Positions 1 through 64,000 of a stretch of 64,000 bases of DNA are shown here, one piece after another. Below the pieces are notes generated by a model. The model ran no database searches and was not told where the DNA came from. It was given only the letters and a program-made list of their open reading frames with translations. The position numbers and the translations under genes were made by a program. The first letter of the stretch is position 1. The number at the start of each line of letters is the position of its first letter. Origin of the DNA: Rhodospirillaceae bacterium. GTDB lineage: Bacteria; Pseudomonadota; Alphaproteobacteria; UBA828. Where the stretch lies: NCBI GenBank assembly GCA_002728135.1, contig PBVE01000010.1, positions 1 to 64,000 on the forward strand, written 5' to 3'.

Positions 1-2
1 GG

Positions 3-179
3 GTAGTGATCAACAAAGCAACCATGACGATTGATTATGCAAAAACAAAGGCGTTGAGAACAAAAATTCGTAAGCAACGCGGTCCTCTTCCAAATACTTT
101 TCCAAATCATGCTGGGGCAGGGAAGTGGCATAAATCGCAAATGAAGGGCTCCGAGGAATATCTGACAGATACGGCATAA
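3..179 (+). CDS. C-terminal end of an unidentified gene (partial)
   Basis: An open frame enters from the left window edge and runs 58 codons to TAA at 177-179. The residues include KTKALRTKIRKQRGPL and a later NHAGAGKWHKSQM stretch; the end is hydrophilic and basic, with no membrane segment. I do not recognise the family. An ATG at 24 lies in frame but has no good ribosome site, so this is more likely the tail of a longer upstream gene. It stands on the same strand as, and 36 bases before, the SDR gene, so it may be the upstream member of that operon. Confidence 0.5.
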   Translation, partial: VVINKATMTIDYAKTKALRTKIRKQRGPLPNTFPNHAGAGKWHKSQMKGSEEYLTDTA

Positions 180-215
180 TTTTAAATTAAAATCTTTTTC
201 TTGTTTGAGGCCAGA

Positions 216-989
216 ATGGATATTGAGAAAAAAGTTGTTGTGGTTACGGGTGCTGCAAGTGGCATAGGATTTGCACTAGCAAGAAAGTTTGTACAATGCA
301 ATGCGTCAAAAGTCATATTAGTGGATGTGGATTCAGAAGCAGTTCAAAATGCATCCAAACAAATTGCTAACAGCATTTCGATGAATTGCGACGTAACAAA
401 TGAGAAGCAGGTTATTACTCTTATAGATGATGTAGAATCCAGTTTTGGTCCAATTGATATTTTCTGCTCCAACGCTGGAGTCGCAATAATGGGTGACGAG
501 AACACCGAAGATAGTGTCTGGCAAACAAACTGGGATTTACACGTGATGGCTCATGTCTATGCCTCTAGAATTCTAGCAAAGCGGATGACGGAGAGAGGTG
601 GCGGATGTTTTGTTATTACAGCATCAGCTGCAGGTTTATTAAGCCATGTTCAGTCTGCAACATACTCTGTAAGTAAGCACGCAGCAGTGGCTTTTGGGGA
701 GTGGCTGTCTATTTGCCATGGAGACAAGGGTCTTCAGGTTCAGGTTCTATGCCCTCAGGCAGTCAGAACGCCTATGCTTGCAGATAGAATTGGTGGAGTT
801 GCAAGTGTTGATGGCATTTTGGAACCAGAGGATGTCGCTAATAGTGTAATTGATGGAATTGAGAAAAATCAGTTTTTAATACTTCCACATCCAAGTGTTA
901 AGGAATATCTAGAAGGTAAAACAAGAAACTATGAGCGTTGGCTCAATGGAATGCGTAAACTTCGGGCACTATACAAAACTGATGTCTAA
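216..989 (+). CDS. Short-chain dehydrogenase/reductase (SDR)
   Basis: A classical cytoplasmic NAD(P)(H)-dependent oxidoreductase of 257 residues. The Rossmann motif TGAASGIG lies at about residues 11-18, NAG at about 86-88, and the catalytic pair is Tyr150/Lys154 in YSVSK. The ATG at 216 is preferred over the in-frame TTG at 201 because GAGG lies just upstream of it and the protein then begins directly at the first beta strand. The substrate cannot be told. Its neighbour 33 bases downstream is an acyl-CoA ligase, so oxidation or reduction of a hydroxy or keto acid or its CoA ester is plausible. In the lva (levulinate) pathway an SDR, LvaD, reduces the 4-keto group; this gene could fill that role beside the LvaA/LvaC-like pair at 6-8.4 kb, but that is inference. 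Confidence 0.85.
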   Translation: MDIEKKVVVVTGAASGIGFALARKFVQCNASKVILVDVDSEAVQNASKQIANSISMNCDVTNEKQVITLIDDVESSFGPIDIFCSNAGVAIMGDENTEDSVWQTNWDLHVMAHVYASRILAKRMTERGGGCFVITASAAGLLSHVQSATYSVSKHAAVAFGEWLSICHGDKGLQVQVLCPQAVRTPMLADRIGGVASVDGILEPEDVANSVIDGIEKNQFLILPHPSVKEYLEGKTRNYERWLNGMRKLRALYKTDV

Positions 990-1022
990 GCAACTGATGA
1001 TTCTAATTAAGGATATTAATTA

Positions 1023-2726
1023 ATGGGGGAACTTATTTCTCGAGAAAGAGCCCATGAAATGTTGATTGGACCAGGGCTACCTTATGAGATTGAGCCGTTC
1101 CAAATCTCCGGAGTTACTCTAAGAACTTGGAAACATGCCCCGAAAAACTTGCGTGAGGTTCTAGAACAATCAGAAAAATTTAGTGACTCAGAGTTCATGA
1201 TTCTGGGTAACAGAAGAATATCATATGTTGGACATTACAATTTAGTTTGTAAGTTGAGTCATTTTCTCAAATCTTCGATGGGTGTTTCAAAGGGTGATCG
1301 TGTTGCTTTAGTAATGCGAAACCTTCCAGAATGGTCTGTGGCTTTCTGGGCTACCACAGCCATAGGAGCTATCATTGTCCCACTTAACGCATGGTTTACA
1401 GGTAAAGAATTACAACATTGTATTAACGATTGCGGAGCCAAGGTAGCAATTGTTGATTTTAAACGTGCTAATATTCTGCGTTCTTTTTATGGCCAATTAA
1501 TGGTAAAGAGAGTTATTGTTACTGAAGAGCAAGAATCTATTCTGGTAGGACCGGAGATTAGCTTTAATCATGTAATCAAAGATTCTCCCGATAATAAAAA
1601 GTTACCTGATGTTCAAATTGGTCCTGATGATGATGCAACTATTTTTTATACTTCTGGAACAACAGGTAAGCCTAAAGGAGCAGTTGGAAGTAACCGCAAT
1701 ATTTGTGTGAACATTCTTACTTCAAATTTTAGAGCATCAGTTAGACAATTATGCCGAGGAATGACACCACGAGTGTTAGGAGGTAGTCCAAATCAGGCTA
1801 AAACTCTAGTTCCAGTGCCTTTTTTTCACGTAACTGGATGTCATGCTATCTTGGCAGCAGGCGTGTATGCTGGGTCAAAATTTATTTTGATGAAAAGATG
1901 GGATGTTGAAGAAGCACTTAAGCTGATTTCTACAGAAAAAATAACTAATGTAGTTGGAGTGCCGGGTATGATTCTTCAAATGCTAGAGTCAGAAATTTTT
2001 GATGAATGGGATACTTCCTCAATTACTAGTATATCTTATGGTGGGGCTCCTGCCATGAAAAAACTTGGTGATTTGATCAGCAGACATTTGAAAAACGTTG
2101 ATGCTGAAAATGGATATGGTTTGACCGAGGCTTCAGCATTAGTCGCCTATAATGCGGGTAAAATGTATGAAAAAAAATCTTGGAGTTGTGGTTTCCCGTC
2201 TCCAATATGTGATGTAGAAGTAAAGAACAAGTCCAGTGAGCTCGTAAATCAAGGTGATGTGGGTGAAATTTTCATAAGAGGGCCTAATGTGGTTAGAGGT
2301 TACTGGAACAATCAAAAAGAAACAGATCGTAAATTTAGCAATGGCTGGTTTGCTACTGGTGATATTGGTCGAATAGATCAATATGGGCTTTTAGAAATAC
2401 TTGATCGCCATGATGATATTCTTATTAGGGGTGGTGAAAATATATATACTGTAGAAGTTGAAAATATCCTTGTTGCATATCCAGGGGTGATCGAGGCTGC
2501 TGTTTTAGGGCGGGATCATGCTGTATTAGGCCAAGAAGTTGTTGCATTTGTTAGAACCAAATCTCAGCAAAATATAACAGAAGAGGAATTGATTTTACAT
2601 TGTCGAAAAAATTTAGCTGAATTCAAAATCCCTGTGGAGTTGAATCTAACTTCAGATCCCTTGCCAACAAATGCTGCAGGAAAAATTTTAAAACGAAGTT
2701 TGCAAAAATCAATCACTCGTGCATAA
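1023..2726 (+). CDS. AMP-forming acyl-CoA synthetase (class I adenylate-forming enzyme)
   Basis: Activates a carboxylic acid to its CoA thioester through an acyl-adenylate. The 567-residue protein has the P-loop-like signature YTSGTTGKPKGA near residue 210, the GYGLTEAS adenine-binding motif near 362, the hinge aspartate in ATGDIGRID, and a C-terminal GGENIYTVEVE followed by the catalytic lysine in AAGKILKRSL near the end. Length is normal for medium-chain or fatty-acyl-CoA ligases. It sits between an SDR and a class III aminotransferase and is followed by an acyl-CoA dehydrogenase, so it probably starts a CoA-dependent acid degradation route. LvaE of levulinate catabolism and DmdB of DMSP demethylation belong to the same superfamily, so either role is possible. 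Sequence alone does not fix the acyl chain. Confidence 0.9.
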   Translation: MGELISRERAHEMLIGPGLPYEIEPFQISGVTLRTWKHAPKNLREVLEQSEKFSDSEFMILGNRRISYVGHYNLVCKLSHFLKSSMGVSKGDRVALVMRNLPEWSVAFWATTAIGAIIVPLNAWFTGKELQHCINDCGAKVAIVDFKRANILRSFYGQLMVKRVIVTEEQESILVGPEISFNHVIKDSPDNKKLPDVQIGPDDDATIFYTSGTTGKPKGAVGSNRNICVNILTSNFRASVRQLCRGMTPRVLGGSPNQAKTLVPVPFFHVTGCHAILAAGVYAGSKFILMKRWDVEEALKLISTEKITNVVGVPGMILQMLESEIFDEWDTSSITSISYGGAPAMKKLGDLISRHLKNVDAENGYGLTEASALVAYNAGKMYEKKSWSCGFPSPICDVEVKNKSSELVNQGDVGEIFIRGPNVVRGYWNNQKETDRKFSNGWFATGDIGRIDQYGLLEILDRHDDILIRGGENIYTVEVENILVAYPGVIEAAVLGRDHAVLGQEVVAFVRTKSQQNITEEELILHCRKNLAEFKIPVELNLTSDPLPTNAAGKILKRSLQKSITRA

Positions 2727-2780
2727 TTTTAATCTTGTAGCTAATTTTGTATGAGCGATAGAAATAAGGGAGTAAAAATT

Positions 2781-4187
2781 ATGAACTTAGAAAGTGCACA
2801 TAACCTCTCTCTGGATGAGATGGACAAACAGAGCTTTCTGCATCCTTACACAGCTCTTAAAGCTCATCAAGAAACAGGATCAGTCATTATTGATTCTGGT
2901 AAAGGTGTCACATTAAAAGACATTAACGGTAAAGAATATATTGATGGCATGGCTGGCCTTTGGTGTGTCAATATTGGGTGGGGTCATTCAGAAGTTGTTG
3001 ATGCTATCACTGAGCAGGCTAAAAACCTTCCGTATTATCATAGCTTTTTTTCAATGGCTACTGAGTCGCCAATTCGTCTTGCAGATCGTATATTAAGATT
3101 GGCACCAAAAAATATGAGTAAGGTTTTTTTCGGCAACTCCGGTTCAGATGCAAATGACACCAATGTCAAATTAGTATGGTATTACAATAATATCAGAGGT
3201 AAGCCAGAAAAACAAAAAATAATATCACGAGAACGAGCTTATCATGGTGTTTCAGTTGCATCCGCAAGTCTAACAGGTCTTCCAAGCGTTCATGCATCAT
3301 TTAATCTGCCTCTTCCAATGATTAGACATACTGTTACCCCACATTATTGGCGTAACGCAGAGCCTGGAATGACAGAGTTAGAATATTCTGATTGGTGTGC
3401 TCAGAAACTTGAAGAAATGATTCTGGAAGAGGGTCCTGATACTGTAGGAGCATTTATTGCCGAGCCAATAATGGGTGCTGGGGGCGTAATAGTTCCTCCA
3501 GAAGGTTATTTTCCTGCAATACAAAAGGTTTTACGTAAATACGATATTCTTATGATTGCTGATGAGGTCATTTGTGGTTTTGGTAGAACAGGGAACTGGT
3601 TTGGTTCTGAAACCTACAATATTGAGCCAGATATTATGACAATAGCTAAAGGTATGACCAGTGCATACATTCCTATGTCCGGGAGTATTATATCGGAGGA
3701 AATATGGAAAGTTCTTGAGGCTGGTGCTCCTGGTGTCCCATATTTCGCGCATGGATATACATATACTGCCCATCCAATAGCGGCTGCTGCAGCAATGGCA
3801 AATATTGGTATTATGCAAAGGGATAATCTTCCACAAAGATGTGCAATTATAGGCAAATATTTTCAAAAAAGACTTCGAGATACTGTTGGTGAGCATCCAC
3901 TTGTAGGCGAAGTAAGAGGCGAACATTTGTTAGCTGCAGTTGAACTGACCTCTAAAAAAGGCACTAAGGAAGAGTTCGACATGGATCTTGCTATTGGTGC
4001 AAGGCTAGGAAAATATGCCATAGAAGAGGGATTAATTGTTAGACCCCTACCTTTAGCAACTGCTATTTCGTTTGCTCCTCCTCTTATAATTACAGAGGAT
4101 GAAGTTGATGAAGCCCTCAGTCGATTCAAGAAAGCGCTAGATAGAATAACAGATGAACTAGTTAGGGAAGGGACATGGAAGCCGTGA
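2781..4187 (+). CDS. Class III (omega-amino acid:pyruvate type) aminotransferase
   Basis: A PLP enzyme that moves an amino group from an omega-amino acid or amine to a keto acid, typically pyruvate. With the ATG at 2781, which follows AAGGGAG, it has 468 residues; an in-frame ATG at 2751 lacks such a site. The PLP-binding lysine is Lys290 in IAKGMTSAY, preceded by the DEVICGFGRTG motif from about residue 261. The N-terminal substrate region DGMAGLWCVNIGWGH is typical of beta-alanine/taurine/putrescine:pyruvate aminotransferases. BioA (DAPA aminotransferase) is related, but these features fit omega-aminotransferases better despite a bioD gene elsewhere in the window. It lies between an acyl-CoA ligase and an acyl-CoA dehydrogenase, which suggests that an amino compound is converted to an acid that enters CoA-dependent oxidation. 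Confidence 0.88.
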   Translation: MNLESAHNLSLDEMDKQSFLHPYTALKAHQETGSVIIDSGKGVTLKDINGKEYIDGMAGLWCVNIGWGHSEVVDAITEQAKNLPYYHSFFSMATESPIRLADRILRLAPKNMSKVFFGNSGSDANDTNVKLVWYYNNIRGKPEKQKIISRERAYHGVSVASASLTGLPSVHASFNLPLPMIRHTVTPHYWRNAEPGMTELEYSDWCAQKLEEMILEEGPDTVGAFIAEPIMGAGGVIVPPEGYFPAIQKVLRKYDILMIADEVICGFGRTGNWFGSETYNIEPDIMTIAKGMTSAYIPMSGSIISEEIWKVLEAGAPGVPYFAHGYTYTAHPIAAAAAMANIGIMQRDNLPQRCAIIGKYFQKRLRDTVGEHPLVGEVRGEHLLAAVELTSKKGTKEEFDMDLAIGARLGKYAIEEGLIVRPLPLATAISFAPPLIITEDEVDEALSRFKKALDRITDELVREGTWKP

Positions 4188-4224
4188 TTTAGGCTAGACT
4201 TAATTTGCAAGATTTGAGTGTTAT

Positions 4225-6030
4225 ATGGAATCTGTAATTATCAATCGGCGTGACTTGGAATTCCAAATCTTTGAGCTTTTCAAAGCAACTGAGCTGTGTA
4301 ATAGAGAGCGTTTTGTTGATCATGATGAGGAGTCATTAAAGGCAGCTCTAGATGTTACAATAAAGATTGCAGAGGAGGTTCTTTGGCCAAATGCATCTAT
4401 AGGAGACATACAAGAGCCTCATTTAAAAAATGGTCAGGTCTATGTGCCACAAGCTGTTCATAGGGGCGTTGCTGCTATAAGAGATGCAGGATATATAGCA
4501 GCTGGCCTTGATTACGATCGTGGAGGTATGCAGTTGCCTGCAATTTTATTGCAGGCCTGTTTAGGTATTTTTAAAGCCGCTGATGCTGCAACACCTGGTT
4601 ATCTAATGTTAACAAAGGCAGCTGCCAACCTACTTGATGTTCATGGCACCGAAGAACAAAAACGCCTTTATATGGAACCCATGTATGAGGGCCGTTTTCT
4701 CGGCACAATGTGTCTGTCTGAGCCTGATGTAGGATCCTCTCTTGCAGACATTAAATGTCGAGCGGAACCACAGCCTAATGGAAACTATTTATTGTCCGGT
4801 AATAAGATGTGGATATCAGGCGGAGATCAAGATATTTCTGAAAACATTATACATCTTGTTCTTGCCAAACTTCCTGATGCACCACCTGGTGTGAAAGGTA
4901 TTTCACTATTTCTTGTTCCGAAAATTTGCGTAAATCCAGATGGTTCGCTTGGTAAAGCTAATGACGTTAGTGTTGCTGGATTGAATCATAAAATGGGGTA
5001 TAGAGCAATATCGAATTGTCTGCTTAATTTTGGAGAGAAAAATGTTTGCGAAGGATATCTAATAGGAGAAAAGCATGGTGGTCTAGCCTGTATGTTTCAT
5101 ATGATGAATGAGGCTCGAATTGCCGTTGGTATATCTGGAGCAATGATTGGCTATACAGCATATATGCAAGCTTTAAATTATGCAAAAGATCGAAAACAGG
5201 GTAGGCCCATTGATAATAGAAACCCTGAGCACCCACCTGTTCCTATTATTGACCATCCAGATGTTAGAAGGATGCTTTTAAAACAAAAATCCTTTGTAGA
5301 GGGTGCTCTCGCTTTGTGTCTTATGTGTGCAAAATACCTTGACGAGTCTGAAACAGCTACAGAAAAAAATACTAAGTATCGTGCAGGTCTTCTGCTGGAG
5401 ATATTGACTCCTATCGCAAAAACATGGCCTGCAGAATTTTGCCAAGAGTCCATCAGTTTAGCTATACAAGTACATGGTGGATATGGGTATACAAAGGATT
5501 TTTCTGTAGAGAGGCTATACCGAGATAATCGGTTGAATGCAATTCATGAAGGGACATCAGGTATTCAGGCAATTGATCTATTAGGAAGAAAAGTACGAAT
5601 TGAAGAGGGTCTGGGATTCAACTTTCTTATGGAAGAAATAACTAGTGATATAGAATACGCATCTTCTTGGCCGGAATTAAAAATATTTACAACTACTTTG
5701 ATGGAGTACGTTTCAGATATAGTAAAAGCTACTAATAATATCAATGATGTAAGGGACGGTGGCCGTAAAGCGGACTCCCTTGCAAATGCATCACTTTACC
5801 TGCATGCACTTGGACACATAGTGGTCTCATGGTTGTGGTTAAAACAGTCAGTTGTAGCTTTTGAACAAATCACGAAGTCTCCAGACACCCAAGATGCGGA
5901 TTTTTACAAAGGTAAAATTAATGCCTGCAAGTATTTTTTCTTATATGAGCTTCCGCAGGTTAAGCCATTAATCAATCTTCTCTCAAATATTGACACAACA
6001 TGCCGTGAACACGGGCCTAAAATGTTTTAG
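4225..6030 (+). CDS. Acyl-CoA dehydrogenase, large DmdC-type
   Basis: FAD-dependent oxidation of an acyl-CoA to the 2,3-enoyl-CoA. At 601 residues it is about 200 longer than ordinary acyl-CoA dehydrogenases and has the extra C-terminal helical region seen in the DmdC/AidB-like group. Visible motifs are MCLSEPDVGSSLADI (FAD/substrate loop), GNKMWISGGDQ, and near residue 450 IHEGTSGIQAIDLLGRKV, which carries the usual catalytic glutamate. DmdC oxidises 3-methylmercaptopropionyl-CoA in marine bacteria, and with the ligase upstream a DMSP-type route is conceivable, but this subfamily also contains enzymes for other acyl-CoAs and no DmdA or DmdD is visible. It is the last + gene of the first cluster and converges on the next gene with only 7 bases between stops. 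Confidence 0.85.
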   Translation: MESVIINRRDLEFQIFELFKATELCNRERFVDHDEESLKAALDVTIKIAEEVLWPNASIGDIQEPHLKNGQVYVPQAVHRGVAAIRDAGYIAAGLDYDRGGMQLPAILLQACLGIFKAADAATPGYLMLTKAAANLLDVHGTEEQKRLYMEPMYEGRFLGTMCLSEPDVGSSLADIKCRAEPQPNGNYLLSGNKMWISGGDQDISENIIHLVLAKLPDAPPGVKGISLFLVPKICVNPDGSLGKANDVSVAGLNHKMGYRAISNCLLNFGEKNVCEGYLIGEKHGGLACMFHMMNEARIAVGISGAMIGYTAYMQALNYAKDRKQGRPIDNRNPEHPPVPIIDHPDVRRMLLKQKSFVEGALALCLMCAKYLDESETATEKNTKYRAGLLLEILTPIAKTWPAEFCQESISLAIQVHGGYGYTKDFSVERLYRDNRLNAIHEGTSGIQAIDLLGRKVRIEEGLGFNFLMEEITSDIEYASSWPELKIFTTTLMEYVSDIVKATNNINDVRDGGRKADSLANASLYLHALGHIVVSWLWLKQSVVAFEQITKSPDTQDADFYKGKINACKYFFLYELPQVKPLINLLSNIDTTCREHGPKMF

Positions 6031-6037
6031 TCACAAA

Positions 6038-7330
6038 TTAACTGATAAAACGTGGGATAGAAGCCAGTCCATCCTCTTCATCCAAAGGTGCTACAAATGC
6101 ATTTCCGCCTTTATGGCTTGAGGTATTGTCGTATTGTTTTAATTCAAGTCTTGCTATTTGGTTGCGGTGAACTTCATCTGGTCCATCAGCGAGTCTTAAT
6201 AATCTTGCTTTCGCGTAGGCATTTGCAAGACCGTAATCTGCTGTTACTCCAGCACCACCAAAAGCTTGTATTGCCCAGTCAATGACTTTACATGCCATAT
6301 TTGGTGCGGCAACTTTTATCATTGCAATTTCTTTCTTTGCAATTTTGTTGCCAACTGTATCCATCATATAGGCAGCTTTTAATGTAAGTAGTCTTGACTG
6401 TTCTATCATAATACGAGCCTCTGCAATTCTTTCTTGGGTAACTCCATGGTGTGATATCGGTTTACCAAAAGCTACTCTATCTTTTGTCCTACGGCACATT
6501 CGCTCTAGAGCTCTTTCTGCCAAGCCAATCAAACGCATGCAGTGATGAATGCGACCAGGCCCTAATCTACCTTGTGCTATTTCAAACCCTCGACCCTCAC
6601 CAAGTAAAATATTAGTCTTAGGAACTCTCACGTTGTTAAAAACTATTTCTGCGTGGCCATGTGGTGCATCGTCATAACCGAAAACAGGTAACATTCTTTT
6701 TATTGTTATGCCTTCGGAAGGAAGTGGCACAAGAATTTGTGATTGCTGTCTATAGCGGTCGCTATTATCAGGATCTGATTTGCCCATTAAAATTAAGATT
6801 TTGCATCTTGGGTCTAAGGCGCCTGATGTCCACCACTTTCTACCATTTATGATATATTCATCCCCATCTTGTTTAATACTCGTCTCTATGTTTGTTGCAT
6901 CAGAAGAGGACACTTCTACTTCTGTCATTGCAAAAGCTGATCGAATCTCTCCATTGAGGAGTGGCTCTAACCACAATTTTTTTTGTTCCTCTGTGCCATA
7001 TCTAACCAATACTTCCATATTCCCAGTATCTGGTGCCGAGCAGTTAAAAATTTCAGAAGCAAATGTAGATCGACCCATTTCTTCGCAGGATGGTGCATAC
7101 TCAAGGTTGGTAAGACCCGCACCATATTCACTGCTTGGTAGAAATAGATTCCACAACCCTTCAGAACGTGCTTTTGCTTTTAGCGACTCTACCATTTCGA
7201 TAGGTTGCCAACGATCATCTTTATCTAATTGAGCTAGCATTTCCTGTTCATTCGGATAAACGTGCTCAGACATGAACAAAGATACTTTATCCCGCAATGT
7301 CTTTGCCTTATTACTGTAATCAAAATTCAA
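6038..7330 (-). CDS. Acyl-CoA dehydrogenase of the ACAD10/ACAD11-LvaC type
   Basis: A 430-residue FAD enzyme of the acyl-CoA dehydrogenase superfamily. The conserved C-terminal half reads [46 protein letters not shown] and [17 protein letters not shown], all of which I associate with ACAD10/11 and its bacterial relatives such as LvaC. In that subgroup the enzyme works after a kinase has phosphorylated a 4-hydroxyacyl-CoA, leading by elimination and rehydration to a 3-hydroxyacyl-CoA. The kinase-like gene lies directly upstream in the same operon, 15 bases away. The start is a TTG at 7330 with AAGGAG about 9 bases upstream; no better ATG exists nearby. Substrate chain length is unknown. Confidence 0.87.
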
Positions 7331-7345
7331 TATTTTAACTCCTTT

Positions 7346-8419
7346 TTAAAATTCATTATTTACCATAGACCAAGCTTTGTCTGCTAGCTGGCGGGCAAGG
7401 TCTCTGCGAAGAAGAGCTTTTTCGCTAGTTGCGTTCCCTTGCGTTCCTCTATAATAAACGCCCTGAATAATTGCTGCAGCTCTAAACATTGCAAGGACTA
7501 GGTAAAAAACCCAGCTATTGATATGATTGCGCCCCGTATATTTGCAGTAAAGTTTTAAGTATTCATCTTCTTTTGGTATACCTTTTGTATTTGATTCAAG
7601 AATACGGTGAGCATTGTATGCATCTTGTGGCCAGTGATATGAAAGACAATTATAGGCAAGGTCAGACAAAGGGTCTCCAAGGGTTGATAATTCCCAATCT
7701 AATACTGCAATAACCTCTGGTTTGTTCTCATGAATAATCAAGTTTCCAAGGCGAAAGTCACCGTGTGCAATGGTAGTCTTTTCGTTTGATGGTGTTGCTG
7801 TTGGCAGCCAATTTATTAACTGATCCATTGATTCAACTGTTTCTGTTTGTGATGAACGATATTGATCTGACCATCGTTTAATTTGCCGAGATAAATAACC
7901 ACCAACTCTGCCAAAGTCCTCAAGTTCCAAAGACTTATAATCAACAGTATGTAGTTTTGCCAAAGTTATTGCCATAGATTCATATATAGCTGACCTTTCT
8001 TGGGTTGTAAGCTCGGGTAGTGAAACATTATCAAATACTCTTCCAAGAACATGCTCCATGATAAAAAACTCAGTTCCAATAATATTTCTATCAGAACAAA
8101 AGCCATACATCTTCGGTACAGGTACTTCAGAGTTTATGAGGGCTCCCATTATTTTATGTTCTCTATCAATTGCATGGGCGGATGGTAGTAATTTGCCAGG
8201 TGGTTTTTTTCTAAGAACAAAATTTTTGTCTGAACGTCCAGAAATTAAGAAAGAAGGATTAGACATGCCATTTTCAAATTGACTTATTTCTATTGGCGGC
8301 GAGAATTCAGCAACATTTTCAGTCATCCATTCACACAATTTATTAGTATCAAATTTGTGTTGACTTGCTATTTCAATTGTAAAATTGGTATAATTACTTT
8401 TTTGTACTGTTTTTGTCAT
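7346..8419 (-). CDS. APH-family phosphotransferase (ACAD10/11 N-terminal-like, LvaA-like)
   Basis: A 357-residue kinase of the aminoglycoside phosphotransferase/choline kinase fold. The catalytic loop is HGDFRLGNLIIH and the metal-binding segment is AVLDWELSTLGDPLSDLAY; the N-terminal half has the nucleotide-binding FVLRKKPPGKLL. These exact segments resemble the kinase half of mammalian ACAD10/11 and LvaA of Pseudomonas putida, which phosphorylates the 4-hydroxy group of 4-hydroxyacyl-CoA, rather than antibiotic resistance kinases. The adjoining downstream gene is the matching dehydrogenase, so the mammalian fusion is represented here as two genes. A small LvaB-like partner, needed by LvaA, is not seen. 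The start ATG at 8419 is preceded by GGGGA lying in the loop of an inverted repeat. Confidence 0.87.
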   Translation of the reverse strand: MTKTVQKSNYTNFTIEIASQHKFDTNKLCEWMTENVAEFSPPIEISQFENGMSNPSFLISGRSDKNFVLRKKPPGKLLPSAHAIDREHKIMGALINSEVPVPKMYGFCSDRNIIGTEFFIMEHVLGRVFDNVSLPELTTQERSAIYESMAITLAKLHTVDYKSLELEDFGRVGGYLSRQIKRWSDQYRSSQTETVESMDQLINWLPTATPSNEKTTIAHGDFRLGNLIIHENKPEVIAVLDWELSTLGDPLSDLAYNCLSYHWPQDAYNAHRILESNTKGIPKEDEYLKLYCKYTGRNHINSWVFYLVLAMFRAAAIIQGVYYRGTQGNATSEKALLRRDLARQLADKAWSMVNNEF

Positions 8420-8442
8420 TTTTTACTTTCCCCAAGTAAAAA
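8420..8442. promoter_or_regulatory. 9-bp inverted repeat at the kinase gene start
   Basis: Arms TTTTTACTT (8420-8428) and AAGTAAAAA (8434-8442) are perfect complements around the 5-base spacer TCCCC. The repeat sits directly before the minus-strand kinase ATG and inside the 96-base divergent region shared with the HyuA operon. Read on the minus strand, the loop holds GGGGA, the probable ribosome site of the kinase gene. It could be an operator for both divergent operons or an RNA hairpin affecting translation. The arms are AT-rich, so chance cannot be excluded. Confidence 0.35.
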
Positions 8443-8515
8443 GATTCGTAAGGATAGACATTAAAAGTAATATTATGAAAGAAAAATTGACTATTATTTG
8501 ATCTGGGAGGAAAAA

Positions 8516-10582
8516 ATGGGTCATATTTTGGGTGTTGATATTGGCGGAACATTTACTCACTTTTCATTAATTGACGGTAAAGGCGAAATTTCACTTTGGA
8601 AACAGGCAACTACTCCAAAGGACCCAGCAATAGCAGTAAAAGCAGGACTTACAGCTCTTGCTGAAGCTGAGGGGGTATCAATTGATGATTTTCTCAAAGA
8701 TTTAGATTTATTTGTCCATGGGCAAACAATAGCAACAAATACTGTGATTCAGAGGAATGGACCAAAAACAGCGTTGCTTTGTACTGAAGGTTTTCGAGAT
8801 GTTCTATATTTTCGTGATGGTTTTAAACCTGATCGATATAATATCAATTTACCTCGTTCAAAGGATTTTATCAGGCGTGATTCACGTTTGCCTATTAAGG
8901 AGCGTATGGATTATCGAGGAAAAGCTCTAGTTAAACTAGATGAAAAGTCTGTTCGTGATGCAGCAAAAATTTTAAAGAAACAAAAAGTTGAATCAGTTGC
9001 AGTGGCTCTTCTCTGGTCAATAATGAACCCAAAACATGAGAGACAAGTAAAGAAAATATTAGCTAAAGAGCTTCCTGGAGTTCCAGTTGTTCTCAGTTCA
9101 GATGTCTTACCAATGATTCGAGAATGGGAACGAACATCGAGCACTGTTCTCAGTGCCTATATCTTACCAAAAATTTCAACATATATGTTGGAGTTGGAGA
9201 ATTATTTAGAAAAAAATGGTTTTGCACAAAACCTTCTAATCATGCAGTTGAATGGAGGGACAGCTACCGTTAAGCAACTTCTGGATCGTCCTATTTATGC
9301 ACTTGCATCTGGGCCTGCCGCCGGACCAGCAGCGGGACTTTACTGTGCAGATAGGGTTGGTGTTAAAGATGTGATAACCATTGATATGGGTGGAACTAGC
9401 TTTGATGTATGTATGGTTACTGACGGACAGCCAGACCTAACAAAGGATTTAAGAGTGCATGATAATCCTGTAGGAGTGGCAGCGGTTAATGTGCATTCAA
9501 TCGGAGCCGGAGGAGGAAGTATAGCCTGGATAGACAAGGGAGGAGCACTCCAAGTAGGTCCAATGAGTGCGGGTGCAGAACCTGGACCTGCATGCTATGA
9601 AATGGGAGGGGAAAACCCTACTGTAACCGATGCAAACGTGGTTTTAGGATATATAAACCCTGATTATTTCCTTGGTGGCCGGAGAGAAATTAATCCTAAG
9701 GCATCATTTCGAGCAATTGAAAAGAAAATAGCTAAGCCCTTAGGTTTAACTACAGAAAAGGCGGCGGATGGAATATATCAAATTGTTAATACAAATATGG
9801 TGGATGCAATAAGGGTGGTTTCCGTTGAAAAGGGTATTGATCCTAGAGGTTATAGCCTTGTTGTAGGTGGTGGTGCAGGTGCTATCCATGCTGGAGCCCT
9901 AGGACGTGAATTAGGTATTAAGCAGGCAATTATTCCTCAATATACTGGTGTCTTTTGTTCTTATGGGATGATTGCAAGTGATGTTAGAACTGATCTAATT
10001 AAGGCATTTGCAACAAATACCTCAGATTTTGAGGTCAAGCGGGTTAATGAAATATTTGCTGAAATGGAAGCTGAGGCTGTTGCCGAGTTAAGGTCGCAAG
10101 GTTTCGCCCGTTCAAAAATAGAAATTTCTCGTTATGCGGATGCAAAATACTCCAATCAAATTCATGAGTTGACTGTCCCTATTCCTTCAAAGGGTAAATT
10201 AAAGAAATCGGATTCTGGGTCAATTGCCGAAGAATTCCATTCTTTACATGAGCGTTTGTTTACTTATGCCGTTCGCGAAAGTGCTGTTGACCTTTTCCAC
10301 TGGAGGATTACAGCCCGAGGTAAATTAGCGGAACGTGAGGCTGTAGTCCATAAACGCAGTCGAAGACCTGTCAGCGATGCTAAAAAGGGGACTCGAATGG
10401 TCTACTTTAACGAGTATGGGAAGTATCGTCGAACTAATATTTATGATGGTGATTTAATACGTTATGGGATGACAGTCGAGGGCCCTGCCATAGTAGAACA
10501 AGCTAATTCAACATTTGTAATACCACCCAAACAAACTCTGAAGGCGAATAAATATGGTGATTTCGTAATTGGAATAAGCTAA
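8516..10582 (+). CDS. HyuA-type ATP-dependent hydantoinase/carboxylase subunit (first copy)
   Basis: A subunit of the hydantoinase/oxoprolinase/acetone carboxylase superfamily, which uses ATP to activate a carbonyl substrate or bicarbonate; it acts in the cytoplasm with a HyuB partner. With the ATG at 8516, which follows GGGAGG, the protein has 688 residues (a TTG at 8498 is rejected). ASKHA-fold phosphate motifs are visible: GVDIGGTFTHF at about residues 6-16 and TIDMGGTSFDV near 290, then SIGAGGGSIAWID and the PGPACYEMGG turn. The segment VHGQTIATNTVIQRNG differs from the usual VHGTTTATNALVER seen in the second copy. It is followed at 12-base spacing by three consecutive HyuB genes, an arrangement I do not recognise. 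Confidence 0.92.
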   Translation: MGHILGVDIGGTFTHFSLIDGKGEISLWKQATTPKDPAIAVKAGLTALAEAEGVSIDDFLKDLDLFVHGQTIATNTVIQRNGPKTALLCTEGFRDVLYFRDGFKPDRYNINLPRSKDFIRRDSRLPIKERMDYRGKALVKLDEKSVRDAAKILKKQKVESVAVALLWSIMNPKHERQVKKILAKELPGVPVVLSSDVLPMIREWERTSSTVLSAYILPKISTYMLELENYLEKNGFAQNLLIMQLNGGTATVKQLLDRPIYALASGPAAGPAAGLYCADRVGVKDVITIDMGGTSFDVCMVTDGQPDLTKDLRVHDNPVGVAAVNVHSIGAGGGSIAWIDKGGALQVGPMSAGAEPGPACYEMGGENPTVTDANVVLGYINPDYFLGGRREINPKASFRAIEKKIAKPLGLTTEKAADGIYQIVNTNMVDAIRVVSVEKGIDPRGYSLVVGGGAGAIHAGALGRELGIKQAIIPQYTGVFCSYGMIASDVRTDLIKAFATNTSDFEVKRVNEIFAEMEAEAVAELRSQGFARSKIEISRYADAKYSNQIHELTVPIPSKGKLKKSDSGSIAEEFHSLHERLFTYAVRESAVDLFHWRITARGKLAEREAVVHKRSRRPVSDAKKGTRMVYFNEYGKYRRTNIYDGDLIRYGMTVEGPAIVEQANSTFVIPPKQTLKANKYGDFVIGIS

Positions 10583-10594
10583 GGGTGCAGAAAA

Positions 10595-12526
10595 ATGGCC
10601 TCAAAGAGGAGGGTGCACTCTGGATCGCTGAAAGTTGGCTCAAAGAAAATAAACAGAGTGCACAACAAGAGTAATAAGCAGTCTGTAGATCCGATAACTT
10701 TCTCAGTCATTCTCAATCGTTTCCGAACAATTGCGGAAGAAATGACTTTGACAATGGAAAAGACTGCTTGGACCTCAATAATAGCTTTAGCAAGAGACTT
10801 TTCATGTGCAATTTACGATTCTAAGGCTCGTCAGGTTTGTATAGCTGATGGTTTGCCAGTTCATACGAATTCAATGCATGTAGTTTTGCAAGAGATATCT
10901 AAAGCATTCGAAGGAAACATTAACGAAGGCGACGTCATTGTTTGTAATGATGCTTACAGTAGCAACACCCATGTTGGTGACCTAGTTACTGCCTGTCCAA
11001 TATTCCATAAAGGAAAACATATGTTTTGGAGTATGGCCAAGGGTCATCAGCTGGATTGTGGTGCATACGTGCCAACAAGTGTCCCTGCCAGTGCAAAGGA
11101 TGTTTGGCAAGAAGGATTACAACTGCCTCCAATTAAGTTTTATGAAAAAGGTGAGAGGCGTGATGATGTAATGCGGATGTATTTAGCGAATATGCGCTAT
11201 CAAGAATTGCTTTATGGGGACCTCATGGCACAATTGGGATCCATTTGGACTGGTGAACGAAGGTTAATTGAGTTGGCGAAGGAGTATGGTAACGGAGAAT
11301 TAAATAGATATATGGAGGCAATTTTTGATTACGCTGACCGTCGCATGTCTGAGGAAGTTCTCTCTATGCCAGATGGTGATTACGAGGGTGTATCTTGGCT
11401 GGATACGGACGGTGTAGGCGGTACTCACATTGAAGTTAAAGCTAAGGTCTCGATTAGGGGTGATAAAGTCCATGTTGACTACACTGGTTCTGCTGATCAA
11501 ACTGCCGGTGGTAATAATTGCTCCTACGGTGTTATGCAGGCTTCGGCTGCCGTTCCAATTATGCTCGCAACAGATCCATCTATACCGAGAAATGACGGTT
11601 GTATTCGTCATGTTACAGCTGATGCTCCAGCAGGTTCAGTATGTAATGCCCAGTATCCGGCTTCGACGGCTTTAGCTACAACTGGTCCAGGAGATACCTT
11701 ACAAGAAGCTGTCTGGAAGGCTCTTGCCCATGCTGTGCCTGATCGTGTTATGGGAGGAAATGGAAAAGATAGTAATCTACCAATGTTTTCGGGCAAAGAT
11801 TCTCGTGGAAAGAAGACAATAGATTGGGGCTGTATGTTTTTCAATGGTGGCCCAGCAGGTGGTGCCTGCAATGGAGTAGACGGCTGGCCATTACTTATTA
11901 CTTCAGGTGGGATGGGTGGACTTAAGATTGTTAGTGTCGAACTTAGTGAACTTCTTTATCCATTTCGGATTGATAGGCAGGAGATTGGTATTAATTCTAT
12001 GGGACACGGCGAGTATCTTGGTGGGCCCGGGGTCGAAATCCAAATAACTCCTACCAGTGGGGCAATAGAATGTAATCTATTTGGCGAGGGTCAGAGTAAT
12101 CCACCGCATGGTGTTCTTGGAGGGACTCATGGTATTGGCGGGAGTAGTTATAAAGAAAACCTAAAATCCGGAAAACGAACTTATTGCAGTTCAAAGGGTC
12201 GAATTATTATAAATGAAGGTGATGTGTGGGTCGGTTATTCGAGTAGTGGTGGTGGATATGGTGACCCCCTTAAGCGAGATCCAAAGGCAGTTTTAGAAAG
12301 TGTTTTTGCTGGATTAATTTCAATGCAATGTGCACGAGATGTCTATGGGGTTATAATCACGGCAGTGGAGATGAAAATTGACTCTGAGAATACCAAACTT
12401 TTAAGAAAAAAATTGTTTGCAGAACGTGGACCTTTAAAAATAACTCAGCCTAATCGACCCGGTGCATCAAATTGGGTTAAGAAGCGTCTAAGACCTGGGG
12501 ATGAGTATCTCATTGACCCCCAATAG
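10595..12526 (+). CDS. HyuB-type subunit, tandem copy 1
   Basis: Catalytic partner of HyuA in the hydantoinase B/acetone carboxylase alpha family; 643 residues. The family core begins at DPITFSVILNRFRTIAEEM, after a 31-residue basic, serine-rich tail. The putative metal-binding segment reads NDAYSSNTHVGD, whereas copies 2 and 3 have NDPYSGNTHVGD, so a proline and a glycine are changed next to the conserved His and Asp. The C-terminal GGGYGDPL and DVYGV motifs are intact, as is GVMQASAAVP. By eye it is roughly two-thirds identical to copy 2 over the N-terminal half. Because of the altered active-site neighbourhood it may differ in substrate or have a structural role. Confidence 0.9.
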   Translation: MASKRRVHSGSLKVGSKKINRVHNKSNKQSVDPITFSVILNRFRTIAEEMTLTMEKTAWTSIIALARDFSCAIYDSKARQVCIADGLPVHTNSMHVVLQEISKAFEGNINEGDVIVCNDAYSSNTHVGDLVTACPIFHKGKHMFWSMAKGHQLDCGAYVPTSVPASAKDVWQEGLQLPPIKFYEKGERRDDVMRMYLANMRYQELLYGDLMAQLGSIWTGERRLIELAKEYGNGELNRYMEAIFDYADRRMSEEVLSMPDGDYEGVSWLDTDGVGGTHIEVKAKVSIRGDKVHVDYTGSADQTAGGNNCSYGVMQASAAVPIMLATDPSIPRNDGCIRHVTADAPAGSVCNAQYPASTALATTGPGDTLQEAVWKALAHAVPDRVMGGNGKDSNLPMFSGKDSRGKKTIDWGCMFFNGGPAGGACNGVDGWPLLITSGGMGGLKIVSVELSELLYPFRIDRQEIGINSMGHGEYLGGPGVEIQITPTSGAIECNLFGEGQSNPPHGVLGGTHGIGGSSYKENLKSGKRTYCSSKGRIIINEGDVWVGYSSSGGGYGDPLKRDPKAVLESVFAGLISMQCARDVYGVIITAVEMKIDSENTKLLRKKLFAERGPLKITQPNRPGASNWVKKRLRPGDEYLIDPQ

Positions 12527-12560
12527 ACTGAATAAAGAACATTTATGGTAGGATTGTATA

Positions 12561-14507
12561 ATGGCTGAAAAGTCTGATTTAAACAAAAGACCCTCCCGTA
12601 TTTACGAAGGGTTTAATAGAATTGGTAAAAAAAATACCCACCGCCAATCAAGAACAAAGTATACAGTTGACCCCATAACATTCTCTGTAGTTCTTAACCG
12701 TTTTCGAACTATAGCGGACGAAATGACTCTAACAATGGAAAAAACTGCCTGGACCTCAATTTTAGCTTTGGCTCGGGACTATTCTTGTGCAATTTATGAT
12801 TCTCAGGCTCGCCAAGTTTGTATGATGGATGCAATTCCTGTGCATTGTAATTCAATGCATGTAGTGTTGGAGGAAATTGCTCGTACTTTTGAGGGTGATA
12901 TCCATGATGGAGATGTTATCGTGTGTAATGATCCATACAGCGGGAACACCCACGTAGGTGATTTTGTTACAGCCTGCCCTGTATTTTATAAAGGCAAGCA
13001 CATGTTTTGGAGCATGACGAAAGGTCATCAACTCGATTGTGGTGCATTTATCCCAACTAGTACGCCTGCAGCTGCAAAGGATGTCTGGCAGGAAGGTCTT
13101 CAGCTGCCACCAATAAAATTTTATGACAAAGGTAAGAGATGTGATGATGTGGTAAGAATGTATTTAGCAAATGTCCGCTGGACCGAATGGCTTTATGGTG
13201 ATCTTATGGCTCAACTTGGGTCTATTTGGATAGGTCGAAGGAGACTAATTGAATTTGCAAGACATTATGGGAATAATAAAACTGAACAATATATTGAAGC
13301 AATATTAGATTATGCAGATAAGCGCATGTCAGAAGAAATACGTTCTATGCCTGACGGAGATTATGAGGGTATTTCATGGCTCGATACCGATGGTCAGGGT
13401 GGGACAGATATTCCTGTAAAAGCTTTAGTCTCTATCAGAGATGACAAAGTCCGAGTAGATTTTGGTGGTTCAGCACCTCAGACACCAGGTGCAAATAATT
13501 CATCTTTTGGTGTTATGCAGGCTGCAGCAGGATTACCGGTTATGTTAGCTATAGATCCGTCTATTCCACACAATGATGGTTGCTTACGCCATATTGAAGG
13601 TGAAGCACCAGTAGGTTCAGTTTGCAACGCTAAATATCCAGGCTCTACAGCTCTGGCGACTATAGGGCCACACGACACGATGAAAGATGCTGCTTGGAAA
13701 GCCCTTGCAAAGGCGGTTCCAGAACGTGTAAGCGGTGGAAATGGGCGTGTTCATTGTGTTCCATTTTTTTCAGGTATAGATACAAGGGAAAATAGAAATA
13801 ATGGCTGGGGTTGTATGTTTTTTAATGGTGGACCTGGAGGGGGTGCGACCGCTAGTGTTGACGGGTGGCCACTAATAATGACCTCTGGTGCAATGGGTGG
13901 AACAAAAGTGATTAGTGTTGAGATGAGTGAGTTACTGCACCCAATGCGTATTGATAGGCAAGAAATAGGAACAGATTCAATGGGTCATGGAAAGCACCTT
14001 GGTGGTCCAGGAGTTGAAATACAGATCACTTCTACCAGTGGAACCATGGAATGTAACCTTTTTGGTGATGGTGCTAGTAACCCACCTCACGGTGTTCTAG
14101 GGGGGACAAAAGCTATAGGTGGTGGAAACTATAAAGAAAACCTAAAAACAGGAAAGCGAACCTATTGTTCCTCTAAAGGTCGAATGATGATTGAAAATAA
14201 TGATATTTGGGTCGGTTATTCAAGCGGTGGTGGTGGATATGGTGACCCATTAGAGCGTGAGGCAGAAGACGTTTTGGAAAGTGTATTTGATGGCATGCTA
14301 TCAATAGAATGTGCTCGAAGAGTCTATGGAGTATCAATAAATAAGGTGACTATGCAAATTGAAGTTAAAAAAACCAAAACTCTACGTAAAAGAATTTCTG
14401 AATCACGCAAACCATTTAAGATAACTGATCCAAATCTTCCGGGTGCTTCGGACTGGGTTAAAAAGAGACTGAGAACCGGTGACACGTATTTGATTGATCC
14501 ACAGTAA
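12561..14507 (+). CDS. HyuB-type subunit, tandem copy 2
   Basis: A 648-residue HyuB-family protein starting at the ATG at 12561, 34 bases after copy 1. It has a basic N-terminal tail of about 36 residues before DPITFSVVLNRFRTIADEM. The metal-site segment NDPYSGNTHVGDFVTACPVF has the usual form. Later family landmarks are KGHQLDCGAF, MYLANVRW, NNSSFGVMQAAAG and SGGGGYGDPLERE. It differs from copy 1 and copy 3 throughout, including AIDPSIPHNDGCLRH and a changed GIDTRENRNNGWG segment, so it is a long-diverged paralogue and not a recent duplication. It probably shares the single upstream HyuA, either in alternative complexes or in one heteromeric complex. Confidence 0.9.
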   Translation: MAEKSDLNKRPSRIYEGFNRIGKKNTHRQSRTKYTVDPITFSVVLNRFRTIADEMTLTMEKTAWTSILALARDYSCAIYDSQARQVCMMDAIPVHCNSMHVVLEEIARTFEGDIHDGDVIVCNDPYSGNTHVGDFVTACPVFYKGKHMFWSMTKGHQLDCGAFIPTSTPAAAKDVWQEGLQLPPIKFYDKGKRCDDVVRMYLANVRWTEWLYGDLMAQLGSIWIGRRRLIEFARHYGNNKTEQYIEAILDYADKRMSEEIRSMPDGDYEGISWLDTDGQGGTDIPVKALVSIRDDKVRVDFGGSAPQTPGANNSSFGVMQAAAGLPVMLAIDPSIPHNDGCLRHIEGEAPVGSVCNAKYPGSTALATIGPHDTMKDAAWKALAKAVPERVSGGNGRVHCVPFFSGIDTRENRNNGWGCMFFNGGPGGGATASVDGWPLIMTSGAMGGTKVISVEMSELLHPMRIDRQEIGTDSMGHGKHLGGPGVEIQITSTSGTMECNLFGDGASNPPHGVLGGTKAIGGGNYKENLKTGKRTYCSSKGRMMIENNDIWVGYSSGGGGYGDPLEREAEDVLESVFDGMLSIECARRVYGVSINKVTMQIEVKKTKTLRKRISESRKPFKITDPNLPGASDWVKKRLRTGDTYLIDPQ

Positions 14508-14534
14508 AATTACTTTGAGAAATATGAGGGACTG

Positions 14535-16478
14535 ATGATGTCAATAAAAAATGCTATAAAACAAAAATCGTCAAAGAAACCAAGAAAAATACAAAAATCA
14601 AACAAAAAAAGTGTGGCAAAAAAAAGTTCTAAATCGATTGATCCCATCACATTTGCTGTCATCTTAAATCGTTTTAAAACCATTGCTGATGAAATGACTA
14701 TTACGATGGAAAAGACGGCATGGACGTCAATCATCGCTCTTGCACGAGATTATTCCGTAGCAATCTATGACTACAAAGCTAGGCAGGTATGCATGCAAGA
14801 TGCCTTGCCGATTCACACAAACTCGATGCACGTTGTTTTGAAAGAAATTTCTGAAACTTTTAAGGATAATATCTACGAGGGCGACGTTATCGTAACAAAT
14901 GATCCGTATAGCGGTAATACCCATGTGGGTGACTTTGTCACAGCCACTCCTGTATTCCACAAAGGCAAACACATGTTTTGGAGCGTAGCTAAGGGTCATC
15001 AACTCGACGTGGGTGCATACGTCCCAAATAGCGTGGCTATACAAGCCTCTGATGTTTGGCAGGAAGGATTACAGTTACCCCCTATCAAATTCTATGAGAA
15101 AGGTGAACGCTGTGAAGACGTGGTGCGAATGTATTTGGCTAACGTCAGATGGCAAGAATGGCTATATGGTGATCTTATGGCACAGCTTGGATCCATTTGG
15201 ACAGGGGAAAGACGGCTGAAAGAGTTATCGAAGGAATATGGAAATGCAGAATTAGAAAAATATATGGAAAGCATACTTGATTATGCAGATCGTCGTATGT
15301 CTGAAGAAGTAAAATCATATCCTGATGGAGATTACCACGGAGTTTCATGGTTGGATTCTGATGGAAAGGGTAAGTCTAATATAAAAATAGGTGCCAAAGT
15401 CTCTGTCCGAGGAGACAAGATACATGTTGATTTTTCAAACTCTGACCCTCAAAACGCGAGCGGAAATAATGGCTCAAGAGGGGTGATGCAAGCTGCTGCG
15501 GGAATTCCAATTCTTTGCACAATAGATTCAACAATTCCCCACAATGATGGTGTTCTACGTCATATTACGGCAGATGCTCCAGTGGGTTCTGTCTGTAATG
15601 CAAAATATCCAGCATCAACTGCGGCTGCAACCGTTGGTCCTGGTGATACAATGCAGGAGGCCGTTTGGAAAGCACTGGCACATGCAGTCCCTGATCGTGT
15701 AATGGGTGGTAATGGTAAAGATGGTAATCTGCCAATGCTTCATGGAGTAGACCGAAGAGGTAAGAAAGATATAGACTTCGGTATGATGCTGTTTAATGCT
15801 GCTGCTGCAGGAGGGGCAAGTGCTACATGTGATGGCTGGCCATATTTTATGACTTCTGCAGGTATGGGTGGATTAAAGATCATGAGTGTCGAACTCTGTG
15901 AGTTATTCTACCCATTTCGTATCGACCGTCAGGAAATAGCTGCAGACTCTGTTGGGCATGGGAAATATATTGGTGGACCTGGAATTGATTTTTGTCTGTC
16001 TCCGGTTGGTGGCGGTTTTCAGTGCGAACTATTTGGTGAGGGACAAAGTAATCCCCCTTTCAGTGTAATGGGAGGTATGCCTGGGATTGGTGGAGGCAGC
16101 TATAAAGAAAATTTGAGGACAAAAAAACGCAAATATTATTCCTCAAAGGGTCGCTTTGAATTAGCCGCTAATGAAATATGGGTTGGTGTATCAAGTGGTG
16201 GGGGAGGTTATGGTGATCCACTGGAGCGGGAACCAGACGCAGTCCTCGAGAGTATAATAGATGGAATGTTAACCGTTGAAAGTGCACGTAACATATATGG
16301 TGTGATTATTAGTAAAAATCCAATGACTGTAAATCTTAAGGAAACAAAAGCATTGAGAAAAAAGAAGAGGAAAACACGTAAGCCACGTGAGATTACATCA
16401 CCTAATATACCCGGAGCAGCTACTTGGGTTAAGGAGAACTTAAGGGCTGGAGATGAATACCTACTAGATGCACATTAA
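14535..16478 (+). CDS. HyuB-type subunit, tandem copy 3
   Basis: A 647-residue HyuB paralogue. It has the longest and most basic N-terminal tail of the three, with about 16 Lys/Arg in the first 37 residues before DPITFAVILNRFKTIADEM. The NDPYSGNTHVGDFVTATPVF segment is intact. Differences from the other copies include KGHQLDVGAYVPNSVA (Asp-Val for Asp-Cys), a changed GGACNGVDGWP region (AAAGGASATCDGWP) and FCLSPVGGGFQCELFG. ATG codons at 14535 and 14538 are both possible starts; GAGGG lies about 6 bases upstream. The stop codon overlaps the start of the next SDR by one base (TAATG), indicating coupled translation. Confidence 0.9.
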   Translation: MMSIKNAIKQKSSKKPRKIQKSNKKSVAKKSSKSIDPITFAVILNRFKTIADEMTITMEKTAWTSIIALARDYSVAIYDYKARQVCMQDALPIHTNSMHVVLKEISETFKDNIYEGDVIVTNDPYSGNTHVGDFVTATPVFHKGKHMFWSVAKGHQLDVGAYVPNSVAIQASDVWQEGLQLPPIKFYEKGERCEDVVRMYLANVRWQEWLYGDLMAQLGSIWTGERRLKELSKEYGNAELEKYMESILDYADRRMSEEVKSYPDGDYHGVSWLDSDGKGKSNIKIGAKVSVRGDKIHVDFSNSDPQNASGNNGSRGVMQAAAGIPILCTIDSTIPHNDGVLRHITADAPVGSVCNAKYPASTAAATVGPGDTMQEAVWKALAHAVPDRVMGGNGKDGNLPMLHGVDRRGKKDIDFGMMLFNAAAAGGASATCDGWPYFMTSAGMGGLKIMSVELCELFYPFRIDRQEIAADSVGHGKYIGGPGIDFCLSPVGGGFQCELFGEGQSNPPFSVMGGMPGIGGGSYKENLRTKKRKYYSSKGRFELAANEIWVGVSSGGGGYGDPLEREPDAVLESIIDGMLTVESARNIYGVIISKNPMTVNLKETKALRKKKRKTRKPREITSPNIPGAATWVKENLRAGDEYLLDAH

Positions 16479-17254
16479 TGGCGAGCTTGCTAGATGGAAA
16501 AAAAATAATTGTAACCGCAGGGGCTAGTGGGATAGGAGCTACCACGGCTAAGCTTATGAGAGACTGTGGGGGTCGGGTGTCTGTTTGTGACATTGATAAA
16601 CGGGCATTAGATAGATTTGCAGATCTAAATCCTGACATCTTATGTTTGCACTGCGATGTTGCAGATTCTCAAGCAGTTAGTCGGTATGTTGAAGAGACAT
16701 TGGAGGCCTTTGATGGTCTAGACATACTAGTCAACAATGCTGGAAGTGCTGGCCCAACAGCTGTTGCAGAAGAGATTGAAACTAAAGATTGGGACGCAAC
16801 GATCAGCGTAAATTTATCTGCCCAGTTTTACTTTGTTCGTGAAGTCATTCCTTATCTAAAGAAGCAACATAGTGGCTGTATTGTTAATATGTCGTCGGCG
16901 GCTGGTCGCCTAGGATTACCGATGAGAGCACCATATGCAGCTGCTAAGTGGGGAGTCATAGGTCTAACGCAGACACTTGCTATGGAACTTGGAGAATACA
17001 ATATTAGAGTAAATGCCATCTTGCCCGGGGCAGTGGAGGGAGAAAGAATGGATAATGTCCTTAAAGAAAAGGCAAGGATGCTCAACTTGGACATGGCTAG
17101 TATAAGGAATAATGAGACACAAAATGTGTCAATGAAAAGAATGATTGAACCTGAAGAAGTGGCGGAATTGATTATTTTTCTATGTTCAAATAATGGACGA
17201 TCAATTAGTGGACAATCTCTGGGAGTATGCGGAAATATAGAAACCCTGCGTTAA
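16478..17254 (+). CDS. Short-chain dehydrogenase/reductase in the Hyu operon
   Basis: A 258-residue classical SDR. The nucleotide motif reads TAGASGIG near residues 13-20, so the first glycine of the usual TGxxxGxG is alanine; NNAG near 89-92 and the catalytic Tyr-Lys in YAAAKWG are intact. Its ATG overlaps the stop codon of HyuB copy 3, which strongly ties it to that operon. It probably oxidises or reduces a hydroxy/keto group of the compound handled by the HyuA/B proteins. The coenzyme and substrate cannot be deduced. Confidence 0.88.
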   Translation: MASLLDGKKIIVTAGASGIGATTAKLMRDCGGRVSVCDIDKRALDRFADLNPDILCLHCDVADSQAVSRYVEETLEAFDGLDILVNNAGSAGPTAVAEEIETKDWDATISVNLSAQFYFVREVIPYLKKQHSGCIVNMSSAAGRLGLPMRAPYAAAKWGVIGLTQTLAMELGEYNIRVNAILPGAVEGERMDNVLKEKARMLNLDMASIRNNETQNVSMKRMIEPEEVAELIIFLCSNNGRSISGQSLGVCGNIETLR

Positions 17255-17276
17255 TTTAATACTGGAGTATTTATAG

Positions 17277-17723
17277 ATGGCTAGAAATGATTTTTCTTTT
17301 TTCTTTGGGTTTAGAGTCCGGTACTCAGAGGTAGATGGTCAAATGATTGTTTTTAATGCACATTATCTTACTTACTTTGATACTGCTATTACAGAGTATT
17401 TTAGAAATTTACCTTATGACTATAGGGGACAGGTTGAGCGAACAGGAGAGGATTATCACACTGTTAAGACTTTGGTCGAATATTACGCACCAATAAGTTT
17501 TGATGATGAAATAGACGTAGGGGTTAGAGTTTCGCGCATCGGGAGGTCAAGTTTGACATTTAAACTTGAAATTTATCCTAAAAATAACGACTCATCATTA
17601 GCCAGTGGAGAGGTCATCTGGGTGAATACAAACCAAAAAACTCATAAATCATCTACATTACCCGAAGAATTAGTCGAAAAAATAAATTTTCTTGATGGTG
17701 AGAGTATAAATTTGTTGGCATAA
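17277..17723 (+). CDS. Hotdog-fold acyl-CoA thioesterase (4HBT/YbgC-FadM type)
   Basis: A 148-residue single-hotdog protein that should hydrolyse an acyl-CoA thioester. The N-terminal VRYSEVDGQMIVFNAHYLTYFD matches the family pattern, with the catalytic-type aspartate at residue 20 and the following hydrophobic helix. Length is normal for this family. It starts 22 bases after the SDR and ends 27 bases before the second HyuA, so it belongs to the same run. Its presence means that the operon handles a CoA ester at some step, which argues against a pure hydantoin pathway and for an aromatic, ketone or organic acid route. The acyl group is unknown. Confidence 0.85.
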   Translation: MARNDFSFFFGFRVRYSEVDGQMIVFNAHYLTYFDTAITEYFRNLPYDYRGQVERTGEDYHTVKTLVEYYAPISFDDEIDVGVRVSRIGRSSLTFKLEIYPKNNDSSLASGEVIWVNTNQKTHKSSTLPEELVEKINFLDGESINLLA

Positions 17724-17750
17724 TATTCTTGATGGAAATGGAGAATTTAT

Positions 17751-19772
17751 ATGTGGCATGTTGGCATTGATGTGGGAGGGACTTTTACCGATCTTTTTGC
17801 AGAAAATAGTGAAACAAAAGAAAAAAGATCTGCTAAAGTTTTGACGACAACTTCAGACCGTTCATTAGGCGTAATCGATGCTTTAAACTCAGCATTTATA
17901 CCTCCAAACGAAATTAATGTTCTAGTGCATGGGACTACTACTGCAACTAACGCTCTTGTTGAGCGTAAGTATCCTCCAGTGGCAATGATTACCACAGAAG
18001 GATTCAGGGATGTAATTGAGATTGGAAGACAAAGAAGACAGCATCTGTTTGCACTACGTCAAAAGAGACCTGAGCCAATAGTGCCAAGGCGATTAAGGTT
18101 TACACTTAATTGCCGCCTTTCTGCGTCAGGTAAAGATATACGGGAATTTGACCATGAAGAAGCAAGGCAAATTGCTCAACGAATAAAAGATCTAAATATA
18201 AATTCAGTAGCGATATGTTTGATTAATTCTTATGTGGATGACCAACATGAAAAAATAATGCGTGAGGTGCTCTTGCAAGAGCACCCAGAATGTTATGTCG
18301 CACTTTCAGCTGAAACTGTTAGAAAGTTTAGGGAGCATGGAAGATTCTCTACAACTGTTGTGCGAGCTGCATTGCTTCCAGTAATGTCACAATATTTTTC
18401 AAGTTTATCAACAGCACTTGATGAAAGTGGCTTTAGAGGGTCTTTATTAGCATTAAAAAGTAATGGTGGGATGATGGGTGTTGACCTTGCTATTGAAAGA
18501 CCCGAAGAATTAGTTGAGTCAGGGCCTGCTGGTGGTGTTGCATATGCGAGATACCTAAGTCAAACAACTAATTTTCCAAATATAATCCATACTGATATGG
18601 GTGGAACAACATTTGATGCATCAATAGTGGATCAGGGTGAAGGATTGATAACCCACGATTATGAATTGGAATGGGAAGTGCCAATCACAATTCCAATGCT
18701 TGATATAAGGAGTGTTGGGGCTGGTGGTGGCTCTATTGCTTGGGTAGATGCGGGCGGTTCACTCCGTGTTGGGCCTCAAAGCTCTGGTTCAGAGCCTGGC
18801 CCAGCTTGTTATGGAAGAGGTGGTAAAGAGGCAACAGTCACTGATGCTAACTTTATTCTTGGTAGATTGAACCCCACCCTAGGAGACAAGATGAGGCTTG
18901 ATTCCAAGGAAGCTTTGTTAGCAATAGAGGGTGTTGCAAAAAAACTAGATTTAGACCCTCTTGAGACAGCTGAAGCCATCATCTCTATTACTTGCGAAAA
19001 TATGGCTCAAGCAATTAAGCTGGTATTAACTGATCGTGGGAGAGATCCCAGAGATTTCATACTTGCTAGCTTTGGTGGTGCTGGCCCTATGCACGCATGT
19101 CAGATTGCGAGAGCGATGAATATACCGCGAATAATTGTTCCAACACATGCAGGTGTTGCCTCTGCTTTTGGTGCTACAGCTATGGATATACGTCATGATT
19201 TGGAAGGATTTTATTATTCACCTTTGGCTGAAACCAACTTTGATCACCTTAATGAATTGTTTGGGAAACTTGAAGACCAGGGTCGCCAATTACTTACCCG
19301 TGATGGCGTTAACGATGAAGACATGTCTCTTCAAAGACATGCACAGATGCGTTATATCGGTCAATTTTGGGAAGTGATGACTCCTCTTGGAGGTCAGTTA
19401 ATAAACAAAGATTCTATTAATGATATTGCCGATGCCTTCCACATGGAGCACGAATCTGAACATGGTGTTAAATCTCCAGATTTTCCAGTTGAATTTGTCA
19501 GTATAGGTATCACAGCACAAGGTAGTTTTAAAAAGTCTAGATCTACCGAGTTTTCTGAAATTTCCTCAGAAACCATCAAAGTTGGAGAGAGAAATGCATT
19601 TTTTTCTGGGTCGTGGGAGGATGTACCTATTTTTGTAGGTGAAAAAGTTTCTTCGGGAACAAAGATTGAGGGTCCAGCAATTCTTGAATATAAGCACTCA
19701 GAAACAGTCTTACCTCCTCAAACCTATGCAGAAGTAGATCAAGCAGGTAATTTAATTATAACTCTAGCCTAA
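17751..19772 (+). CDS. HyuA-type ATP-dependent hydantoinase/oxoprolinase subunit (second copy)
   Basis: A 673-residue HyuA with the orthodox family motifs: GIDVGGTFTDL at residues 5-15, VHGTTTATNALVERK near 60, TTEGFRDVIEIGRQRR, HTDMGGTTFDAS near 283 and SVGAGGGSIAWVDAGG. It looks like standard N-methylhydantoinase A/5-oxoprolinase A proteins, more so than the first copy. The ATG follows GGAG at a normal distance. It is paired with its own HyuB 25 bases downstream, so the operon holds one A:B pair plus one A:BBB set. ATP-dependent opening of a cyclic amide or carboxylation of a carbonyl compound are the family's known reactions; which applies is open. Confidence 0.92.
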   Translation: MWHVGIDVGGTFTDLFAENSETKEKRSAKVLTTTSDRSLGVIDALNSAFIPPNEINVLVHGTTTATNALVERKYPPVAMITTEGFRDVIEIGRQRRQHLFALRQKRPEPIVPRRLRFTLNCRLSASGKDIREFDHEEARQIAQRIKDLNINSVAICLINSYVDDQHEKIMREVLLQEHPECYVALSAETVRKFREHGRFSTTVVRAALLPVMSQYFSSLSTALDESGFRGSLLALKSNGGMMGVDLAIERPEELVESGPAGGVAYARYLSQTTNFPNIIHTDMGGTTFDASIVDQGEGLITHDYELEWEVPITIPMLDIRSVGAGGGSIAWVDAGGSLRVGPQSSGSEPGPACYGRGGKEATVTDANFILGRLNPTLGDKMRLDSKEALLAIEGVAKKLDLDPLETAEAIISITCENMAQAIKLVLTDRGRDPRDFILASFGGAGPMHACQIARAMNIPRIIVPTHAGVASAFGATAMDIRHDLEGFYYSPLAETNFDHLNELFGKLEDQGRQLLTRDGVNDEDMSLQRHAQMRYIGQFWEVMTPLGGQLINKDSINDIADAFHMEHESEHGVKSPDFPVEFVSIGITAQGSFKKSRSTEFSEISSETIKVGERNAFFSGSWEDVPIFVGEKVSSGTKIEGPAILEYKHSETVLPPQTYAEVDQAGNLIITLA

Positions 19773-19797
19773 TTATAACAGCACTAGTGAGATCACA

Positions 19798-21597
19798 ATG
19801 GAAACTGATAGTATCAAAACCAAAGAAATAAATGACTTGGATCCAGTTACTTTTGAGGTATTACGAAGTCATTTTGATTTTTGTTGCGAGCGTATGAGTA
19901 AGGTTTTACAGAAAACTGCATTTTCGGCAATCTTGAGCGATATGCTCGATTTCTCTCATGCTGTATACGATTCTGATATTAGGCTCGTTTCTCAGGCACC
20001 AGGTTGCCCAATACATATGGCAGCAATGCATTTTGCTGCGGAGGCTTCAGTAGCAAAATACGGAAAAGAGAATTTTAACCCCGGTGATGTAGTCATATTA
20101 AATGATCCCTTTGAAGGTGGAACTCATATCCCTGATACAACGTTTACCATGCCGATTTTTGTTGGCGATGAACTTTTAGGTTTTGCTGTAAGCCGTGGTC
20201 ATTGGCAAGATTTAGGTGGAGGGGCCGCCGGTGGACAATCATTTGGCACTCATATAGCAGGCGAAGGACTACGGATACCGCCTCTAAAGCTTTTTAATGA
20301 ATACAAAATAAATGAAGATCTTTTAACTTTAATTAAAAATAATACCCGTTGCCCTGAATATATTGAGGGCGATATTCAAGCCCATATGGGTGCATTAAAA
20401 GTGGCTGAACAAGAATTTATACGTGGAGCGGAGAAATATGGCATTGATACAATAAAAATCGCTATGCGTGAATTGATAGCCTATACCAATCGTATAAGTC
20501 GCAGCCGTATTTTAGCTATACCTGATGGTGAATATTCGGTTTCAGATTTTGTTGATACTGATGGTTTTAGTGATAAACCAATTCGTCTAGAGGTAAAGAT
20601 AATTATCAAAGGCGAGTCATTAGTGGTTGACTTCACTGGTTCAGACCCTCAATGCATTGGTGCTATTAATTCTCCATTAGCTAATACATTCTCGGCAGCT
20701 TACTTAGCACTTCGTTTCTACCTATGCCCCGAGGCACCTGCGAATTCTGGACTTTTTGATGCCGTTGATATTATTTTACCTGATAACTGTTGGCTGAATG
20801 CCAAATGGCCAGCTCCTACAATCGGTTGTACGACTGTTACTGCGGCAAAAATCAATAGTGCGATCTGGCTTGCCATGAGTGAAGCTATGCCTGAAAATGC
20901 CATTGGTGGAACCATGTCGGATATTAATTGGTTTGTATGTGCTGTTACAGACCCTGAAGATAATCGTCAAACCGTCTTTTCTGATTTGCCGGCCGGAGGC
21001 TGGGGAGGCATGAATGATATGGATGGTACTAGTGTTCGTTTTGACCCAACAGGAAATTGCATGAATTTATCAGCAGAGGTGGCAGAACTCTGTTATCCAA
21101 TTATCTATGAGGCTTTTGATCTAAGAAAGGATTCTGCTGGTCCTGGTATTCACAGAGGAGGCCTTGGTGCTAGATTACAATTTCGTTTTCTGGGGGATGC
21201 GGAACTGAGTATAGAAACATCCAGAACACTACAGGGTAGCCCCGGCGTTGAAGGTGGTAAGGAAAGTGCTAGACAACGCTTATATAAAATTAGCCTAGAA
21301 GGAGAGTCTGAGGTTATAGGTGGGCTCGCTGATGATGGTGTGTGGCACAATCCACTTCTCGCTGCATATAGATTCAGACCAGGAGAGGCGTTTCGTATAG
21401 AGACAGGTGGTGGTGGAGGTTGGGGAAGACCATTTGAAAGACCTGTGAACAAGGTATTAGATGACGTTCTTGATGGCTATATATCTATTGAGGCTGCAGA
21501 GAACTCTTATGGTGTAAAGATTGATGCTGGAACTAAAACTATCGACCATGAGATTACCCAAAATCTTAGGAATACAAATTTGCAGGTAGGTGAATAA
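19798..21597 (+). CDS. HyuB-type subunit paired with the second HyuA
   Basis: A 599-residue HyuB of ordinary family length. The core starts at DPVTFEVLRSHFDFCCERM after only 14 residues that are not strongly basic, unlike the three tandem copies. The metal-site region LNDPFEGGTHIPDTTFTMPIF has the common His-Ile-Pro-Asp form, against HVGD in the tandem set, so it belongs to a different HyuB branch. The C-terminal ETGGGGGWGRPFERP and AENSYGV are family landmarks. With the preceding HyuA it should form a complete ATP-dependent enzyme on its own. Confidence 0.91.
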   Translation: METDSIKTKEINDLDPVTFEVLRSHFDFCCERMSKVLQKTAFSAILSDMLDFSHAVYDSDIRLVSQAPGCPIHMAAMHFAAEASVAKYGKENFNPGDVVILNDPFEGGTHIPDTTFTMPIFVGDELLGFAVSRGHWQDLGGGAAGGQSFGTHIAGEGLRIPPLKLFNEYKINEDLLTLIKNNTRCPEYIEGDIQAHMGALKVAEQEFIRGAEKYGIDTIKIAMRELIAYTNRISRSRILAIPDGEYSVSDFVDTDGFSDKPIRLEVKIIIKGESLVVDFTGSDPQCIGAINSPLANTFSAAYLALRFYLCPEAPANSGLFDAVDIILPDNCWLNAKWPAPTIGCTTVTAAKINSAIWLAMSEAMPENAIGGTMSDINWFVCAVTDPEDNRQTVFSDLPAGGWGGMNDMDGTSVRFDPTGNCMNLSAEVAELCYPIIYEAFDLRKDSAGPGIHRGGLGARLQFRFLGDAELSIETSRTLQGSPGVEGGKESARQRLYKISLEGESEVIGGLADDGVWHNPLLAAYRFRPGEAFRIETGGGGGWGRPFERPVNKVLDDVLDGYISIEAAENSYGVKIDAGTKTIDHEITQNLRNTNLQVGE

Positions 21598-21689
21598 TAT
21601 AGAGTATGCAAGGTCGAGCTTGCTGTAACTGACTTCCACAGCAAAGTTTGTTCAAGAATGGTAGATATGTAATTAAAGGTTTCTATAAG

Positions 21690-22604
21690 ATGGTAAGTTT
21701 TCAAACTTTTGATCCTGATGTTTGTGGATCTGAGCTAAGTGAAGCTATAATGCGTGATGGATGTGCAATTGTTAACAAAGCAATGTCCATAAATAAACTT
21801 AAACAACTTAAGAGTGAATTATCATCCCATATAGATAATACGGGAATATCTGATCCTGATCCATTTATGGGACATAAAACAAAGCGCTTTGGGGCACTGC
21901 TTTCTCGATGCCCAAGCACAAGGGATTTGGTGCGGACACCTCTTATATTAGAGGTTGCTGATAATATTTTAAGACCACATTGTGCACGGTACCAAATAAA
22001 CTATACGGGAATAATGCATATAGAACCAGGGGAACAAAAACAAAAGATCCACCGTGATACAGGGTTTTACCCCATACAAAACCCAGCACCACCATTAACA
22101 CTTTCAACTATGTGGGCGATATCAAAATTTACTGCAGATAATGGTGCAACAAGAATCATACCAGGTAGTCACCTTTGGCCTGATAATCGAAGTCCAGAGT
22201 TAGATGAGGTGGAAATTGCAGAAATGCCTTCAGGTTCAGTGCTTTTATATTTGGGAAATCTTTTACATGGTGGTGGTGCTAATAAATCAGATGTTCCACG
22301 ATGTGGGTTAAATCTCGTTTATGCTCTTGGTTGGCTCCGCCAGGAAGAAAATCAGTATTTGGCTGTTCCAGCTGATGAAGTGAAAACCTTTCCGCCAGAA
22401 TTACAACGCCTCATGGGTTATGATCTTGGGACAGTAAATCTTGGATTTGTTGACCACAAGCATCCTTTTGATTTTATAAATGGAACAGCTGGTGATGGTC
22501 CAGGTGTACTTGCCCCCCCCGACTTAATGGAAGATGATAATGCAGTTAAACGCCTTAAATTTGTGAATGCAAAGGCATCAAAACGCGCCCGCTTTAAGGT
22601 ATAA
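21690..22604 (+). CDS. Phytanoyl-CoA dioxygenase (PhyH) family protein
   Basis: An Fe(II)/2-oxoglutarate-type dioxygenase of 304 residues that would hydroxylate an organic acid, its CoA ester or an N-alkyl compound. The facial triad is visible as His121-x-Asp123 in IHRDTGFYP and distal His193 in LLHGGGANKS, with a candidate 2-oxoglutarate-binding Arg204. The ATG at 21690 is chosen because AAAGGT precedes it; an in-frame TTG at 21648 has no supporting site. It lies 92 bases after HyuB, the largest gap in the run, so an internal promoter is possible. In bacteria this family acts on very diverse substrates, so none is proposed. Confidence 0.87.
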   Translation: MVSFQTFDPDVCGSELSEAIMRDGCAIVNKAMSINKLKQLKSELSSHIDNTGISDPDPFMGHKTKRFGALLSRCPSTRDLVRTPLILEVADNILRPHCARYQINYTGIMHIEPGEQKQKIHRDTGFYPIQNPAPPLTLSTMWAISKFTADNGATRIIPGSHLWPDNRSPELDEVEIAEMPSGSVLLYLGNLLHGGGANKSDVPRCGLNLVYALGWLRQEENQYLAVPADEVKTFPPELQRLMGYDLGTVNLGFVDHKHPFDFINGTAGDGPGVLAPPDLMEDDNAVKRLKFVNAKASKRARFKV

Positions 22605-22642
22605 TATCTTGACAGGATAAAAATAAATGGGAGTTTAGATTC

Positions 22643-23323
22643 ATGTCTAATTTTTTCATAACTGGGACTGGGACAGAAGTAGGTAAAACATTAATCAGTG
22701 CTGCAATATGCCATCAATTGACTATGGCAGGCAAAGTAGTCCAACCATTAAAGCCAGTGCTTAGTGGATTTGAAGAAAATAATGTAGATAGTAGTGATTC
22801 TGGAATTCTTCTTTCAAGTATTGGGTCAAAAATTACCAAGGAAAATTTTTTAAAAGTAACACCTTGGTGTTTTAAAGCCCCATTATCTCCAGATATGGCA
22901 GCTGAAAGAGAAAATCGTTCAATTAACTTTAATAAATTAATTCAGTTTACACTCAATAAGAGTGATAGTGCGGATATCTTAATTGTAGAAGGTGTGGGTG
23001 GAGCTATGGTTCCACTTGACTCTAAACATACGGTCATGGATTGGATATCAAATGTTGATATGCCTGCTATTTTGGTGGCAGGTAGCTACCTAGGAACTAT
23101 TAGCCATACACTAACTACCCTAGAGGCCATGAAGAGTTATGGTATATCTATTAAAGGTCTGATTATAAGCGAATCGCCCGAAAGCCCCGTTAGTCTTGAG
23201 GAGTTAGTCATTACTATAAGAAGGTATGTTTCAAACCTTCCTATTTTTGTAGTGCCTAGGTTGCCAGATATTCCAAAGAATTGGGAGAAAGCACCAGATT
23301 TAATTAGTTTTTTGAATCTTTAA
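22643..23323 (+). CDS. bioD: Dethiobiotin synthetase
   Basis: ATP-dependent closure of the ureido ring of dethiobiotin from diaminopelargonic acid and CO2, the penultimate step of biotin synthesis. The 226-residue protein has the P-loop GTGTEVGKT at residues 8-16, KPVLSG (substrate side), the APLSPDMAA loop and VEGVGGAMVPL, all standard for BioD. No bioA, bioB or bioF is visible in the window; it stands alone between a PhyH-type dioxygenase and a sarcosine-dehydrogenase-like gene. It may simply be displaced from the other biotin genes, or may carry out an analogous ATP-dependent carboxylation of a diamine in the pathway of this operon. Confidence 0.88.
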   Translation: MSNFFITGTGTEVGKTLISAAICHQLTMAGKVVQPLKPVLSGFEENNVDSSDSGILLSSIGSKITKENFLKVTPWCFKAPLSPDMAAERENRSINFNKLIQFTLNKSDSADILIVEGVGGAMVPLDSKHTVMDWISNVDMPAILVAGSYLGTISHTLTTLEAMKSYGISIKGLIISESPESPVSLEELVITIRRYVSNLPIFVVPRLPDIPKNWEKAPDLISFLNL

Positions 23324-23376
23324 GTATTTTGCAAACATATTTTAGCATAAACATTCAAGAAACTTCGTGGGTAATT

Positions 23377-23394
23377 ATAACTCTGAGGAGTTAT
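23377..23394 (+). promoter_or_regulatory. Hairpin enclosing the ribosome-binding site of the flavoprotein gene
   Basis: The bases ATAACTC (23377-23383) and GAGTTAT (23388-23394) form a perfect 7-bp stem around the loop TGAG. The stem and loop include the ribosome site GAGGAG (23385-23390), one base before the GTG start at 23396. Folding would hide the ribosome site, so translation could be tuned by temperature, by protein binding or by translation from upstream. It is seen directly in the sequence; the function is inference. Confidence 0.4.
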
Positions 23395-23395
23395 C

Positions 23396-25852
23396 GTGGA
23401 CAGTAAATCTAAGGATTTTCCATCTCAAGCTCAGGTAGTAATAATTGGTGGTGGAATTATTGGGTGCAGTGTTGCTTATCATCTAACTAAGATTGGGTGT
23501 CGTGACGTTGTTTTACTAGAGCGTGGTCATCTTACAGGGGGTACTTCTTGGCATGCCGCTGGGCTAATCGTGCAGCTTAGGGCTAACTACACTCAAACTG
23601 TTCTTGCACAATATACAGCAGATCTTTACTCAACTCTTGAGCAAGAGACCGGTCAGGCTACTGGTTTTCAACGTAATGGTAGTATGCCTATAGCTCGTAC
23701 AGTCGATCGTTTAACTGAGATACGGAGAATGGCTTCATTAGGAAAATGTTTTGGTGTTGATGTACATGAATTATCACCTATTGAAGCAAAAGAAATATGG
23801 CCAAAGCTAGATTCTTCTATGGTTAAGGGTGCAGTCTATGTGCCAGGTGATGGCCAGACAAATCCAGTTGACACTACTATGGCTCTTGCAAAAGGGGCAC
23901 GAGCTGGTGGTGCCCGAATTTATGAGAATACAGAGGTTAACAGAATAATTAAGAGTAATTCATGTGTCTCTGCTGTTGAAACTACAAATGGAAAATTGTC
24001 ATGTGAAATTATAGTAAACTGTGCTGGTATTTGGGCCTCAGAACTAGGAAAGATGGTGGGTGTAAGGGTTCCTCTTTATGCTGCAGAACATATGTATGTG
24101 GTAACTGAGCCCATTCATAATCTAAAAGAGGATTTGCCAATTATAAGAGATACAGATGGTTATGTATATGTAAAGGAAGATGCCGGTAAATTGCTTATCG
24201 GTTCGTTTGAGCCTATAGCAAAACCTCTTCCCCTTAGCAGCCTACCAAAGGATGCAGAATTTATTGAGTTACAAGAGGACTGGGATCATTTTGAATTACC
24301 TTTCAAAAATGCAATAGAGCTTCTACCGTTTCTGGAACATACTCCTATCAGAAAGTTTATGAATGGCCCTGAGAGTTTCACCCCCGACAATAAATTTGTT
24401 ATGGGTGAGGCTCCAGAATTAAAGAATTTTTTTGTAGCAGCTGGTTTTAATTCATCGGGGATATTAAGTGCAGCAGGGGCTGGTAAGGTTTTGGCAGAGT
24501 GGATTATAGATGGGCAGCCAAGTGTTGATCTTGCAGAGTTAGATATAGCTCGTTTTGGGAGTTTTCAGAGTAATCCTCGCTACCTTTTTGACCGTACACG
24601 TGAGAGTTTGGGTCTTTTATATAAAATGCATTGGCCATTCAGACAGGTTGAGACTGCACGACCAGCAAGACTCAGCCCTATACACCAGCGTTTGTTAGAG
24701 AATAATGCTTGTTTTGGCGAACTTTCTGGTTGGGAACGTGCAAATTGGTTTGCACCAGAAGGTGTAAGTCCTAATTATAAGCATGATTATTTTAAGCAGA
24801 ATTGGTTTGATTACGTTCGTGAAGAACATAAGGCAGTTCGTGACACACTCGGTATCATTGATATGAGTTCATTTGCAAAATTTATTATTCAAGGTCGTGA
24901 TGCTAAAGATGAATTGCAAAGAATTGCTGCCAATAACGTAGATGTCATACCAGGTAAAGTGGTTTATACGCAGCTTCTTAATTCAAGAGGTGGAATTGAG
25001 GCGGATCTTACTATTACGAGAATTTCAGAAAACGAATATTTTGTAATCACTTTAGCAGCTTCACAAACGCGTGATTTTAATTGGATCAAAAAGCAAGTTA
25101 AAAAAGAGGCACATTTCTCCATAACTGATGTTACATCAGGTTACGGGGTTATTTCTTTGATGGGACCAAGGGCGAGGGAAGTTTTATCCATGATTTCCAA
25201 TGCTGATTTTTCTAATAAAGCATTTCCTTTCGGTACATATCAGGAAATAGATGTTGGTTACTCAATTGCTAAGGCACTCAGAACGACTTATGTTGGTGAG
25301 CTGGGTTGGGAGTTATATATACCGACTGAATTTATGATTCCTGTTTTTGATTTGATTTATGAAGAATCTAAGAATGTTGGGGCTCGGCTTTGCGGATTAC
25401 ATGCAGTTAACACTCTCAGAATGGAAAAGGGCTATAGGCATTGGGGGTATGATATTACTCAAGCTGAAACGCCAATTGAGGCTGGGCTTGGATTCGCAGT
25501 TTGTCTTGATAAGAATGTTAATTTCAATGGACGTGAAGTTCTGGAGAAACAAATACAGCATGGAGTAAATAAAAGATTAGTTCACATAATGCTGGAAAAG
25601 TCTGAGCCATTCCTATTTCATGATGAAATAATTTATTGCGATGGCAAGTTGGTAGGCCGTGTCACCTCAGGGGCTTATGGCTATAGTGTTGAGAAACCTC
25701 TAGGTATGGGTTACCTCGAAAGTAAAAATCCAATTTTGTGGGAATATATCCCAAATGGCAATTACCAAATAGATGTGGCAGGTGAACTAGTATCAGCGAA
25801 ATTGTCATTAACTCCCTTTTTTGACCCAAAGAATGCTCGGATACGAAATTAA
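23396..25852 (+). CDS. Sarcosine/dimethylglycine dehydrogenase-like flavoprotein with GcvT domain
   Basis: An 818-residue two-part enzyme: an N-terminal FAD-dependent amine oxidase (GGGIIGCSVAYHL near residue 18, LTGGTSWHAAGLI around 45, where family members often attach FAD to His) and, from about residue 440, a tetrahydrofolate-binding GcvT-like half (GPRAREVL, YVGELGWELYIP, GLHAVNTLRMEKGYRHWG). Members oxidatively demethylate N-methyl amino acids such as sarcosine or dimethylglycine and pass the one-carbon unit to folate. The GTG start is set by GAGGAG just upstream. In this operon it is the strongest hint that an N-methylated compound is degraded, for example a product released by the HyuA/HyuB enzymes. 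Demethylation of another N-methyl compound is equally possible. Confidence 0.87.
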   Translation: MDSKSKDFPSQAQVVIIGGGIIGCSVAYHLTKIGCRDVVLLERGHLTGGTSWHAAGLIVQLRANYTQTVLAQYTADLYSTLEQETGQATGFQRNGSMPIARTVDRLTEIRRMASLGKCFGVDVHELSPIEAKEIWPKLDSSMVKGAVYVPGDGQTNPVDTTMALAKGARAGGARIYENTEVNRIIKSNSCVSAVETTNGKLSCEIIVNCAGIWASELGKMVGVRVPLYAAEHMYVVTEPIHNLKEDLPIIRDTDGYVYVKEDAGKLLIGSFEPIAKPLPLSSLPKDAEFIELQEDWDHFELPFKNAIELLPFLEHTPIRKFMNGPESFTPDNKFVMGEAPELKNFFVAAGFNSSGILSAAGAGKVLAEWIIDGQPSVDLAELDIARFGSFQSNPRYLFDRTRESLGLLYKMHWPFRQVETARPARLSPIHQRLLENNACFGELSGWERANWFAPEGVSPNYKHDYFKQNWFDYVREEHKAVRDTLGIIDMSSFAKFIIQGRDAKDELQRIAANNVDVIPGKVVYTQLLNSRGGIEADLTITRISENEYFVITLAASQTRDFNWIKKQVKKEAHFSITDVTSGYGVISLMGPRAREVLSMISNADFSNKAFPFGTYQEIDVGYSIAKALRTTYVGELGWELYIPTEFMIPVFDLIYEESKNVGARLCGLHAVNTLRMEKGYRHWGYDITQAETPIEAGLGFAVCLDKNVNFNGREVLEKQIQHGVNKRLVHIMLEKSEPFLFHDEIIYCDGKLVGRVTSGAYGYSVEKPLGMGYLESKNPILWEYIPNGNYQIDVAGELVSAKLSLTPFFDPKNARIRN

Positions 25853-25899
25853 ACAGTATTCTGTCGTTACAAAATAAGGACTTATATAGGATACCAAAA

Positions 25900-26868
25900 A
25901 TGAGAATAGCTTATTTAATTAAAGTGCGGCCGGACTTAAGAGATATAGTCCCAGAGGATGTAGAGGATTATGTGCAAATATTTGTTGATGATAATGGCCT
26001 TTATTCAGAATCTGACCTAAATAAACTGAATAATATGGATGCATTTATTGTTAGCATGGAGCCTGTGAATAAACAGATTTTATCTGCCGCCCCCAATATA
26101 AAAATTGCCCAGAGACTGGGTGTTGGTTATGAAACTTTTGATTTGAAGGCTTTAGCTCAGAGGAAGATACCAGCGTGCAATATTGATGGAGTTAATAAAG
26201 AAGCTGTAGCTGAACATAACATGACATTAATGCTCGCTTTATCAAAACGTCTCTTTCATGCCTCAGATCTCACAGAAGCGGCTAACTGGTCAGCATCAAG
26301 AATGCTTACAGAAGAAGCATTTGAGTTAAAAGGAAAGACTCTGGGAATAGTGGGTTTCGGAGATAGTGGTTCTTCACTTGCAAAACGTGCACATCCCTTT
26401 GAAATGAATATTATTTATAGTGAGATCAAAGATGTCAATCTAGATTTGGCAAAGAAATTGGATGCAGAAAGAGTCGATCACGATGAACTGTATATTAGGT
26501 CAGATATAATATGTATATGCACAGACTTAAATGATACAACCAAGAGAATGATAGATACCAAGGCACTATCTCTGATGAATTCAAATACAACCTTAATTTG
26601 CTGTGCTCGGGGGGGGATTCTTGATGAGAATGCAGTTGCCAGTGCACTTAAAACAGGTTCTATATTGCAAGCAGGCATTGATGTTTTTGAAACTGAACCA
26701 ATTGAGCGAAACAATCCACTTATTGGAATTAAAAACTGCATATTAACTTCTCATGTGGCGGGTGTTACCAAGCCAACTACGGCCCGCATATGGGAGTGGG
26801 CTCATGAGAACGTTCGATCAGTCGTTAAAAAGGGGGAAAGACCACGATGGATACGTAATGGTCTTTAA
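25900..26868 (+). CDS. D-isomer-specific 2-hydroxyacid dehydrogenase
   Basis: A 322-residue NAD(P)-dependent oxidoreductase interconverting a 2-hydroxy acid and a 2-keto acid (glycerate, glyoxylate, phosphoglycerate types). The Rossmann motif GIVGFGDSGSSLAKRA is near residues 148-163. The catalytic set is visible as Arg in CCARGGILDE, Glu in DVFETEP and His in TSHVAG, where the more common form is TPHIAG. The start ATG at 25900 is supported by an upstream AGGA. It ends the 18-kb same-strand run, 47 bases after the flavoprotein, and could reduce glyoxylate or hydroxypyruvate formed from glycine or serine. Confidence 0.87.
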   Translation: MRIAYLIKVRPDLRDIVPEDVEDYVQIFVDDNGLYSESDLNKLNNMDAFIVSMEPVNKQILSAAPNIKIAQRLGVGYETFDLKALAQRKIPACNIDGVNKEAVAEHNMTLMLALSKRLFHASDLTEAANWSASRMLTEEAFELKGKTLGIVGFGDSGSSLAKRAHPFEMNIIYSEIKDVNLDLAKKLDAERVDHDELYIRSDIICICTDLNDTTKRMIDTKALSLMNSNTTLICCARGGILDENAVASALKTGSILQAGIDVFETEPIERNNPLIGIKNCILTSHVAGVTKPTTARIWEWAHENVRSVVKKGERPRWIRNGL

Positions 26869-27101
26869 TGTTCTGTCTTTAGTGAAGGTAAATGCAGCAG
26901 CAGATTCTGCTATTAGAGAGAATACGCTAGTACTGAGGGTAAGAAGGAATTCGAATATACTGATACAAATGTGATTACTGATTAATTCTAATTAAACTCA
27001 ATAAACAATCAATTTTATTGAATGAAGTGTGACTGAGCCTATAAAAGTATTCTATCCTTTGTTCATAGACAATAAAGCCTAAGTTGTTTAACTAACGGTC
27101 T
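26869..27101. other. Intergenic region between two convergent genes
   Basis: These 233 bases separate the end of the 2-hydroxyacid dehydrogenase from the end of the minus-strand bacterioferritin gene. I see no convincing open frame, no GC-rich terminator hairpin and no tRNA fold. A TTCGAAT-like piece near 26949 resembles a tRNA T-loop, but no flanking stem supports it. Confidence 0.4.
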
Positions 27102-27590
27102 TTAGTCTTCTGAATCTGAATGTATTTGCTCTTGCAAGTAATTCTCTAGTCCAGTTTGGCTAACTAGGTGCTGCTGTGACTCTATCCAATCTATATGCTC
27201 TTCTGTATCTTCAAGTATTTTACAGAGAATATCTCGAGATACAAAGTCATGCTTTTCCTCGCAAATAGCAATTGCTGATTTGAGACATTGCTGATTAGTC
27301 TCTTCTGATTCAAGATCGCTTTTTAGTATTTCAGGAACATCTTCACCTATTTTCAATTTTCCAAGGTCTTGAAGGTTTGGCAACTTATCGAGCGTTAAAA
27401 TACGTTCAATAAGACTATCAGCATGTTTCATCTCCCCTATAGACTCGTCATAAACTTTTTTTGCAAGTCGCTTGAAACCCCAATCTTTCAGCATCCGTGC
27501 ATGTAAAAAATATTGATTGATTGCAGTTAACTCATTCTTCAAAATCAAATTTAACTGATCTATTACAGATCCTTCTCCTCTCATGCTCAT
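27102..27590 (-). CDS. bfr: Bacterioferritin (heme-containing ferritin)
   Basis: Iron storage subunit of 162 residues forming a 24-mer shell with heme between subunits. It aligns closely with E. coli Bfr: [48 protein letters not shown]. Heme ligand Met54 is present. Ferroxidase ligands Glu20, Tyr27, Glu53, His56, Glu96 and His132 match by eye, but the position of E. coli Glu127 appears to be Thr129 ([11 protein letters not shown]). That would weaken the di-iron site. The ATG at 27590 follows AGGGGGTT. It is divergent from bfd across a region with a Fur-like box, so iron control is likely. Confidence 0.95.
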
Positions 27591-27716
27591 AACCCCCTAA
27601 TGTGTAATTTGAAAAAATATGTTGGAGCATTAAATGTATAAAACAATTATAAACGACTTATAAGAAAACAGTTATAAAATAATTATGTGTAATAAAAATC
27701 TTGCATTACATCATAT

Positions 27717-27735
27717 GACAATGATAATCATTCTC
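27717..27735. promoter_or_regulatory. Fur-box-like operator between bfr and bfd
   Basis: The 19 bases GACAATGATAATCATTCTC match 17 of 19 positions of the classical Fur consensus GATAATGATAATCATTATC. The site lies in the 169-base divergent region, 25 bases before the bfd start and 127 bases from the bfr start. Control by Fur, or by another iron or manganese sensor of the same family, would fit the functions on both sides. Many alphaproteobacteria use Irr and RirA instead, so a Fur-type box here is worth noting. Confidence 0.75.
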
Positions 27736-27759
27736 ATTATTCATGTATGGGCTTGAAAA

Positions 27760-27945
27760 TTGTTTGTTTGCAATTGTAATGGAATAACTGAAAGACAGGT
27801 AGAATCTGCAGCTCGTGAAGGTGCAGAGAGTTGGCTTGACGTTCATGCACAGAATGGCTACACACCCTGCTGTGCAAAATGTGAAGATGAAATTACAGAA
27901 GTAATCACTCGTTTAAAAAACATTCCGCAAATAGAACCACATTAA
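27760..27945 (+). CDS. bfd: Bacterioferritin-associated ferredoxin
   Basis: A 61-residue [2Fe-2S] protein that gives electrons to bacterioferritin so that stored iron can be released. Cluster ligands follow the Bfd pattern: Cys4-x-Cys6 at the N-terminus (FVCNCNGIT) and Cys38-x-x-Cys41 (CCAKC), as in the helix-turn-helix BFD fold. A TTG at 27760 must be the start, because a TGA stop lies in frame two codons upstream and the next start would be past the first cysteines. It is divergent from bfr and lies 25 bases after the Fur-like box, so it should be induced when iron is scarce. Confidence 0.92.
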   Translation: MFVCNCNGITERQVESAAREGAESWLDVHAQNGYTPCCAKCEDEITEVITRLKNIPQIEPH

Positions 27946-28044
27946 TTAATAATATAATCCAAATTGTTTACGGTTTTTGTGAGTTGTAAAATCAGATGGA
28001 GTGTTATTAGTTTCCTTTGAAAGTTTTCTAAATACAGAAAAAAA

Positions 28045-28836
28045 TTATGTTTTTACGAATTTTGGTGGTCGCTTTTCAAGGAATGCAGATACAGCTTCCT
28101 TATGGTCTGCACCTGTTGCAATTAGACCGTATGTTGAGGAAATATGATCAAGAGATGCGAAAAGGTCGGAATTCCGACCATGAATGATAGCTCTTTTTAT
28201 AGCTCTATTAGCTGATTGTGGGCCTTGAGAAATTTGTTTTGCTATTCGCATTACATGTGGCATTAAGTCTTGATCTGGAAATACATTATTAACGATTCCT
28301 AGCCTATGTGCTTCGTCTGCGTTAATAAATTCACTAGTCCAGAGAAGTTCATAGGCTTTAGCTTCCCCCACAATTCTTGGTAATAACCATGCTCCACCAG
28401 CACCGGGTATTAGCCCCACTTTGACATAGGTTTCTGCAAATTTAGCTGATTCTGCCGCGTAACGTAAGTCAGCATATAACGCTAGATCAAGACCAGCACC
28501 GGTTGCTACTCCGTTCATAGCAGCTATAACTGGCTTATCGTTCATTTGAAATGCTTTAATAAGTTCATGGACATGTTCAGATAACTCTTTTTTTCTAGCT
28601 TCTGGACCCATATCAATTCTTGCACCCATCAGTTCTGCAATATCCCCACCAGAACAGAAAGCCTTGCCATTACCTGTTATTACAATTACATGAACATTTT
28701 TTTTCTTGACGCAATCTTTAAATGTTTCACGCCATTGATCTACCATTTCTAAGTTAAATGCATTACGTTTTTCGGGACGATTAAGAGTAAGAGTGGCAAT
28801 ATTTTCTTCAATATTTACTATAATGTTATCATCCAT
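28045..28836 (-). CDS. Enoyl-CoA hydratase/isomerase (crotonase family)
   Basis: Adds water to a 2-enoyl-CoA, or isomerises it, in acyl-CoA degradation. With the ATG at 28836, preceded by GTGAGGA, the protein has 263 residues, typical for the family. Landmarks are NRPEKRNAFN near the N-terminus, the oxyanion-hole GKAFCSGGDIAEL near 60, and VATGAGLDLALYADLRYA with KVGLIPGAGGAWLLPRIVG; the catalytic glutamates would be near GLIPGAGG but only part of the usual pair is evident. It is the last gene of a four-gene minus-strand operon after two acyl-CoA dehydrogenase subunits and an ADP-forming synthetase. Confidence 0.9.
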   Translation of the reverse strand: MDDNIIVNIEENIATLTLNRPEKRNAFNLEMVDQWRETFKDCVKKKNVHVIVITGNGKAFCSGGDIAELMGARIDMGPEARKKELSEHVHELIKAFQMNDKPVIAAMNGVATGAGLDLALYADLRYAAESAKFAETYVKVGLIPGAGGAWLLPRIVGEAKAYELLWTSEFINADEAHRLGIVNNVFPDQDLMPHVMRIAKQISQGPQSANRAIKRAIIHGRNSDLFASLDHISSTYGLIATGADHKEAVSAFLEKRPPKFVKT

Positions 28837-28848
28837 TTTTTTCCTCAC

Positions 28849-30951
28849 TTACTTACTAGATTTGATGCGGAGATAGCCATCTAGTGCCAATAACTTCTTT
28901 CCGGGCTCATATACACGAAGGGGATTTATTTCAAATTCTTCTATAAAATTACTATTTGATTCTGCAAAATGTGACACCCTTACAAGTATTTCTGATAATT
29001 CATCTATATCTAATTCTAAATTAGAAGACTCGTCCACCCATGGTTTGAGCCCTGATATTCCTAAAAGTAACTCTCTAGCAGCAAGTTTACTGATTGGAAC
29101 CGGTGAAAAGCTTATGTCTCCAATTACTTCGACATTAGTTCCACCCATGCCAACCATAAGAAGTAGGCCAAAATCACTATCTTTTGTCACTCCAACGATT
29201 ATATCCACACCAGGTTGAGCCATAGACTGGACAAGTATTGGGGTCTTTTTATTTTGTAATTTACTAGTAATTTTTTTAAATGAATTTTTTAAATGCGTCT
29301 CTCCATCTATTTCTAATTCTATGGCACCACTTGAGGTTTTATGAACTATGTCAGGATCTTGGACTTTAAGCACAACTGGATAACCTATCTGATTAGAAGC
29401 TATTAGTGCTTCTTCGATATTCAAAACAAGTTTAGCATTAGGTGTAGAGATGCCTAATTGTTGGAAGGTCTCTGCTAAATAAAATTCTGTATTTGTTGAT
29501 GTGAGGCCTTCTAAAGTTGGAGAGGAAATATTATCGATCTTCTCATGAAGATTTAGGAGTTGATAACGATTATAGAGATGCATAGTTCTTAAGGCTCGTG
29601 CACAGCCTACAAAACTTGTAAAGGCAGGTATATCGCAATCACCTAGATCAGATAAATTTTCTTCTTTGGGTAGTGTATAAGAGCAGAATACTATTGGTTT
29701 TTTGCAGGTTTCAGATAATTTCTTTAGTCTTTTCTTCTCTTTTTTTAGGATTGATTCCTCTGATAGAGTTGCTACCACTGCAACCATATCTACATCACTG
29801 TCCTTTGTTATAAGTTCTAAGGCTCTAATATTTCCATCTGAATGGAGGGATTGAGCTGTTATATCAACTGGATTGCTTGTTCCACCGTAAGGAGGAACAA
29901 AATCTTTAAGGTCATTCTGCAATTTAGTTTTAAATTCAGGTACTTTTAGGCCAGCGTCTGAACAGGCATCTGCCAACCAGATTGCTCCACCACCACTGAT
30001 CGAAACTATACCTACTTTACATCCACAAGTTACTTTAGATCCAGTAAACACTGCTGCCATATCCAGCATATCGTCTTGATCATATGCTCTAAAAATTCCA
30101 AACGCCTTAAAAATTGCTTCGTACGCACTATCATTACCAACCAGGCTTGCTGTATGTGAGATTGCTGCTCGTTTACTCGCATCTGAGCGACCAGATTTAA
30201 CTACAATTATAGGAATCCCTTTTTGCAATGCTTTTTTAGCAATATTTTCTAGTCTTTGAGGGTCTCTAAATTGTTCTATATAAAGAACTACACAACCTAC
30301 CATTTCATCTTCGATAGCATGTTCTAGAACATCTAATGAGGTTATTCCAACTTCATTACCTGTGCTCACTACAAGCCCTACTTTTATTCCTCGATTTGAA
30401 GCCCGCTGGTAGATTGAGAAGCCAAGGCCTCCACTTTGAGAGATTATAACCAGTCTTCGGCCTGGGCCATCATTAACCCTTGGACTATTTTCTACATAGA
30501 TACCGGGACTAAAAGTTGCAGCCACATTATCTGAGGCATTAAAAAACCCAACGGAATTTGGACCCAAAACTGTTATTTTATGTTTTTTTATAGCTATTTT
30601 TAGACTGTCATCAAGACTTTTGTTGGCTTGTCCAGATTCTGCAAAGCCTGAGCTATAAATAACTGCATTATGGCAATTATGCTCTGATAATTCACCAAGT
30701 ATATCTGGAACTTTTTCAGCTGTAACGGCTATTAATGTCAAGTCCGGAGATTCGTTTAATTCATCAAGACTAGCATAGGACTTGTAGCCTGAAATTTCTG
30801 AATGGCTGGGGTTTATAGGGTATATTTTACCTTTATAGCCCGAGTTTATAAGTGCTTTCATTACGCGACCTCTTACCAATTTTTTAGTATCTGGCGAGGC
30901 ACCAATGATAGCTATACTGCGAGGTGAGAAAAAATTTTTTAACTTAGACAT
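28849..30951 (-). CDS. ADP-forming acyl-CoA synthetase (acetate-CoA ligase type), fused alpha-beta
   Basis: A 700-residue NDP-forming acyl-CoA synthetase that interconverts acyl-CoA + ADP + Pi and acid + ATP + CoA. Domain order is CoA-binding Rossmann (residues about 1-130, FSPRSIAIIGASPD), succinyl-CoA-ligase-like (ISQSGGLGFS; the phosphohistidine candidate is in AAISHTASLVGND near residue 270), and a C-terminal ATP-grasp domain (GYPVVLKVQDPDIVHKTSSGAIEL). It ends 12 bases before the hydratase start. It may activate an incoming acid or harvest ATP from a final acyl-CoA. Acetyltransferase (Pat-type) C-terminal fusions are absent. Confidence 0.9.
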   Translation of the reverse strand: MSKLKNFFSPRSIAIIGASPDTKKLVRGRVMKALINSGYKGKIYPINPSHSEISGYKSYASLDELNESPDLTLIAVTAEKVPDILGELSEHNCHNAVIYSSGFAESGQANKSLDDSLKIAIKKHKITVLGPNSVGFFNASDNVAATFSPGIYVENSPRVNDGPGRRLVIISQSGGLGFSIYQRASNRGIKVGLVVSTGNEVGITSLDVLEHAIEDEMVGCVVLYIEQFRDPQRLENIAKKALQKGIPIIVVKSGRSDASKRAAISHTASLVGNDSAYEAIFKAFGIFRAYDQDDMLDMAAVFTGSKVTCGCKVGIVSISGGGAIWLADACSDAGLKVPEFKTKLQNDLKDFVPPYGGTSNPVDITAQSLHSDGNIRALELITKDSDVDMVAVVATLSEESILKKEKKRLKKLSETCKKPIVFCSYTLPKEENLSDLGDCDIPAFTSFVGCARALRTMHLYNRYQLLNLHEKIDNISSPTLEGLTSTNTEFYLAETFQQLGISTPNAKLVLNIEEALIASNQIGYPVVLKVQDPDIVHKTSSGAIELEIDGETHLKNSFKKITSKLQNKKTPILVQSMAQPGVDIIVGVTKDSDFGLLLMVGMGGTNVEVIGDISFSPVPISKLAARELLLGISGLKPWVDESSNLELDIDELSEILVRVSHFAESNSNFIEEFEINPLRVYEPGKKLLALDGYLRIKSSK

Positions 30952-30960
30952 TAATTTGAT

Positions 30961-31956
30961 TCAATTTTCAGATGTGATCATTTTCCAGAGGTTTTCAGAT
31001 CCTGTTTTAATTACAATTTTTCCTAGTTTATTTTGCCACCAAGTCTCTGCTCCAAATTCTTCCCGCCAGGATAACAATCGTCTGGTCAAGTGATGGAGAG
31101 AATACTCATGTGTAAAACCTATTGCACCGTGAATTCTATGGGAAAGGGATGCAACTTCCCCAGCAGCTTCACTTGCACAAATCTTTGCTGCTGCAATTGA
31201 ACTGGGAGATTGCATTTGTGCTGTATTTGATAGTGCTGCCTCCGCCATTGCAGTTAAGCTTGCCATTTTTGCAAGATAGTTTTGAATAGATTGGAATTTA
31301 CCTAGTTGGCGGCCAAATTGTTTTCTCTCAGTCGCATATGTTGTGGATTTTTGAAGGGCGTGATGCAAGGCACCACAAATTTGAGAAGAACGAATAATTG
31401 CACCTGTCTCCATTATAATATCTCTAGTCACTTTGGGACCAACTATAACTTCAGAATTCTCCCAGGAGACATTATCTCTAGATTCACCTGCTATATTTCG
31501 AGATTCTTGAGTAATGTTACAAGGAGCTAAAACAAACTTTTCATCCACCACAGTAACTAGCTGATTAGCGTGGCGTGCGAATGGTATATTCTTTGCTATC
31601 CCGGTAAGTTGACTATTTTTTAAGCTGGAATTTTCAATGAGATAGGGATTGGCAATTGTTAGGGGGCCATCAGGACAAAGATTCAAATATTTGTTAGACA
31701 GATGGCGTGCTGCCATTGTTTCAACCAGGGGTATAGGTAGAGCATGCCAGCCAGAGGCCTGTCCTATAATTAAAGAAATTTGATTTGATTCCTGATTATC
31801 TTCATCCCAAGCCTCTAGGTATCCAGCAATTGTAACAGCTTTCCATATATTATCTGCCCAAATTCCAGTTTCTGCCTGGTCAAGGTCTTTCTTATTTACA
31901 ATTTCGTTAAAAAGTTTGTTTATACTTTCATGTAATATGCTAGTTGTTTCTGTCAT
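30961..31956 (-). CDS. Acyl-CoA dehydrogenase, short subunit of a heteromeric pair
   Basis: A 331-residue, reduced member of the acyl-CoA dehydrogenase superfamily. The N-terminal two-thirds are weakly conserved, while the C-terminal helical part keeps ATERKQFGRQLGKFQSIQNYLA and RIHGAIGFTHEYSLHHLTRRLLSW. Its ATG overlaps the stop codon of the preceding full-length dehydrogenase (ATGA), so equal synthesis is likely. Such long/short neighbours form alpha2beta2 dehydrogenases in steroid side-chain degradation (for example FadE pairs of actinobacteria), where flavin and catalytic residues are shared between subunits. Here the substrate is unknown. Confidence 0.85.
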   Translation of the reverse strand: MTETTSILHESINKLFNEIVNKKDLDQAETGIWADNIWKAVTIAGYLEAWDEDNQESNQISLIIGQASGWHALPIPLVETMAARHLSNKYLNLCPDGPLTIANPYLIENSSLKNSQLTGIAKNIPFARHANQLVTVVDEKFVLAPCNITQESRNIAGESRDNVSWENSEVIVGPKVTRDIIMETGAIIRSSQICGALHHALQKSTTYATERKQFGRQLGKFQSIQNYLAKMASLTAMAEAALSNTAQMQSPSSIAAAKICASEAAGEVASLSHRIHGAIGFTHEYSLHHLTRRLLSWREEFGAETWWQNKLGKIVIKTGSENLWKMITSEN

Positions 31957-33116
31957 CTGACACCAAGACCTCTTGCAATTATTCCTCTCATAATTTCAGG
32001 TGTTCCTCCTCTAAATGAGAATGAAGGAAGTTGCATTATTAATTCAGCCATCATGCTTTCATATTTTTCTATATTATTGCCGTTTAATGTTGGCTCTAAA
32101 GGTAGAGCTTTCCGGGTTAATTCAATTACTTGGCGCTCAAACTCATTGCCAGTGTCTTTTACTACTGCTGCAGCAACATCAGGATTTTCCCCACGTTCTA
32201 ACATTCCGGCTATTGATATTGACATTGTTCTAAGAGATACAAGTTGTGCAGTTAGTTTTCCAATTGTACGATCAATCTCACCATCATTTTTATTTTTTGC
32301 TGAGTTGATGAGTTCTAATAAAACATTATAAGTTGATAGAAATCTCTCGGGACCACTTCTTTCGTATGCCAATTCTGCAGTAACCTGCTGCCATCCATTT
32401 CCTTCTTTCCCAATAATTCTATCAAGAGGTATTGCAGTTTCATTAAAAACAACTTCATTGAATTCGTGATGCCCTAGCATGTTTGGAATGGGATTAATAA
32501 TTATATCATCATTTTTAAGGTCAATTAGGAATTGGCTCATACCAGCATGTCTATTTTCACTTGGTTGTTCTGTACGGGCCAAAAGAATCATCCAATGGTT
32601 GATATGGGCATTACTAGTCCAAACCTTTGTTCCATTAATTGTCCAATTATTTGGAGATTTTTTTGCTCTGGTTCTGATGGACGCAAGGTCGGAGCCTGAG
32701 TCAGGTTCACTCATGCCAATTGAAAAATAACATTCACCTTTAGCTATTTTAGGAAGAATTTGTTCTCTTTGTTCTTCAGTACCATACTTAATTAGTAAAG
32801 GTCCACTTTGTCTTTCCGCAACCCAATGAGCAGCAACTGGTGCACCAGCAGCAAGGAGTTCTTCTGTCACAACAAAGCGCTCTAGAGCACTTTTTTCTTG
32901 CCCACCATATTTTTTTGGCCAAGTAAGTCCAAGCCAGCCCATCTCCCCAATTGATTTACTGAATTCAGCAGAAAAAGTTGACATAAAATTTGATCTGGGT
33001 GTCCAGCCAAGTTCGGTCTGTGATTTTAACAGAAATTTTCTAACTTCGGATCGTAATTTATCGGTTGATTCTGGAAGTGAAGCAGGAGGGAATTTGAGAG
33101 ATGGTTCAGATGTCAA
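31953..33116 (-). CDS. Acyl-CoA dehydrogenase, long subunit of a heteromeric pair
   Basis: A 387-residue acyl-CoA dehydrogenase. Motifs are YFSIGMSEPDSGSDLASIRTRA, INGTKVWTSNAHINHWMILLART, LAYERSGPERFL and the C-terminal SFRGGTPEIMRGIIARGLGVR, which contains the catalytic-base-like glutamate region. The start is TTG at 33116 with AAGGAG upstream; no ATG fits. It heads the operon: long ACAD, short ACAD, ADP-forming synthetase, enoyl-CoA hydratase. The set would take an acyl-CoA through the first two beta-oxidation steps; no thiolase or hydroxyacyl-CoA dehydrogenase lies beside it. Confidence 0.88.
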   Translation of the reverse strand: MTSEPSLKFPPASLPESTDKLRSEVRKFLLKSQTELGWTPRSNFMSTFSAEFSKSIGEMGWLGLTWPKKYGGQEKSALERFVVTEELLAAGAPVAAHWVAERQSGPLLIKYGTEEQREQILPKIAKGECYFSIGMSEPDSGSDLASIRTRAKKSPNNWTINGTKVWTSNAHINHWMILLARTEQPSENRHAGMSQFLIDLKNDDIIINPIPNMLGHHEFNEVVFNETAIPLDRIIGKEGNGWQQVTAELAYERSGPERFLSTYNVLLELINSAKNKNDGEIDRTIGKLTAQLVSLRTMSISIAGMLERGENPDVAAAVVKDTGNEFERQVIELTRKALPLEPTLNGNNIEKYESMMAELIMQLPSFSFRGGTPEIMRGIIARGLGVR

Positions 33117-33200
33117 TTCTAATTCTCCTTATTAGAGTTAACTGTTATTATATTCGTTTTTATGAAAAGAATTTTTAATCAGTTTGTATTTGTGAAAGAT

Positions 33201-34118
33201 TTAGTATTCATGTTCATTTAGCCAATGTGCATATTCTTTAACACCCTTATGAAAGTCTACTGTTGGTTTGTATTTAAGTTCAGCTTTGGCAGCAGAAATA
33301 TCAAATTTTCCATGTACTAAGTCTCCTGCATATTCTGTGTCAAGATTTGTTATGTCTGCATTCGGAACAATTGTTTTTACAACATTTGAAATTTCATTAA
33401 AACTGAGCTTCTCTCCACCTGTAATATTATAGGCTCTACTAGGTATCTTATTAATATTCCATGCAGAAAGAACTGCATTTACGACATCGTTAATATGTAT
33501 ATATTGCCGGCTAAACTTTTTCCCGAAATTAAATACACTAGGTTTTCCTATTTTTGCATTGCGTATCATTTCGCGAAGTATGCAGCCAGTTGTCCGCTTT
33601 GGCCCATACACCCAGGAAAAACGCAGAGCAACAGCATCTATACCATGCTGAGATGCATAAGCCCGAGTTAACACATCACCAGCTGCTTTAGATGCACCGT
33701 AAACATCAATTGCATTTAATGCACAATCTTCTTTGATCATATCATGACTTAATGGTGTGTCACCATAGGCAGATGTTGAAGAACAATAAATTAAACGTCT
33801 AAGTTTATGTACTCTCGTTATTTCTAGTATATTTGCTGTCCCACTAACATTGATATCTATGAGTGTTCGGGGTTCATCCTTACAAAGCATAGGACCAGAA
33901 ATACCTCCACAGTGAATAATGCCTGATGCACCATCTTTGACAAGAGATGTTAACCCTTCGTAGTCCCTTGAATCTATTTGTTTATATAAAAAACCAGATA
34001 TCTTATCTTCAGGTATGATATCTGTCGCAATAAAAGGAATTCCTTTTCCACGCAATTTCTGTACTAGAGCTGAGCCTATTAGCCCAGCTGCACCAGTAAT
34101 GATTATTGGTTCTAACAT
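33201..34118 (-). CDS. NAD-dependent epimerase/dehydratase (extended SDR)
   Basis: A 305-residue extended SDR acting on a nucleotide sugar or similar compound. The N-terminal IITGAAGLIGSALVQKL holds the NAD-binding glycines; the catalytic Tyr-Lys lies in YGASKAAGD near residue 153, preceded by YCSSTSAYGD. YGPKRTTGCILREMI and SRQYIHINDVVNAV are common in sugar epimerases. It stands 84 bases downstream of the acyl-CoA operon on the same strand and 100 bases after the polyprenyl synthase, so it is probably separate. No substrate can be named; the LPS genes at 44-50 kb could use its product. Confidence 0.85.
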   Translation of the reverse strand: MLEPIIITGAAGLIGSALVQKLRGKGIPFIATDIIPEDKISGFLYKQIDSRDYEGLTSLVKDGASGIIHCGGISGPMLCKDEPRTLIDINVSGTANILEITRVHKLRRLIYCSSTSAYGDTPLSHDMIKEDCALNAIDVYGASKAAGDVLTRAYASQHGIDAVALRFSWVYGPKRTTGCILREMIRNAKIGKPSVFNFGKKFSRQYIHINDVVNAVLSAWNINKIPSRAYNITGGEKLSFNEISNVVKTIVPNADITNLDTEYAGDLVHGKFDISAAKAELKYKPTVDFHKGVKEYAHWLNEHEY

Positions 34119-34218
34119 AAGTTATTTTTCCAAAACAATAACAACTGCCTATTTGTTTCTAAAAACTATAAAATCAATTCGAGTATCTATCTTGCTTTTT
34201 AAGAAATTGAAATAAATA

Positions 34219-35262
34219 TTAATGTGACCTGTTTATACAAAAATTCACTACATCTTTAAGAGCATGTTTTTCAGGGCTGTCCTTGAAAAGACCTAACGCA
34301 TCTTTTGCAACAGAGCCATAATGGCGTGCACGTTCAAAAGAATCAGCTAAGGCATTATGTTTAGTGATGAATTCTAGGGCTGTATCAAAGTCCTTTTCAT
34401 CTTGTTCTCCGATTTCCATGGTGCGTTTCCAGAAATTGCGTTCAAATTCGTTCCCCCTTCTAAAGGCTAGAAGAATTGGGAGCGTTATTTTTCCATCGCG
34501 GAAATCGTCACCTATAGATTTTCCTAAATCTTTCTCCATAGCAGAATAATCGAGTGCATCATCAACTAACTGGTATGAGATTCCAAGATTTAGACCAAAA
34601 CTTGCCAAAGCGTCTTGCTCTTGTGATGATTTTTCCGCTACTAATCCCCCCAATCGACATGCTGCTGAGAAAAGTGTAGCAGTTTTTGCTGTAATAACAT
34701 CTAAGTATGCATCCTCACTTGTTTCTGTGTCATTTGAAGTTACAAGTTGCATTACCTCACCCTCAGCGAGAGCTGCTGATGTACTTGCTAGAATATCTAA
34801 TACACTTAATGAACCATCTGCGACAGATAATTGGAAAGCTCTTGAAAATAGAAAATCTCCTACTAAAACGCTAGGTTTGTTACCCCAAACCGCATTAGCT
34901 GTAGCGTTGCCACGCCTAAGATCACTTTCATCTACTACATCGTCATGCAAAAGTGTTGCAGTGTGAATAAATTCGACACAAGCGGCAAGGTCTATATGCC
35001 TACGGCCAGTGTATCCACACATTTTTGCTGTTGCTAACGTAAGCATAGGTCGAAGCCTTTTTCCACCCGAGGCTATAATATGGCCTGCTAATTGTGATAT
35101 GAGCACAACAGGGCTTTCCATTCTCTCAAGAATCACACGATTGACAGCCTTCAAATCTTCGTTAACTAATTTGTGCAGCGCATCAAGTGTTGGAGCAGTT
35201 TCTTCAAGTTCCTTTGCTATATCATTTTCAGCCTGATCAGCAAGTATTACTACTTTGCCCAC
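34219..35262 (-). CDS. ispB: Polyprenyl (octaprenyl/decaprenyl-type) diphosphate synthase
   Basis: Elongates farnesyl diphosphate with isopentenyl units to make the ubiquinone side chain. The 347-residue all-helical prenyltransferase has the first aspartate-rich motif in LLHDDVVDESDLRRG (near 92-100) and the second in QLVDDALDYSA (near 232), plus GGKRLRPML near 68. It begins with a GTG at 35262; GGGAAA upstream is a weak ribosome site. It is divergent from the TrmN6-type gene, an arrangement I recognise from alphaproteobacteria. Chain length (8, 9 or 10 units) cannot be read by eye. Confidence 0.9.
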   Translation of the reverse strand: MGKVVILADQAENDIAKELEETAPTLDALHKLVNEDLKAVNRVILERMESPVVLISQLAGHIIASGGKRLRPMLTLATAKMCGYTGRRHIDLAACVEFIHTATLLHDDVVDESDLRRGNATANAVWGNKPSVLVGDFLFSRAFQLSVADGSLSVLDILASTSAALAEGEVMQLVTSNDTETSEDAYLDVITAKTATLFSAACRLGGLVAEKSSQEQDALASFGLNLGISYQLVDDALDYSAMEKDLGKSIGDDFRDGKITLPILLAFRRGNEFERNFWKRTMEIGEQDEKDFDTALEFITKHNALADSFERARHYGSVAKDALGLFKDSPEKHALKDVVNFCINRSH

Positions 35263-35468
35263 AACTTTTTCCCATTTGAATTATTTGAATAAACAACTAT
35301 TTAAATCATCATATCATGTGCTTTTGCAGTGGGATAGCATGATTTATATTAGCTAAATTTTTTATTTACCTTATACATATAAATATCAAGTATAGCATCA
35401 TTTAAAATATATCCATTTAGAAGTTTCTGAGCTGTAAAAAAATATATAAATAAATTAGGATACTGAAA

Positions 35469-36233
35469 TTGGAAGCTCTCACTGAAGATACTCTTTTAAA
35501 CGGAAAAGTAATTATACAACAGCCAAAGGATGGCTTTAGGGCTACCTCCGACTCAGTTTTTCTTGCATCTGCAATTAATGCGGGCACGAATGACCGTATC
35601 CTAGATCTTGGATGTGGAAGTGGGTCGGCTTCTCTATGCCTGGCTAATAGGGTGGGTGACACAAAAATAGTTGGCCTTGAAATTGATCGTGACCTTGCTC
35701 GTCTAGCACAAGATAATGCAGTTCTTAATGGATTTGAGAGAAGGTTTGAATCGATTGTTGGTGATCTTGTCAAGCCTCTCCCGCGTATTGCTCCACACAG
35801 CTTTGATCATATAATGGCCAATCCACCTTACTACGAAATTGGTAAAACTACACCTCCACGCCAAAGCAAGAGGCTAAGAGCTCATAGTGACTCACAAGTA
35901 AATTTATCTTCATGGGTTTCTTTTGCATTTAGAATGGCTAAGCACGGGGGAACAATAACATTTATACAAAGGACAGAAAGGTTAACTGATATGCTGAAAT
36001 ACCTTTCTGCACGTTCTGGTCAAATCACAGTTTTTCCTTTGTGGTCTCATGACCCCTTTATTGATCGATCAAAGGGGGCTAAAAGAGTAATAATTCAAGC
36101 AAAGATGGGCTCGGATGCAGAACTGAAACTTCATGGTGGCCTTATATTGCATAATCCTGATGGGACTTTCACCAAGGAGGCAGAAAAGATTTTGCGTAAA
36201 GGTGATGCTTTAGATTTATTGGGGAGCAAGTAG
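35469..36233 (+). CDS. TrmN6-type tRNA1(Val) (adenine37-N6) methyltransferase-like protein
   Basis: A 254-residue SAM-dependent methyltransferase of the YfiC/TrmN6 group, which methylates A37 of a tRNA-Val. The SAM-binding motif is RILDLGCGSGSASLCLA near residue 43, followed by an acidic GLEIDRDLA and the catalytic NPPYYE near 120, which marks N6-adenine methylation. The N-terminal NGKVIIQQPKDGFRATSDSVFLA is typical for the group. It starts at TTG 35469 with AGGA upstream; its stop is 2 bases before the S49 protease gene, so the two are co-translated. Confidence 0.83.
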   Translation: MEALTEDTLLNGKVIIQQPKDGFRATSDSVFLASAINAGTNDRILDLGCGSGSASLCLANRVGDTKIVGLEIDRDLARLAQDNAVLNGFERRFESIVGDLVKPLPRIAPHSFDHIMANPPYYEIGKTTPPRQSKRLRAHSDSQVNLSSWVSFAFRMAKHGGTITFIQRTERLTDMLKYLSARSGQITVFPLWSHDPFIDRSKGAKRVIIQAKMGSDAELKLHGGLILHNPDGTFTKEAEKILRKGDALDLLGSK

Positions 36234-36235
36234 AT

Positions 36236-37096
36236 ATGATAGGACGTATATTTTCAATCTTAAGGTTTGGTAGAACATCAAGAGTAGTTGCGATTGTAAG
36301 GCTTGATGGTATCATTGGAAATGCAGGAGCATTCCGTGCTGGTCTTACAGATGACCGTTTGGGTCCGGTTATTGATCGTGCTTTTCGGATAAAAGGATTA
36401 AAAGCTTTAGCTTTAGTAATTAATTCACCTGGCGGTTCCCCAGTCCAATCTGCACTTATTCATGATAGGATAAGAAGGCTGTCTAATGAAAAAAATGTTC
36501 CTGTATTGGCATTTGTAGAAGATGTTGCTGCCTCTGGTGGCTATTGGCTTGCAATATCAGCAGATGAAATTTTTGTTAATTGTAACTCTATAGTTGGCTC
36601 AATTGGTGTTATTTATTCTGGTTTTGGGTTTTCAAGAGCTATGGAAAAAATTGGAGTTGAAAGGCGGTTATATACAGCCGGACAAAAAAAATCGATGTTA
36701 GATCCTTTCTCTCCCGAGCATTCTGAAGATATTAAGAAATTAACAATAATTCAGAATGAGATGCACCAAAATTTTATAAATGCAGTTCGAGGTCGTAGAG
36801 GGCAGAGACTAAAAGGGGATAATTCAGAGTTATTTTCTGGTGAATTCTGGCTTGGCAAGCAAGCCATGGAATATGGACTAGTTGATTCTCTCGGAGAATT
36901 AGTAAGTGTCCTTAAGGAACGTTTTGGAGATGATGTTAAAATGAGGAAAGTTGCACTTCGTCGTAGTTGGTTTCGTAGGCGTTTCCCAATGCTTGGAGTA
37001 AGTGATATTCAATTATCAGAAATAGGAGAAAACCTTGCGTTAAATGCACTGTCAGCTATCGAAAAGAGGTCTTTATGGGGAAAGTATGGTTTGTAA
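36236..37096 (+). CDS. S49-family (SohB/SppA-like) serine protease
   Basis: A 286-residue membrane-associated peptidase of the signal-peptide-peptidase A/SohB family, thought to digest cleaved signal peptides or damaged membrane proteins. The catalytic serine is Ser100 in AASGGYWLA, the general base is probably Lys152 in AGQKKSMLDPF, and NSPGGSP near 64-69 forms the oxyanion loop. It has no clear N-terminal transmembrane helix (a short hydrophobic FSILRF only), so it may lie on the inner face of the membrane. It immediately follows the methyltransferase. Confidence 0.88.
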   Translation: MIGRIFSILRFGRTSRVVAIVRLDGIIGNAGAFRAGLTDDRLGPVIDRAFRIKGLKALALVINSPGGSPVQSALIHDRIRRLSNEKNVPVLAFVEDVAASGGYWLAISADEIFVNCNSIVGSIGVIYSGFGFSRAMEKIGVERRLYTAGQKKSMLDPFSPEHSEDIKKLTIIQNEMHQNFINAVRGRRGQRLKGDNSELFSGEFWLGKQAMEYGLVDSLGELVSVLKERFGDDVKMRKVALRRSWFRRRFPMLGVSDIQLSEIGENLALNALSAIEKRSLWGKYGL

Positions 37097-37134
37097 ATTA
37101 TTGAAATCATATTCAATTTTGTGTTCAAATGGGG

Positions 37135-37164
37135 TTGACAATATGCTTATAGGCAGGAATATGC
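37135..37164 (+). promoter_or_regulatory. Possible sigma-70-type promoter
   Basis: A perfect -35 hexamer TTGACA lies at 37135-37140. The best -10 at 17-base spacing is only AATATG (37158-37163, three of six matches). It points towards the small membrane protein gene and glyQ; the 5' untranslated part would be about 150 bases. Confidence 0.3.
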
Positions 37165-37285
37165 GTTTGTCCTAGTAAATTTGTGGGGCTTAATATCTCT
37201 TATTCACTCTCAATAAATATATCAAACCCTTTTATTGGCGTAATATGAGGTATATACTGATTACATAAATAGAATCTAAATAGCT

Positions 37286-37304
37286 GTCCTATAATGTTTA
37301 GGAC
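37286..37304. promoter_or_regulatory. Inverted repeat overlapping a TATAAT box
   Basis: GTCCTA (37286-37291) and TAGGAC (37299-37304) are perfect complements around TAATGTT, and the sequence TATAAT lies across the left arm at 37290-37295. It ends just before the strong ribosome site AAGGAGG of the 52-residue membrane protein. It may be an operator over a -10 box or a leader hairpin. No good -35 lies at the right distance. Confidence 0.3.
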
Positions 37305-37319
37305 GGCAAGGAGGCATCA

Positions 37320-37478
37320 ATGTTTTCGCCAATGAAACTGTTAGTGTTAGTTGCAATTATTGCCGTAATTTGGTTCGGCTTTAAGGCAATTGGTAAACGC
37401 AACAAAATTCGCGAAGAAAAAGCGGAAGCTCTAGCTCGTGAGGAAAGCAATACAAGCTCAAGAGACCAAGATAGCTAA
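37320..37478 (+). CDS. Small single-span membrane protein (52 residues)
   Basis: A short gene with a very strong ribosome site (AAGGAGG, 6 bases before the ATG). The product starts MFSPMKLLVLVAIIAVIWFG, a single transmembrane helix at residues 6-21, then a charged tail rich in Lys, Glu and Arg and ending in Ser/Asp. It would be anchored in the inner membrane with the tail in the cytoplasm. I do not recognise a named family. It stands between the S49 protease and glyQ, with independent spacing (223 bases before, 126 to the glyQ leader), so it may be its own unit. Confidence 0.7.
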   Translation: MFSPMKLLVLVAIIAVIWFGFKAIGKRNKIREEKAEALAREESNTSSRDQDS

Positions 37479-37604
37479 TAGTAATTTAGCGGTTATTAAC
37501 AAGATTTTCAGGTTATACATTCACAATTCTTTTAAAAAGGATTTTTATGGGCTAATAATCGATTGTCTTTCATGTGGTGAAACCTAAAAGTAACTGAGGA
37601 AAAA

Positions 37605-37655
37605 ATGCAAGCGCTTCAAATAAAACCCTGCAAGCGACTTGGTAAAAATGAATAA
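37605..37655 (+). CDS. 16-codon leader ORF overlapping the glyQ start
   Basis: ATG at 37605 follows CTGAGGA at ideal distance and opens a 16-residue frame ([16 protein letters not shown]) that stops at TAA 37653-37655, just past the glyQ ATG at 37648. glyQ itself has no visible ribosome site, so ribosomes finishing the leader could restart at glyQ. The leader holds only one glycine codon, so a classical glycine-codon attenuator is not evident. It may be no more than a spurious frame. Confidence 0.4.
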
Positions 37656-38550
37656 TAATAATTCTAAAACTGACAACTCTTTCCAGAACATTATACTCTC
37701 CCTTCAAACATTTTGGGCTGAGCATGGTTGCGTCTTGTTGCAACCTTATGATCTAGAAGTTGGTGCAGGAACTTTTCACCCAGCAACAACCCTCAGAAGC
37801 TTAGGACCAGAAACATGGAAGGCAGCATATGTTCAACCATCTCGAAGGCCGGCTGACGGACGGTATGGAGAGAATCCTAACCGACTTCAGCATTATTATC
37901 AGTTTCAGGTTGTAATTAAGCCCTCCCCACAAAATATCCAATCTCTTTATTTGTCTTCTCTGGATAGTCTGGGTATTCATTCAAAATCCCATGATATAAG
38001 GTTTGTTGAAGATGACTGGGAGAGTCCTACACTTGGTGCATGGGGCCTTGGTTGGGAGGTTTGGTGTGATGGAATGGAGGTTTCCCAATTTACGTATTTT
38101 CAGCAGGTGGGGGGTATTGATTGTGACCCAGTTACTGTAGAAATTACCTATGGTTTAGAACGTCTTGCAATGTATATCCAAGGTGTGGAAAGTGTTTATG
38201 AAATAAAATGGAATCAAGGTCCTGGCTCAAATTCTATATATTACAAGGATGTTTTTCAAAGAGCCGAGAAAGAATTTTCGACATTTAATTTTGAACATGC
38301 AAATACAGAAATACTCTTAAGGCATTTTGATGATGCAGAAAGGGAATGTAATGACCTTCTTTCTGAAAACATTCAACTTGCTTTGCCGGCCTATGATCAA
38401 TGTATAAAAGCCAGTCATATTTTTAATCTGCTTGATGCACGAGGAGTAATTAGCGTTACTGAGCGTGCAAGCTATATTGCAAGGGTTAGATCTCTTACTA
38501 AGTTATGTTGTGAGTGTTGGTTAACAAATTCACCTAGTGTGGAGGGTTAA
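37648..38550 (+). CDS. glyQ: Glycyl-tRNA synthetase alpha subunit
   Basis: Catalytic alpha chain of the bacterial alpha2beta2 glycyl-tRNA synthetase, which forms glycyl-adenylate and charges tRNA-Gly. The 300-residue class II core shows [20 protein letters not shown] (motif near residue 20), [36 protein letters not shown] (motif 2) and [15 protein letters not shown] (motif 3). The N-terminus is slightly longer and asparagine-rich compared with usual GlyQ. ATG 37648 is preferred to TTG 37639. It is followed after 3 bases by glyS, with ppdK next, a common order in alphaproteobacteria. Confidence 0.95.
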
Positions 38551-38553
38551 CTA

Positions 38554-40629
38554 ATGCCAGATTTGCTTCTTGAACTTTTTTCTGAAGAAATCCCAGCACG
38601 TATGCAGACGTCAGCGTGTGCGAATTTAAAAAACCTATTTGTTAATAGGTTGGGAAAGGAAAGGTTAAGTTTTGCATCTGTTCAAACATTTGTGACACCA
38701 CGTAGATTATGTATAGTAATCAATGATCTTCCCAAGAAACAGCCAGATATAGAATTAGAGAGAAAGGGACCTAAAGCTGATGCTCCTAAATCAGCTTTAG
38801 ATGGATTTCTAAAATCTACTGGTGTTACAATTGAAGATTGTACATTAAAAGAGACCCCAAAGGGGAGGGTGTGGTTCTGTTCTAAAACTGAGATAGGTAG
38901 TGATACAAAAAGCGTTTTCCAAGATCTTATACCAATTATACTGCAAGATCTGCCATGGCCAAAATCTATGCGATGGGGCTCAGGTAAGCAACGGTGGGTC
39001 CGTCCACTTCATAGTATTTTGTGTGTTTTTGATGAAGAAGTTGTTCCTTTCAACTTTGCGGGAGTTTCATCAGGCAACTCCACACAGGGCCACCGGTTTA
39101 TGGGTTCAGATAATTTTCAAATCAATAATTTTAGCGATTATAGAGAAAAGCTTTTTTCAGAAAAAGTTATTTTAAATCCTTTAGATAGAGAGACACTTAT
39201 TCGGGATGGAGCTCAGAAATTAGTAAATGACCTGAATCTCACACTAGATATGGATGATGTTTTATTAACTGAAAATGTGGGATTAAATGAATGGCCTGTG
39301 CCTTTAATCGGAAGTTTTGATCCTTTATTTCTATCTGTGCCTGAGGAGGTTTTGGTTTCTGCAATGCGAAGCCACCAAAAATATTTTGCAATTCGCGACT
39401 CAGATGGAAATTTAGCACCTAAATTTATTTTAATTTCTAATTTAGAAACAGCTGATGGTGGTAAAGCTATAATTAGCGGTAATGAGCGAGTTTTACGTGC
39501 AAGATTATCTGATGCAAGATTTTTTTGGGAAGTGGACCTGAAAACAAAATTAGAAATTTTTAATGAAGATCTCCAGAAAGTAATTTTTCAGGCAAAATTG
39601 GGTTCTGTTGGAGATAAAATTGAGAGAATTACTTCTATATCTAAAACATTATGTGATTTTATCCCAAACTCAAATATTAAAAATGCTGAACGGGCTGCTC
39701 ATTTATGTAAGGCAGACCTTGTGACAGAGATGGTTGGTGAGTTTCCAGACCTTCAAGGAATAATGGGCTCACACTACGCTAGGGCACAAGGAGAGTCTGA
39801 TCAAGTAGCATCTGCGATTGCTGAGCACTATAGACCACAGGGGCCTAGTGATCAGTGCCCAAGTTCAGAAACTAGTATTGTAGTGGCTTTAGCTGATAAA
39901 ATAGATACGTTAGTTGGTTTCTTTCTAATTGATGAGAAACCAACTGGTTCAAAAGATCCATATGCTCTTAGAAGGGCTGCCTTAGGTATTATTCGGCTGA
40001 TTTTAGAAAATCAACTAAGTATCCCTTTGGGTATGATTATTTCAAATTCAATTTCTGAATACGAGAAAAAGATAACAAATCAAATATCTTTAGAAGCTTT
40101 AACATCAACTTTATTAGAGTTTTTTACTGAAAGGCTTAAGGTGCATTTGAGAGAAAAAGGAATTAGACATGATTTAATCTCCGCTGTTTTTGCAGCAGGC
40201 TTTGAAGATGACCTTTTACGCCTTTTAAGTCGTGTTGACGCACTTAAGGCCTTTCTTGATAGTGATGATGGTGCAAACCTTTTAATAGCCTATCGAAGGG
40301 CAGCCAATATTTTGCGTATTGAGGAAACAAAAGATAAGAAATCTTTTTCAAGCAAAACAAATCCTCAAGAATTTACGGAGCAGGCTGAAAAAAATCTAAT
40401 GAATAAGATAAATTCTATTTCTGAACAGATAGGGAGATCCCTTCAAAATGATGATTTTCGTGGAGCCATGGTATCCATGTCAAAATTAAGGGCTCCTGTT
40501 GATGATTTTTTTGAACAGGTTAAAGTAAATGATAGTAATTTATCTTTACGTGAGAATAGACTCCGACTTTTGTTTAACGTCAAGATAGCTATGGATGAAT
40601 TTGCTGATTTTTCTCTAGTGCAGGGGTAA
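38554..40629 (+). CDS. glyS: Glycyl-tRNA synthetase beta subunit
   Basis: The 691-residue beta chain needed for tRNA-Gly recognition and for the activity of the alpha chain. It opens with MPDLLLELFSEEIPARMQ, the usual start of GlyS, followed by FVTPRRLCI and RPLHSILCVF; a HD-like region (AHLCKADLVTEMVGEFPDLQGIMG) near residue 390 and SKDPYALRRAALGIIRLI near 470 are typical. The C-terminal anticodon-binding part is complete. It lies 3 bases after glyQ and 10 bases before ppdK, so it is certainly in one transcription unit with them. Confidence 0.95.
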   Translation: MPDLLLELFSEEIPARMQTSACANLKNLFVNRLGKERLSFASVQTFVTPRRLCIVINDLPKKQPDIELERKGPKADAPKSALDGFLKSTGVTIEDCTLKETPKGRVWFCSKTEIGSDTKSVFQDLIPIILQDLPWPKSMRWGSGKQRWVRPLHSILCVFDEEVVPFNFAGVSSGNSTQGHRFMGSDNFQINNFSDYREKLFSEKVILNPLDRETLIRDGAQKLVNDLNLTLDMDDVLLTENVGLNEWPVPLIGSFDPLFLSVPEEVLVSAMRSHQKYFAIRDSDGNLAPKFILISNLETADGGKAIISGNERVLRARLSDARFFWEVDLKTKLEIFNEDLQKVIFQAKLGSVGDKIERITSISKTLCDFIPNSNIKNAERAAHLCKADLVTEMVGEFPDLQGIMGSHYARAQGESDQVASAIAEHYRPQGPSDQCPSSETSIVVALADKIDTLVGFFLIDEKPTGSKDPYALRRAALGIIRLILENQLSIPLGMIISNSISEYEKKITNQISLEALTSTLLEFFTERLKVHLREKGIRHDLISAVFAAGFEDDLLRLLSRVDALKAFLDSDDGANLLIAYRRAANILRIEETKDKKSFSSKTNPQEFTEQAEKNLMNKINSISEQIGRSLQNDDFRGAMVSMSKLRAPVDDFFEQVKVNDSNLSLRENRLRLLFNVKIAMDEFADFSLVQG

Positions 40630-40639
40630 GGGAATAATA

Positions 40640-43312
40640 ATGCACAAATGGGTATATTCATTTGGAGCTGGTAAGGCAGAAGGAAATGCCAAGCTTATCT
40701 CATTGCTTGGAGGAAAAGGGGCTAATCTTGCTGAAATGTGCAATCTGGGTCTCCCTATTCCGCCTGGTTTTACAATTACTACAGAAGTTTGTGCCGAATA
40801 CTACAAAGAGGGAGAAAATTTTTTAGGAAGTTTGAAGGCTGATATTAATTCTGCAATTCTTAAGATGGAGTCACTCGTAGGAAGAAATTTTGGTGATTCT
40901 AAAAACACTTTATTAGTTTCTGTGCGATCTGGAGCTCGTGCCTCAATGCCTGGTATGATGGATACTGTTCTTAATCTTGGTCTTAATGACTCAACAGTTG
41001 AGGGCATGGCAACACAAACTGGTGACGCACGCTTTTCTCATGATAGTTATCGTCGTTTTATTCAGATGTATGGTGATGTTGTCTTAGGGATAAATGGCCA
41101 AGATTTTGAAAATATTTTGGATCTTTATAAGCAAGAAAATGGTTACCGCTTAGATACAGAAATGACTTATGTGGATTGGTCTTACATTATCAATTCATAT
41201 AAAGAATTAATACTTCTTAATGTTGGCAAACCCTTTCCGCAAGATCCTCAAGAACAACTATGGGGTGCTATCCAAGCAGTGTTAGATTCTTGGATGAATC
41301 CTAGAGCTCTGACTTATAGAAAATTACACGATATCCCTGATGAATGGGGAACTGCAGTGAATATTCAGTCAATGGTTTTTGGGAATATGGGGGAAGATTG
41401 TGCAACAGGCGTGGCATTTACTCGTAACCCTTCAACAGGTGAGAAAGCAGTTTATGGTGAGTTTTTAGTTAATGCACAAGGAGAAGATGTAGTTGCGGGC
41501 ATACGAACTCCACGACCATTATCTTCAGATAATATTAGTCCTAGTAATTATATAAACGATTCTATGGAGTCAGATTTCCCAAAAATCTACTCCGACCTGT
41601 GTTCAATTATGCAGCATCTAGAAGTTCATTATCAAGATATGCAAGATATAGAGTTTACGGTTCAAAAAGGTAAATTGTGGATTCTTCAGACGCGTGCGGG
41701 TAAACGAACAGCGAAAGCTGCCCTTAAAATTGCAGTAGACCTTGTGGATGAGGGTTTAATAAAAAAAACTGATGCAATACTTCGCATAGATCCAAGTTCA
41801 CTTGACCAATTATTACACCCAGCCCTTGATCCCAATGCTCCAAGAGTTATCCTTGGGCGAGGCTTACCTGCTTCACCCGGAGCTGCAACTGGTATAGTTG
41901 TATTTACTGCTGAACAAGCAGAGGATCTAGCTGCTAAGGGTAATTCAGTAATACTTGTGAGAGCAGAAACAAGTCCAGAAGATATTCATGGGATGCATGC
42001 AGCAAAAGGTATTGTGACATCACGGGGCGGAATGACTAGTCATGCTGCAGTTGTTGCTAGAGGGATGGGAAGACCATGCGTGACTGGTGCATCAGATCTC
42101 AAAATAGATTCCGCTAATAGGACGCTATCAATAAAAGGTGAAACCATCAGTGATGGGGATATTATAACAGTTGATGGCTCACGAGGAGAGATAATTAAGG
42201 GAGAGGTTAGTACAATTCCGCCAGATTTTACTGGTGATTTTGGAACGATAATGGATTGGGCTGATTCATATAGACAACTTCGTATTAGAGCTAATGCTGA
42301 GACGCCTTCAGACTCGAATGTAGCACTTGCTTTTGGAGCTGAAGGTATTGGTTTATGTAGAACTGAGCATATGTTTTTTGAATCTGATCGAATTATTGCA
42401 ATGAGAGAGATGATACTTTCCCAAACTATCAATGAGAGGAGAGAAGCCCTTCAAAAGTTACTTCCAATGCAGCGTGCAGATTTTTTAGAATTATTTAAAA
42501 TTCTCAAAGGACTACCTATCACAATTCGTTTGTTAGACCCTCCACTGCATGAATTTCTTCCAAAATCAGAATCTGAGATTCATGAATTGGCTAAGTCTAC
42601 AGGAATATCTGAGCAAACTCTTAGAGCAAGGGCTGCAGATTTACATGAATCAAATCCAATGCTTGGTCACAGGGGCTGTCGTTTGGGCATCTCCTATCCA
42701 GAAATATATGATATGCAGGCAAGGGCTATTTTTTTGGCTATATCAGATGCTATTCAAGAAGGCTTGGTTGTGAACCCCGAAATAATGATTCCTTTAGCCA
42801 TCACTAAGAAAGAAATTGAAATAATTAGTGTGCTTATAGAAAAGGCAGCTCTAGATGTTGAGAAATCAAAGAATATTTCGTTAGAGTATGAATTAGGGTC
42901 AATGATTGAGTTACCAGCTGCAGCACTCGCTGCTGAAAAAATTGCTGAAATTGCAGAGTTCTTTAGCTTTGGAACAAATGATTTGACTCAAACTACACTT
43001 GGCCTTAGCAGGGATGACACGGCAAGTTTTGCAGATTGCTATGAAAAAGCAGGTATTTTTTCTCATGACCCATTTATACAACTTGATCAATCTGGAGTCG
43101 GTGAGTTAATTAAAATTGCAACGGAACGAGGTCGTAGAAAAAGAAGAGATATTAAGATAGGGGTTTGCGGGGAACATGGTGGTGACCCTAAATCCATAGA
43201 ATTTTTTCATAATTTAGGACTACAATATGCTTCTTGCTCCCCATACCGTGTTCCAATTGCAAGACTAGCTGCTGCCCAAGCAGCCCTAAATAGTAAAACT
43301 AAAAGTGTATAG
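40640..43312 (+). CDS. ppdK: Pyruvate, phosphate dikinase
   Basis: Interconverts pyruvate + ATP + Pi and phosphoenolpyruvate + AMP + PPi. The 890-residue protein has the N-terminal ATP-binding domain (SVRSGARASMPGMMDTVLNLG), the central phosphohistidine domain with the swivelling His in GGMTSHAAVVARGMGRP, and the C-terminal PEP/pyruvate barrel (GIGLCRTEHMFF, FFSFGTNDLTQTTLG, KIGVCGEHGGDP). Length is standard. In alphaproteobacteria it commonly follows glyS. It gives the cell reversible PEP supply for gluconeogenesis from the organic acids that the neighbouring catabolic genes would yield. Confidence 0.96.
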   Translation: MHKWVYSFGAGKAEGNAKLISLLGGKGANLAEMCNLGLPIPPGFTITTEVCAEYYKEGENFLGSLKADINSAILKMESLVGRNFGDSKNTLLVSVRSGARASMPGMMDTVLNLGLNDSTVEGMATQTGDARFSHDSYRRFIQMYGDVVLGINGQDFENILDLYKQENGYRLDTEMTYVDWSYIINSYKELILLNVGKPFPQDPQEQLWGAIQAVLDSWMNPRALTYRKLHDIPDEWGTAVNIQSMVFGNMGEDCATGVAFTRNPSTGEKAVYGEFLVNAQGEDVVAGIRTPRPLSSDNISPSNYINDSMESDFPKIYSDLCSIMQHLEVHYQDMQDIEFTVQKGKLWILQTRAGKRTAKAALKIAVDLVDEGLIKKTDAILRIDPSSLDQLLHPALDPNAPRVILGRGLPASPGAATGIVVFTAEQAEDLAAKGNSVILVRAETSPEDIHGMHAAKGIVTSRGGMTSHAAVVARGMGRPCVTGASDLKIDSANRTLSIKGETISDGDIITVDGSRGEIIKGEVSTIPPDFTGDFGTIMDWADSYRQLRIRANAETPSDSNVALAFGAEGIGLCRTEHMFFESDRIIAMREMILSQTINERREALQKLLPMQRADFLELFKILKGLPITIRLLDPPLHEFLPKSESEIHELAKSTGISEQTLRARAADLHESNPMLGHRGCRLGISYPEIYDMQARAIFLAISDAIQEGLVVNPEIMIPLAITKKEIEIISVLIEKAALDVEKSKNISLEYELGSMIELPAAALAAEKIAEIAEFFSFGTNDLTQTTLGLSRDDTASFADCYEKAGIFSHDPFIQLDQSGVGELIKIATERGRRKRRDIKIGVCGEHGGDPKSIEFFHNLGLQYASCSPYRVPIARLAAAQAALNSKTKSV

Positions 43313-43320
43313 TTAATAAT

Positions 43321-44217
43321 TTATTCATTATGTGAAAAGGAAGTATAAGTGTATGGGATAACAGTAAGATTATTTGTTTTTAATGGGGTTGATTTCTCCA
43401 ATTCTAAATAATTCCTCTGAACTATGGCTATGGCTAGATTGCCACAACTACTTTTTATTTGACCAACTTCCTTGTCTCCAGCGTAAATGGGTGTTCCTGG
43501 TGGTGGTGGGTTGCCAAAGACCTTAACGACTAGCAATTTTTTACGTGCAGTTCCACGTTGTTTCATACGTGTTGTAACTTCTTGCCCGATGTAGCAACCT
43601 TTCGAGAAATCAACTCCATTTAGACGCTCAAAACCTATCTCTGCCAAAGTAGATTTTTCCACATCAAAATCTTTACTACCTTCTGGAATTCCTAACTTAA
43701 GCCTATTTTTTTCATAATCCAGGTGATGTGCAGGTGCATAATTCAAGGATTTAAGTGAATTTTCTCCTGTATCAATCGGTAACATTACTCTAAGCCCAAG
43801 AGCATTATCACGAGGATCAGTAAATCTAATAGCACCATAGGGCATTTCTAAGGTATTTGCTGATATTACTGTTTTTTTTGAGTCTAAGTCTTCTGTTAGG
43901 GCATAAATTTCTATTTCATCTCGCATATCACTAACTTGAATGTTTGCTCTTAGACGATAATTAATTAATCTTTGACCGAGATCATTAAGCCTATTGGATT
44001 CACAATCGATTAAAAACTCTCCGTTATTACCCTTTACAATCATAAATTCATGTAAAAACTTACCTTGTGGCGTTAGTAGAGCAGCAAAAATAGCATTATT
44101 ATTTGTCACTTTACTCATATCGTTTGTTATCAGATTTTGTAAAAAAGTATAAGAATCTGAACCACTTACGCGAATAATACCCCGATTTTTTAATCTAGAA
44201 TATAATACACCTTTCAT
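43321..44217 (-). CDS. ygfZ: YgfZ-type folate-binding iron-sulfur cluster repair protein
   Basis: A 298-residue paralogue of the glycine cleavage T-protein that binds folate and supports maturation or repair of iron-sulfur enzymes (MiaB and others). The diagnostic motif is KGCYIGQEVTTRMKQRG near residue 205. The N-terminal GIIRVSGSDSYTFLQNLITNDM is also typical. The ATG at 44217 is chosen because AGGAG precedes it and the protein then starts MKGVLYSRLKNRG; an in-frame upstream start at 44256 adds an unsupported 13 residues. It converges on ppdK with an 8-base gap. Confidence 0.9.
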   Translation of the reverse strand: MKGVLYSRLKNRGIIRVSGSDSYTFLQNLITNDMSKVTNNNAIFAALLTPQGKFLHEFMIVKGNNGEFLIDCESNRLNDLGQRLINYRLRANIQVSDMRDEIEIYALTEDLDSKKTVISANTLEMPYGAIRFTDPRDNALGLRVMLPIDTGENSLKSLNYAPAHHLDYEKNRLKLGIPEGSKDFDVEKSTLAEIGFERLNGVDFSKGCYIGQEVTTRMKQRGTARKKLLVVKVFGNPPPPGTPIYAGDKEVGQIKSSCGNLAIAIVQRNYLELEKSTPLKTNNLTVIPYTYTSFSHNE

Positions 44218-44350
44218 AGAGTTACTCCTGGACTCTAATATAAAACAAGAAAGCATTCATTGGTTGAATATGTTCCAATAATAAGAATTTCAAGGAAAAT
44301 TTTAACGAAACTTTGCAAGATGATACATACACGGTTATAAGCATTATATC

Positions 44351-45376
44351 ATGTTAATTACACTTGTAGACGATTCTATATCTTATAACGGTATGACGCC
44401 AACCTACCAACCATTGGGAGGTGCAGAAAAAGCCTTTGCAAGCTTACCTGCAGCTCTTGCTAGGTGTGGGCATATTGTAAGAGCAATTACGCGTGCAGAT
44501 CATGCTGTTAGTATTGAAAATGTAAGCTGGCTTAATTTTGAGTCTCGCATTCCGCCAATTACCGAGGTTTTAATCGCTTTTAAGAAACCTTCATTACTCG
44601 AAATGACCCGAGCTACAGGATCAAAGATTTTATGGATCCCAGGTTCTACAGATTATCTAAATCAGCCAGAGGTGAAACAACTTCTAGAGCGTAACAAGGC
44701 AAAAATTGTACTTCAAGGAACTACGCACCTACAGAGTTTTAACACTGATACTGATTTAACCTATAGATCTATTACACCGGGTGTAAGGGATGAATATAGA
44801 GAGTCTGATACAATGCAATTTAGTGAAACTCCAACAGCTATTTGCACTACTCATCCTAAGCAAGGCATGAGTTGGTTACTGGATCTTTGGTCCAACAAAA
44901 TTCAACCCAATGTTATAAATGCTGAACTTCACATTTACTCTGCTACTTTTAAGAGAGCACAAGATAATGGTGAAGTTGCAGATGACTTATTGCCAATTTG
45001 GGAAAAGATTATTAACGGTAAGGATAAAGGAATAAAAATTATATCTCCAGCTGGAGATAATGATATGGCTAAACAATACAGATATGCCAGTGTTCACCTT
45101 TATCCTGGCTCGGATAAAGAAATGTATTGTTCAACATTAGCTGAATCGCAAGCTGTTGGAGTACCTGCAGTTGCCCGTCCCCTTGGTGCGGTAAAAGAAA
45201 GAATAGTTGACTGTCAGACGGGCTTTTTAGCTGCTGAAGAAGATGAGTTTGTTGAACATGCTATAATGATGTTATCAGACTTTGAACAAAGAGAGGCAAT
45301 AAGTAAATCTGCACGTAGGTATGGAACAGCTAGAAGCTGGGATACCGTAGCAAGGGAGTTTGAAACCCTCTTTTGA
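44351..45376 (+). CDS. Glycosyltransferase, GT-B fold (GT4-like)
   Basis: A 341-residue GT-B glycosyltransferase, first of five same-strand genes for surface polysaccharide or LPS. The N-terminal domain starts with a beta strand (MLITLVDDSI) and the acceptor motif QPLGGAEKAFASLPAALARCGHIV near residue 19. The C-terminal nucleotide-sugar part has SVHLYPGSDKEMYCSTLAESQAVGVPAVARPLGAVKE, with the characteristic Glu-x7-Glu spacing only partly kept. The gene after it overlaps by 4 bases. The sugar is unknown. Confidence 0.85.
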   Translation: MLITLVDDSISYNGMTPTYQPLGGAEKAFASLPAALARCGHIVRAITRADHAVSIENVSWLNFESRIPPITEVLIAFKKPSLLEMTRATGSKILWIPGSTDYLNQPEVKQLLERNKAKIVLQGTTHLQSFNTDTDLTYRSITPGVRDEYRESDTMQFSETPTAICTTHPKQGMSWLLDLWSNKIQPNVINAELHIYSATFKRAQDNGEVADDLLPIWEKIINGKDKGIKIISPAGDNDMAKQYRYASVHLYPGSDKEMYCSTLAESQAVGVPAVARPLGAVKERIVDCQTGFLAAEEDEFVEHAIMMLSDFEQREAISKSARRYGTARSWDTVAREFETLF

Positions 45377-46329
45377 CAAGAACTCTTTTCATTACTTCAA
45401 CGCGCATTGGCGATGCTGTTTTATCATCGGGTTTACTTGCACATCTAATTCAAATCTCACCTGAAACAAAAATAACAGTAGCTTGCGGTGAAGAAGCAGC
45501 TCCAATTTTTCATGCTGTACGAGAGATTGAAAAAATTATTACTATTAAAAAGCTACCTTGGGGAATGCATTGGCCTAAATTATGGTCTCAGTTGGTTTTT
45601 AAGAGATGGAATACTGTTGTAGATCTGCGTTCATCTGCAATCGCTTGGTTGTTAATAGCCAATTGTAGATTGGTTCTAAAAAGAAGAAAAAGGGATGTAC
45701 ATCGTGTGATTGAAATAGGTAGTTTGGCTAAAACTTCTGAGATTCCAGACCCTCGTTTGTGGATATCAAAGGATTGTGAGGCATCGGCAAATGCTGTTAT
45801 TCCAAAGGATAATTTTATAGTAATTGCACCTACAGCTAATTGGAAAGGCAAGCAGTGGCCAGGGGAACGTTTTGCAGACTTAGCCTATAGAGTTGTTAGT
45901 GAAAGAGGAATTATTCCAAAAGCAAAAATAGTTGTGCTTGGTGCTGAATCAGAGAGGATTCAGGCTAAATCCATGATGGACAAGTTGTCCGACAATCATT
46001 TCATTGATTTAGTTGGTAAACTAGAGCTTATGGCCTCGGCTGCAGTAATTAGAAAAGCAAGTTTATTTATTGGGAATGACTCGGCTCTTATGCATATTGC
46101 CGCAGCATTAGGTGTGCCAACTCTTGGGCTTTTTGGACCGAGTAGAGAGGAACATTATGCTCCGTGGGGTAAAAATTGTACTTTCCAACGCACAACACTA
46201 TCATATGATGAACTCGTGGGTGCTGAGGGATATGACCATCTTAAAACGGACACTTTAATGCATACTTTGAGTGTGGACATGGCAGAGGAAGCTGTTAATA
46301 AATTATGGTTGAAAATAAAAAACAAATGA
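45373..46329 (+). CDS. Heptosyltransferase-like glycosyltransferase family 9 protein
   Basis: A 318-residue GT9 protein of the ADP-heptose:LPS heptosyltransferase family, which adds heptose or a related sugar to the inner LPS core at the cytoplasmic face of the inner membrane. The start TRIGDAVLSSGLLAHL near residue 10 and the C-terminal IGNDSALMHIAAALGVPTLGLFGPS near 236-260 are the two family landmarks; APTANWKGKQWPGERFADLA is the third. It begins at TTG 45373, overlapping the preceding stop (TTGA). Confidence 0.88.
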   Translation: MTRTLFITSTRIGDAVLSSGLLAHLIQISPETKITVACGEEAAPIFHAVREIEKIITIKKLPWGMHWPKLWSQLVFKRWNTVVDLRSSAIAWLLIANCRLVLKRRKRDVHRVIEIGSLAKTSEIPDPRLWISKDCEASANAVIPKDNFIVIAPTANWKGKQWPGERFADLAYRVVSERGIIPKAKIVVLGAESERIQAKSMMDKLSDNHFIDLVGKLELMASAAVIRKASLFIGNDSALMHIAAALGVPTLGLFGPSREEHYAPWGKNCTFQRTTLSYDELVGAEGYDHLKTDTLMHTLSVDMAEEAVNKLWLKIKNK

Positions 46330-47102
46330 TTTCACCTAAACTTTCAGCACTTATAGTGGTCCATAATGAGGATCACCAATTACAGGCGTGTCTTGAGACT
46401 CTCGACTTTGCTGATGAAATTGTAGTGGTTTTGGACCGTTGTAGTGATGATTCAAAAAAAATTGCATCTCGTTTTACTGACAAGATAATTGAAGGGGCTT
46501 GGCCACTTGAGGGCCCAAGAAGGCACGCTGGTATAGATGCGTGCTCTGGAGAATGGATTTTTGAAGTAGATGCCGATGAGCGTGCCACCACTGAACTTGG
46601 TGAAGAGATTATAAAGGTGATTGCTCATGCACCACCAGGTTACTTTTTAGTTCCTATTGACAATTATATTGGCAACCGTTTGGTAAGGCATGGCTGGGGT
46701 GGGTCATGGGGTGTCTTGGCTACTCCAAGATTATTTACACCTGGAAGTAAAACTTGGGGAAATCAAAGAATTCATCCATCTTTAACGTTAGTAGGTCCTA
46801 AACGACGTTTAAATAAACCTTTGATGCATCTTGTCGATAAAGATTTAGCTGATATGATTCTCCGCTTACAACGTTATACAGATGCAAAAGCTGCTGATAT
46901 GGCAGAAACAGATAGATCTAAAACTTTCTTTCTAAATGTTCTAAGGCGCTCTGTATCAAGATTCTTTAAATGTTGGGTCATGAGGCAAGGATGGCGTGAG
47001 GGTTACTGGGGTTTTACCATTGCTTTAATGGCAGCTTTATATCCACTACTTTCATATCTGAAGTATAGGCTCAATTCATCATCAAATAGTGAGGAGATCT
47101 AA
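46326..47102 (+). CDS. Family 2 glycosyltransferase (WaaE/KdtX-like, LPS core type)
   Basis: A GT-A glycosyltransferase of 258 residues. The fold starts LSALIVVHNEDHQLQACLETLDFADEIVVVLDRCSDDS, the catalytic-type DxD is in FEVDADERA, and the C-terminal part has a long hydrophobic segment (YWGFTIALMAALYPLLSYL) that may anchor it in the membrane. The order and wording resemble WaaE-type beta-glucosyltransferases that decorate the LPS core. ATG 46326 overlaps the preceding stop (ATGA) and is preferred over the ATG at 46305, seven codons upstream. Confidence 0.85.
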   Translation: MISPKLSALIVVHNEDHQLQACLETLDFADEIVVVLDRCSDDSKKIASRFTDKIIEGAWPLEGPRRHAGIDACSGEWIFEVDADERATTELGEEIIKVIAHAPPGYFLVPIDNYIGNRLVRHGWGGSWGVLATPRLFTPGSKTWGNQRIHPSLTLVGPKRRLNKPLMHLVDKDLADMILRLQRYTDAKAADMAETDRSKTFFLNVLRRSVSRFFKCWVMRQGWREGYWGFTIALMAALYPLLSYLKYRLNSSSNSEEI

Positions 47103-47106
47103 CCTA

Positions 47107-48153
47107 GTGCCTGATAAAACCATAAGACTTATGCAGGTAATTGCTGGGGGTAAGCATGGCGGTGCAGAAGAATTTTTCGTTCGTTTAGTAATATCATTGA
47201 ATCGTGCTGGAATTACTCAGCGTATAATTATTCGTAAAGGGCAACCATGGTCTAAGAAACTTTTTAAAGAAGGGCTTGATATAGTAGAGATCGATTTTGG
47301 TGGGTATTTTGATTTTTTAACACGCAGAAGTATTAAACTGAAAATAGAAGAATTTAGGCCTTCCCATCTTTTAACTTGGATGAACAGAGCTACTAAATGT
47401 AGCTCTAGAATTCGAACAAATTACAATTATGTGCATTTGGCACGCCTTGGTGGTTATTACGATGTTAAGTACTATAAAAGTTGTGATCATTTAATAGGAA
47501 ATACTAAAAAAATTGTTTCCTATTTATCTGACCTAGGATGGCCTCAAAAGAGGTTACATTATTTGCCTAACTTTCCAGGAAATTCTGTGTCTAAACCTTT
47601 GCCCAGATCTACTTTTGATACACCAGAAAACGCAAAAATTTTACTTGCAATTGGTAGATATCACAAGAACAAGGGTTTTGATGTTCTTCTCAAAGCATTG
47701 CCTTCGATCCCAGGTGGATGGTTATGGATTGCGGGAGAAGGACCTTGCAGAAAAGAGTTGGAAAAATTAGCTGATCATTTAGGTATATCAGACAGGGTTC
47801 GTTTTTTGGGTTGGAGAGATGATATTCCTGCACTAATGGTAACCGCCGATATTTTTATATGTTCTTCTCGTATAGAACCTCTTGGAAACGTAATTCTTGA
47901 GGCTTGGGCTTTTTCTATCCCGATTGTGTCAACAAATGCAGATGGTCCTTGCCAGCTTATTGAATCTGGAAAGGACGGTCTTTTAGTCCCTATTGATGAT
48001 CCAGAAGCTATCTATAATTCTATTAATACTCTTATAGAAAACCCCAGTCTTTCTGAGAGACTTGCTAAAAGTGGTTTTGATAAATTTTCAAAAGAATTTA
48101 ATGAGAATGCAGTTGTAAAGAAATACATTCGACTTCTCCAGGAAACTTTTTGA
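47107..48153 (+). CDS. Glycosyltransferase family 4 protein
   Basis: A GT-B retaining glycosyltransferase of 348 residues. Near the N-terminus it has VIAGGKHGGAEEFFVRLVISL, and in the donor domain ILLAIGRYHKNKGFDVLLKAL, GEGPCRKELEKLA, RVRFLGWRDDIPALM and the EPLGNVILEAWAFSIPIVSTNADGP stretch with Glu-x7-Glu. GTG at 47107 is preceded by GAGGAG at 47091-47096; a GTG at 47089 in the same frame is the alternative. It follows the previous gene after 4 bases and ends 8 bases before the amidotransferase start. Confidence 0.87.
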   Translation: MPDKTIRLMQVIAGGKHGGAEEFFVRLVISLNRAGITQRIIIRKGQPWSKKLFKEGLDIVEIDFGGYFDFLTRRSIKLKIEEFRPSHLLTWMNRATKCSSRIRTNYNYVHLARLGGYYDVKYYKSCDHLIGNTKKIVSYLSDLGWPQKRLHYLPNFPGNSVSKPLPRSTFDTPENAKILLAIGRYHKNKGFDVLLKALPSIPGGWLWIAGEGPCRKELEKLADHLGISDRVRFLGWRDDIPALMVTADIFICSSRIEPLGNVILEAWAFSIPIVSTNADGPCQLIESGKDGLLVPIDDPEAIYNSINTLIENPSLSERLAKSGFDKFSKEFNENAVVKKYIRLLQETF

Positions 48154-48161
48154 GGCTAAAA

Positions 48162-49922
48162 ATGTGTGGGATTGCCGGAATATCACTTTTCCCAAATCAA
48201 CAACTTTCACCAGGTATTCTTGCTCGTCTTCTTCAATCTATGGTTCACCGGGGTCCAGATGGATCTGGGGAAGAGATACGTAATGGCGTAGCCTTAGTCC
48301 ATACAAGGTTAGCTATAGTAGACTTAGAGAATGGTTCGCAGCCTCTTAGTGATGGTAAAGCAATATCGTTAGTTGCAAATGGCGAGATTTATAATGATTT
48401 AGAACTCAGAAAGTCATTTTCAGGAGTGTTTAAAACACAATCTGACTGTGAATCACCCTTGATACTCTATAAAGAACTTGGAGTTGATTTTATCAAGCAT
48501 CTTAGAGGAATGTGGGGAATAGCTATTCACGACTCAGATGGTAAAATTCTTATTCTTTCACGAGACCCATTCGGAATTAAACCCCTTTATTATGCTGAAA
48601 CTAGTATTGGGGTAATTTTTGCATCCGAAATAAGAGCAATTGCTAATACTGAGTTACTAAGTGTTGATATTAATAATCACATAAGAGATGAGCTGTTGAG
48701 CTTACAATTTACAACTGGTGCGGAAACAATATATAGGGGGATTAATAGAATTCTTCCGGGTGAGTCTTTGTTAATTAAGGAGGGGCGAATAATCAAAAAA
48801 GAGATTTGCTCAGTATTACCAAAGAAACCACCAGAAATAATTGATGAGAGATCAGCAATTGATAAGTTAGATCGTATCTTGTTAAATAGCGTCGAGCTAC
48901 ATCAGCGGTCTGATGTTCCCTACGGTATGTTCTTATCGGGTGGTATAGACTCTTCAGCACTATTAATAGCCATGTCTAGATTAAGTGACAAGCCAGTCTC
49001 TGCTTATACACTTGGTTTTGATACTTCGAGTGTTCCTGATGAAAGAGAACAGGCGGCAAAAGTAGCAAATTATGTTGGTGCTGAACATCATACTGTGCTT
49101 ATGGATGGTGAAGACTTTTGGTCTATGCTCCCAAAAGTTGTTGCTGCATTAGATGATCCAGTAATAGATTATGCAACTTTACCTACTTATAAATTGGCAG
49201 AATTAGCTAGTGAAAATTTAAAAGTAGTGCTATGTGGCGAGGGAGGAGATGAGCTCTTCGGGGGATATGGCCGCTATAGAAAAGTAATGCGTACATGGTG
49301 GCAGGGAGGTAGCCAGTCAATGAGGAGACATTCTGTATTACTAAGAGCAAATGTGCTTCGGACAAATCCATATGGCTGGCGAGATGGTATAAAAAAAACC
49401 GAAGAGAAATTCGCAAACCGTGGTCTTACCTCACTACAAATTGCTCAGTCTATAGATTGTAATGATTGGCTTCCTAATGACTTATTATTGAAACTTGATC
49501 GTTGTTTAATGGCTCACGGTGTAGAAGGAAGAACACCATTTTTAGACCCAGAAGTCGCTTCTCTAGCTTTTTGTTTGCCTGATCGATTTAAGGTACGTGG
49601 TAGACTTGGGAAATGGATCCTTAGGAAATGGCTTCAAGAACAGATGCCTGAAAGTAATGCTTTTCTCCGTAAACGTGGTTTTACAGTCCCAATAGGAGAG
49701 TGGATTAATAATAGGTCGAATGTAATTTCTCAACTAGTAGCAAGACAGCCGGGTATTAAGGAGATATGCGAACCGGAAAAAGTTATTAAATTATTTGAGC
49801 AATCAACTCCATTAGCAAGAAATGCCTCATGGGTATTATTATTTTATTCTCTTTGGCATAACTATCATATATTAGGACGACCAGTAGGTAATAACATTGG
49901 TGATGCTTTAGCTCTAAATTGA
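48162..49922 (+). CDS. Asparagine synthase-like glutamine amidotransferase
   Basis: A 586-residue two-domain amidotransferase: N-terminal class II glutaminase (mature Cys2 in MCGIAG; VHRGPDGSGEE) and C-terminal PP-loop ATP domain (FLSGGIDSSALLIAM near residue 260, GEGGDELFGGYGRY near 355). Start ATG 48162 is required so that removal of Met exposes the catalytic cysteine; an upstream TTG at 48150 is rejected. As the last gene of the glycosyltransferase operon it more likely amidates a sugar carboxyl group or another polysaccharide component than free aspartate, as AsnB homologues of O-antigen and exopolysaccharide clusters do. General asparagine synthesis remains possible. Confidence 0.88.
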   Translation: MCGIAGISLFPNQQLSPGILARLLQSMVHRGPDGSGEEIRNGVALVHTRLAIVDLENGSQPLSDGKAISLVANGEIYNDLELRKSFSGVFKTQSDCESPLILYKELGVDFIKHLRGMWGIAIHDSDGKILILSRDPFGIKPLYYAETSIGVIFASEIRAIANTELLSVDINNHIRDELLSLQFTTGAETIYRGINRILPGESLLIKEGRIIKKEICSVLPKKPPEIIDERSAIDKLDRILLNSVELHQRSDVPYGMFLSGGIDSSALLIAMSRLSDKPVSAYTLGFDTSSVPDEREQAAKVANYVGAEHHTVLMDGEDFWSMLPKVVAALDDPVIDYATLPTYKLAELASENLKVVLCGEGGDELFGGYGRYRKVMRTWWQGGSQSMRRHSVLLRANVLRTNPYGWRDGIKKTEEKFANRGLTSLQIAQSIDCNDWLPNDLLLKLDRCLMAHGVEGRTPFLDPEVASLAFCLPDRFKVRGRLGKWILRKWLQEQMPESNAFLRKRGFTVPIGEWINNRSNVISQLVARQPGIKEICEPEKVIKLFEQSTPLARNASWVLLFYSLWHNYHILGRPVGNNIGDALALN

Positions 49923-49932
49923 TCTCAAAGTG

Positions 49933-50742
49933 TCACAAATTTATTTCAAGTCCCTCATATGAAATTAATGAATTCTTCTTTTTTAGTAGATTTTGCATAT
50001 ACTGCAACGAATTATCGTATAGCATTTGATGATGTCCGCAATAAACAATTAATTTTGCTTTAAATTCATCATCAAATTCTAATAGTTTCTTAAGGCAATT
50101 AAACTCAGGAGTGCTGAGATTCGGAAAATCTGCATAATTTGATACAATTAATAAATCAGAATTTTCAGCAAAAGAGTTTATTTCTTCAGTCGTAATTATA
50201 TCAAGTTTTTTTGATAAAGAAATATAGGTAAAGCACTTGTTTTTAAAACAGATCTTGAGCCCAGTGGATGAAAAGTTAAATTTTGGATTAAGATAACTCA
50301 CCTTTATTCCCTTTATTATTTTCTCAATCGGATGATTCAAGATAGTCTTGATGTTATTGATGCCTTGCATGGTTTCTATTGGAATCGGAAAATATGGAAA
50401 TGACATCAAAGAAGAGACCTCTTTATACGTATGTTCATTCGTTGGAGATGAGTCAACGATTGTAAATTTATTTCTTGGGCTATATCCAGGCACAAAAAAA
50501 GGTAATCCAGACATGCGTTCGAAGTCAATTTTAGTAAAAAAAATATGGCCAGTTAGATCTCCGTTATTTTGAATTTTATTACCAAGGGGGTGAATGCCTG
50601 TTCCTGCTTCAAGAATTATTAACTGGTTATCACATTGTATTTCTATACATGTTGTATTACCTCCAAATTTGATTGTATCTTTTGTCGAGATAGGTACTCC
50701 CGCTCTTACACCCCAGAACTTTATTTTAAAATTTTTTGTCAT
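49933..50742 (-). CDS. Metallo-beta-lactamase-fold protein with degenerate metal site
   Basis: A 269-residue protein that follows the MBL-fold pattern KIKFWGVR, FGGNTTCIEI, LIILEAGTGIHPLGN and GLPFFVPGY. At the place where the HxHxDH zinc motif belongs (residues 71-76) the residues are KIDFER, so all four metal-binding side chains are changed (His to Lys, His to Asp, Asp to Glu, His to Arg). A single His pair remains near the C-terminus (YCGHHQMLYDN). The fold is recognised, but hydrolytic activity is unlikely; a binding or regulatory role is inferred. It converges on the amidotransferase gene with a 10-base gap. No frameshift or stop suggests decay, and codon use resembles its neighbours. 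Confidence 0.75.
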   Translation of the reverse strand: MTKNFKIKFWGVRAGVPISTKDTIKFGGNTTCIEIQCDNQLIILEAGTGIHPLGNKIQNNGDLTGHIFFTKIDFERMSGLPFFVPGYSPRNKFTIVDSSPTNEHTYKEVSSLMSFPYFPIPIETMQGINNIKTILNHPIEKIIKGIKVSYLNPKFNFSSTGLKICFKNKCFTYISLSKKLDIITTEEINSFAENSDLLIVSNYADFPNLSTPEFNCLKKLLEFDDEFKAKLIVYCGHHQMLYDNSLQYMQNLLKKKNSLISYEGLEINL

Positions 50743-50797
50743 TTATGTATGGCCATTTTATGTAACGATGTTGTTTTTATAATTTTAGTGATGGTGA

Positions 50798-51469
50798 CTA
50801 AAGCTCCTTAATGAAAAGATTTGAGATTCTATTAGCCCAGTCCATTATCGGGCCGTCGGCGGGGAAGATATTGCGTGGGCTTGTAAGTAATGCAAACTTA
50901 TATGAGCCAAATAAGATGTAATCAGCATATGAAGGAGATTCTCCAGCAATGTATGGTTGGTTTTTGAGCGTGACCGATATTGATTTAAGCCCATGATGTA
51001 GATTTTCTATGTCTTCTACTGAACGAGTACTATATTTTTCTATAGACACTCCAAAACGCTTTTCACGGCTTTTCCTAAAATATTCCTTATCTCTGTCAGC
51101 AACAACATATTCAAGCACATCTGCCATAATACATTTGGCTAGCAAAGGGTGGATGGAAATATCCATCCATAAATTAAATTGTTTTGTTAGACTTTGTGCA
51201 TACTTATCACCAAATAAAGTTGGTTTTTCTGGATACTCCTTTTCTAGGTAACATGCTATGTTCCATGAATCGGTTATAACTTGATTTCCGTCTTGTAATA
51301 TGGGTACTAAGGTTTGCTTACTAAATCTAATTTTTTCTTTTTGTGAAAAAAGTACTGGCTCGTATTCAGCATTGATGCATTTATGTTGCAAAGCCATCCG
51401 GCTACGCCAACAATAGGGACTAAACCTTACATCTTTTTTTCCTTGCAGCTCATACAATATGACAGTCAA
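50798..51469 (-). CDS. Glutathione S-transferase, LigE/beta-etherase-like group
   Basis: A 223-residue GST with an N-terminal thioredoxin-fold domain (ILYELQG, FSPYCWRSRMALQHK, VPILQDGNQVITDSWNIACYLEKEYPEKPTLFG) and an all-helical C-terminal domain (GESPSYADYILFGSYK). The SPYxWR...AL.HK start and the DSW.IA.YLE.xYP segment resemble LigE-type beta-etherases and fungal Ure2-like GSTs more than classical detoxifying GSTs. A role in reductive ether or thioether cleavage is possible but unproven. It starts at TTG 51469. Confidence 0.82.
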   Translation of the reverse strand: MTVILYELQGKKDVRFSPYCWRSRMALQHKCINAEYEPVLFSQKEKIRFSKQTLVPILQDGNQVITDSWNIACYLEKEYPEKPTLFGDKYAQSLTKQFNLWMDISIHPLLAKCIMADVLEYVVADRDKEYFRKSREKRFGVSIEKYSTRSVEDIENLHHGLKSISVTLKNQPYIAGESPSYADYILFGSYKFALLTSPRNIFPADGPIMDWANRISNLFIKEL

Positions 51470-51511
51470 ATTTTATACTCCAAAGTATTAATCATTGAAA
51501 TTACCTTACCT

Positions 51512-52663
51512 CTATTCCATTCTATTATAAATCCTGCCTTTCCAATTACTTTGTGCCCCTCTCCAAAATTTTATTGCCGAACTCCAAGTCATTAAAAGAT
51601 ATAAAGTGCCAATTAATGGCATAGCAAAACCATAAATCGGGCTTCTATGGTAGTAATTAAGTGTGGGTAAGTATGCTATAAACATTAAGCTTATTACAAA
51701 AACACCTAACAGCTTAGGAATTATCCCAGGAGATATGATTATGCACATAACAGGTATCCAAAAAGTTATTACCATTATGGATGTGCATAATAAAAGAAGA
51801 CTAAGAGATGAGCGTAACTGAGTAAATGCACTACGTTCAATCATATTCCAAATTAGGTTTAAAGTTTTATATGCCCTAGTTGAATTTGCACTTCTAGTTA
51901 GTCCAACCCAAGTAGTTTCTCCTGATTGTTTAATCTCTCTTGCTAGTGCACAGTCGTCTATTAATGCATTTTTTATAGCTCCAAATCCTCCTATTTTATC
52001 CAGAATATTGCTATCGGTAAGAATACATCCACCAGCAGCAGCTGCTACTAACTGATTGCGGCTATTTGATAACTTAAAGGGGTATAATATTTTGAAGAAG
52101 AATACAAAAGCTGGCATAAGTAATTTTTCCCAAAAACTTTCCATTCTTAGGGCGACCATTACAGATACTAATCTAGCACCAGAATCCGAGCGTTTTTTCA
52201 GAAGAGACTCAAGCATATAAGGCTCAAGTTGAATATCGGCATCCATTAGAAGTATGAGTTCACTAGTAACCTTTTTGCGGGCTTGCTCTAATGCCCACAT
52301 TTTACCTGCCCAGCCGGTGGGTAATTTTTTACCTGTAATTAATTCGATTATTATATTTTTGACAGACACATTTTTAATTATATGAGCAGTATTGTCTGAT
52401 GATTGATCATCCACAACCAATACTTTTAATGGCAACCCTTTTCTATCAAGAGATTTTAAGGTGTGCTCTATTACATCCTCTTCGTTTCTAGCAGGAATAA
52501 TAATAGTGACTGAGTTCATTAATTTTTGGTTGTTTTTAATCGTTTTGTCAGATTCTAAGCATTCTTGATTACGCCAAGGTTGCCATGGTTGTAAAAGTAA
52601 TATTATCCATAATAGGGCGCTAATACTAGTTAGCCATATGAAGATTAAATTAAGCTCGGTCAT
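51512..52663 (-). CDS. hpnB: Family 2 glycosyltransferase, HpnB (hopanoid-associated) type
   Basis: A 383-residue membrane glycosyltransferase: an N-terminal helix (residues 5-25), a cytoplasmic GT-A domain (VTIIIPARNEEDVIEHTLKSL, VVDDQSSDNT, KKLPTGWAGKMWALEQA, LLMDADIQ, AAGGCILTD, LIDDCALAREI) and three or four C-terminal helices from about residue 280. PTGWAGK and LIDDCALA are the features I link with HpnB. HpnB genes usually sit with squalene-hopene cyclase and hopanoid genes; none is in the window. Its stop is 5 bases from the start side of the DadA-like gene and both share strand, so they may be co-transcribed. Confidence 0.8.
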   Translation of the reverse strand: MTELNLIFIWLTSISALLWIILLLQPWQPWRNQECLESDKTIKNNQKLMNSVTIIIPARNEEDVIEHTLKSLDRKGLPLKVLVVDDQSSDNTAHIIKNVSVKNIIIELITGKKLPTGWAGKMWALEQARKKVTSELILLMDADIQLEPYMLESLLKKRSDSGARLVSVMVALRMESFWEKLLMPAFVFFFKILYPFKLSNSRNQLVAAAAGGCILTDSNILDKIGGFGAIKNALIDDCALAREIKQSGETTWVGLTRSANSTRAYKTLNLIWNMIERSAFTQLRSSLSLLLLCTSIMVITFWIPVMCIIISPGIIPKLLGVFVISLMFIAYLPTLNYYHRSPIYGFAMPLIGTLYLLMTWSSAIKFWRGAQSNWKGRIYNRME

Positions 52664-52668
52664 AGTTT

Positions 52669-53943
52669 TTAGGACCTTGAAAATCGGCTTGGGCTTAAAG
52701 GTGATATCTCTAACTCCGGTTCTTTACCCTTAATTAAATCAGCAATAATGCGGCCTGAACCGCAGGCCCATGTCCAGCCAGTACTTCCATGACCTGTGTT
52801 AAGTAAGAGACCATTAATTTTAGAAAGACCGACTATTGGTATGCAATCTGGACTCATTGGTCTAAGGCCGGCCCATCTTTCTGCATCATTGATGTTAGTA
52901 AGATCGGGAAATAATTTTTGAATGTCTTCAAGAATAGAGTTTGTTCGATTCATGTTGACTGACCTATCAAAACCGGCCAATTCAGCAGTTCCAGCACATC
53001 GCATTCGACTCCCTAATCTACTTATAACAATACGACGAGAAATTTCATGTATGCCATGGATTGGAGCAGAAGATTCATTCCTTATCGGTAAAGTTACAGA
53101 ATAACCTTTAAGCGGATATATAGGTATTTTTATTCGAATCTTATTAAGTAATTCTCTACTATAACTTCCTAGGCAAACAACAACTGCATCAGCAGAATAC
53201 TTCTTTAGATGAGTTGTAACTCCTGTGACATTATTGTTTTTAATGTCAACATTGTTTATCGATTCTCCATAATTAAATTTTACCCCAAGGTTAAGTGCAA
53301 TCTCAGCTAATCTAACTGTAAATTTGCGTGCGTCTCCTGTTTCTTCACCGGCATAAAAAAGTGTTCCAGCATATTCTCCACTTTGATTAGTAAGAGCAGG
53401 CTCTTTCCTTTTACTTTCATCCATATCAAGAATTTCAGGGTGATCTTCTGGATCAGGTAGTTGTTTCGCAAATTTTGAAGCTGCAATTAGAGACTCTTCT
53501 GTTTTGTATAGTTCCAAGACCCCATTAGATTGTTTGTTGTATTCTATATTTTCTGAGTAGCGGACTTCTTCTAGACACGAAAAACTATATTTTGCTAGGT
53601 TTACACAAACTTTTCTTCCATGGGCATATGATTTCTGATTGCAATGGCTTAAAAACCGTGCTGCCCATATCCATTGATCTATATCTGCACGAAACCTAAA
53701 TAGATATGGTGCATCCTCACGAAAGAAATTTTTCAAAATCAGTTTTGGTACACTTGGGTGTGCCCAAGGTTTTGCGGTAAGTTTACTAACAAAGCCACCA
53801 TTAGCAAAGCTAGTTTCCATTCCTGGACCCTGTTGTCTGTCGATTACTGTTACGTCGTTCCCATCTCTGGCTAAGAAATAGGCTGAGGTTACACCTATTA
53901 CACCTGCTCCTAGAACAATTACTCGCATATTTCTGATACTCAT
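52669..53943 (-). CDS. dadA: D-amino acid dehydrogenase (DadA-like) FAD protein
   Basis: Oxidative deamination of D-amino acids to 2-keto acids with electron transfer to the respiratory chain. The 424-residue protein begins (after a few residues) MRVIVLGAGVIGVTSAYFLARDG, the FAD dinucleotide motif, then TSFANGGFVSKLTAKPWAHP, which is characteristic for DadA; the C-terminal NTGHGSTGWTWACGSGRIIADLI is the second FAD-contact region. The true start may be the ATG at 53928 (MRVIV) instead of 53943. Neither has a clear ribosome site. Confidence 0.9.
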   Translation of the reverse strand: MSIRNMRVIVLGAGVIGVTSAYFLARDGNDVTVIDRQQGPGMETSFANGGFVSKLTAKPWAHPSVPKLILKNFFREDAPYLFRFRADIDQWIWAARFLSHCNQKSYAHGRKVCVNLAKYSFSCLEEVRYSENIEYNKQSNGVLELYKTEESLIAASKFAKQLPDPEDHPEILDMDESKRKEPALTNQSGEYAGTLFYAGEETGDARKFTVRLAEIALNLGVKFNYGESINNVDIKNNNVTGVTTHLKKYSADAVVVCLGSYSRELLNKIRIKIPIYPLKGYSVTLPIRNESSAPIHGIHEISRRIVISRLGSRMRCAGTAELAGFDRSVNMNRTNSILEDIQKLFPDLTNINDAERWAGLRPMSPDCIPIVGLSKINGLLLNTGHGSTGWTWACGSGRIIADLIKGKEPELEISPLSPSRFSRS

Positions 53944-54058
53944 TTAATATTTTTAATGTTCAACCTATATATATTGTATAGACTACGGCAAATATTGTTT
54001 CTGCAAAAATAATAAAATATATAGTTTTAGCTTTATATAAATTTTTTGGAGGTTCTTT

Positions 54059-54646
54059 ATGAAGTTGTTATCCGGCCCCACATCTCCATTTGCACGTAAA
54101 TGTAGAATAGTGGCATTTGAGAAATCTATTATTTTATCTGAAATCGATACCAATCCTTTTACTTCTGATGAATTAGCGTCTTTAAATCCTTTGAAGATGA
54201 TACCTGTATTAATTTTAGAAAATGACGAACAAATTTATGATAGCGATATTATTTGTAGGTTTCTTGATGATTCTGGGAAGGGAATTAGTTTATATCCAAA
54301 AGAGAAACATTGGGACCATATGGTAAGAGCATCATTAGGGAACGGACTTGCCGAGGCTAGTGTTCAGTTGCAACTACAAAAGGTACTTCCTAAGAACCAA
54401 CAAAGCACACCACTTATGGATAGGTTGAGGCAGAGAATTAATCGAGTTTTGAGTGCTCTTGATGACCAATTATTAGATTTGAATAAAGATTCATTTAAAA
54501 TTGACTCTATATGTGTAATTGCGGGTATTGGTCATCTCGAGTTGCGCCATGGTGACTCTTGGCAAAAATCTCATAAAAATCTGTTTAGGTGGTATTCTGA
54601 TAAGCTTAATCGCCCATCAGTAGTTGCCACTCAGCCAATAACTTAG
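54059..54646 (+). CDS. Glutathione S-transferase family protein
   Basis: A 195-residue GST of the short bacterial type. The N-terminal thioredoxin-like domain reads MKLLSGPTSPFARKCRIVAFEKSI, with LNPLKMIPVLILENDEQIYDSDIICRFLDD carrying the cis-Pro and the Glu/Ser-Asp glutathione-binding positions. The C-terminal domain is short and helical. The start ATG at 54059 follows GGAGG. It stands alone between the divergent DadA-like gene and the convergent carboxylase operon. Reaction unknown; detoxification or thiol conjugation. Confidence 0.85.
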   Translation: MKLLSGPTSPFARKCRIVAFEKSIILSEIDTNPFTSDELASLNPLKMIPVLILENDEQIYDSDIICRFLDDSGKGISLYPKEKHWDHMVRASLGNGLAEASVQLQLQKVLPKNQQSTPLMDRLRQRINRVLSALDDQLLDLNKDSFKIDSICVIAGIGHLELRHGDSWQKSHKNLFRWYSDKLNRPSVVATQPIT

Positions 54647-54699
54647 GATAATATTTATTTGACTGTCTGCTAGTTAACAATTTTTTTTCAAGCAGTGTG

Positions 54700-54915
54700 C
54701 TACTCAATTTCCACAGCTAGTTGGCCAACATCAACTGCATCTTCCTCAGCTATATGAAGTTTCGAAACTACTCCACCGCTTTCTGCTTCATGAGGAACTT
54801 CTGTCTTCATAACTTCAAGTATGAAAAGAGTTTCTCCTGCTTTTACCGAGTCCCCAACTTTTACTAACACCTTCCACACATTGCCCGGAGCTTGAGTCAT
54901 TATTTGTTCGGCCAT
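54700..54915 (-). CDS. Biotin carboxyl carrier protein, short (71 residues)
   Basis: A single biotinyl domain and almost nothing else. The biotin-attachment lysine is in EVMKTEV (residues 39-45), slightly changed from the common EAMKM, and the flanking APGNVWKVLVKVGDSVKAGE and ESGGVVSKLHIAEEDAVDVGQLAVEIE are the two halves of the barrel. It is the last gene of a four-gene operon and would carry CO2 from the biotin carboxylase to the two carboxyltransferase-like subunits. Ribosome site GGGGAGA precedes the ATG. Ordinary AccB has a longer N-terminal part, so this carrier is dedicated to the operon. Confidence 0.9.
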   Translation of the reverse strand: MAEQIMTQAPGNVWKVLVKVGDSVKAGETLFILEVMKTEVPHEAESGGVVSKLHIAEEDAVDVGQLAVEIE

Positions 54916-54939
54916 TAATATTCTCCCTATATAATAATA

Positions 54940-55917
54940 TTATACTTTTTCAATTGATTTATTTGTACAGAGGTTATCTAAACTCCTACGCCTATTCTGT
55001 GCTTCTTCAACTCCTATGACTTCAAATCTAAAGAATTCATTTGGTTTTGCTTGTCCCAATTTCCAAAAACCTGCAGAGGGTACTGTATATGGGCATATAA
55101 ACCCACCCATACTAGGGCCATCATTAACAAGAATAATTGGAGTTTGGCCTCCAAGATTTATACCACCTAACGGATACCCTTGGTCTATGATATTGGAGGG
55201 AAAGTTACCGTTCTCAGGAAGTTTATTAGTAGCCTTCTCTGTAAATGTCCAATCAGGACCTTCAAGTCTATATCCAGTCCGATCTGATCTTGCGGATAGT
55301 TTCCATTTAGTCTCTGCGAATCTTTTGTGTCCATCTTCATCTATCCAATCATCATTAGGACCCTTTACAGCTTCTATAACCCATTCCTTATTTGATGAAA
55401 ATTCAGGGCGTTTCGATAGCTTAACTTTGTATCCAGGTTTACCATGTTTATTAGCTGTTGTAGATAGTTGCTGTCCCTTTTGTAATGCATGTCCATTGAT
55501 ACCCCCAATTGAGGCTTTATGAAAGGTAGAGGCAGATCCTAACCAAAGTGGTGCATCGATTCCTCCATATATAGCAAGATATCCTCGGGCTCCAGTTACA
55601 GCTGGTCCCATTTCGAGAATTTGTCCAGACTTTACTGAGAAGCTCTCCCAGAGAGGAACAACTTTCCCGTCAAGCTTTGACATCATATTCGCCCCTGTAA
55701 GGGCGATAACTGTGCCAACTGTAAAACGAATTGTTGGTCCCATATATTGAGCTTCTAGACCTGGTGCTCCTGGATCGTTACCAACTAAAATATTTGCCAA
55801 TCTAAATGACCAGTTATCCATAGGCCCTGAAGGAGGAAAGCCTTGGTTCCAGTAGCCGATTCGTCCGGGATAGTCCTGTATTGAAGTTTCAAGTCCGGGT
55901 TTAATAATTTCTAACAT
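54940..55917 (-). CDS. Biotin-dependent carboxyltransferase subunit, PxpC/KipA/allophanate-hydrolase-2 family
   Basis: A 325-residue protein of the CT_A_B family. It starts MLEIIKPGLETSIQDYPGRIGYWNQGFPPSGPMDNWSFRLANILVGN, and later has GANM, LAIYGGIDAP and IDQGYPLGGINLGGQTPIILVNDGPSMGGF. The GRIGYW..G.PPSGPMD start resembles the carboxyltransferase domain of urea carboxylase more than stand-alone PxpC of 5-oxoprolinase. The presence of a carboxylase and a biotin carrier in the same operon supports a biotin-dependent carboxyltransferase. Substrate is unknown; urea, guanidine-like or another amide nitrogen compound are candidates. Confidence 0.87.
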   Translation of the reverse strand: MLEIIKPGLETSIQDYPGRIGYWNQGFPPSGPMDNWSFRLANILVGNDPGAPGLEAQYMGPTIRFTVGTVIALTGANMMSKLDGKVVPLWESFSVKSGQILEMGPAVTGARGYLAIYGGIDAPLWLGSASTFHKASIGGINGHALQKGQQLSTTANKHGKPGYKVKLSKRPEFSSNKEWVIEAVKGPNDDWIDEDGHKRFAETKWKLSARSDRTGYRLEGPDWTFTEKATNKLPENGNFPSNIIDQGYPLGGINLGGQTPIILVNDGPSMGGFICPYTVPSAGFWKLGQAKPNEFFRFEVIGVEEAQNRRRSLDNLCTNKSIEKV

Positions 55918-55931
55918 TTACCACCAACTCT

Positions 55932-56801
55932 CTAGAACCGCTCTTTTGGGCTTATAGTTGTAATCCATTTTTTGTAGTTTTTTACAGAAAATTTTTGGTA
56001 ATTAACTATGTTGTATACATATGTTCCAGAATTAACTCTATATTCTATATCTTTGAATTCCTCTAGTGAACATGGAACAAATTTGATTCTATCTCCGGGC
56101 CGGAAAAGCACTATGTTACCTTCAAAGGCATCAAAACGTTTTTCAGGATCCCAAATCGGAATTGGAATGCGTCCAAATAATTGATACCCACCAGGAGTTG
56201 CAACTGGGTAAATCCCAGATGCAGAACCACCCATGCCTATTGTTCCTTGAGGTGTCCAAGTGCGAGGAGGATTATATTTTGGTGCTGTCATTATAGATCT
56301 TGGGTCTAGAGGTTGTAAAAAAGGCAGGCCTGGCCAAAAACCAAGACTTGCGACCCAGTATTCTGTACTAGAATGCACTCTCACAAGGTGGTGTCGATCT
56401 TCTAGACCATTAATACGTGCGACAAAATCAGGGTCATATTCTTTTTTAGTAATTTTTTGACTATAATCTTCAATGCATTCTTTAGTCCAAGGGTCTAAAT
56501 ACATTGTTTCAAAATAGAAAAGGCGGCTTTGAAGTTCTATTTCATTAGTTGAGCCAAGCGAGTTAATTAAGTTTTTTAGTTCCTGTACTAAATCGGTTTT
56601 TGATATAATATCAGGGTCATAATGAACTAGCATAGAGGCAAAACAGGGAGCTGTTTCGATAATTCCATTTATTTTTTGTTCTAGAATTACTGATGCTAAA
56701 CCTTGAGCAAGGAAGTTAAGGTCTAGGTTCATCTCATTACCAAACTCTATTAGGAGATAACGATCTCCTCCAGTCAGAAATTTTGGTTCATTATAAATCA
56801 A
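55932..56801 (-). CDS. Biotin-dependent carboxyltransferase subunit, PxpB/KipI/allophanate-hydrolase-1 family
   Basis: A 289-residue CT_C_D-family protein, partner of the neighbouring CT_A_B subunit. Landmarks: FGNEMNLDLNFLAQGLASVI at the N-terminus, ASLGFWPGLPFLQPLDPRSIMTAPKYNPPRTWTPQG in the middle, and GGSASGIYPVATPGGYQLFGR near residue 200. KYNPPRTWTP is a feature I associate with urea carboxylase. The start is TTG 56801 with GGAG upstream. The gene lies 14 bases upstream of the CT_A_B gene and 20 bases after the biotin carboxylase. The PxpA (LamB/YcsF) protein of the 5-oxoprolinase complex is not present. Confidence 0.87.
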   Translation of the reverse strand: MIYNEPKFLTGGDRYLLIEFGNEMNLDLNFLAQGLASVILEQKINGIIETAPCFASMLVHYDPDIISKTDLVQELKNLINSLGSTNEIELQSRLFYFETMYLDPWTKECIEDYSQKITKKEYDPDFVARINGLEDRHHLVRVHSSTEYWVASLGFWPGLPFLQPLDPRSIMTAPKYNPPRTWTPQGTIGMGGSASGIYPVATPGGYQLFGRIPIPIWDPEKRFDAFEGNIVLFRPGDRIKFVPCSLEEFKDIEYRVNSGTYVYNIVNYQKFSVKNYKKWITTISPKERF

Positions 56802-56821
56802 CTATTATTCTCCAAAAAAAA

Positions 56822-58177
56822 TTAATCATGAATTAGTTCATTCTTATATTTTTCAACAAATCCCGTATCTATTTCTCCTGTCCTGAAGGCTTTATGGTTA
56901 ATGACATTTCTTAAAAACGGAATGTTGGTAGAAAGACCTTCAATATGGAAATTTTTCAACGCTTTTAACATTTTATCAATTGAATCTTCTCGATTAAACC
57001 CATGTGTAATTAGTTTTGCAATCATAGGGTCATAAAAAAATGTCACTTTATCGCCTTGTTTATAGCCCGTATCTAATCTAACCCCTTTTTGCGGTGGGGG
57101 AGGGTTGAATTTATCTAATATCCCTGGTGAAGGCATAAAGTTCTTATTTGGGTTTTCTGCATATATTCTAGATTCAATTGCATGCCCTGTTGTATTTATG
57201 TCTTCTTGATTAAGAAAAAAGGTGGGTAATTGTTGATTAAGCTGATAAGCTACCAAGTCGTGTCCAGTAACCATTTCTGTGACAGGATGTTCAACTTGGA
57301 TCCGGGTATTCATTTCTAAAAAATAGAACTTTTCTCTTGAATCCAATATAAATTCGACTGTACCTGCACCTATATAATTCTGTTGTTGAGCTAAGGATAT
57401 AGCTGCTTTAGCCATATTTGCTCTAGTAATAGCATTTATAGCTATTGAAGGTGATTCTTCTACTATTTTTTGAAAACGTCGTTGGATTGAGCACTCCCTC
57501 TCAAAAAAGTGAACACAATCTCCATTATTAAGGCCAAAAATTTGAATTTCTATATGTCTTGGGTTTTCAATAAATTTTTCAAGATAGATCGATCCATCAC
57601 CAAATGATTTTTCAGCCATATTTTGCGTTGATTCTACTACATTTTTAAGTTCTAATATTTTATCAACACGGCGCATGCCTATCCCCCCTCCACCGGCACT
57701 TGCTTTAACAAGAAGAGGAAATCCTATTTTTTTGGCTATTTCTTCTAATCCATCATTATGATTCGGCAAAAACCTTTTACTACCTGGTAAAATCGGAACC
57801 ATCGCTTTATGAGCTAATAAACGGGCTCTTTCCTTATCTCCCATTGATTTAATGACCGCCGGTTCAGGACCTATCCAATTTAATCCTGCATCTATTACAG
57901 CTTTGGCAAAAAGGTGGTTTTCTGAGAGAAACCCATAACCTGGGTGAATTGAATCTGATTTAGTTGTTTTTGCTGCGGATATAATTTTTTCGGATTGAAG
58001 ATAACTCTCTTTTGGTTGAGAAGGCCCAATACATAAAGCCTCATCAGCTTCAGATACATGCTTTGAATTTAAGTCTGCTGTTGAGTATACTGCAACCGTA
58101 CTAAGTCCAAGTTTTTTAGCACTGCGTATGATTCTGCATGCAATTTCACCACGATTTGCTATTAAAACCTTTTTCAT
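56822..58177 (-). CDS. Biotin carboxylase (AccC-like) of the split carboxylase
   Basis: ATP-grasp enzyme that carboxylates biotin on the carrier protein. From the ATG at 58177 it has 451 residues starting MKKVLIANRGEIACRIIRSAKKLG; the GTG at 58195 is a less likely start. Motifs: IHPGYGFLSEN near 74, KASAGGGGIGMRRV near 160 (ATP-grasp), ERECSIQRRFQKIVEESPS near 225, and EMNTRIQVEHPVTEMVTG near 285, where the catalytic and metal residues (Glu, Asn, Arg) are visible. It heads the four-gene operon. A separate AccC for fatty acid synthesis presumably lies elsewhere, so this copy serves the local carboxyltransferase. Confidence 0.92.
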   Translation of the reverse strand: MKKVLIANRGEIACRIIRSAKKLGLSTVAVYSTADLNSKHVSEADEALCIGPSQPKESYLQSEKIISAAKTTKSDSIHPGYGFLSENHLFAKAVIDAGLNWIGPEPAVIKSMGDKERARLLAHKAMVPILPGSKRFLPNHNDGLEEIAKKIGFPLLVKASAGGGGIGMRRVDKILELKNVVESTQNMAEKSFGDGSIYLEKFIENPRHIEIQIFGLNNGDCVHFFERECSIQRRFQKIVEESPSIAINAITRANMAKAAISLAQQQNYIGAGTVEFILDSREKFYFLEMNTRIQVEHPVTEMVTGHDLVAYQLNQQLPTFFLNQEDINTTGHAIESRIYAENPNKNFMPSPGILDKFNPPPPQKGVRLDTGYKQGDKVTFFYDPMIAKLITHGFNREDSIDKMLKALKNFHIEGLSTNIPFLRNVINHKAFRTGEIDTGFVEKYKNELIHD

Positions 58178-58294
58178 CTGTTTGTTAAACCTCACTTATT
58201 CTCTATTGTGTTACTATATCTATATGAAGGTTAATCTAGAGAAACAAACATAGCAGCGAAGCTGGTGATATCAATAATTGACGCATCTAATTAA

Positions 58295-58346
58295 AAAGAT
58301 AATAAGTTAACACAAATTAAATAGATAATAAGTTAACACAAATTAA
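58295..58346. repeat. Two tandem 26-bp units upstream of the GlcD-like gene
   Basis: Units 58295-58320 and 58321-58346 are identical except for one base (AAAGATAA against ATAGATAA at the start). Each holds the palindrome GTTAAC followed by ACAAATTAA. They end 12 bases before the TTG start of the GlcD-like gene and cover its expected ribosome-site and promoter region. The period of 26 bp is about 2.5 helix turns. Binding sites for a dimeric regulator are possible; a chance slip duplication is the alternative. Confidence 0.65.
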
Positions 58347-58357
58347 TAGGATATGGT

Positions 58358-59758
58358 TTGAATAAATATATTGATCAATTAAAGGAAGAAATTAACGACC
58401 CTAGTCTATATCTGGATCCTAGAGCCGAGGATTTGGGGGCATACACTAATGACTGGACAAAAAAATTTAATGGAGAGACCCCATTAGTTCTAAGGCCGAG
58501 AGTAACTACGGACGTTTCTAGGATGCTATCAATTTGTAATAAATTAAGACTAGGTGTCGTCCCTCAAGGAGGCAACACTGGAGTAGTAGGCGGTTCTACA
58601 CCACGATCAGGAGAGGTAGTCCTATCTCTTTCACGTCTTAATAACCTTGAAGAATTTGATTCAGCATCTGCAACTTTAATTTCAGGAGCAGGTACTGTTT
58701 TGTCTGCTTTACATGATTTTGCAAAGAATAAGAATATGGAATTCCCTGTTGACCTAGGTGCAAGAGGACAGTGTCAAGTAGGTGGAATGCTCGCTACAAA
58801 CGCAGGTGGTAACAGGGTTCTTAAATATGGCCTAATGCGAGAGCAGGTCAGGGGACTAGAAATTGTTATGGCTGATGGAACTGTTGTTTCGAATCTCAAC
58901 AGACTTCGAAAAGACAATTCTGGGATTGACTTAAAACAGATCTTCATTGGGTCTGAAGGTATTTTAGGAGTTATTACGCAGGCTGTTCTTCAGTTAATTC
59001 CTGTTCCTGGATCAAGACGAACTGCAATGATTGCTTTACCAGATCGTAAGATACTTCCATCTCTATTAGCCGAAGTCAGATCACGATTCCCTGGTCTTTC
59101 ATCACTAGAGGTTCTTCTAAATCAAGTTATAGAACATGTTATTGAATATGTTGAGGGTCCTGTTTTTCCTTTACCAAAACATTTTCCAGCATATGTTTTA
59201 ATAGAGGAAGAGACAGAGGGGCATGCTTCTGGTCATGATGGTTTTGTAGAACGCCTTGAGGGTTTGTTTGAGACTGGTATGATAGAAGACGCAGTTGTAG
59301 CCGAATCCTCCACACAATCAGAGGGATTATGGCATTTCCGGGAAGCAACAGGTGAAGCAATAGTTGCTGCCGGTTATACGCACAAATTTGACGTCACTAT
59401 ACCCCAGAGTGCGATCCCTGATTTTTTGACTGAAATGGAAAATGTTTGCAGTAATTTCTTGGGTGTTCGTCCATTACTCTTTGGCCATCTTGGTGATGGT
59501 AATGTTCATGTGAATTTTGTTCAAACACCGTATATTAATGACAAAGATTTTCTTGCAGCAGCACCCGATTTAGCAAAGATTGTTTACGAAGAAACTAGGA
59601 ATAGAAATGGTTCAATAAGTGCTGAGCATGGTATTGGTATGCTTAAACGGGAATATCTCAGTTATTCTAAAAGTTCCGAAGAAATCGCTTTTATGCGGAG
59701 CTTAAAAAAAATATGGGACCCGAAGAATATTTTAAACCCTGGTGTAATGATTGGCTGA
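58358..59758 (+). CDS. FAD-linked 2-hydroxyacid oxidoreductase (D-2-hydroxyglutarate / D-lactate / GlcD type)
   Basis: A 466-residue flavoprotein oxidising a D-2-hydroxy acid. The FAD-binding PCMH domain shows VVPQGGNTGVVGGSTP near residue 67, GAGTVLSALHDFA and GGMLATNAGGNRVLKYGLMREQVRGLEIV. The C-terminal domain has LLFGHLGDGNVHVNFV near 380 and ISAEHGIGMLKREYL near 425, with the metal/substrate histidines of the D2HGDH group. That arrangement fits D-2-hydroxyglutarate or D-lactate dehydrogenase better than glycolate oxidase GlcD. The start is TTG 58358 preceded by AGGATATGG. It is divergent from the carboxylase operon. Confidence 0.88.
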   Translation: MNKYIDQLKEEINDPSLYLDPRAEDLGAYTNDWTKKFNGETPLVLRPRVTTDVSRMLSICNKLRLGVVPQGGNTGVVGGSTPRSGEVVLSLSRLNNLEEFDSASATLISGAGTVLSALHDFAKNKNMEFPVDLGARGQCQVGGMLATNAGGNRVLKYGLMREQVRGLEIVMADGTVVSNLNRLRKDNSGIDLKQIFIGSEGILGVITQAVLQLIPVPGSRRTAMIALPDRKILPSLLAEVRSRFPGLSSLEVLLNQVIEHVIEYVEGPVFPLPKHFPAYVLIEEETEGHASGHDGFVERLEGLFETGMIEDAVVAESSTQSEGLWHFREATGEAIVAAGYTHKFDVTIPQSAIPDFLTEMENVCSNFLGVRPLLFGHLGDGNVHVNFVQTPYINDKDFLAAAPDLAKIVYEETRNRNGSISAEHGIGMLKREYLSYSKSSEEIAFMRSLKKIWDPKNILNPGVMIG

Positions 59759-59912
59759 AGTAAAAAAATTATATTTATGCATTGATATTATTTTTACTTA
59801 AAAACAATAACTTAACCATTTTTTTATAACATATTCCATATATAAATTGTGATAATTTTTTGAGCTCTGCATGCTCAAATTTAAGTAATTTTAAATTTTT
59901 TTTTAACAATTC

Positions 59913-59940
59913 CTTGAAACTGTAAATTTTTTTCCCAAAT
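59913..59940 (+). promoter_or_regulatory. Heat-shock sigma-32-type promoter candidate for groESL
   Basis: CTTGAA at 59913-59918 and CCCAAAT at 59934-59940, separated by 15 bases, resemble the RpoH pattern CTTGAA-N13-15-CCCCATnT. The position just before the CIRCE element and 110 bases before groES fits a heat-shock promoter. The downstream half matches only in part. Confidence 0.45.
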
Positions 59941-59945
59941 TCGTC

Positions 59946-59972
59946 TTAGCACTCAATGCAGACGAGTGCTAA
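59946..59972. promoter_or_regulatory. CIRCE operator for HrcA
   Basis: TTAGCACTC (59946-59954), a 9-base spacer and GAGTGCTAA (59964-59972) form the exact CIRCE inverted repeat, the site bound by the repressor HrcA. It lies 80 bases before groES. Together with the sigma-32-like promoter it gives dual control of the chaperonin operon, as in several alphaproteobacteria. No hrcA gene is in the window. Confidence 0.95.
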
Positions 59973-60052
59973 AATGCCTCATGTATGGAGCGAGGTAATT
60001 AACAATTTATTAATATTCCGTTTTTTTGCGGTGTAAAACACAGGAGGATTGC

Positions 60053-60373
60053 ATGAAGTTTCGGCCCTTGCACGACCGAGTTGTCATTCGTCGAGTCGAT
60101 GAGGAGACCAAGACTGCCGGTGGAATTATCATACCTGACTCGGCTCAAGAAAAGCCACAGGAAGGTGAAGTTGTTGCCGTTGGCCCTGGTGCTCGTGGCG
60201 ATGATGGTAAAATTCACGCACTCGATGTTAATGTTGGAAATAGAGTGCTTTTCGGTAAATGGTCTGGCAACGAAGTCACCATTGATGGTGAAGAGCTACT
60301 CATCATGAAAGAAAGTGATGTGATGGCTATAATTGATAAAAAGTCCAGTAAGAAGGGTAAGAAGGCCGCATAA
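60053..60373 (+). CDS. groES: Co-chaperonin GroES
   Basis: The 10-kDa lid of the GroEL folding chamber. The true start is ATG 60053, preceded by CAGGAGG, giving 106 residues that start [18 protein letters not shown]; an upstream start at 60026 is rejected. [27 protein letters not shown] is the usual mobile loop and roof region, and [15 protein letters not shown] is standard. A lysine-rich tail extends about 10 residues past the usual end. It is 57 bases before groEL. Confidence 0.96.
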
Positions 60374-60409
60374 AGCGATCTTTTTAGCTCAAATAATAAA
60401 TGCAAATGA

Positions 60410-62095
<1,686 letters not shown>

Positions 62096-62127
62096 CCCAA
62101 GACCTAACTACCTATAATCAAATTAAT

Positions 62128-62162
62128 AGGGGTGAGCTCATATTTAAGTTCACCCCTTTTTA
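62128..62162 (+). terminator. Rho-independent terminator of groESL
   Basis: Stem AGGGGTGAGCT (62128-62138) pairs with AGTTCACCCCT (62147-62157), with one G-T wobble, around an 8-base loop; the last arm ends in a run of five T. It is 33 bases after the groEL stop. The read-through frame would therefore finish well before the terminator, consistent with one intact transcript. Confidence 0.85.
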
Positions 62163-62196
62163 CTTTTAAAGGTCAATCAAAAATAAATCATAAACT

Positions 62197-63597
62197 CTAG
62201 TTAACAAAGTGTTGGCTTTTATCCAAAAGTATTCTTCTGAGGATCTGAATGAAAACGTCATCAATTTTATTATTAATCTTTAAGCCGTAATCGGTTTTGA
62301 GCTTAGATATTGCATTGTATGTTGAAGTCCCCAAAATGCCATCAACTTCTCCTTGGTAGTAACCAAGAGCACGTAGGTAACGTTGAACTGCAATCAGTCT
62401 ATTCTCATTTTGATAAGGTTGGACTACCTTTATAAGGTTAATTTGTTTTCTTGAATAATACTTGTTAATATTCTGCTGAATTTTATTTGCCTTATTAAGT
62501 GCCTGTTGAAGTTCTAATTTAGTAAGCTGTAATTCTAACTTATTTTTATTATCATTTGCATTACGGACAACTTTATCTTGGTTTAAATTGGCCAATATAA
62601 ACCAGGTCATAGCTTCTACAGGTTCTCTTTCTATACCAAGTCCATTAACAATCATTAGCCCAAGACTGTTTTGTGCGTTCTTATTTCCAATTAGTCCTGC
62701 TTTTCTATACCAATATATGGCCTTTTTTAGATTCTTGGGAATGCCGTAACCAAATTGATACATTATGGCCAGATTGTTTTGTGCAACAGAATTACCTGCT
62801 ATAGCTGCCTTTTTATACCAATATATGGCCTTTTCTAAGTTTCTTTTAAGACCTAGGCCGTACTGATACTGATAACCAATGTTGTTTTGTGCATCTGTAT
62901 TACCTTTTGATGCAGCCTTCATATACCATTTATTTGCTTCGAAAGAGTCTTTGGTAACACCTAGTCCATATTCTAGCAAGATCGCAAGATTATACTGAGC
63001 TTCTGTAATTCCCTGTTTTGCAGCTTTCTCATACCAAAGTGCTGCATTTGGATAATTTTGTATTGTAATGTAGCCACGTTCATAAGTACTACCCAGTGCA
63101 TATTGGGCTTTTGCTGAACCATTTTTTGCAGCTTTGATAAGATAACTTAGTGCTAAATTATTAGATGTAGTGTTGGTTAATCCCTGATTTTTTAAGTTTA
63201 TAAGTCTAATTGCTGCCTCAGGAAATTCTCTTGCTGCGGCTTCAGCATATAGCTTTGCCGCTATATTTATATTTTTTTTAACACCAGTACCCGTTTCATA
63301 TAATGTGGCAAGGTGATATTGTGCGTCTGCATCACCATTGTTTGCGTCTATTATCCACGATTTTTTTGCACGTTCATATTGTCCTGAATACCAATACTTA
63401 AGACCAATAAAGAAATTATCACTTTGGTTTGAATTCTGAGCTGCAAGAGTATTATCTATCTCTATTGAGCCAACATAAGTTGATAGAAAAATTAATAAAA
63501 AAACAAGTATGAATCTGAATGATTGAATTAAGTTAATTAAATATCTATGAAAATTAGGTTTTATAACAATAGAGAGTATAAAATATTTTTTGAGCAT
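62197..63597 (-). CDS. Sel1-repeat (TPR-like) protein with C-terminal peptidoglycan-binding domain
   Basis: A 466-residue exported protein. From ATG 63597, a basic N-terminus and hydrophobic segment FRFILVFLLIFLSTYVG near residues 27-43 form a signal peptide or anchor. About eight Sel1 repeats follow (AQYHLATLYETGTGV, AQYALGSTYERGY, AQYNLAILLEYGLGV, AQNNIGYQYQYGLGL, AQNNLAIMYQFGYGI, AQNSLGLMIVNGLGI), then a coiled polar stretch and, near the end, VQRYLRALGYYQGEVDGILGTSTYNAISKLKTDYG, a PG_binding_1 domain. It probably acts in the periplasm at the cell wall. The start codon overlaps the PhzF-family start on the other strand, so the true start may be further in. Confidence 0.82.
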   Translation of the reverse strand: MLKKYFILSIVIKPNFHRYLINLIQSFRFILVFLLIFLSTYVGSIEIDNTLAAQNSNQSDNFFIGLKYWYSGQYERAKKSWIIDANNGDADAQYHLATLYETGTGVKKNINIAAKLYAEAAAREFPEAAIRLINLKNQGLTNTTSNNLALSYLIKAAKNGSAKAQYALGSTYERGYITIQNYPNAALWYEKAAKQGITEAQYNLAILLEYGLGVTKDSFEANKWYMKAASKGNTDAQNNIGYQYQYGLGLKRNLEKAIYWYKKAAIAGNSVAQNNLAIMYQFGYGIPKNLKKAIYWYRKAGLIGNKNAQNSLGLMIVNGLGIEREPVEAMTWFILANLNQDKVVRNANDNKNKLELQLTKLELQQALNKANKIQQNINKYYSRKQINLIKVVQPYQNENRLIAVQRYLRALGYYQGEVDGILGTSTYNAISKLKTDYGLKINNKIDDVFIQILRRILLDKSQHFVN

Positions 63598-64000
63598 GGA
63601 ATTAACTTTATACCAAATAGATGCCTTTACCAGTAAAGTATTCAGTGGCAATCCAGCAGCAGTGGTTCCTCTAGATTCTTGGCTAGATGATAAATTACTG
63701 CAATCTATTGCACTTGAGAACAACTTATCTGAAACTTCTTTCATAGTGCCAAAAAGTAGTGGCTATGAAATTAGGTGGTTTACCCCATCTAGTGAAATTG
63801 GATTGTGTGGTCACGCTACTCTGGCAACTGCATATGTTGTTTTTTCTTTCCCAGATTACAAGTCTAAGACTATTAAATTTGAATCTCGTTCTAACGGTGT
63901 GTTAAGTGTGAAGCATGAAGGAGATTTTCTTTCCATGGATTTCCCTAGTGAAAATCTTGAGGCTTGCGATCCTCCTGATAATCTTATTTCAGGCTTAGGA
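63596..64000 (+). CDS. PhzF-family isomerase/epimerase-like protein (partial, N-terminal part)
   Basis: The gene starts at ATG 63596 and leaves the window at the right edge after 135 codons. MELTLYQIDAFTSKVFSGNPAAVVPL is the PhzF signature; the catalytic Glu lies in NNLSETSFIV near residue 45, and IRWFTPSSEIGLCGHATLATAYVVF near 59-83 is the second landmark. Family members are isomerases with a diaminopimelate-epimerase-like fold; most are not linked to phenazines. Its substrate is unknown. The start overlaps the divergent Sel1 protein start. Confidence 0.9.
   Translation, partial: MELTLYQIDAFTSKVFSGNPAAVVPLDSWLDDKLLQSIALENNLSETSFIVPKSSGYEIRWFTPSSEIGLCGHATLATAYVVFSFPDYKSKTIKFESRSNGVLSVKHEGDFLSMDFPSENLEACDPPDNLISGLG

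Follow-up and report, generated by a model that had tools for sequence, protein, structure and literature searches.

In a marine alphaproteobacterium we found a single HyuA gene, encoding the ATP-binding subunit (A1), followed by three complete but diverged HyuB genes (B1, B2 and B3), and comparison with related genomes indicates that one A1 accompanied by three to five Bs is a real, selected variant architecture. We propose, with a probability of roughly 50%, that A1 is one shared ATP-dependent activating subunit for several catalytic Bs of differing specificity, which would open the rings of cyclic amides in a lactam-type catabolic cluster. The DNA comes from Rhodospirillaceae bacterium GCA_002728135.1 (genome G000), and the window is the whole stretch that we analyzed, positions 1 to 64,000 of contig PBVE01000010.1.

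The four genes are on the forward strand: A1 at 8516..10582 (688 aa; Pfam domains Hydant_A_N, Hydantoinase_A and Hydant_A_C), B1 at 10595..12526 (643 aa), B2 at 12561..14507 (648 aa) and B3 at 14535..16478 (647 aa), with intergenic gaps of 12, 34 and 27 bp in that order. The original prediction of one HyuA followed by three HyuB genes was exact in its coordinates, lengths and gaps. Its description of the HyuBs as diverged but complete also holds, because each has a full-length Pfam Hydantoinase_B domain (472–481 bits) and an intact metal site, and their pairwise identities are 71, 68 and 62%. A1 has the ASKHA ATP motifs expected of the HyuA superfamily (DxGGTxTD, DMGGT and GxxPGP), in the forms DIGGTFTH (phosphate-1), DMGGT (phosphate-2) and GAEPGP (adenosine). 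The phosphate-1 motif in the window has His at position 15, where all other copies compared have Asp, and this substitution (D15H) could weaken ATP use. A ribosome-binding-like GGGAGG lies just 5' of the A1 ATG, and the tandem B1–B3 genes, with their gaps of 12–34 bp, are probably co-transcribed with A1. An Rfam scan of window positions 1–30000 gave no matches, and scans for promoters and terminators gave no excess over shuffled sequences. We set aside an AlphaFold model of B2, made from a 13-sequence alignment, which had a pLDDT of 45.

The original count of three Bs was too low. The contig starts inside a fourth B gene, B5, of which the C-terminal end is present (1..177, +); window bases 3–173 match profile positions 585–641 of the B-subfamily profile with 55.9 bits, and a complete B5 is located at the matching place, directly upstream of an SDR gene, in the sister species G001. 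A fifth B-subfamily fragment is at the start of another contig of G000 (C27, 2–181). In total, G000 has 17 HyuA genes compared to 20 full HyuB genes and 2 B fragments, and the surplus of HyuB is due to tandem sets. One of these is an A-B-B set on contig C25, with an orthologue in G002, and there is another A-B-B set in G067. These sets, in other HyuAB subfamilies, arose independently and had been overlooked. They make the multi-B arrangement of A1 a recurring variation on the known HyuAB type, and not a new type.

Among the genomes compared, three-copy B sets occur only in the same family. G001 (PAWF01), an independent metagenome-assembled genome from the same genus as G000, has A1-B1-B2-B3 in identical order and context, so the arrangement is not an assembly artefact and the order is not restricted to one strain; G001 also has B5 and B6 upstream of the gene corresponding to SDR0 (see below). 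G014, from another genus of the family, has A1-B-B and a third B on a separate contig. In a third genus (g5, comprising G008, G013, G015 and G020), three Bs are dispersed through a similar cluster over about 25 kb, up to 23 kb apart: they are beside A1, between a cupin gene and SDR0, and, where contigs reach, downstream of ACAD1. For example, the Bs of G008 span 117–142 kb of a single contig. Only the B2, B3 and B5 types occur in g5, and we did not find the B1 clade there. The B adjoining A1 in g5 is the B2 orthologue, and B3 orthologues are located downstream of ACAD1 in g5 and beside A1 in G014. Orthologues of B2 and B3 are thus present in related genera, and those of B5 in two, with or without tandem linkage. 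Like G000, each of G001, G008, G013, G014, G015 and G020 has exactly one close A1 orthologue (76–95% identity), with three to five B paralogues per single A1, so these clusters depart from the pattern that defines HydAB hydrolases, a single A gene with a single B gene. Scanning about 85,000 species, we found 32 loci of the subfamily. Outside the family, most of these loci consist of a single A gene and a single B gene that adjoin, with either one first; the exceptions are a solirubrobacterial locus with one A and two Bs, and G147, with six members of the wider subfamily including one B without an adjacent A. In a phylum sample of 299 genomes, the subfamily was found only in the window's own genome. 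We found no report of multiple HyuBs per HyuA in the literature on HyuAB enzymes and HyuB copy number, in a search whose scope was open-access and not subscription papers.

The B paralogues are mostly older than the genera. In a maximum-likelihood tree, B3 groups with g5 and G014 copies (support 100/99), B2 with the g5 copies adjoining A1 (95/91), and B5/B6 with the third g5 copy (100/100). Forcing the six B1–B3 copies of the genus into a single clade was rejected (p-AU = 0.0009), although derivation of B1 from B2 within the genus was not (p = 0.10). Together, the distribution, the tree and the AU test rule out a recent strain-specific expansion. All the copies are under purifying selection: dN/dS between G000 and G001 is 0.017 for A1, 0.050 for B1, 0.057 for B2 and 0.083 for B3, and it is 0.04–0.12 within g5, ratios that are only rough because several dS values are near saturation. 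Between the B1, B2 and B3 copies themselves, dS is saturated. The earlier claim that each copy has been kept under selection is therefore upheld (0.05–0.08 for B1–B3 between the two species), neither a single-strain order nor relaxed selection having been found, and decay of the B copies is ruled out by the dN/dS values and the intact metal ligands. One feature that had been missed is a recent replacement of B3. Identity to G001 is a mosaic, at ~96–98% over window positions 1–7200, 70–88% over most of 7200–14600, 88–100% over B3 (segment 14601–16400, with flanks at 70–88%) and 60–85% in the rest. Judged by this pattern, B3 and the left flank have recently been exchanged between lineages by recombination, and A1 and B1 have not.

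The B copies are comparatively conserved at their predicted contact surfaces, and the differences fixed between them are enriched in the pocket. The metal ligands of CapB, the B subunit of caprolactamase, are Asp41, His99, Asp102 and His124, and are essential (PMC8453981). All four ligands of this D/H/D/H type are kept in every B of the subfamily that we examined, including B1 (D68, H126, D129 and H151), B2, B3 and B5. Differences among B1, B2 and B3 that are fixed within clades occupy 6 of 15 pocket sites, compared to 63 when all 559 columns are counted (p = 0.0036), in a test that uses 15 residues mapped by homology from a 4 Å structure. Identity at the listed CapB pocket residues is 33% between B2 and B3 and 47% between B1 and B2, but B1 and B3 share 80% of them, so not every pair of Bs differs. 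Between B copies, identity is 85–91% in the N-terminal helix facing CapA and 65–72% elsewhere. In caprolactamase, a CapB dimer forms the core of a CapA-CapB-CapB-CapA tetramer (PMC8453981), which makes mixed B cores conceivable here; the region that matches this CapB-CapB core (CapB residues 129–174) is 76–80% identical between paralogues.

An A1 that has several Bs to serve would be expected to evolve more slowly than those Bs. The ratio of B distance to A distance has a median of 0.99 among single A-B pairs of the subfamily, and is 0.64 for A4/B4, a second A-B pair in the same genomes. Relative to A1, the median ratios are 1.25 for B2, 1.48 for B3 and 1.77 for B5. At matched divergence (A identity 76–84%), the ratios are 0.78–1.06 for single pairs, 0.94–1.37 for B2, 1.17–1.65 for B3 and 1.65–1.72 for B5, in sets of comparisons that are not mutually independent; between G014 and g5, B2 shows no excess (0.94–0.99). 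Within g5, identity is 97.5–98.4% for A1 and 92.6–93.8% for A4, whereas the Bs are similar to B4 in this respect, which points to slow evolution of A1 as the main cause. A slow A1 would fit one A serving several Bs, as supporting evidence only.

The neighboring genes suggest a catabolic pathway. Upstream of A1 on the forward strand are SDR0 (201..989; Pfam adh_short), a conserved neighbor in G001, G008, G014 and G020; an acyl-CoA ligase (1023..2726; Pfam AMP-binding); a class III (omega) aminotransferase (2751..4187; Pfam Aminotran_3), whose best matches in the PDB are omega-transaminases deposited under the name 4-aminobutyrate transaminase; and the acyl-CoA dehydrogenase ACAD1 (4225..6030). 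On the reverse strand are an acyl-CoA dehydrogenase of the ACAD11/LvaC type (6038..7330; best PDB matches to ACAD11, 479–488 bits) and an APH-fold kinase of the ACAD11-N/LvaA type (7346..8419; 289–293 bits to the ACAD11 kinase domain). The operon appears to continue beyond B3, again on the forward strand, with SDR1 (16478..17254), which overlaps the B3 stop by one base, a 4HBT thioesterase (17277..17723) and the distant pair A4 (17751..19772) and B4 (19798..21597; 30% identical to B1), which is kept 1:1 in related clusters. Further forward-strand genes encode a PhyH dioxygenase (21648..22604), a dethiobiotin-synthase-like protein (22643..23323) and a flavoprotein like dimethylglycine/sarcosine dehydrogenase (DMGDH; 23396..25852), relatives of which are found elsewhere beside single A-B pairs belonging to this subfamily. 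Clusters of relatives include a branched-chain-type ABC transporter. Kinase-dehydrogenase pairs of the ACAD11/LvaA-LvaC type channel 4-hydroxyacyl-CoAs into beta-oxidation in P. putida and mammals (PMC12440821), and in caprolactam degradation the CapAB lactamase is paired with an omega-aminotransferase (PMC6061476); both parallels fit the opening of a cyclic amide. A route from a gamma-lactam-like ring through an amino acid, an oxo acid and a 4-hydroxyacyl-CoA to beta-oxidation would be coherent but is unproven. We did not see the kinase-dehydrogenase pair in the clusters of g5, and it may therefore lie outside the core pathway. No single neighborhood gene proves lactams to be the substrate, and the enzyme may be a carboxylase or act on another amide. 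The DMGDH-like neighbor hinted at a creatinine/N-methylhydantoin pathway, which we rejected: the genes for 209–210 aa proteins after two single-B relatives encode cupin-HTH regulators and not N-carbamoylsarcosine amidases, and we recognized no carbamoyl-sarcosine amidase among the genes examined.

We suggest that A1-B1-B2-B3 and the upstream B5 encode amidohydrolases of the hydantoinase/oxoprolinase/caprolactamase type that use ATP and open rings. With ATP (and bicarbonate, as in caprolactamase), A1 would activate a cyclic amide in its lactim form, phosphorylation being the simplest way, and the activated substrate would move to a docked B, whose D/H/D/H metal site would hydrolyze it. We infer both the sharing of A1 and the assembly: the conserved contact surfaces of A1 and the B-B core, with differing B pockets, suggest that A1 forms alternative (A.Bi)2, and possibly A.Bi.Bj.A, enzymes of differing substrate range. 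Ring opening would yield amino acids for the omega-aminotransferase, the CoA ligase, the SDRs, ACAD1 and the kinase/dehydrogenase pair for 4-hydroxyacyl-CoA; we likewise infer how this substrate reacts and that it belongs to the lactams. A bolder version, which we offer tentatively as a possibility suggested by these sequences, is a modular amidohydrolase with a kinase-like A hub, four or five distinct Bs, mixed B-B cores and a combinatorial substrate range, a design that would have evolved several times, as A-B-B sets.

The original prediction left it undecided whether the Bs belong to one heteromeric complex or are interchangeable catalytic subunits. The paralogues unlinked from A1 in relatives, the pocket-biased divergence and the slow A1 speak for alternative subunits rather than for an obligate complex of 1:1:1:1 composition. 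'Functionally distinct' is a better description of them than 'interchangeable'. An obligate complex, with A1 and two or three different Bs in fixed positions (such as an A-B1-B2-A core) that carry out separate steps or include a structural B, would suit the tandem, probably co-transcribed genes with their 12–34 bp gaps, and mixed dimers are possible given the CapB-CapB dimer at the caprolactamase core (PMC8453981) and the 76–80% identity of the matching region. We consider it unlikely, however, because the metal site is complete in all copies, we did not find the B1 clade in g5, where the other types are as much as 23 kb apart, and the B count is not constant (five in G001, but A-B-B and one more in G014), a poor fit to a fixed stoichiometry. 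It is rather improbable that the Bs all do one reaction and that extra copies raise the level of B or persist through recombination. Most pocket residues are common to B1 and B3, and the recent exchange of B3 between species shows that recombination occurs readily, but selection for dosage does not require 62–71% identity with saturated dS, and orthology is maintained across genera, with strong purifying selection on each copy and fixed differences enriched in the pocket.

Two further explanations seem very improbable to us. The extra Bs might be partners of other HyuAs encoded elsewhere among the 17 in G000, an idea that the many HyuA genes and the unlinked B genes of relatives would allow; but A1 alone belongs to the A subfamily that neighbors this B subfamily elsewhere, and the other HyuAs equal the other HyuBs in number, so there is no spare A. 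The enzyme might instead be a carboxylase of the acetone/acetophenone type, which belongs to the same superfamily; the Bs exceed CapB by 60–70 residues and, like the carboxylases, are extended at both the N- and the C-terminus (lengths from PMC8453981). Against this, the cluster (1–26868) contains no gamma-subunit gene, the only Acetone_carb_G match of G000 being on contig C15 beside another HyuB, and the CapA/CapB models score about 2–3 times as high as the Apc models. The gene adjoining B5/B6, tried as a gamma subunit, is a cupin.

A stable system of one A and many Bs would show how bacteria can make a costly ATP-dependent hydrolase act on more substrates by copying its catalytic half only, and the function of the abundant, mostly uncharacterized marine HyuAB genes becomes testable with a few co-expressed subunits. 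To our knowledge, each A is matched by one B in the characterized enzymes of the superfamily, and only the A side is known to have expanded through duplication of a subunit, in acetophenone carboxylase (Apc).

Among solved structures, the closest are those of caprolactamase, of a fused N-methylhydantoinase and of ketone carboxylases. Caprolactamase CapAB of Pseudomonas jessenii (PDB 6YRA) is homologous over nearly the full length (A1 496 bits, B3 335 bits) and similar in its metal ligands, ATP motifs and accompanying omega-aminotransferase, but it has one A and one B, its pocket has a vicinal Cys410-Cys411 that is absent from B1–B3, and scores against its NCBIfam equivalog models (A1 718, Bs 370–390) are far below the cut-off of 1000. 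ATP-dependent hydantoinase/N-methylhydantoinase HyuAB shares the A-B order, the domain content and the absence of a gamma subunit, and the DMGDH-like neighbor hints at N-methyl chemistry, but HyuAB has one B per A. The neighboring kinase and its acyl-CoA dehydrogenase belong to the type found in the levulinate operon lvaABCDE and mammalian ACAD10/11, where no HyuAB is known, and here the pair is on the opposite strand. Acetophenone carboxylase ApcABCDE likewise gained a new architecture through subunit duplication in this superfamily, but there it is the A-type subunit that is duplicated (alpha and alpha prime), whereas here it is the B-type, and we saw neither a gamma nor an epsilon subunit in the cluster; the second A-type gene in our operon, A4, which might be compared to alpha prime, has its own B4 in a 1:1 relationship in relatives.

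The identity of the window to the corresponding sequence of the sister species in the same genus (PAWF01) is uneven: positions 1-7200 and 14600-16400 are 88-100% identical, and neighbouring genes are 60-88% identical. The pattern is one of mosaic recombination between the two, and the limits of the exchanged B3 tract (the third HyuB paralogue, 14535-16478) coincide almost exactly with the gene boundaries. The HyuA protein A1 (8516-10582) has an apparent histidine at residue 15, encoded by the codon CAC at 8558-8560, so that its phosphate-1 motif reads DIGGTFTH; aspartate occupies this position in each of the 31 other HyuA proteins matched in the retrieved loci, among them every listed A1 ortholog. 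The histidine may be either a true substitution or an error in the consensus.

Duplicated HyuB genes also occur in HyuAB subfamilies other than that of A1, where we found A-B-B sets on another contig of the same genome (L069, C25, 3341-9168) and in the genomes G002 (L072, 645-6462) and G067 (L071, 4775-10262). The two B proteins of these sets are 59-60% identical, and the first two sets are orthologous to each other; all three are independent of A1-B1-B2-B3. HyuAB gene density is unusual across the 2.14-Mb genome, which carries 17 genes for HyuA and no fewer than 20 for HyuB, and a first look gave at least 40 HyuAB candidates in some of its relatives. On contig C15 (52310-55858), a gamma-subunit-like gene (Acetone_carb_G, 33 bits) adjoins a HyuB and a HyuA gene, in what is probably a carboxylase-type set.

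The window's own catabolic cluster includes a DMGDH-like gene (23396-25852). In other lineages, a divergent DMGDH/sarcosine-dehydrogenase-like gene adjoins a single A-B pair of the A1/B1-B3 subfamily at four loci (L053, L054, L056 and L057), two of which also have a cupin-HTH regulator next to the pair. The cluster also contains a dethiobiotin-synthase-like gene (22643-23323), whose counterpart is kept in the sister species (71%); it may function in the catabolic pathway or in biotin synthesis. At 6038-8419, an APH-fold kinase gene adjoins an acyl-CoA dehydrogenase gene, and together their products match both halves of mammalian ACAD11, which suggests a split 4-hydroxyacyl-CoA system like that of LvaA and LvaC.
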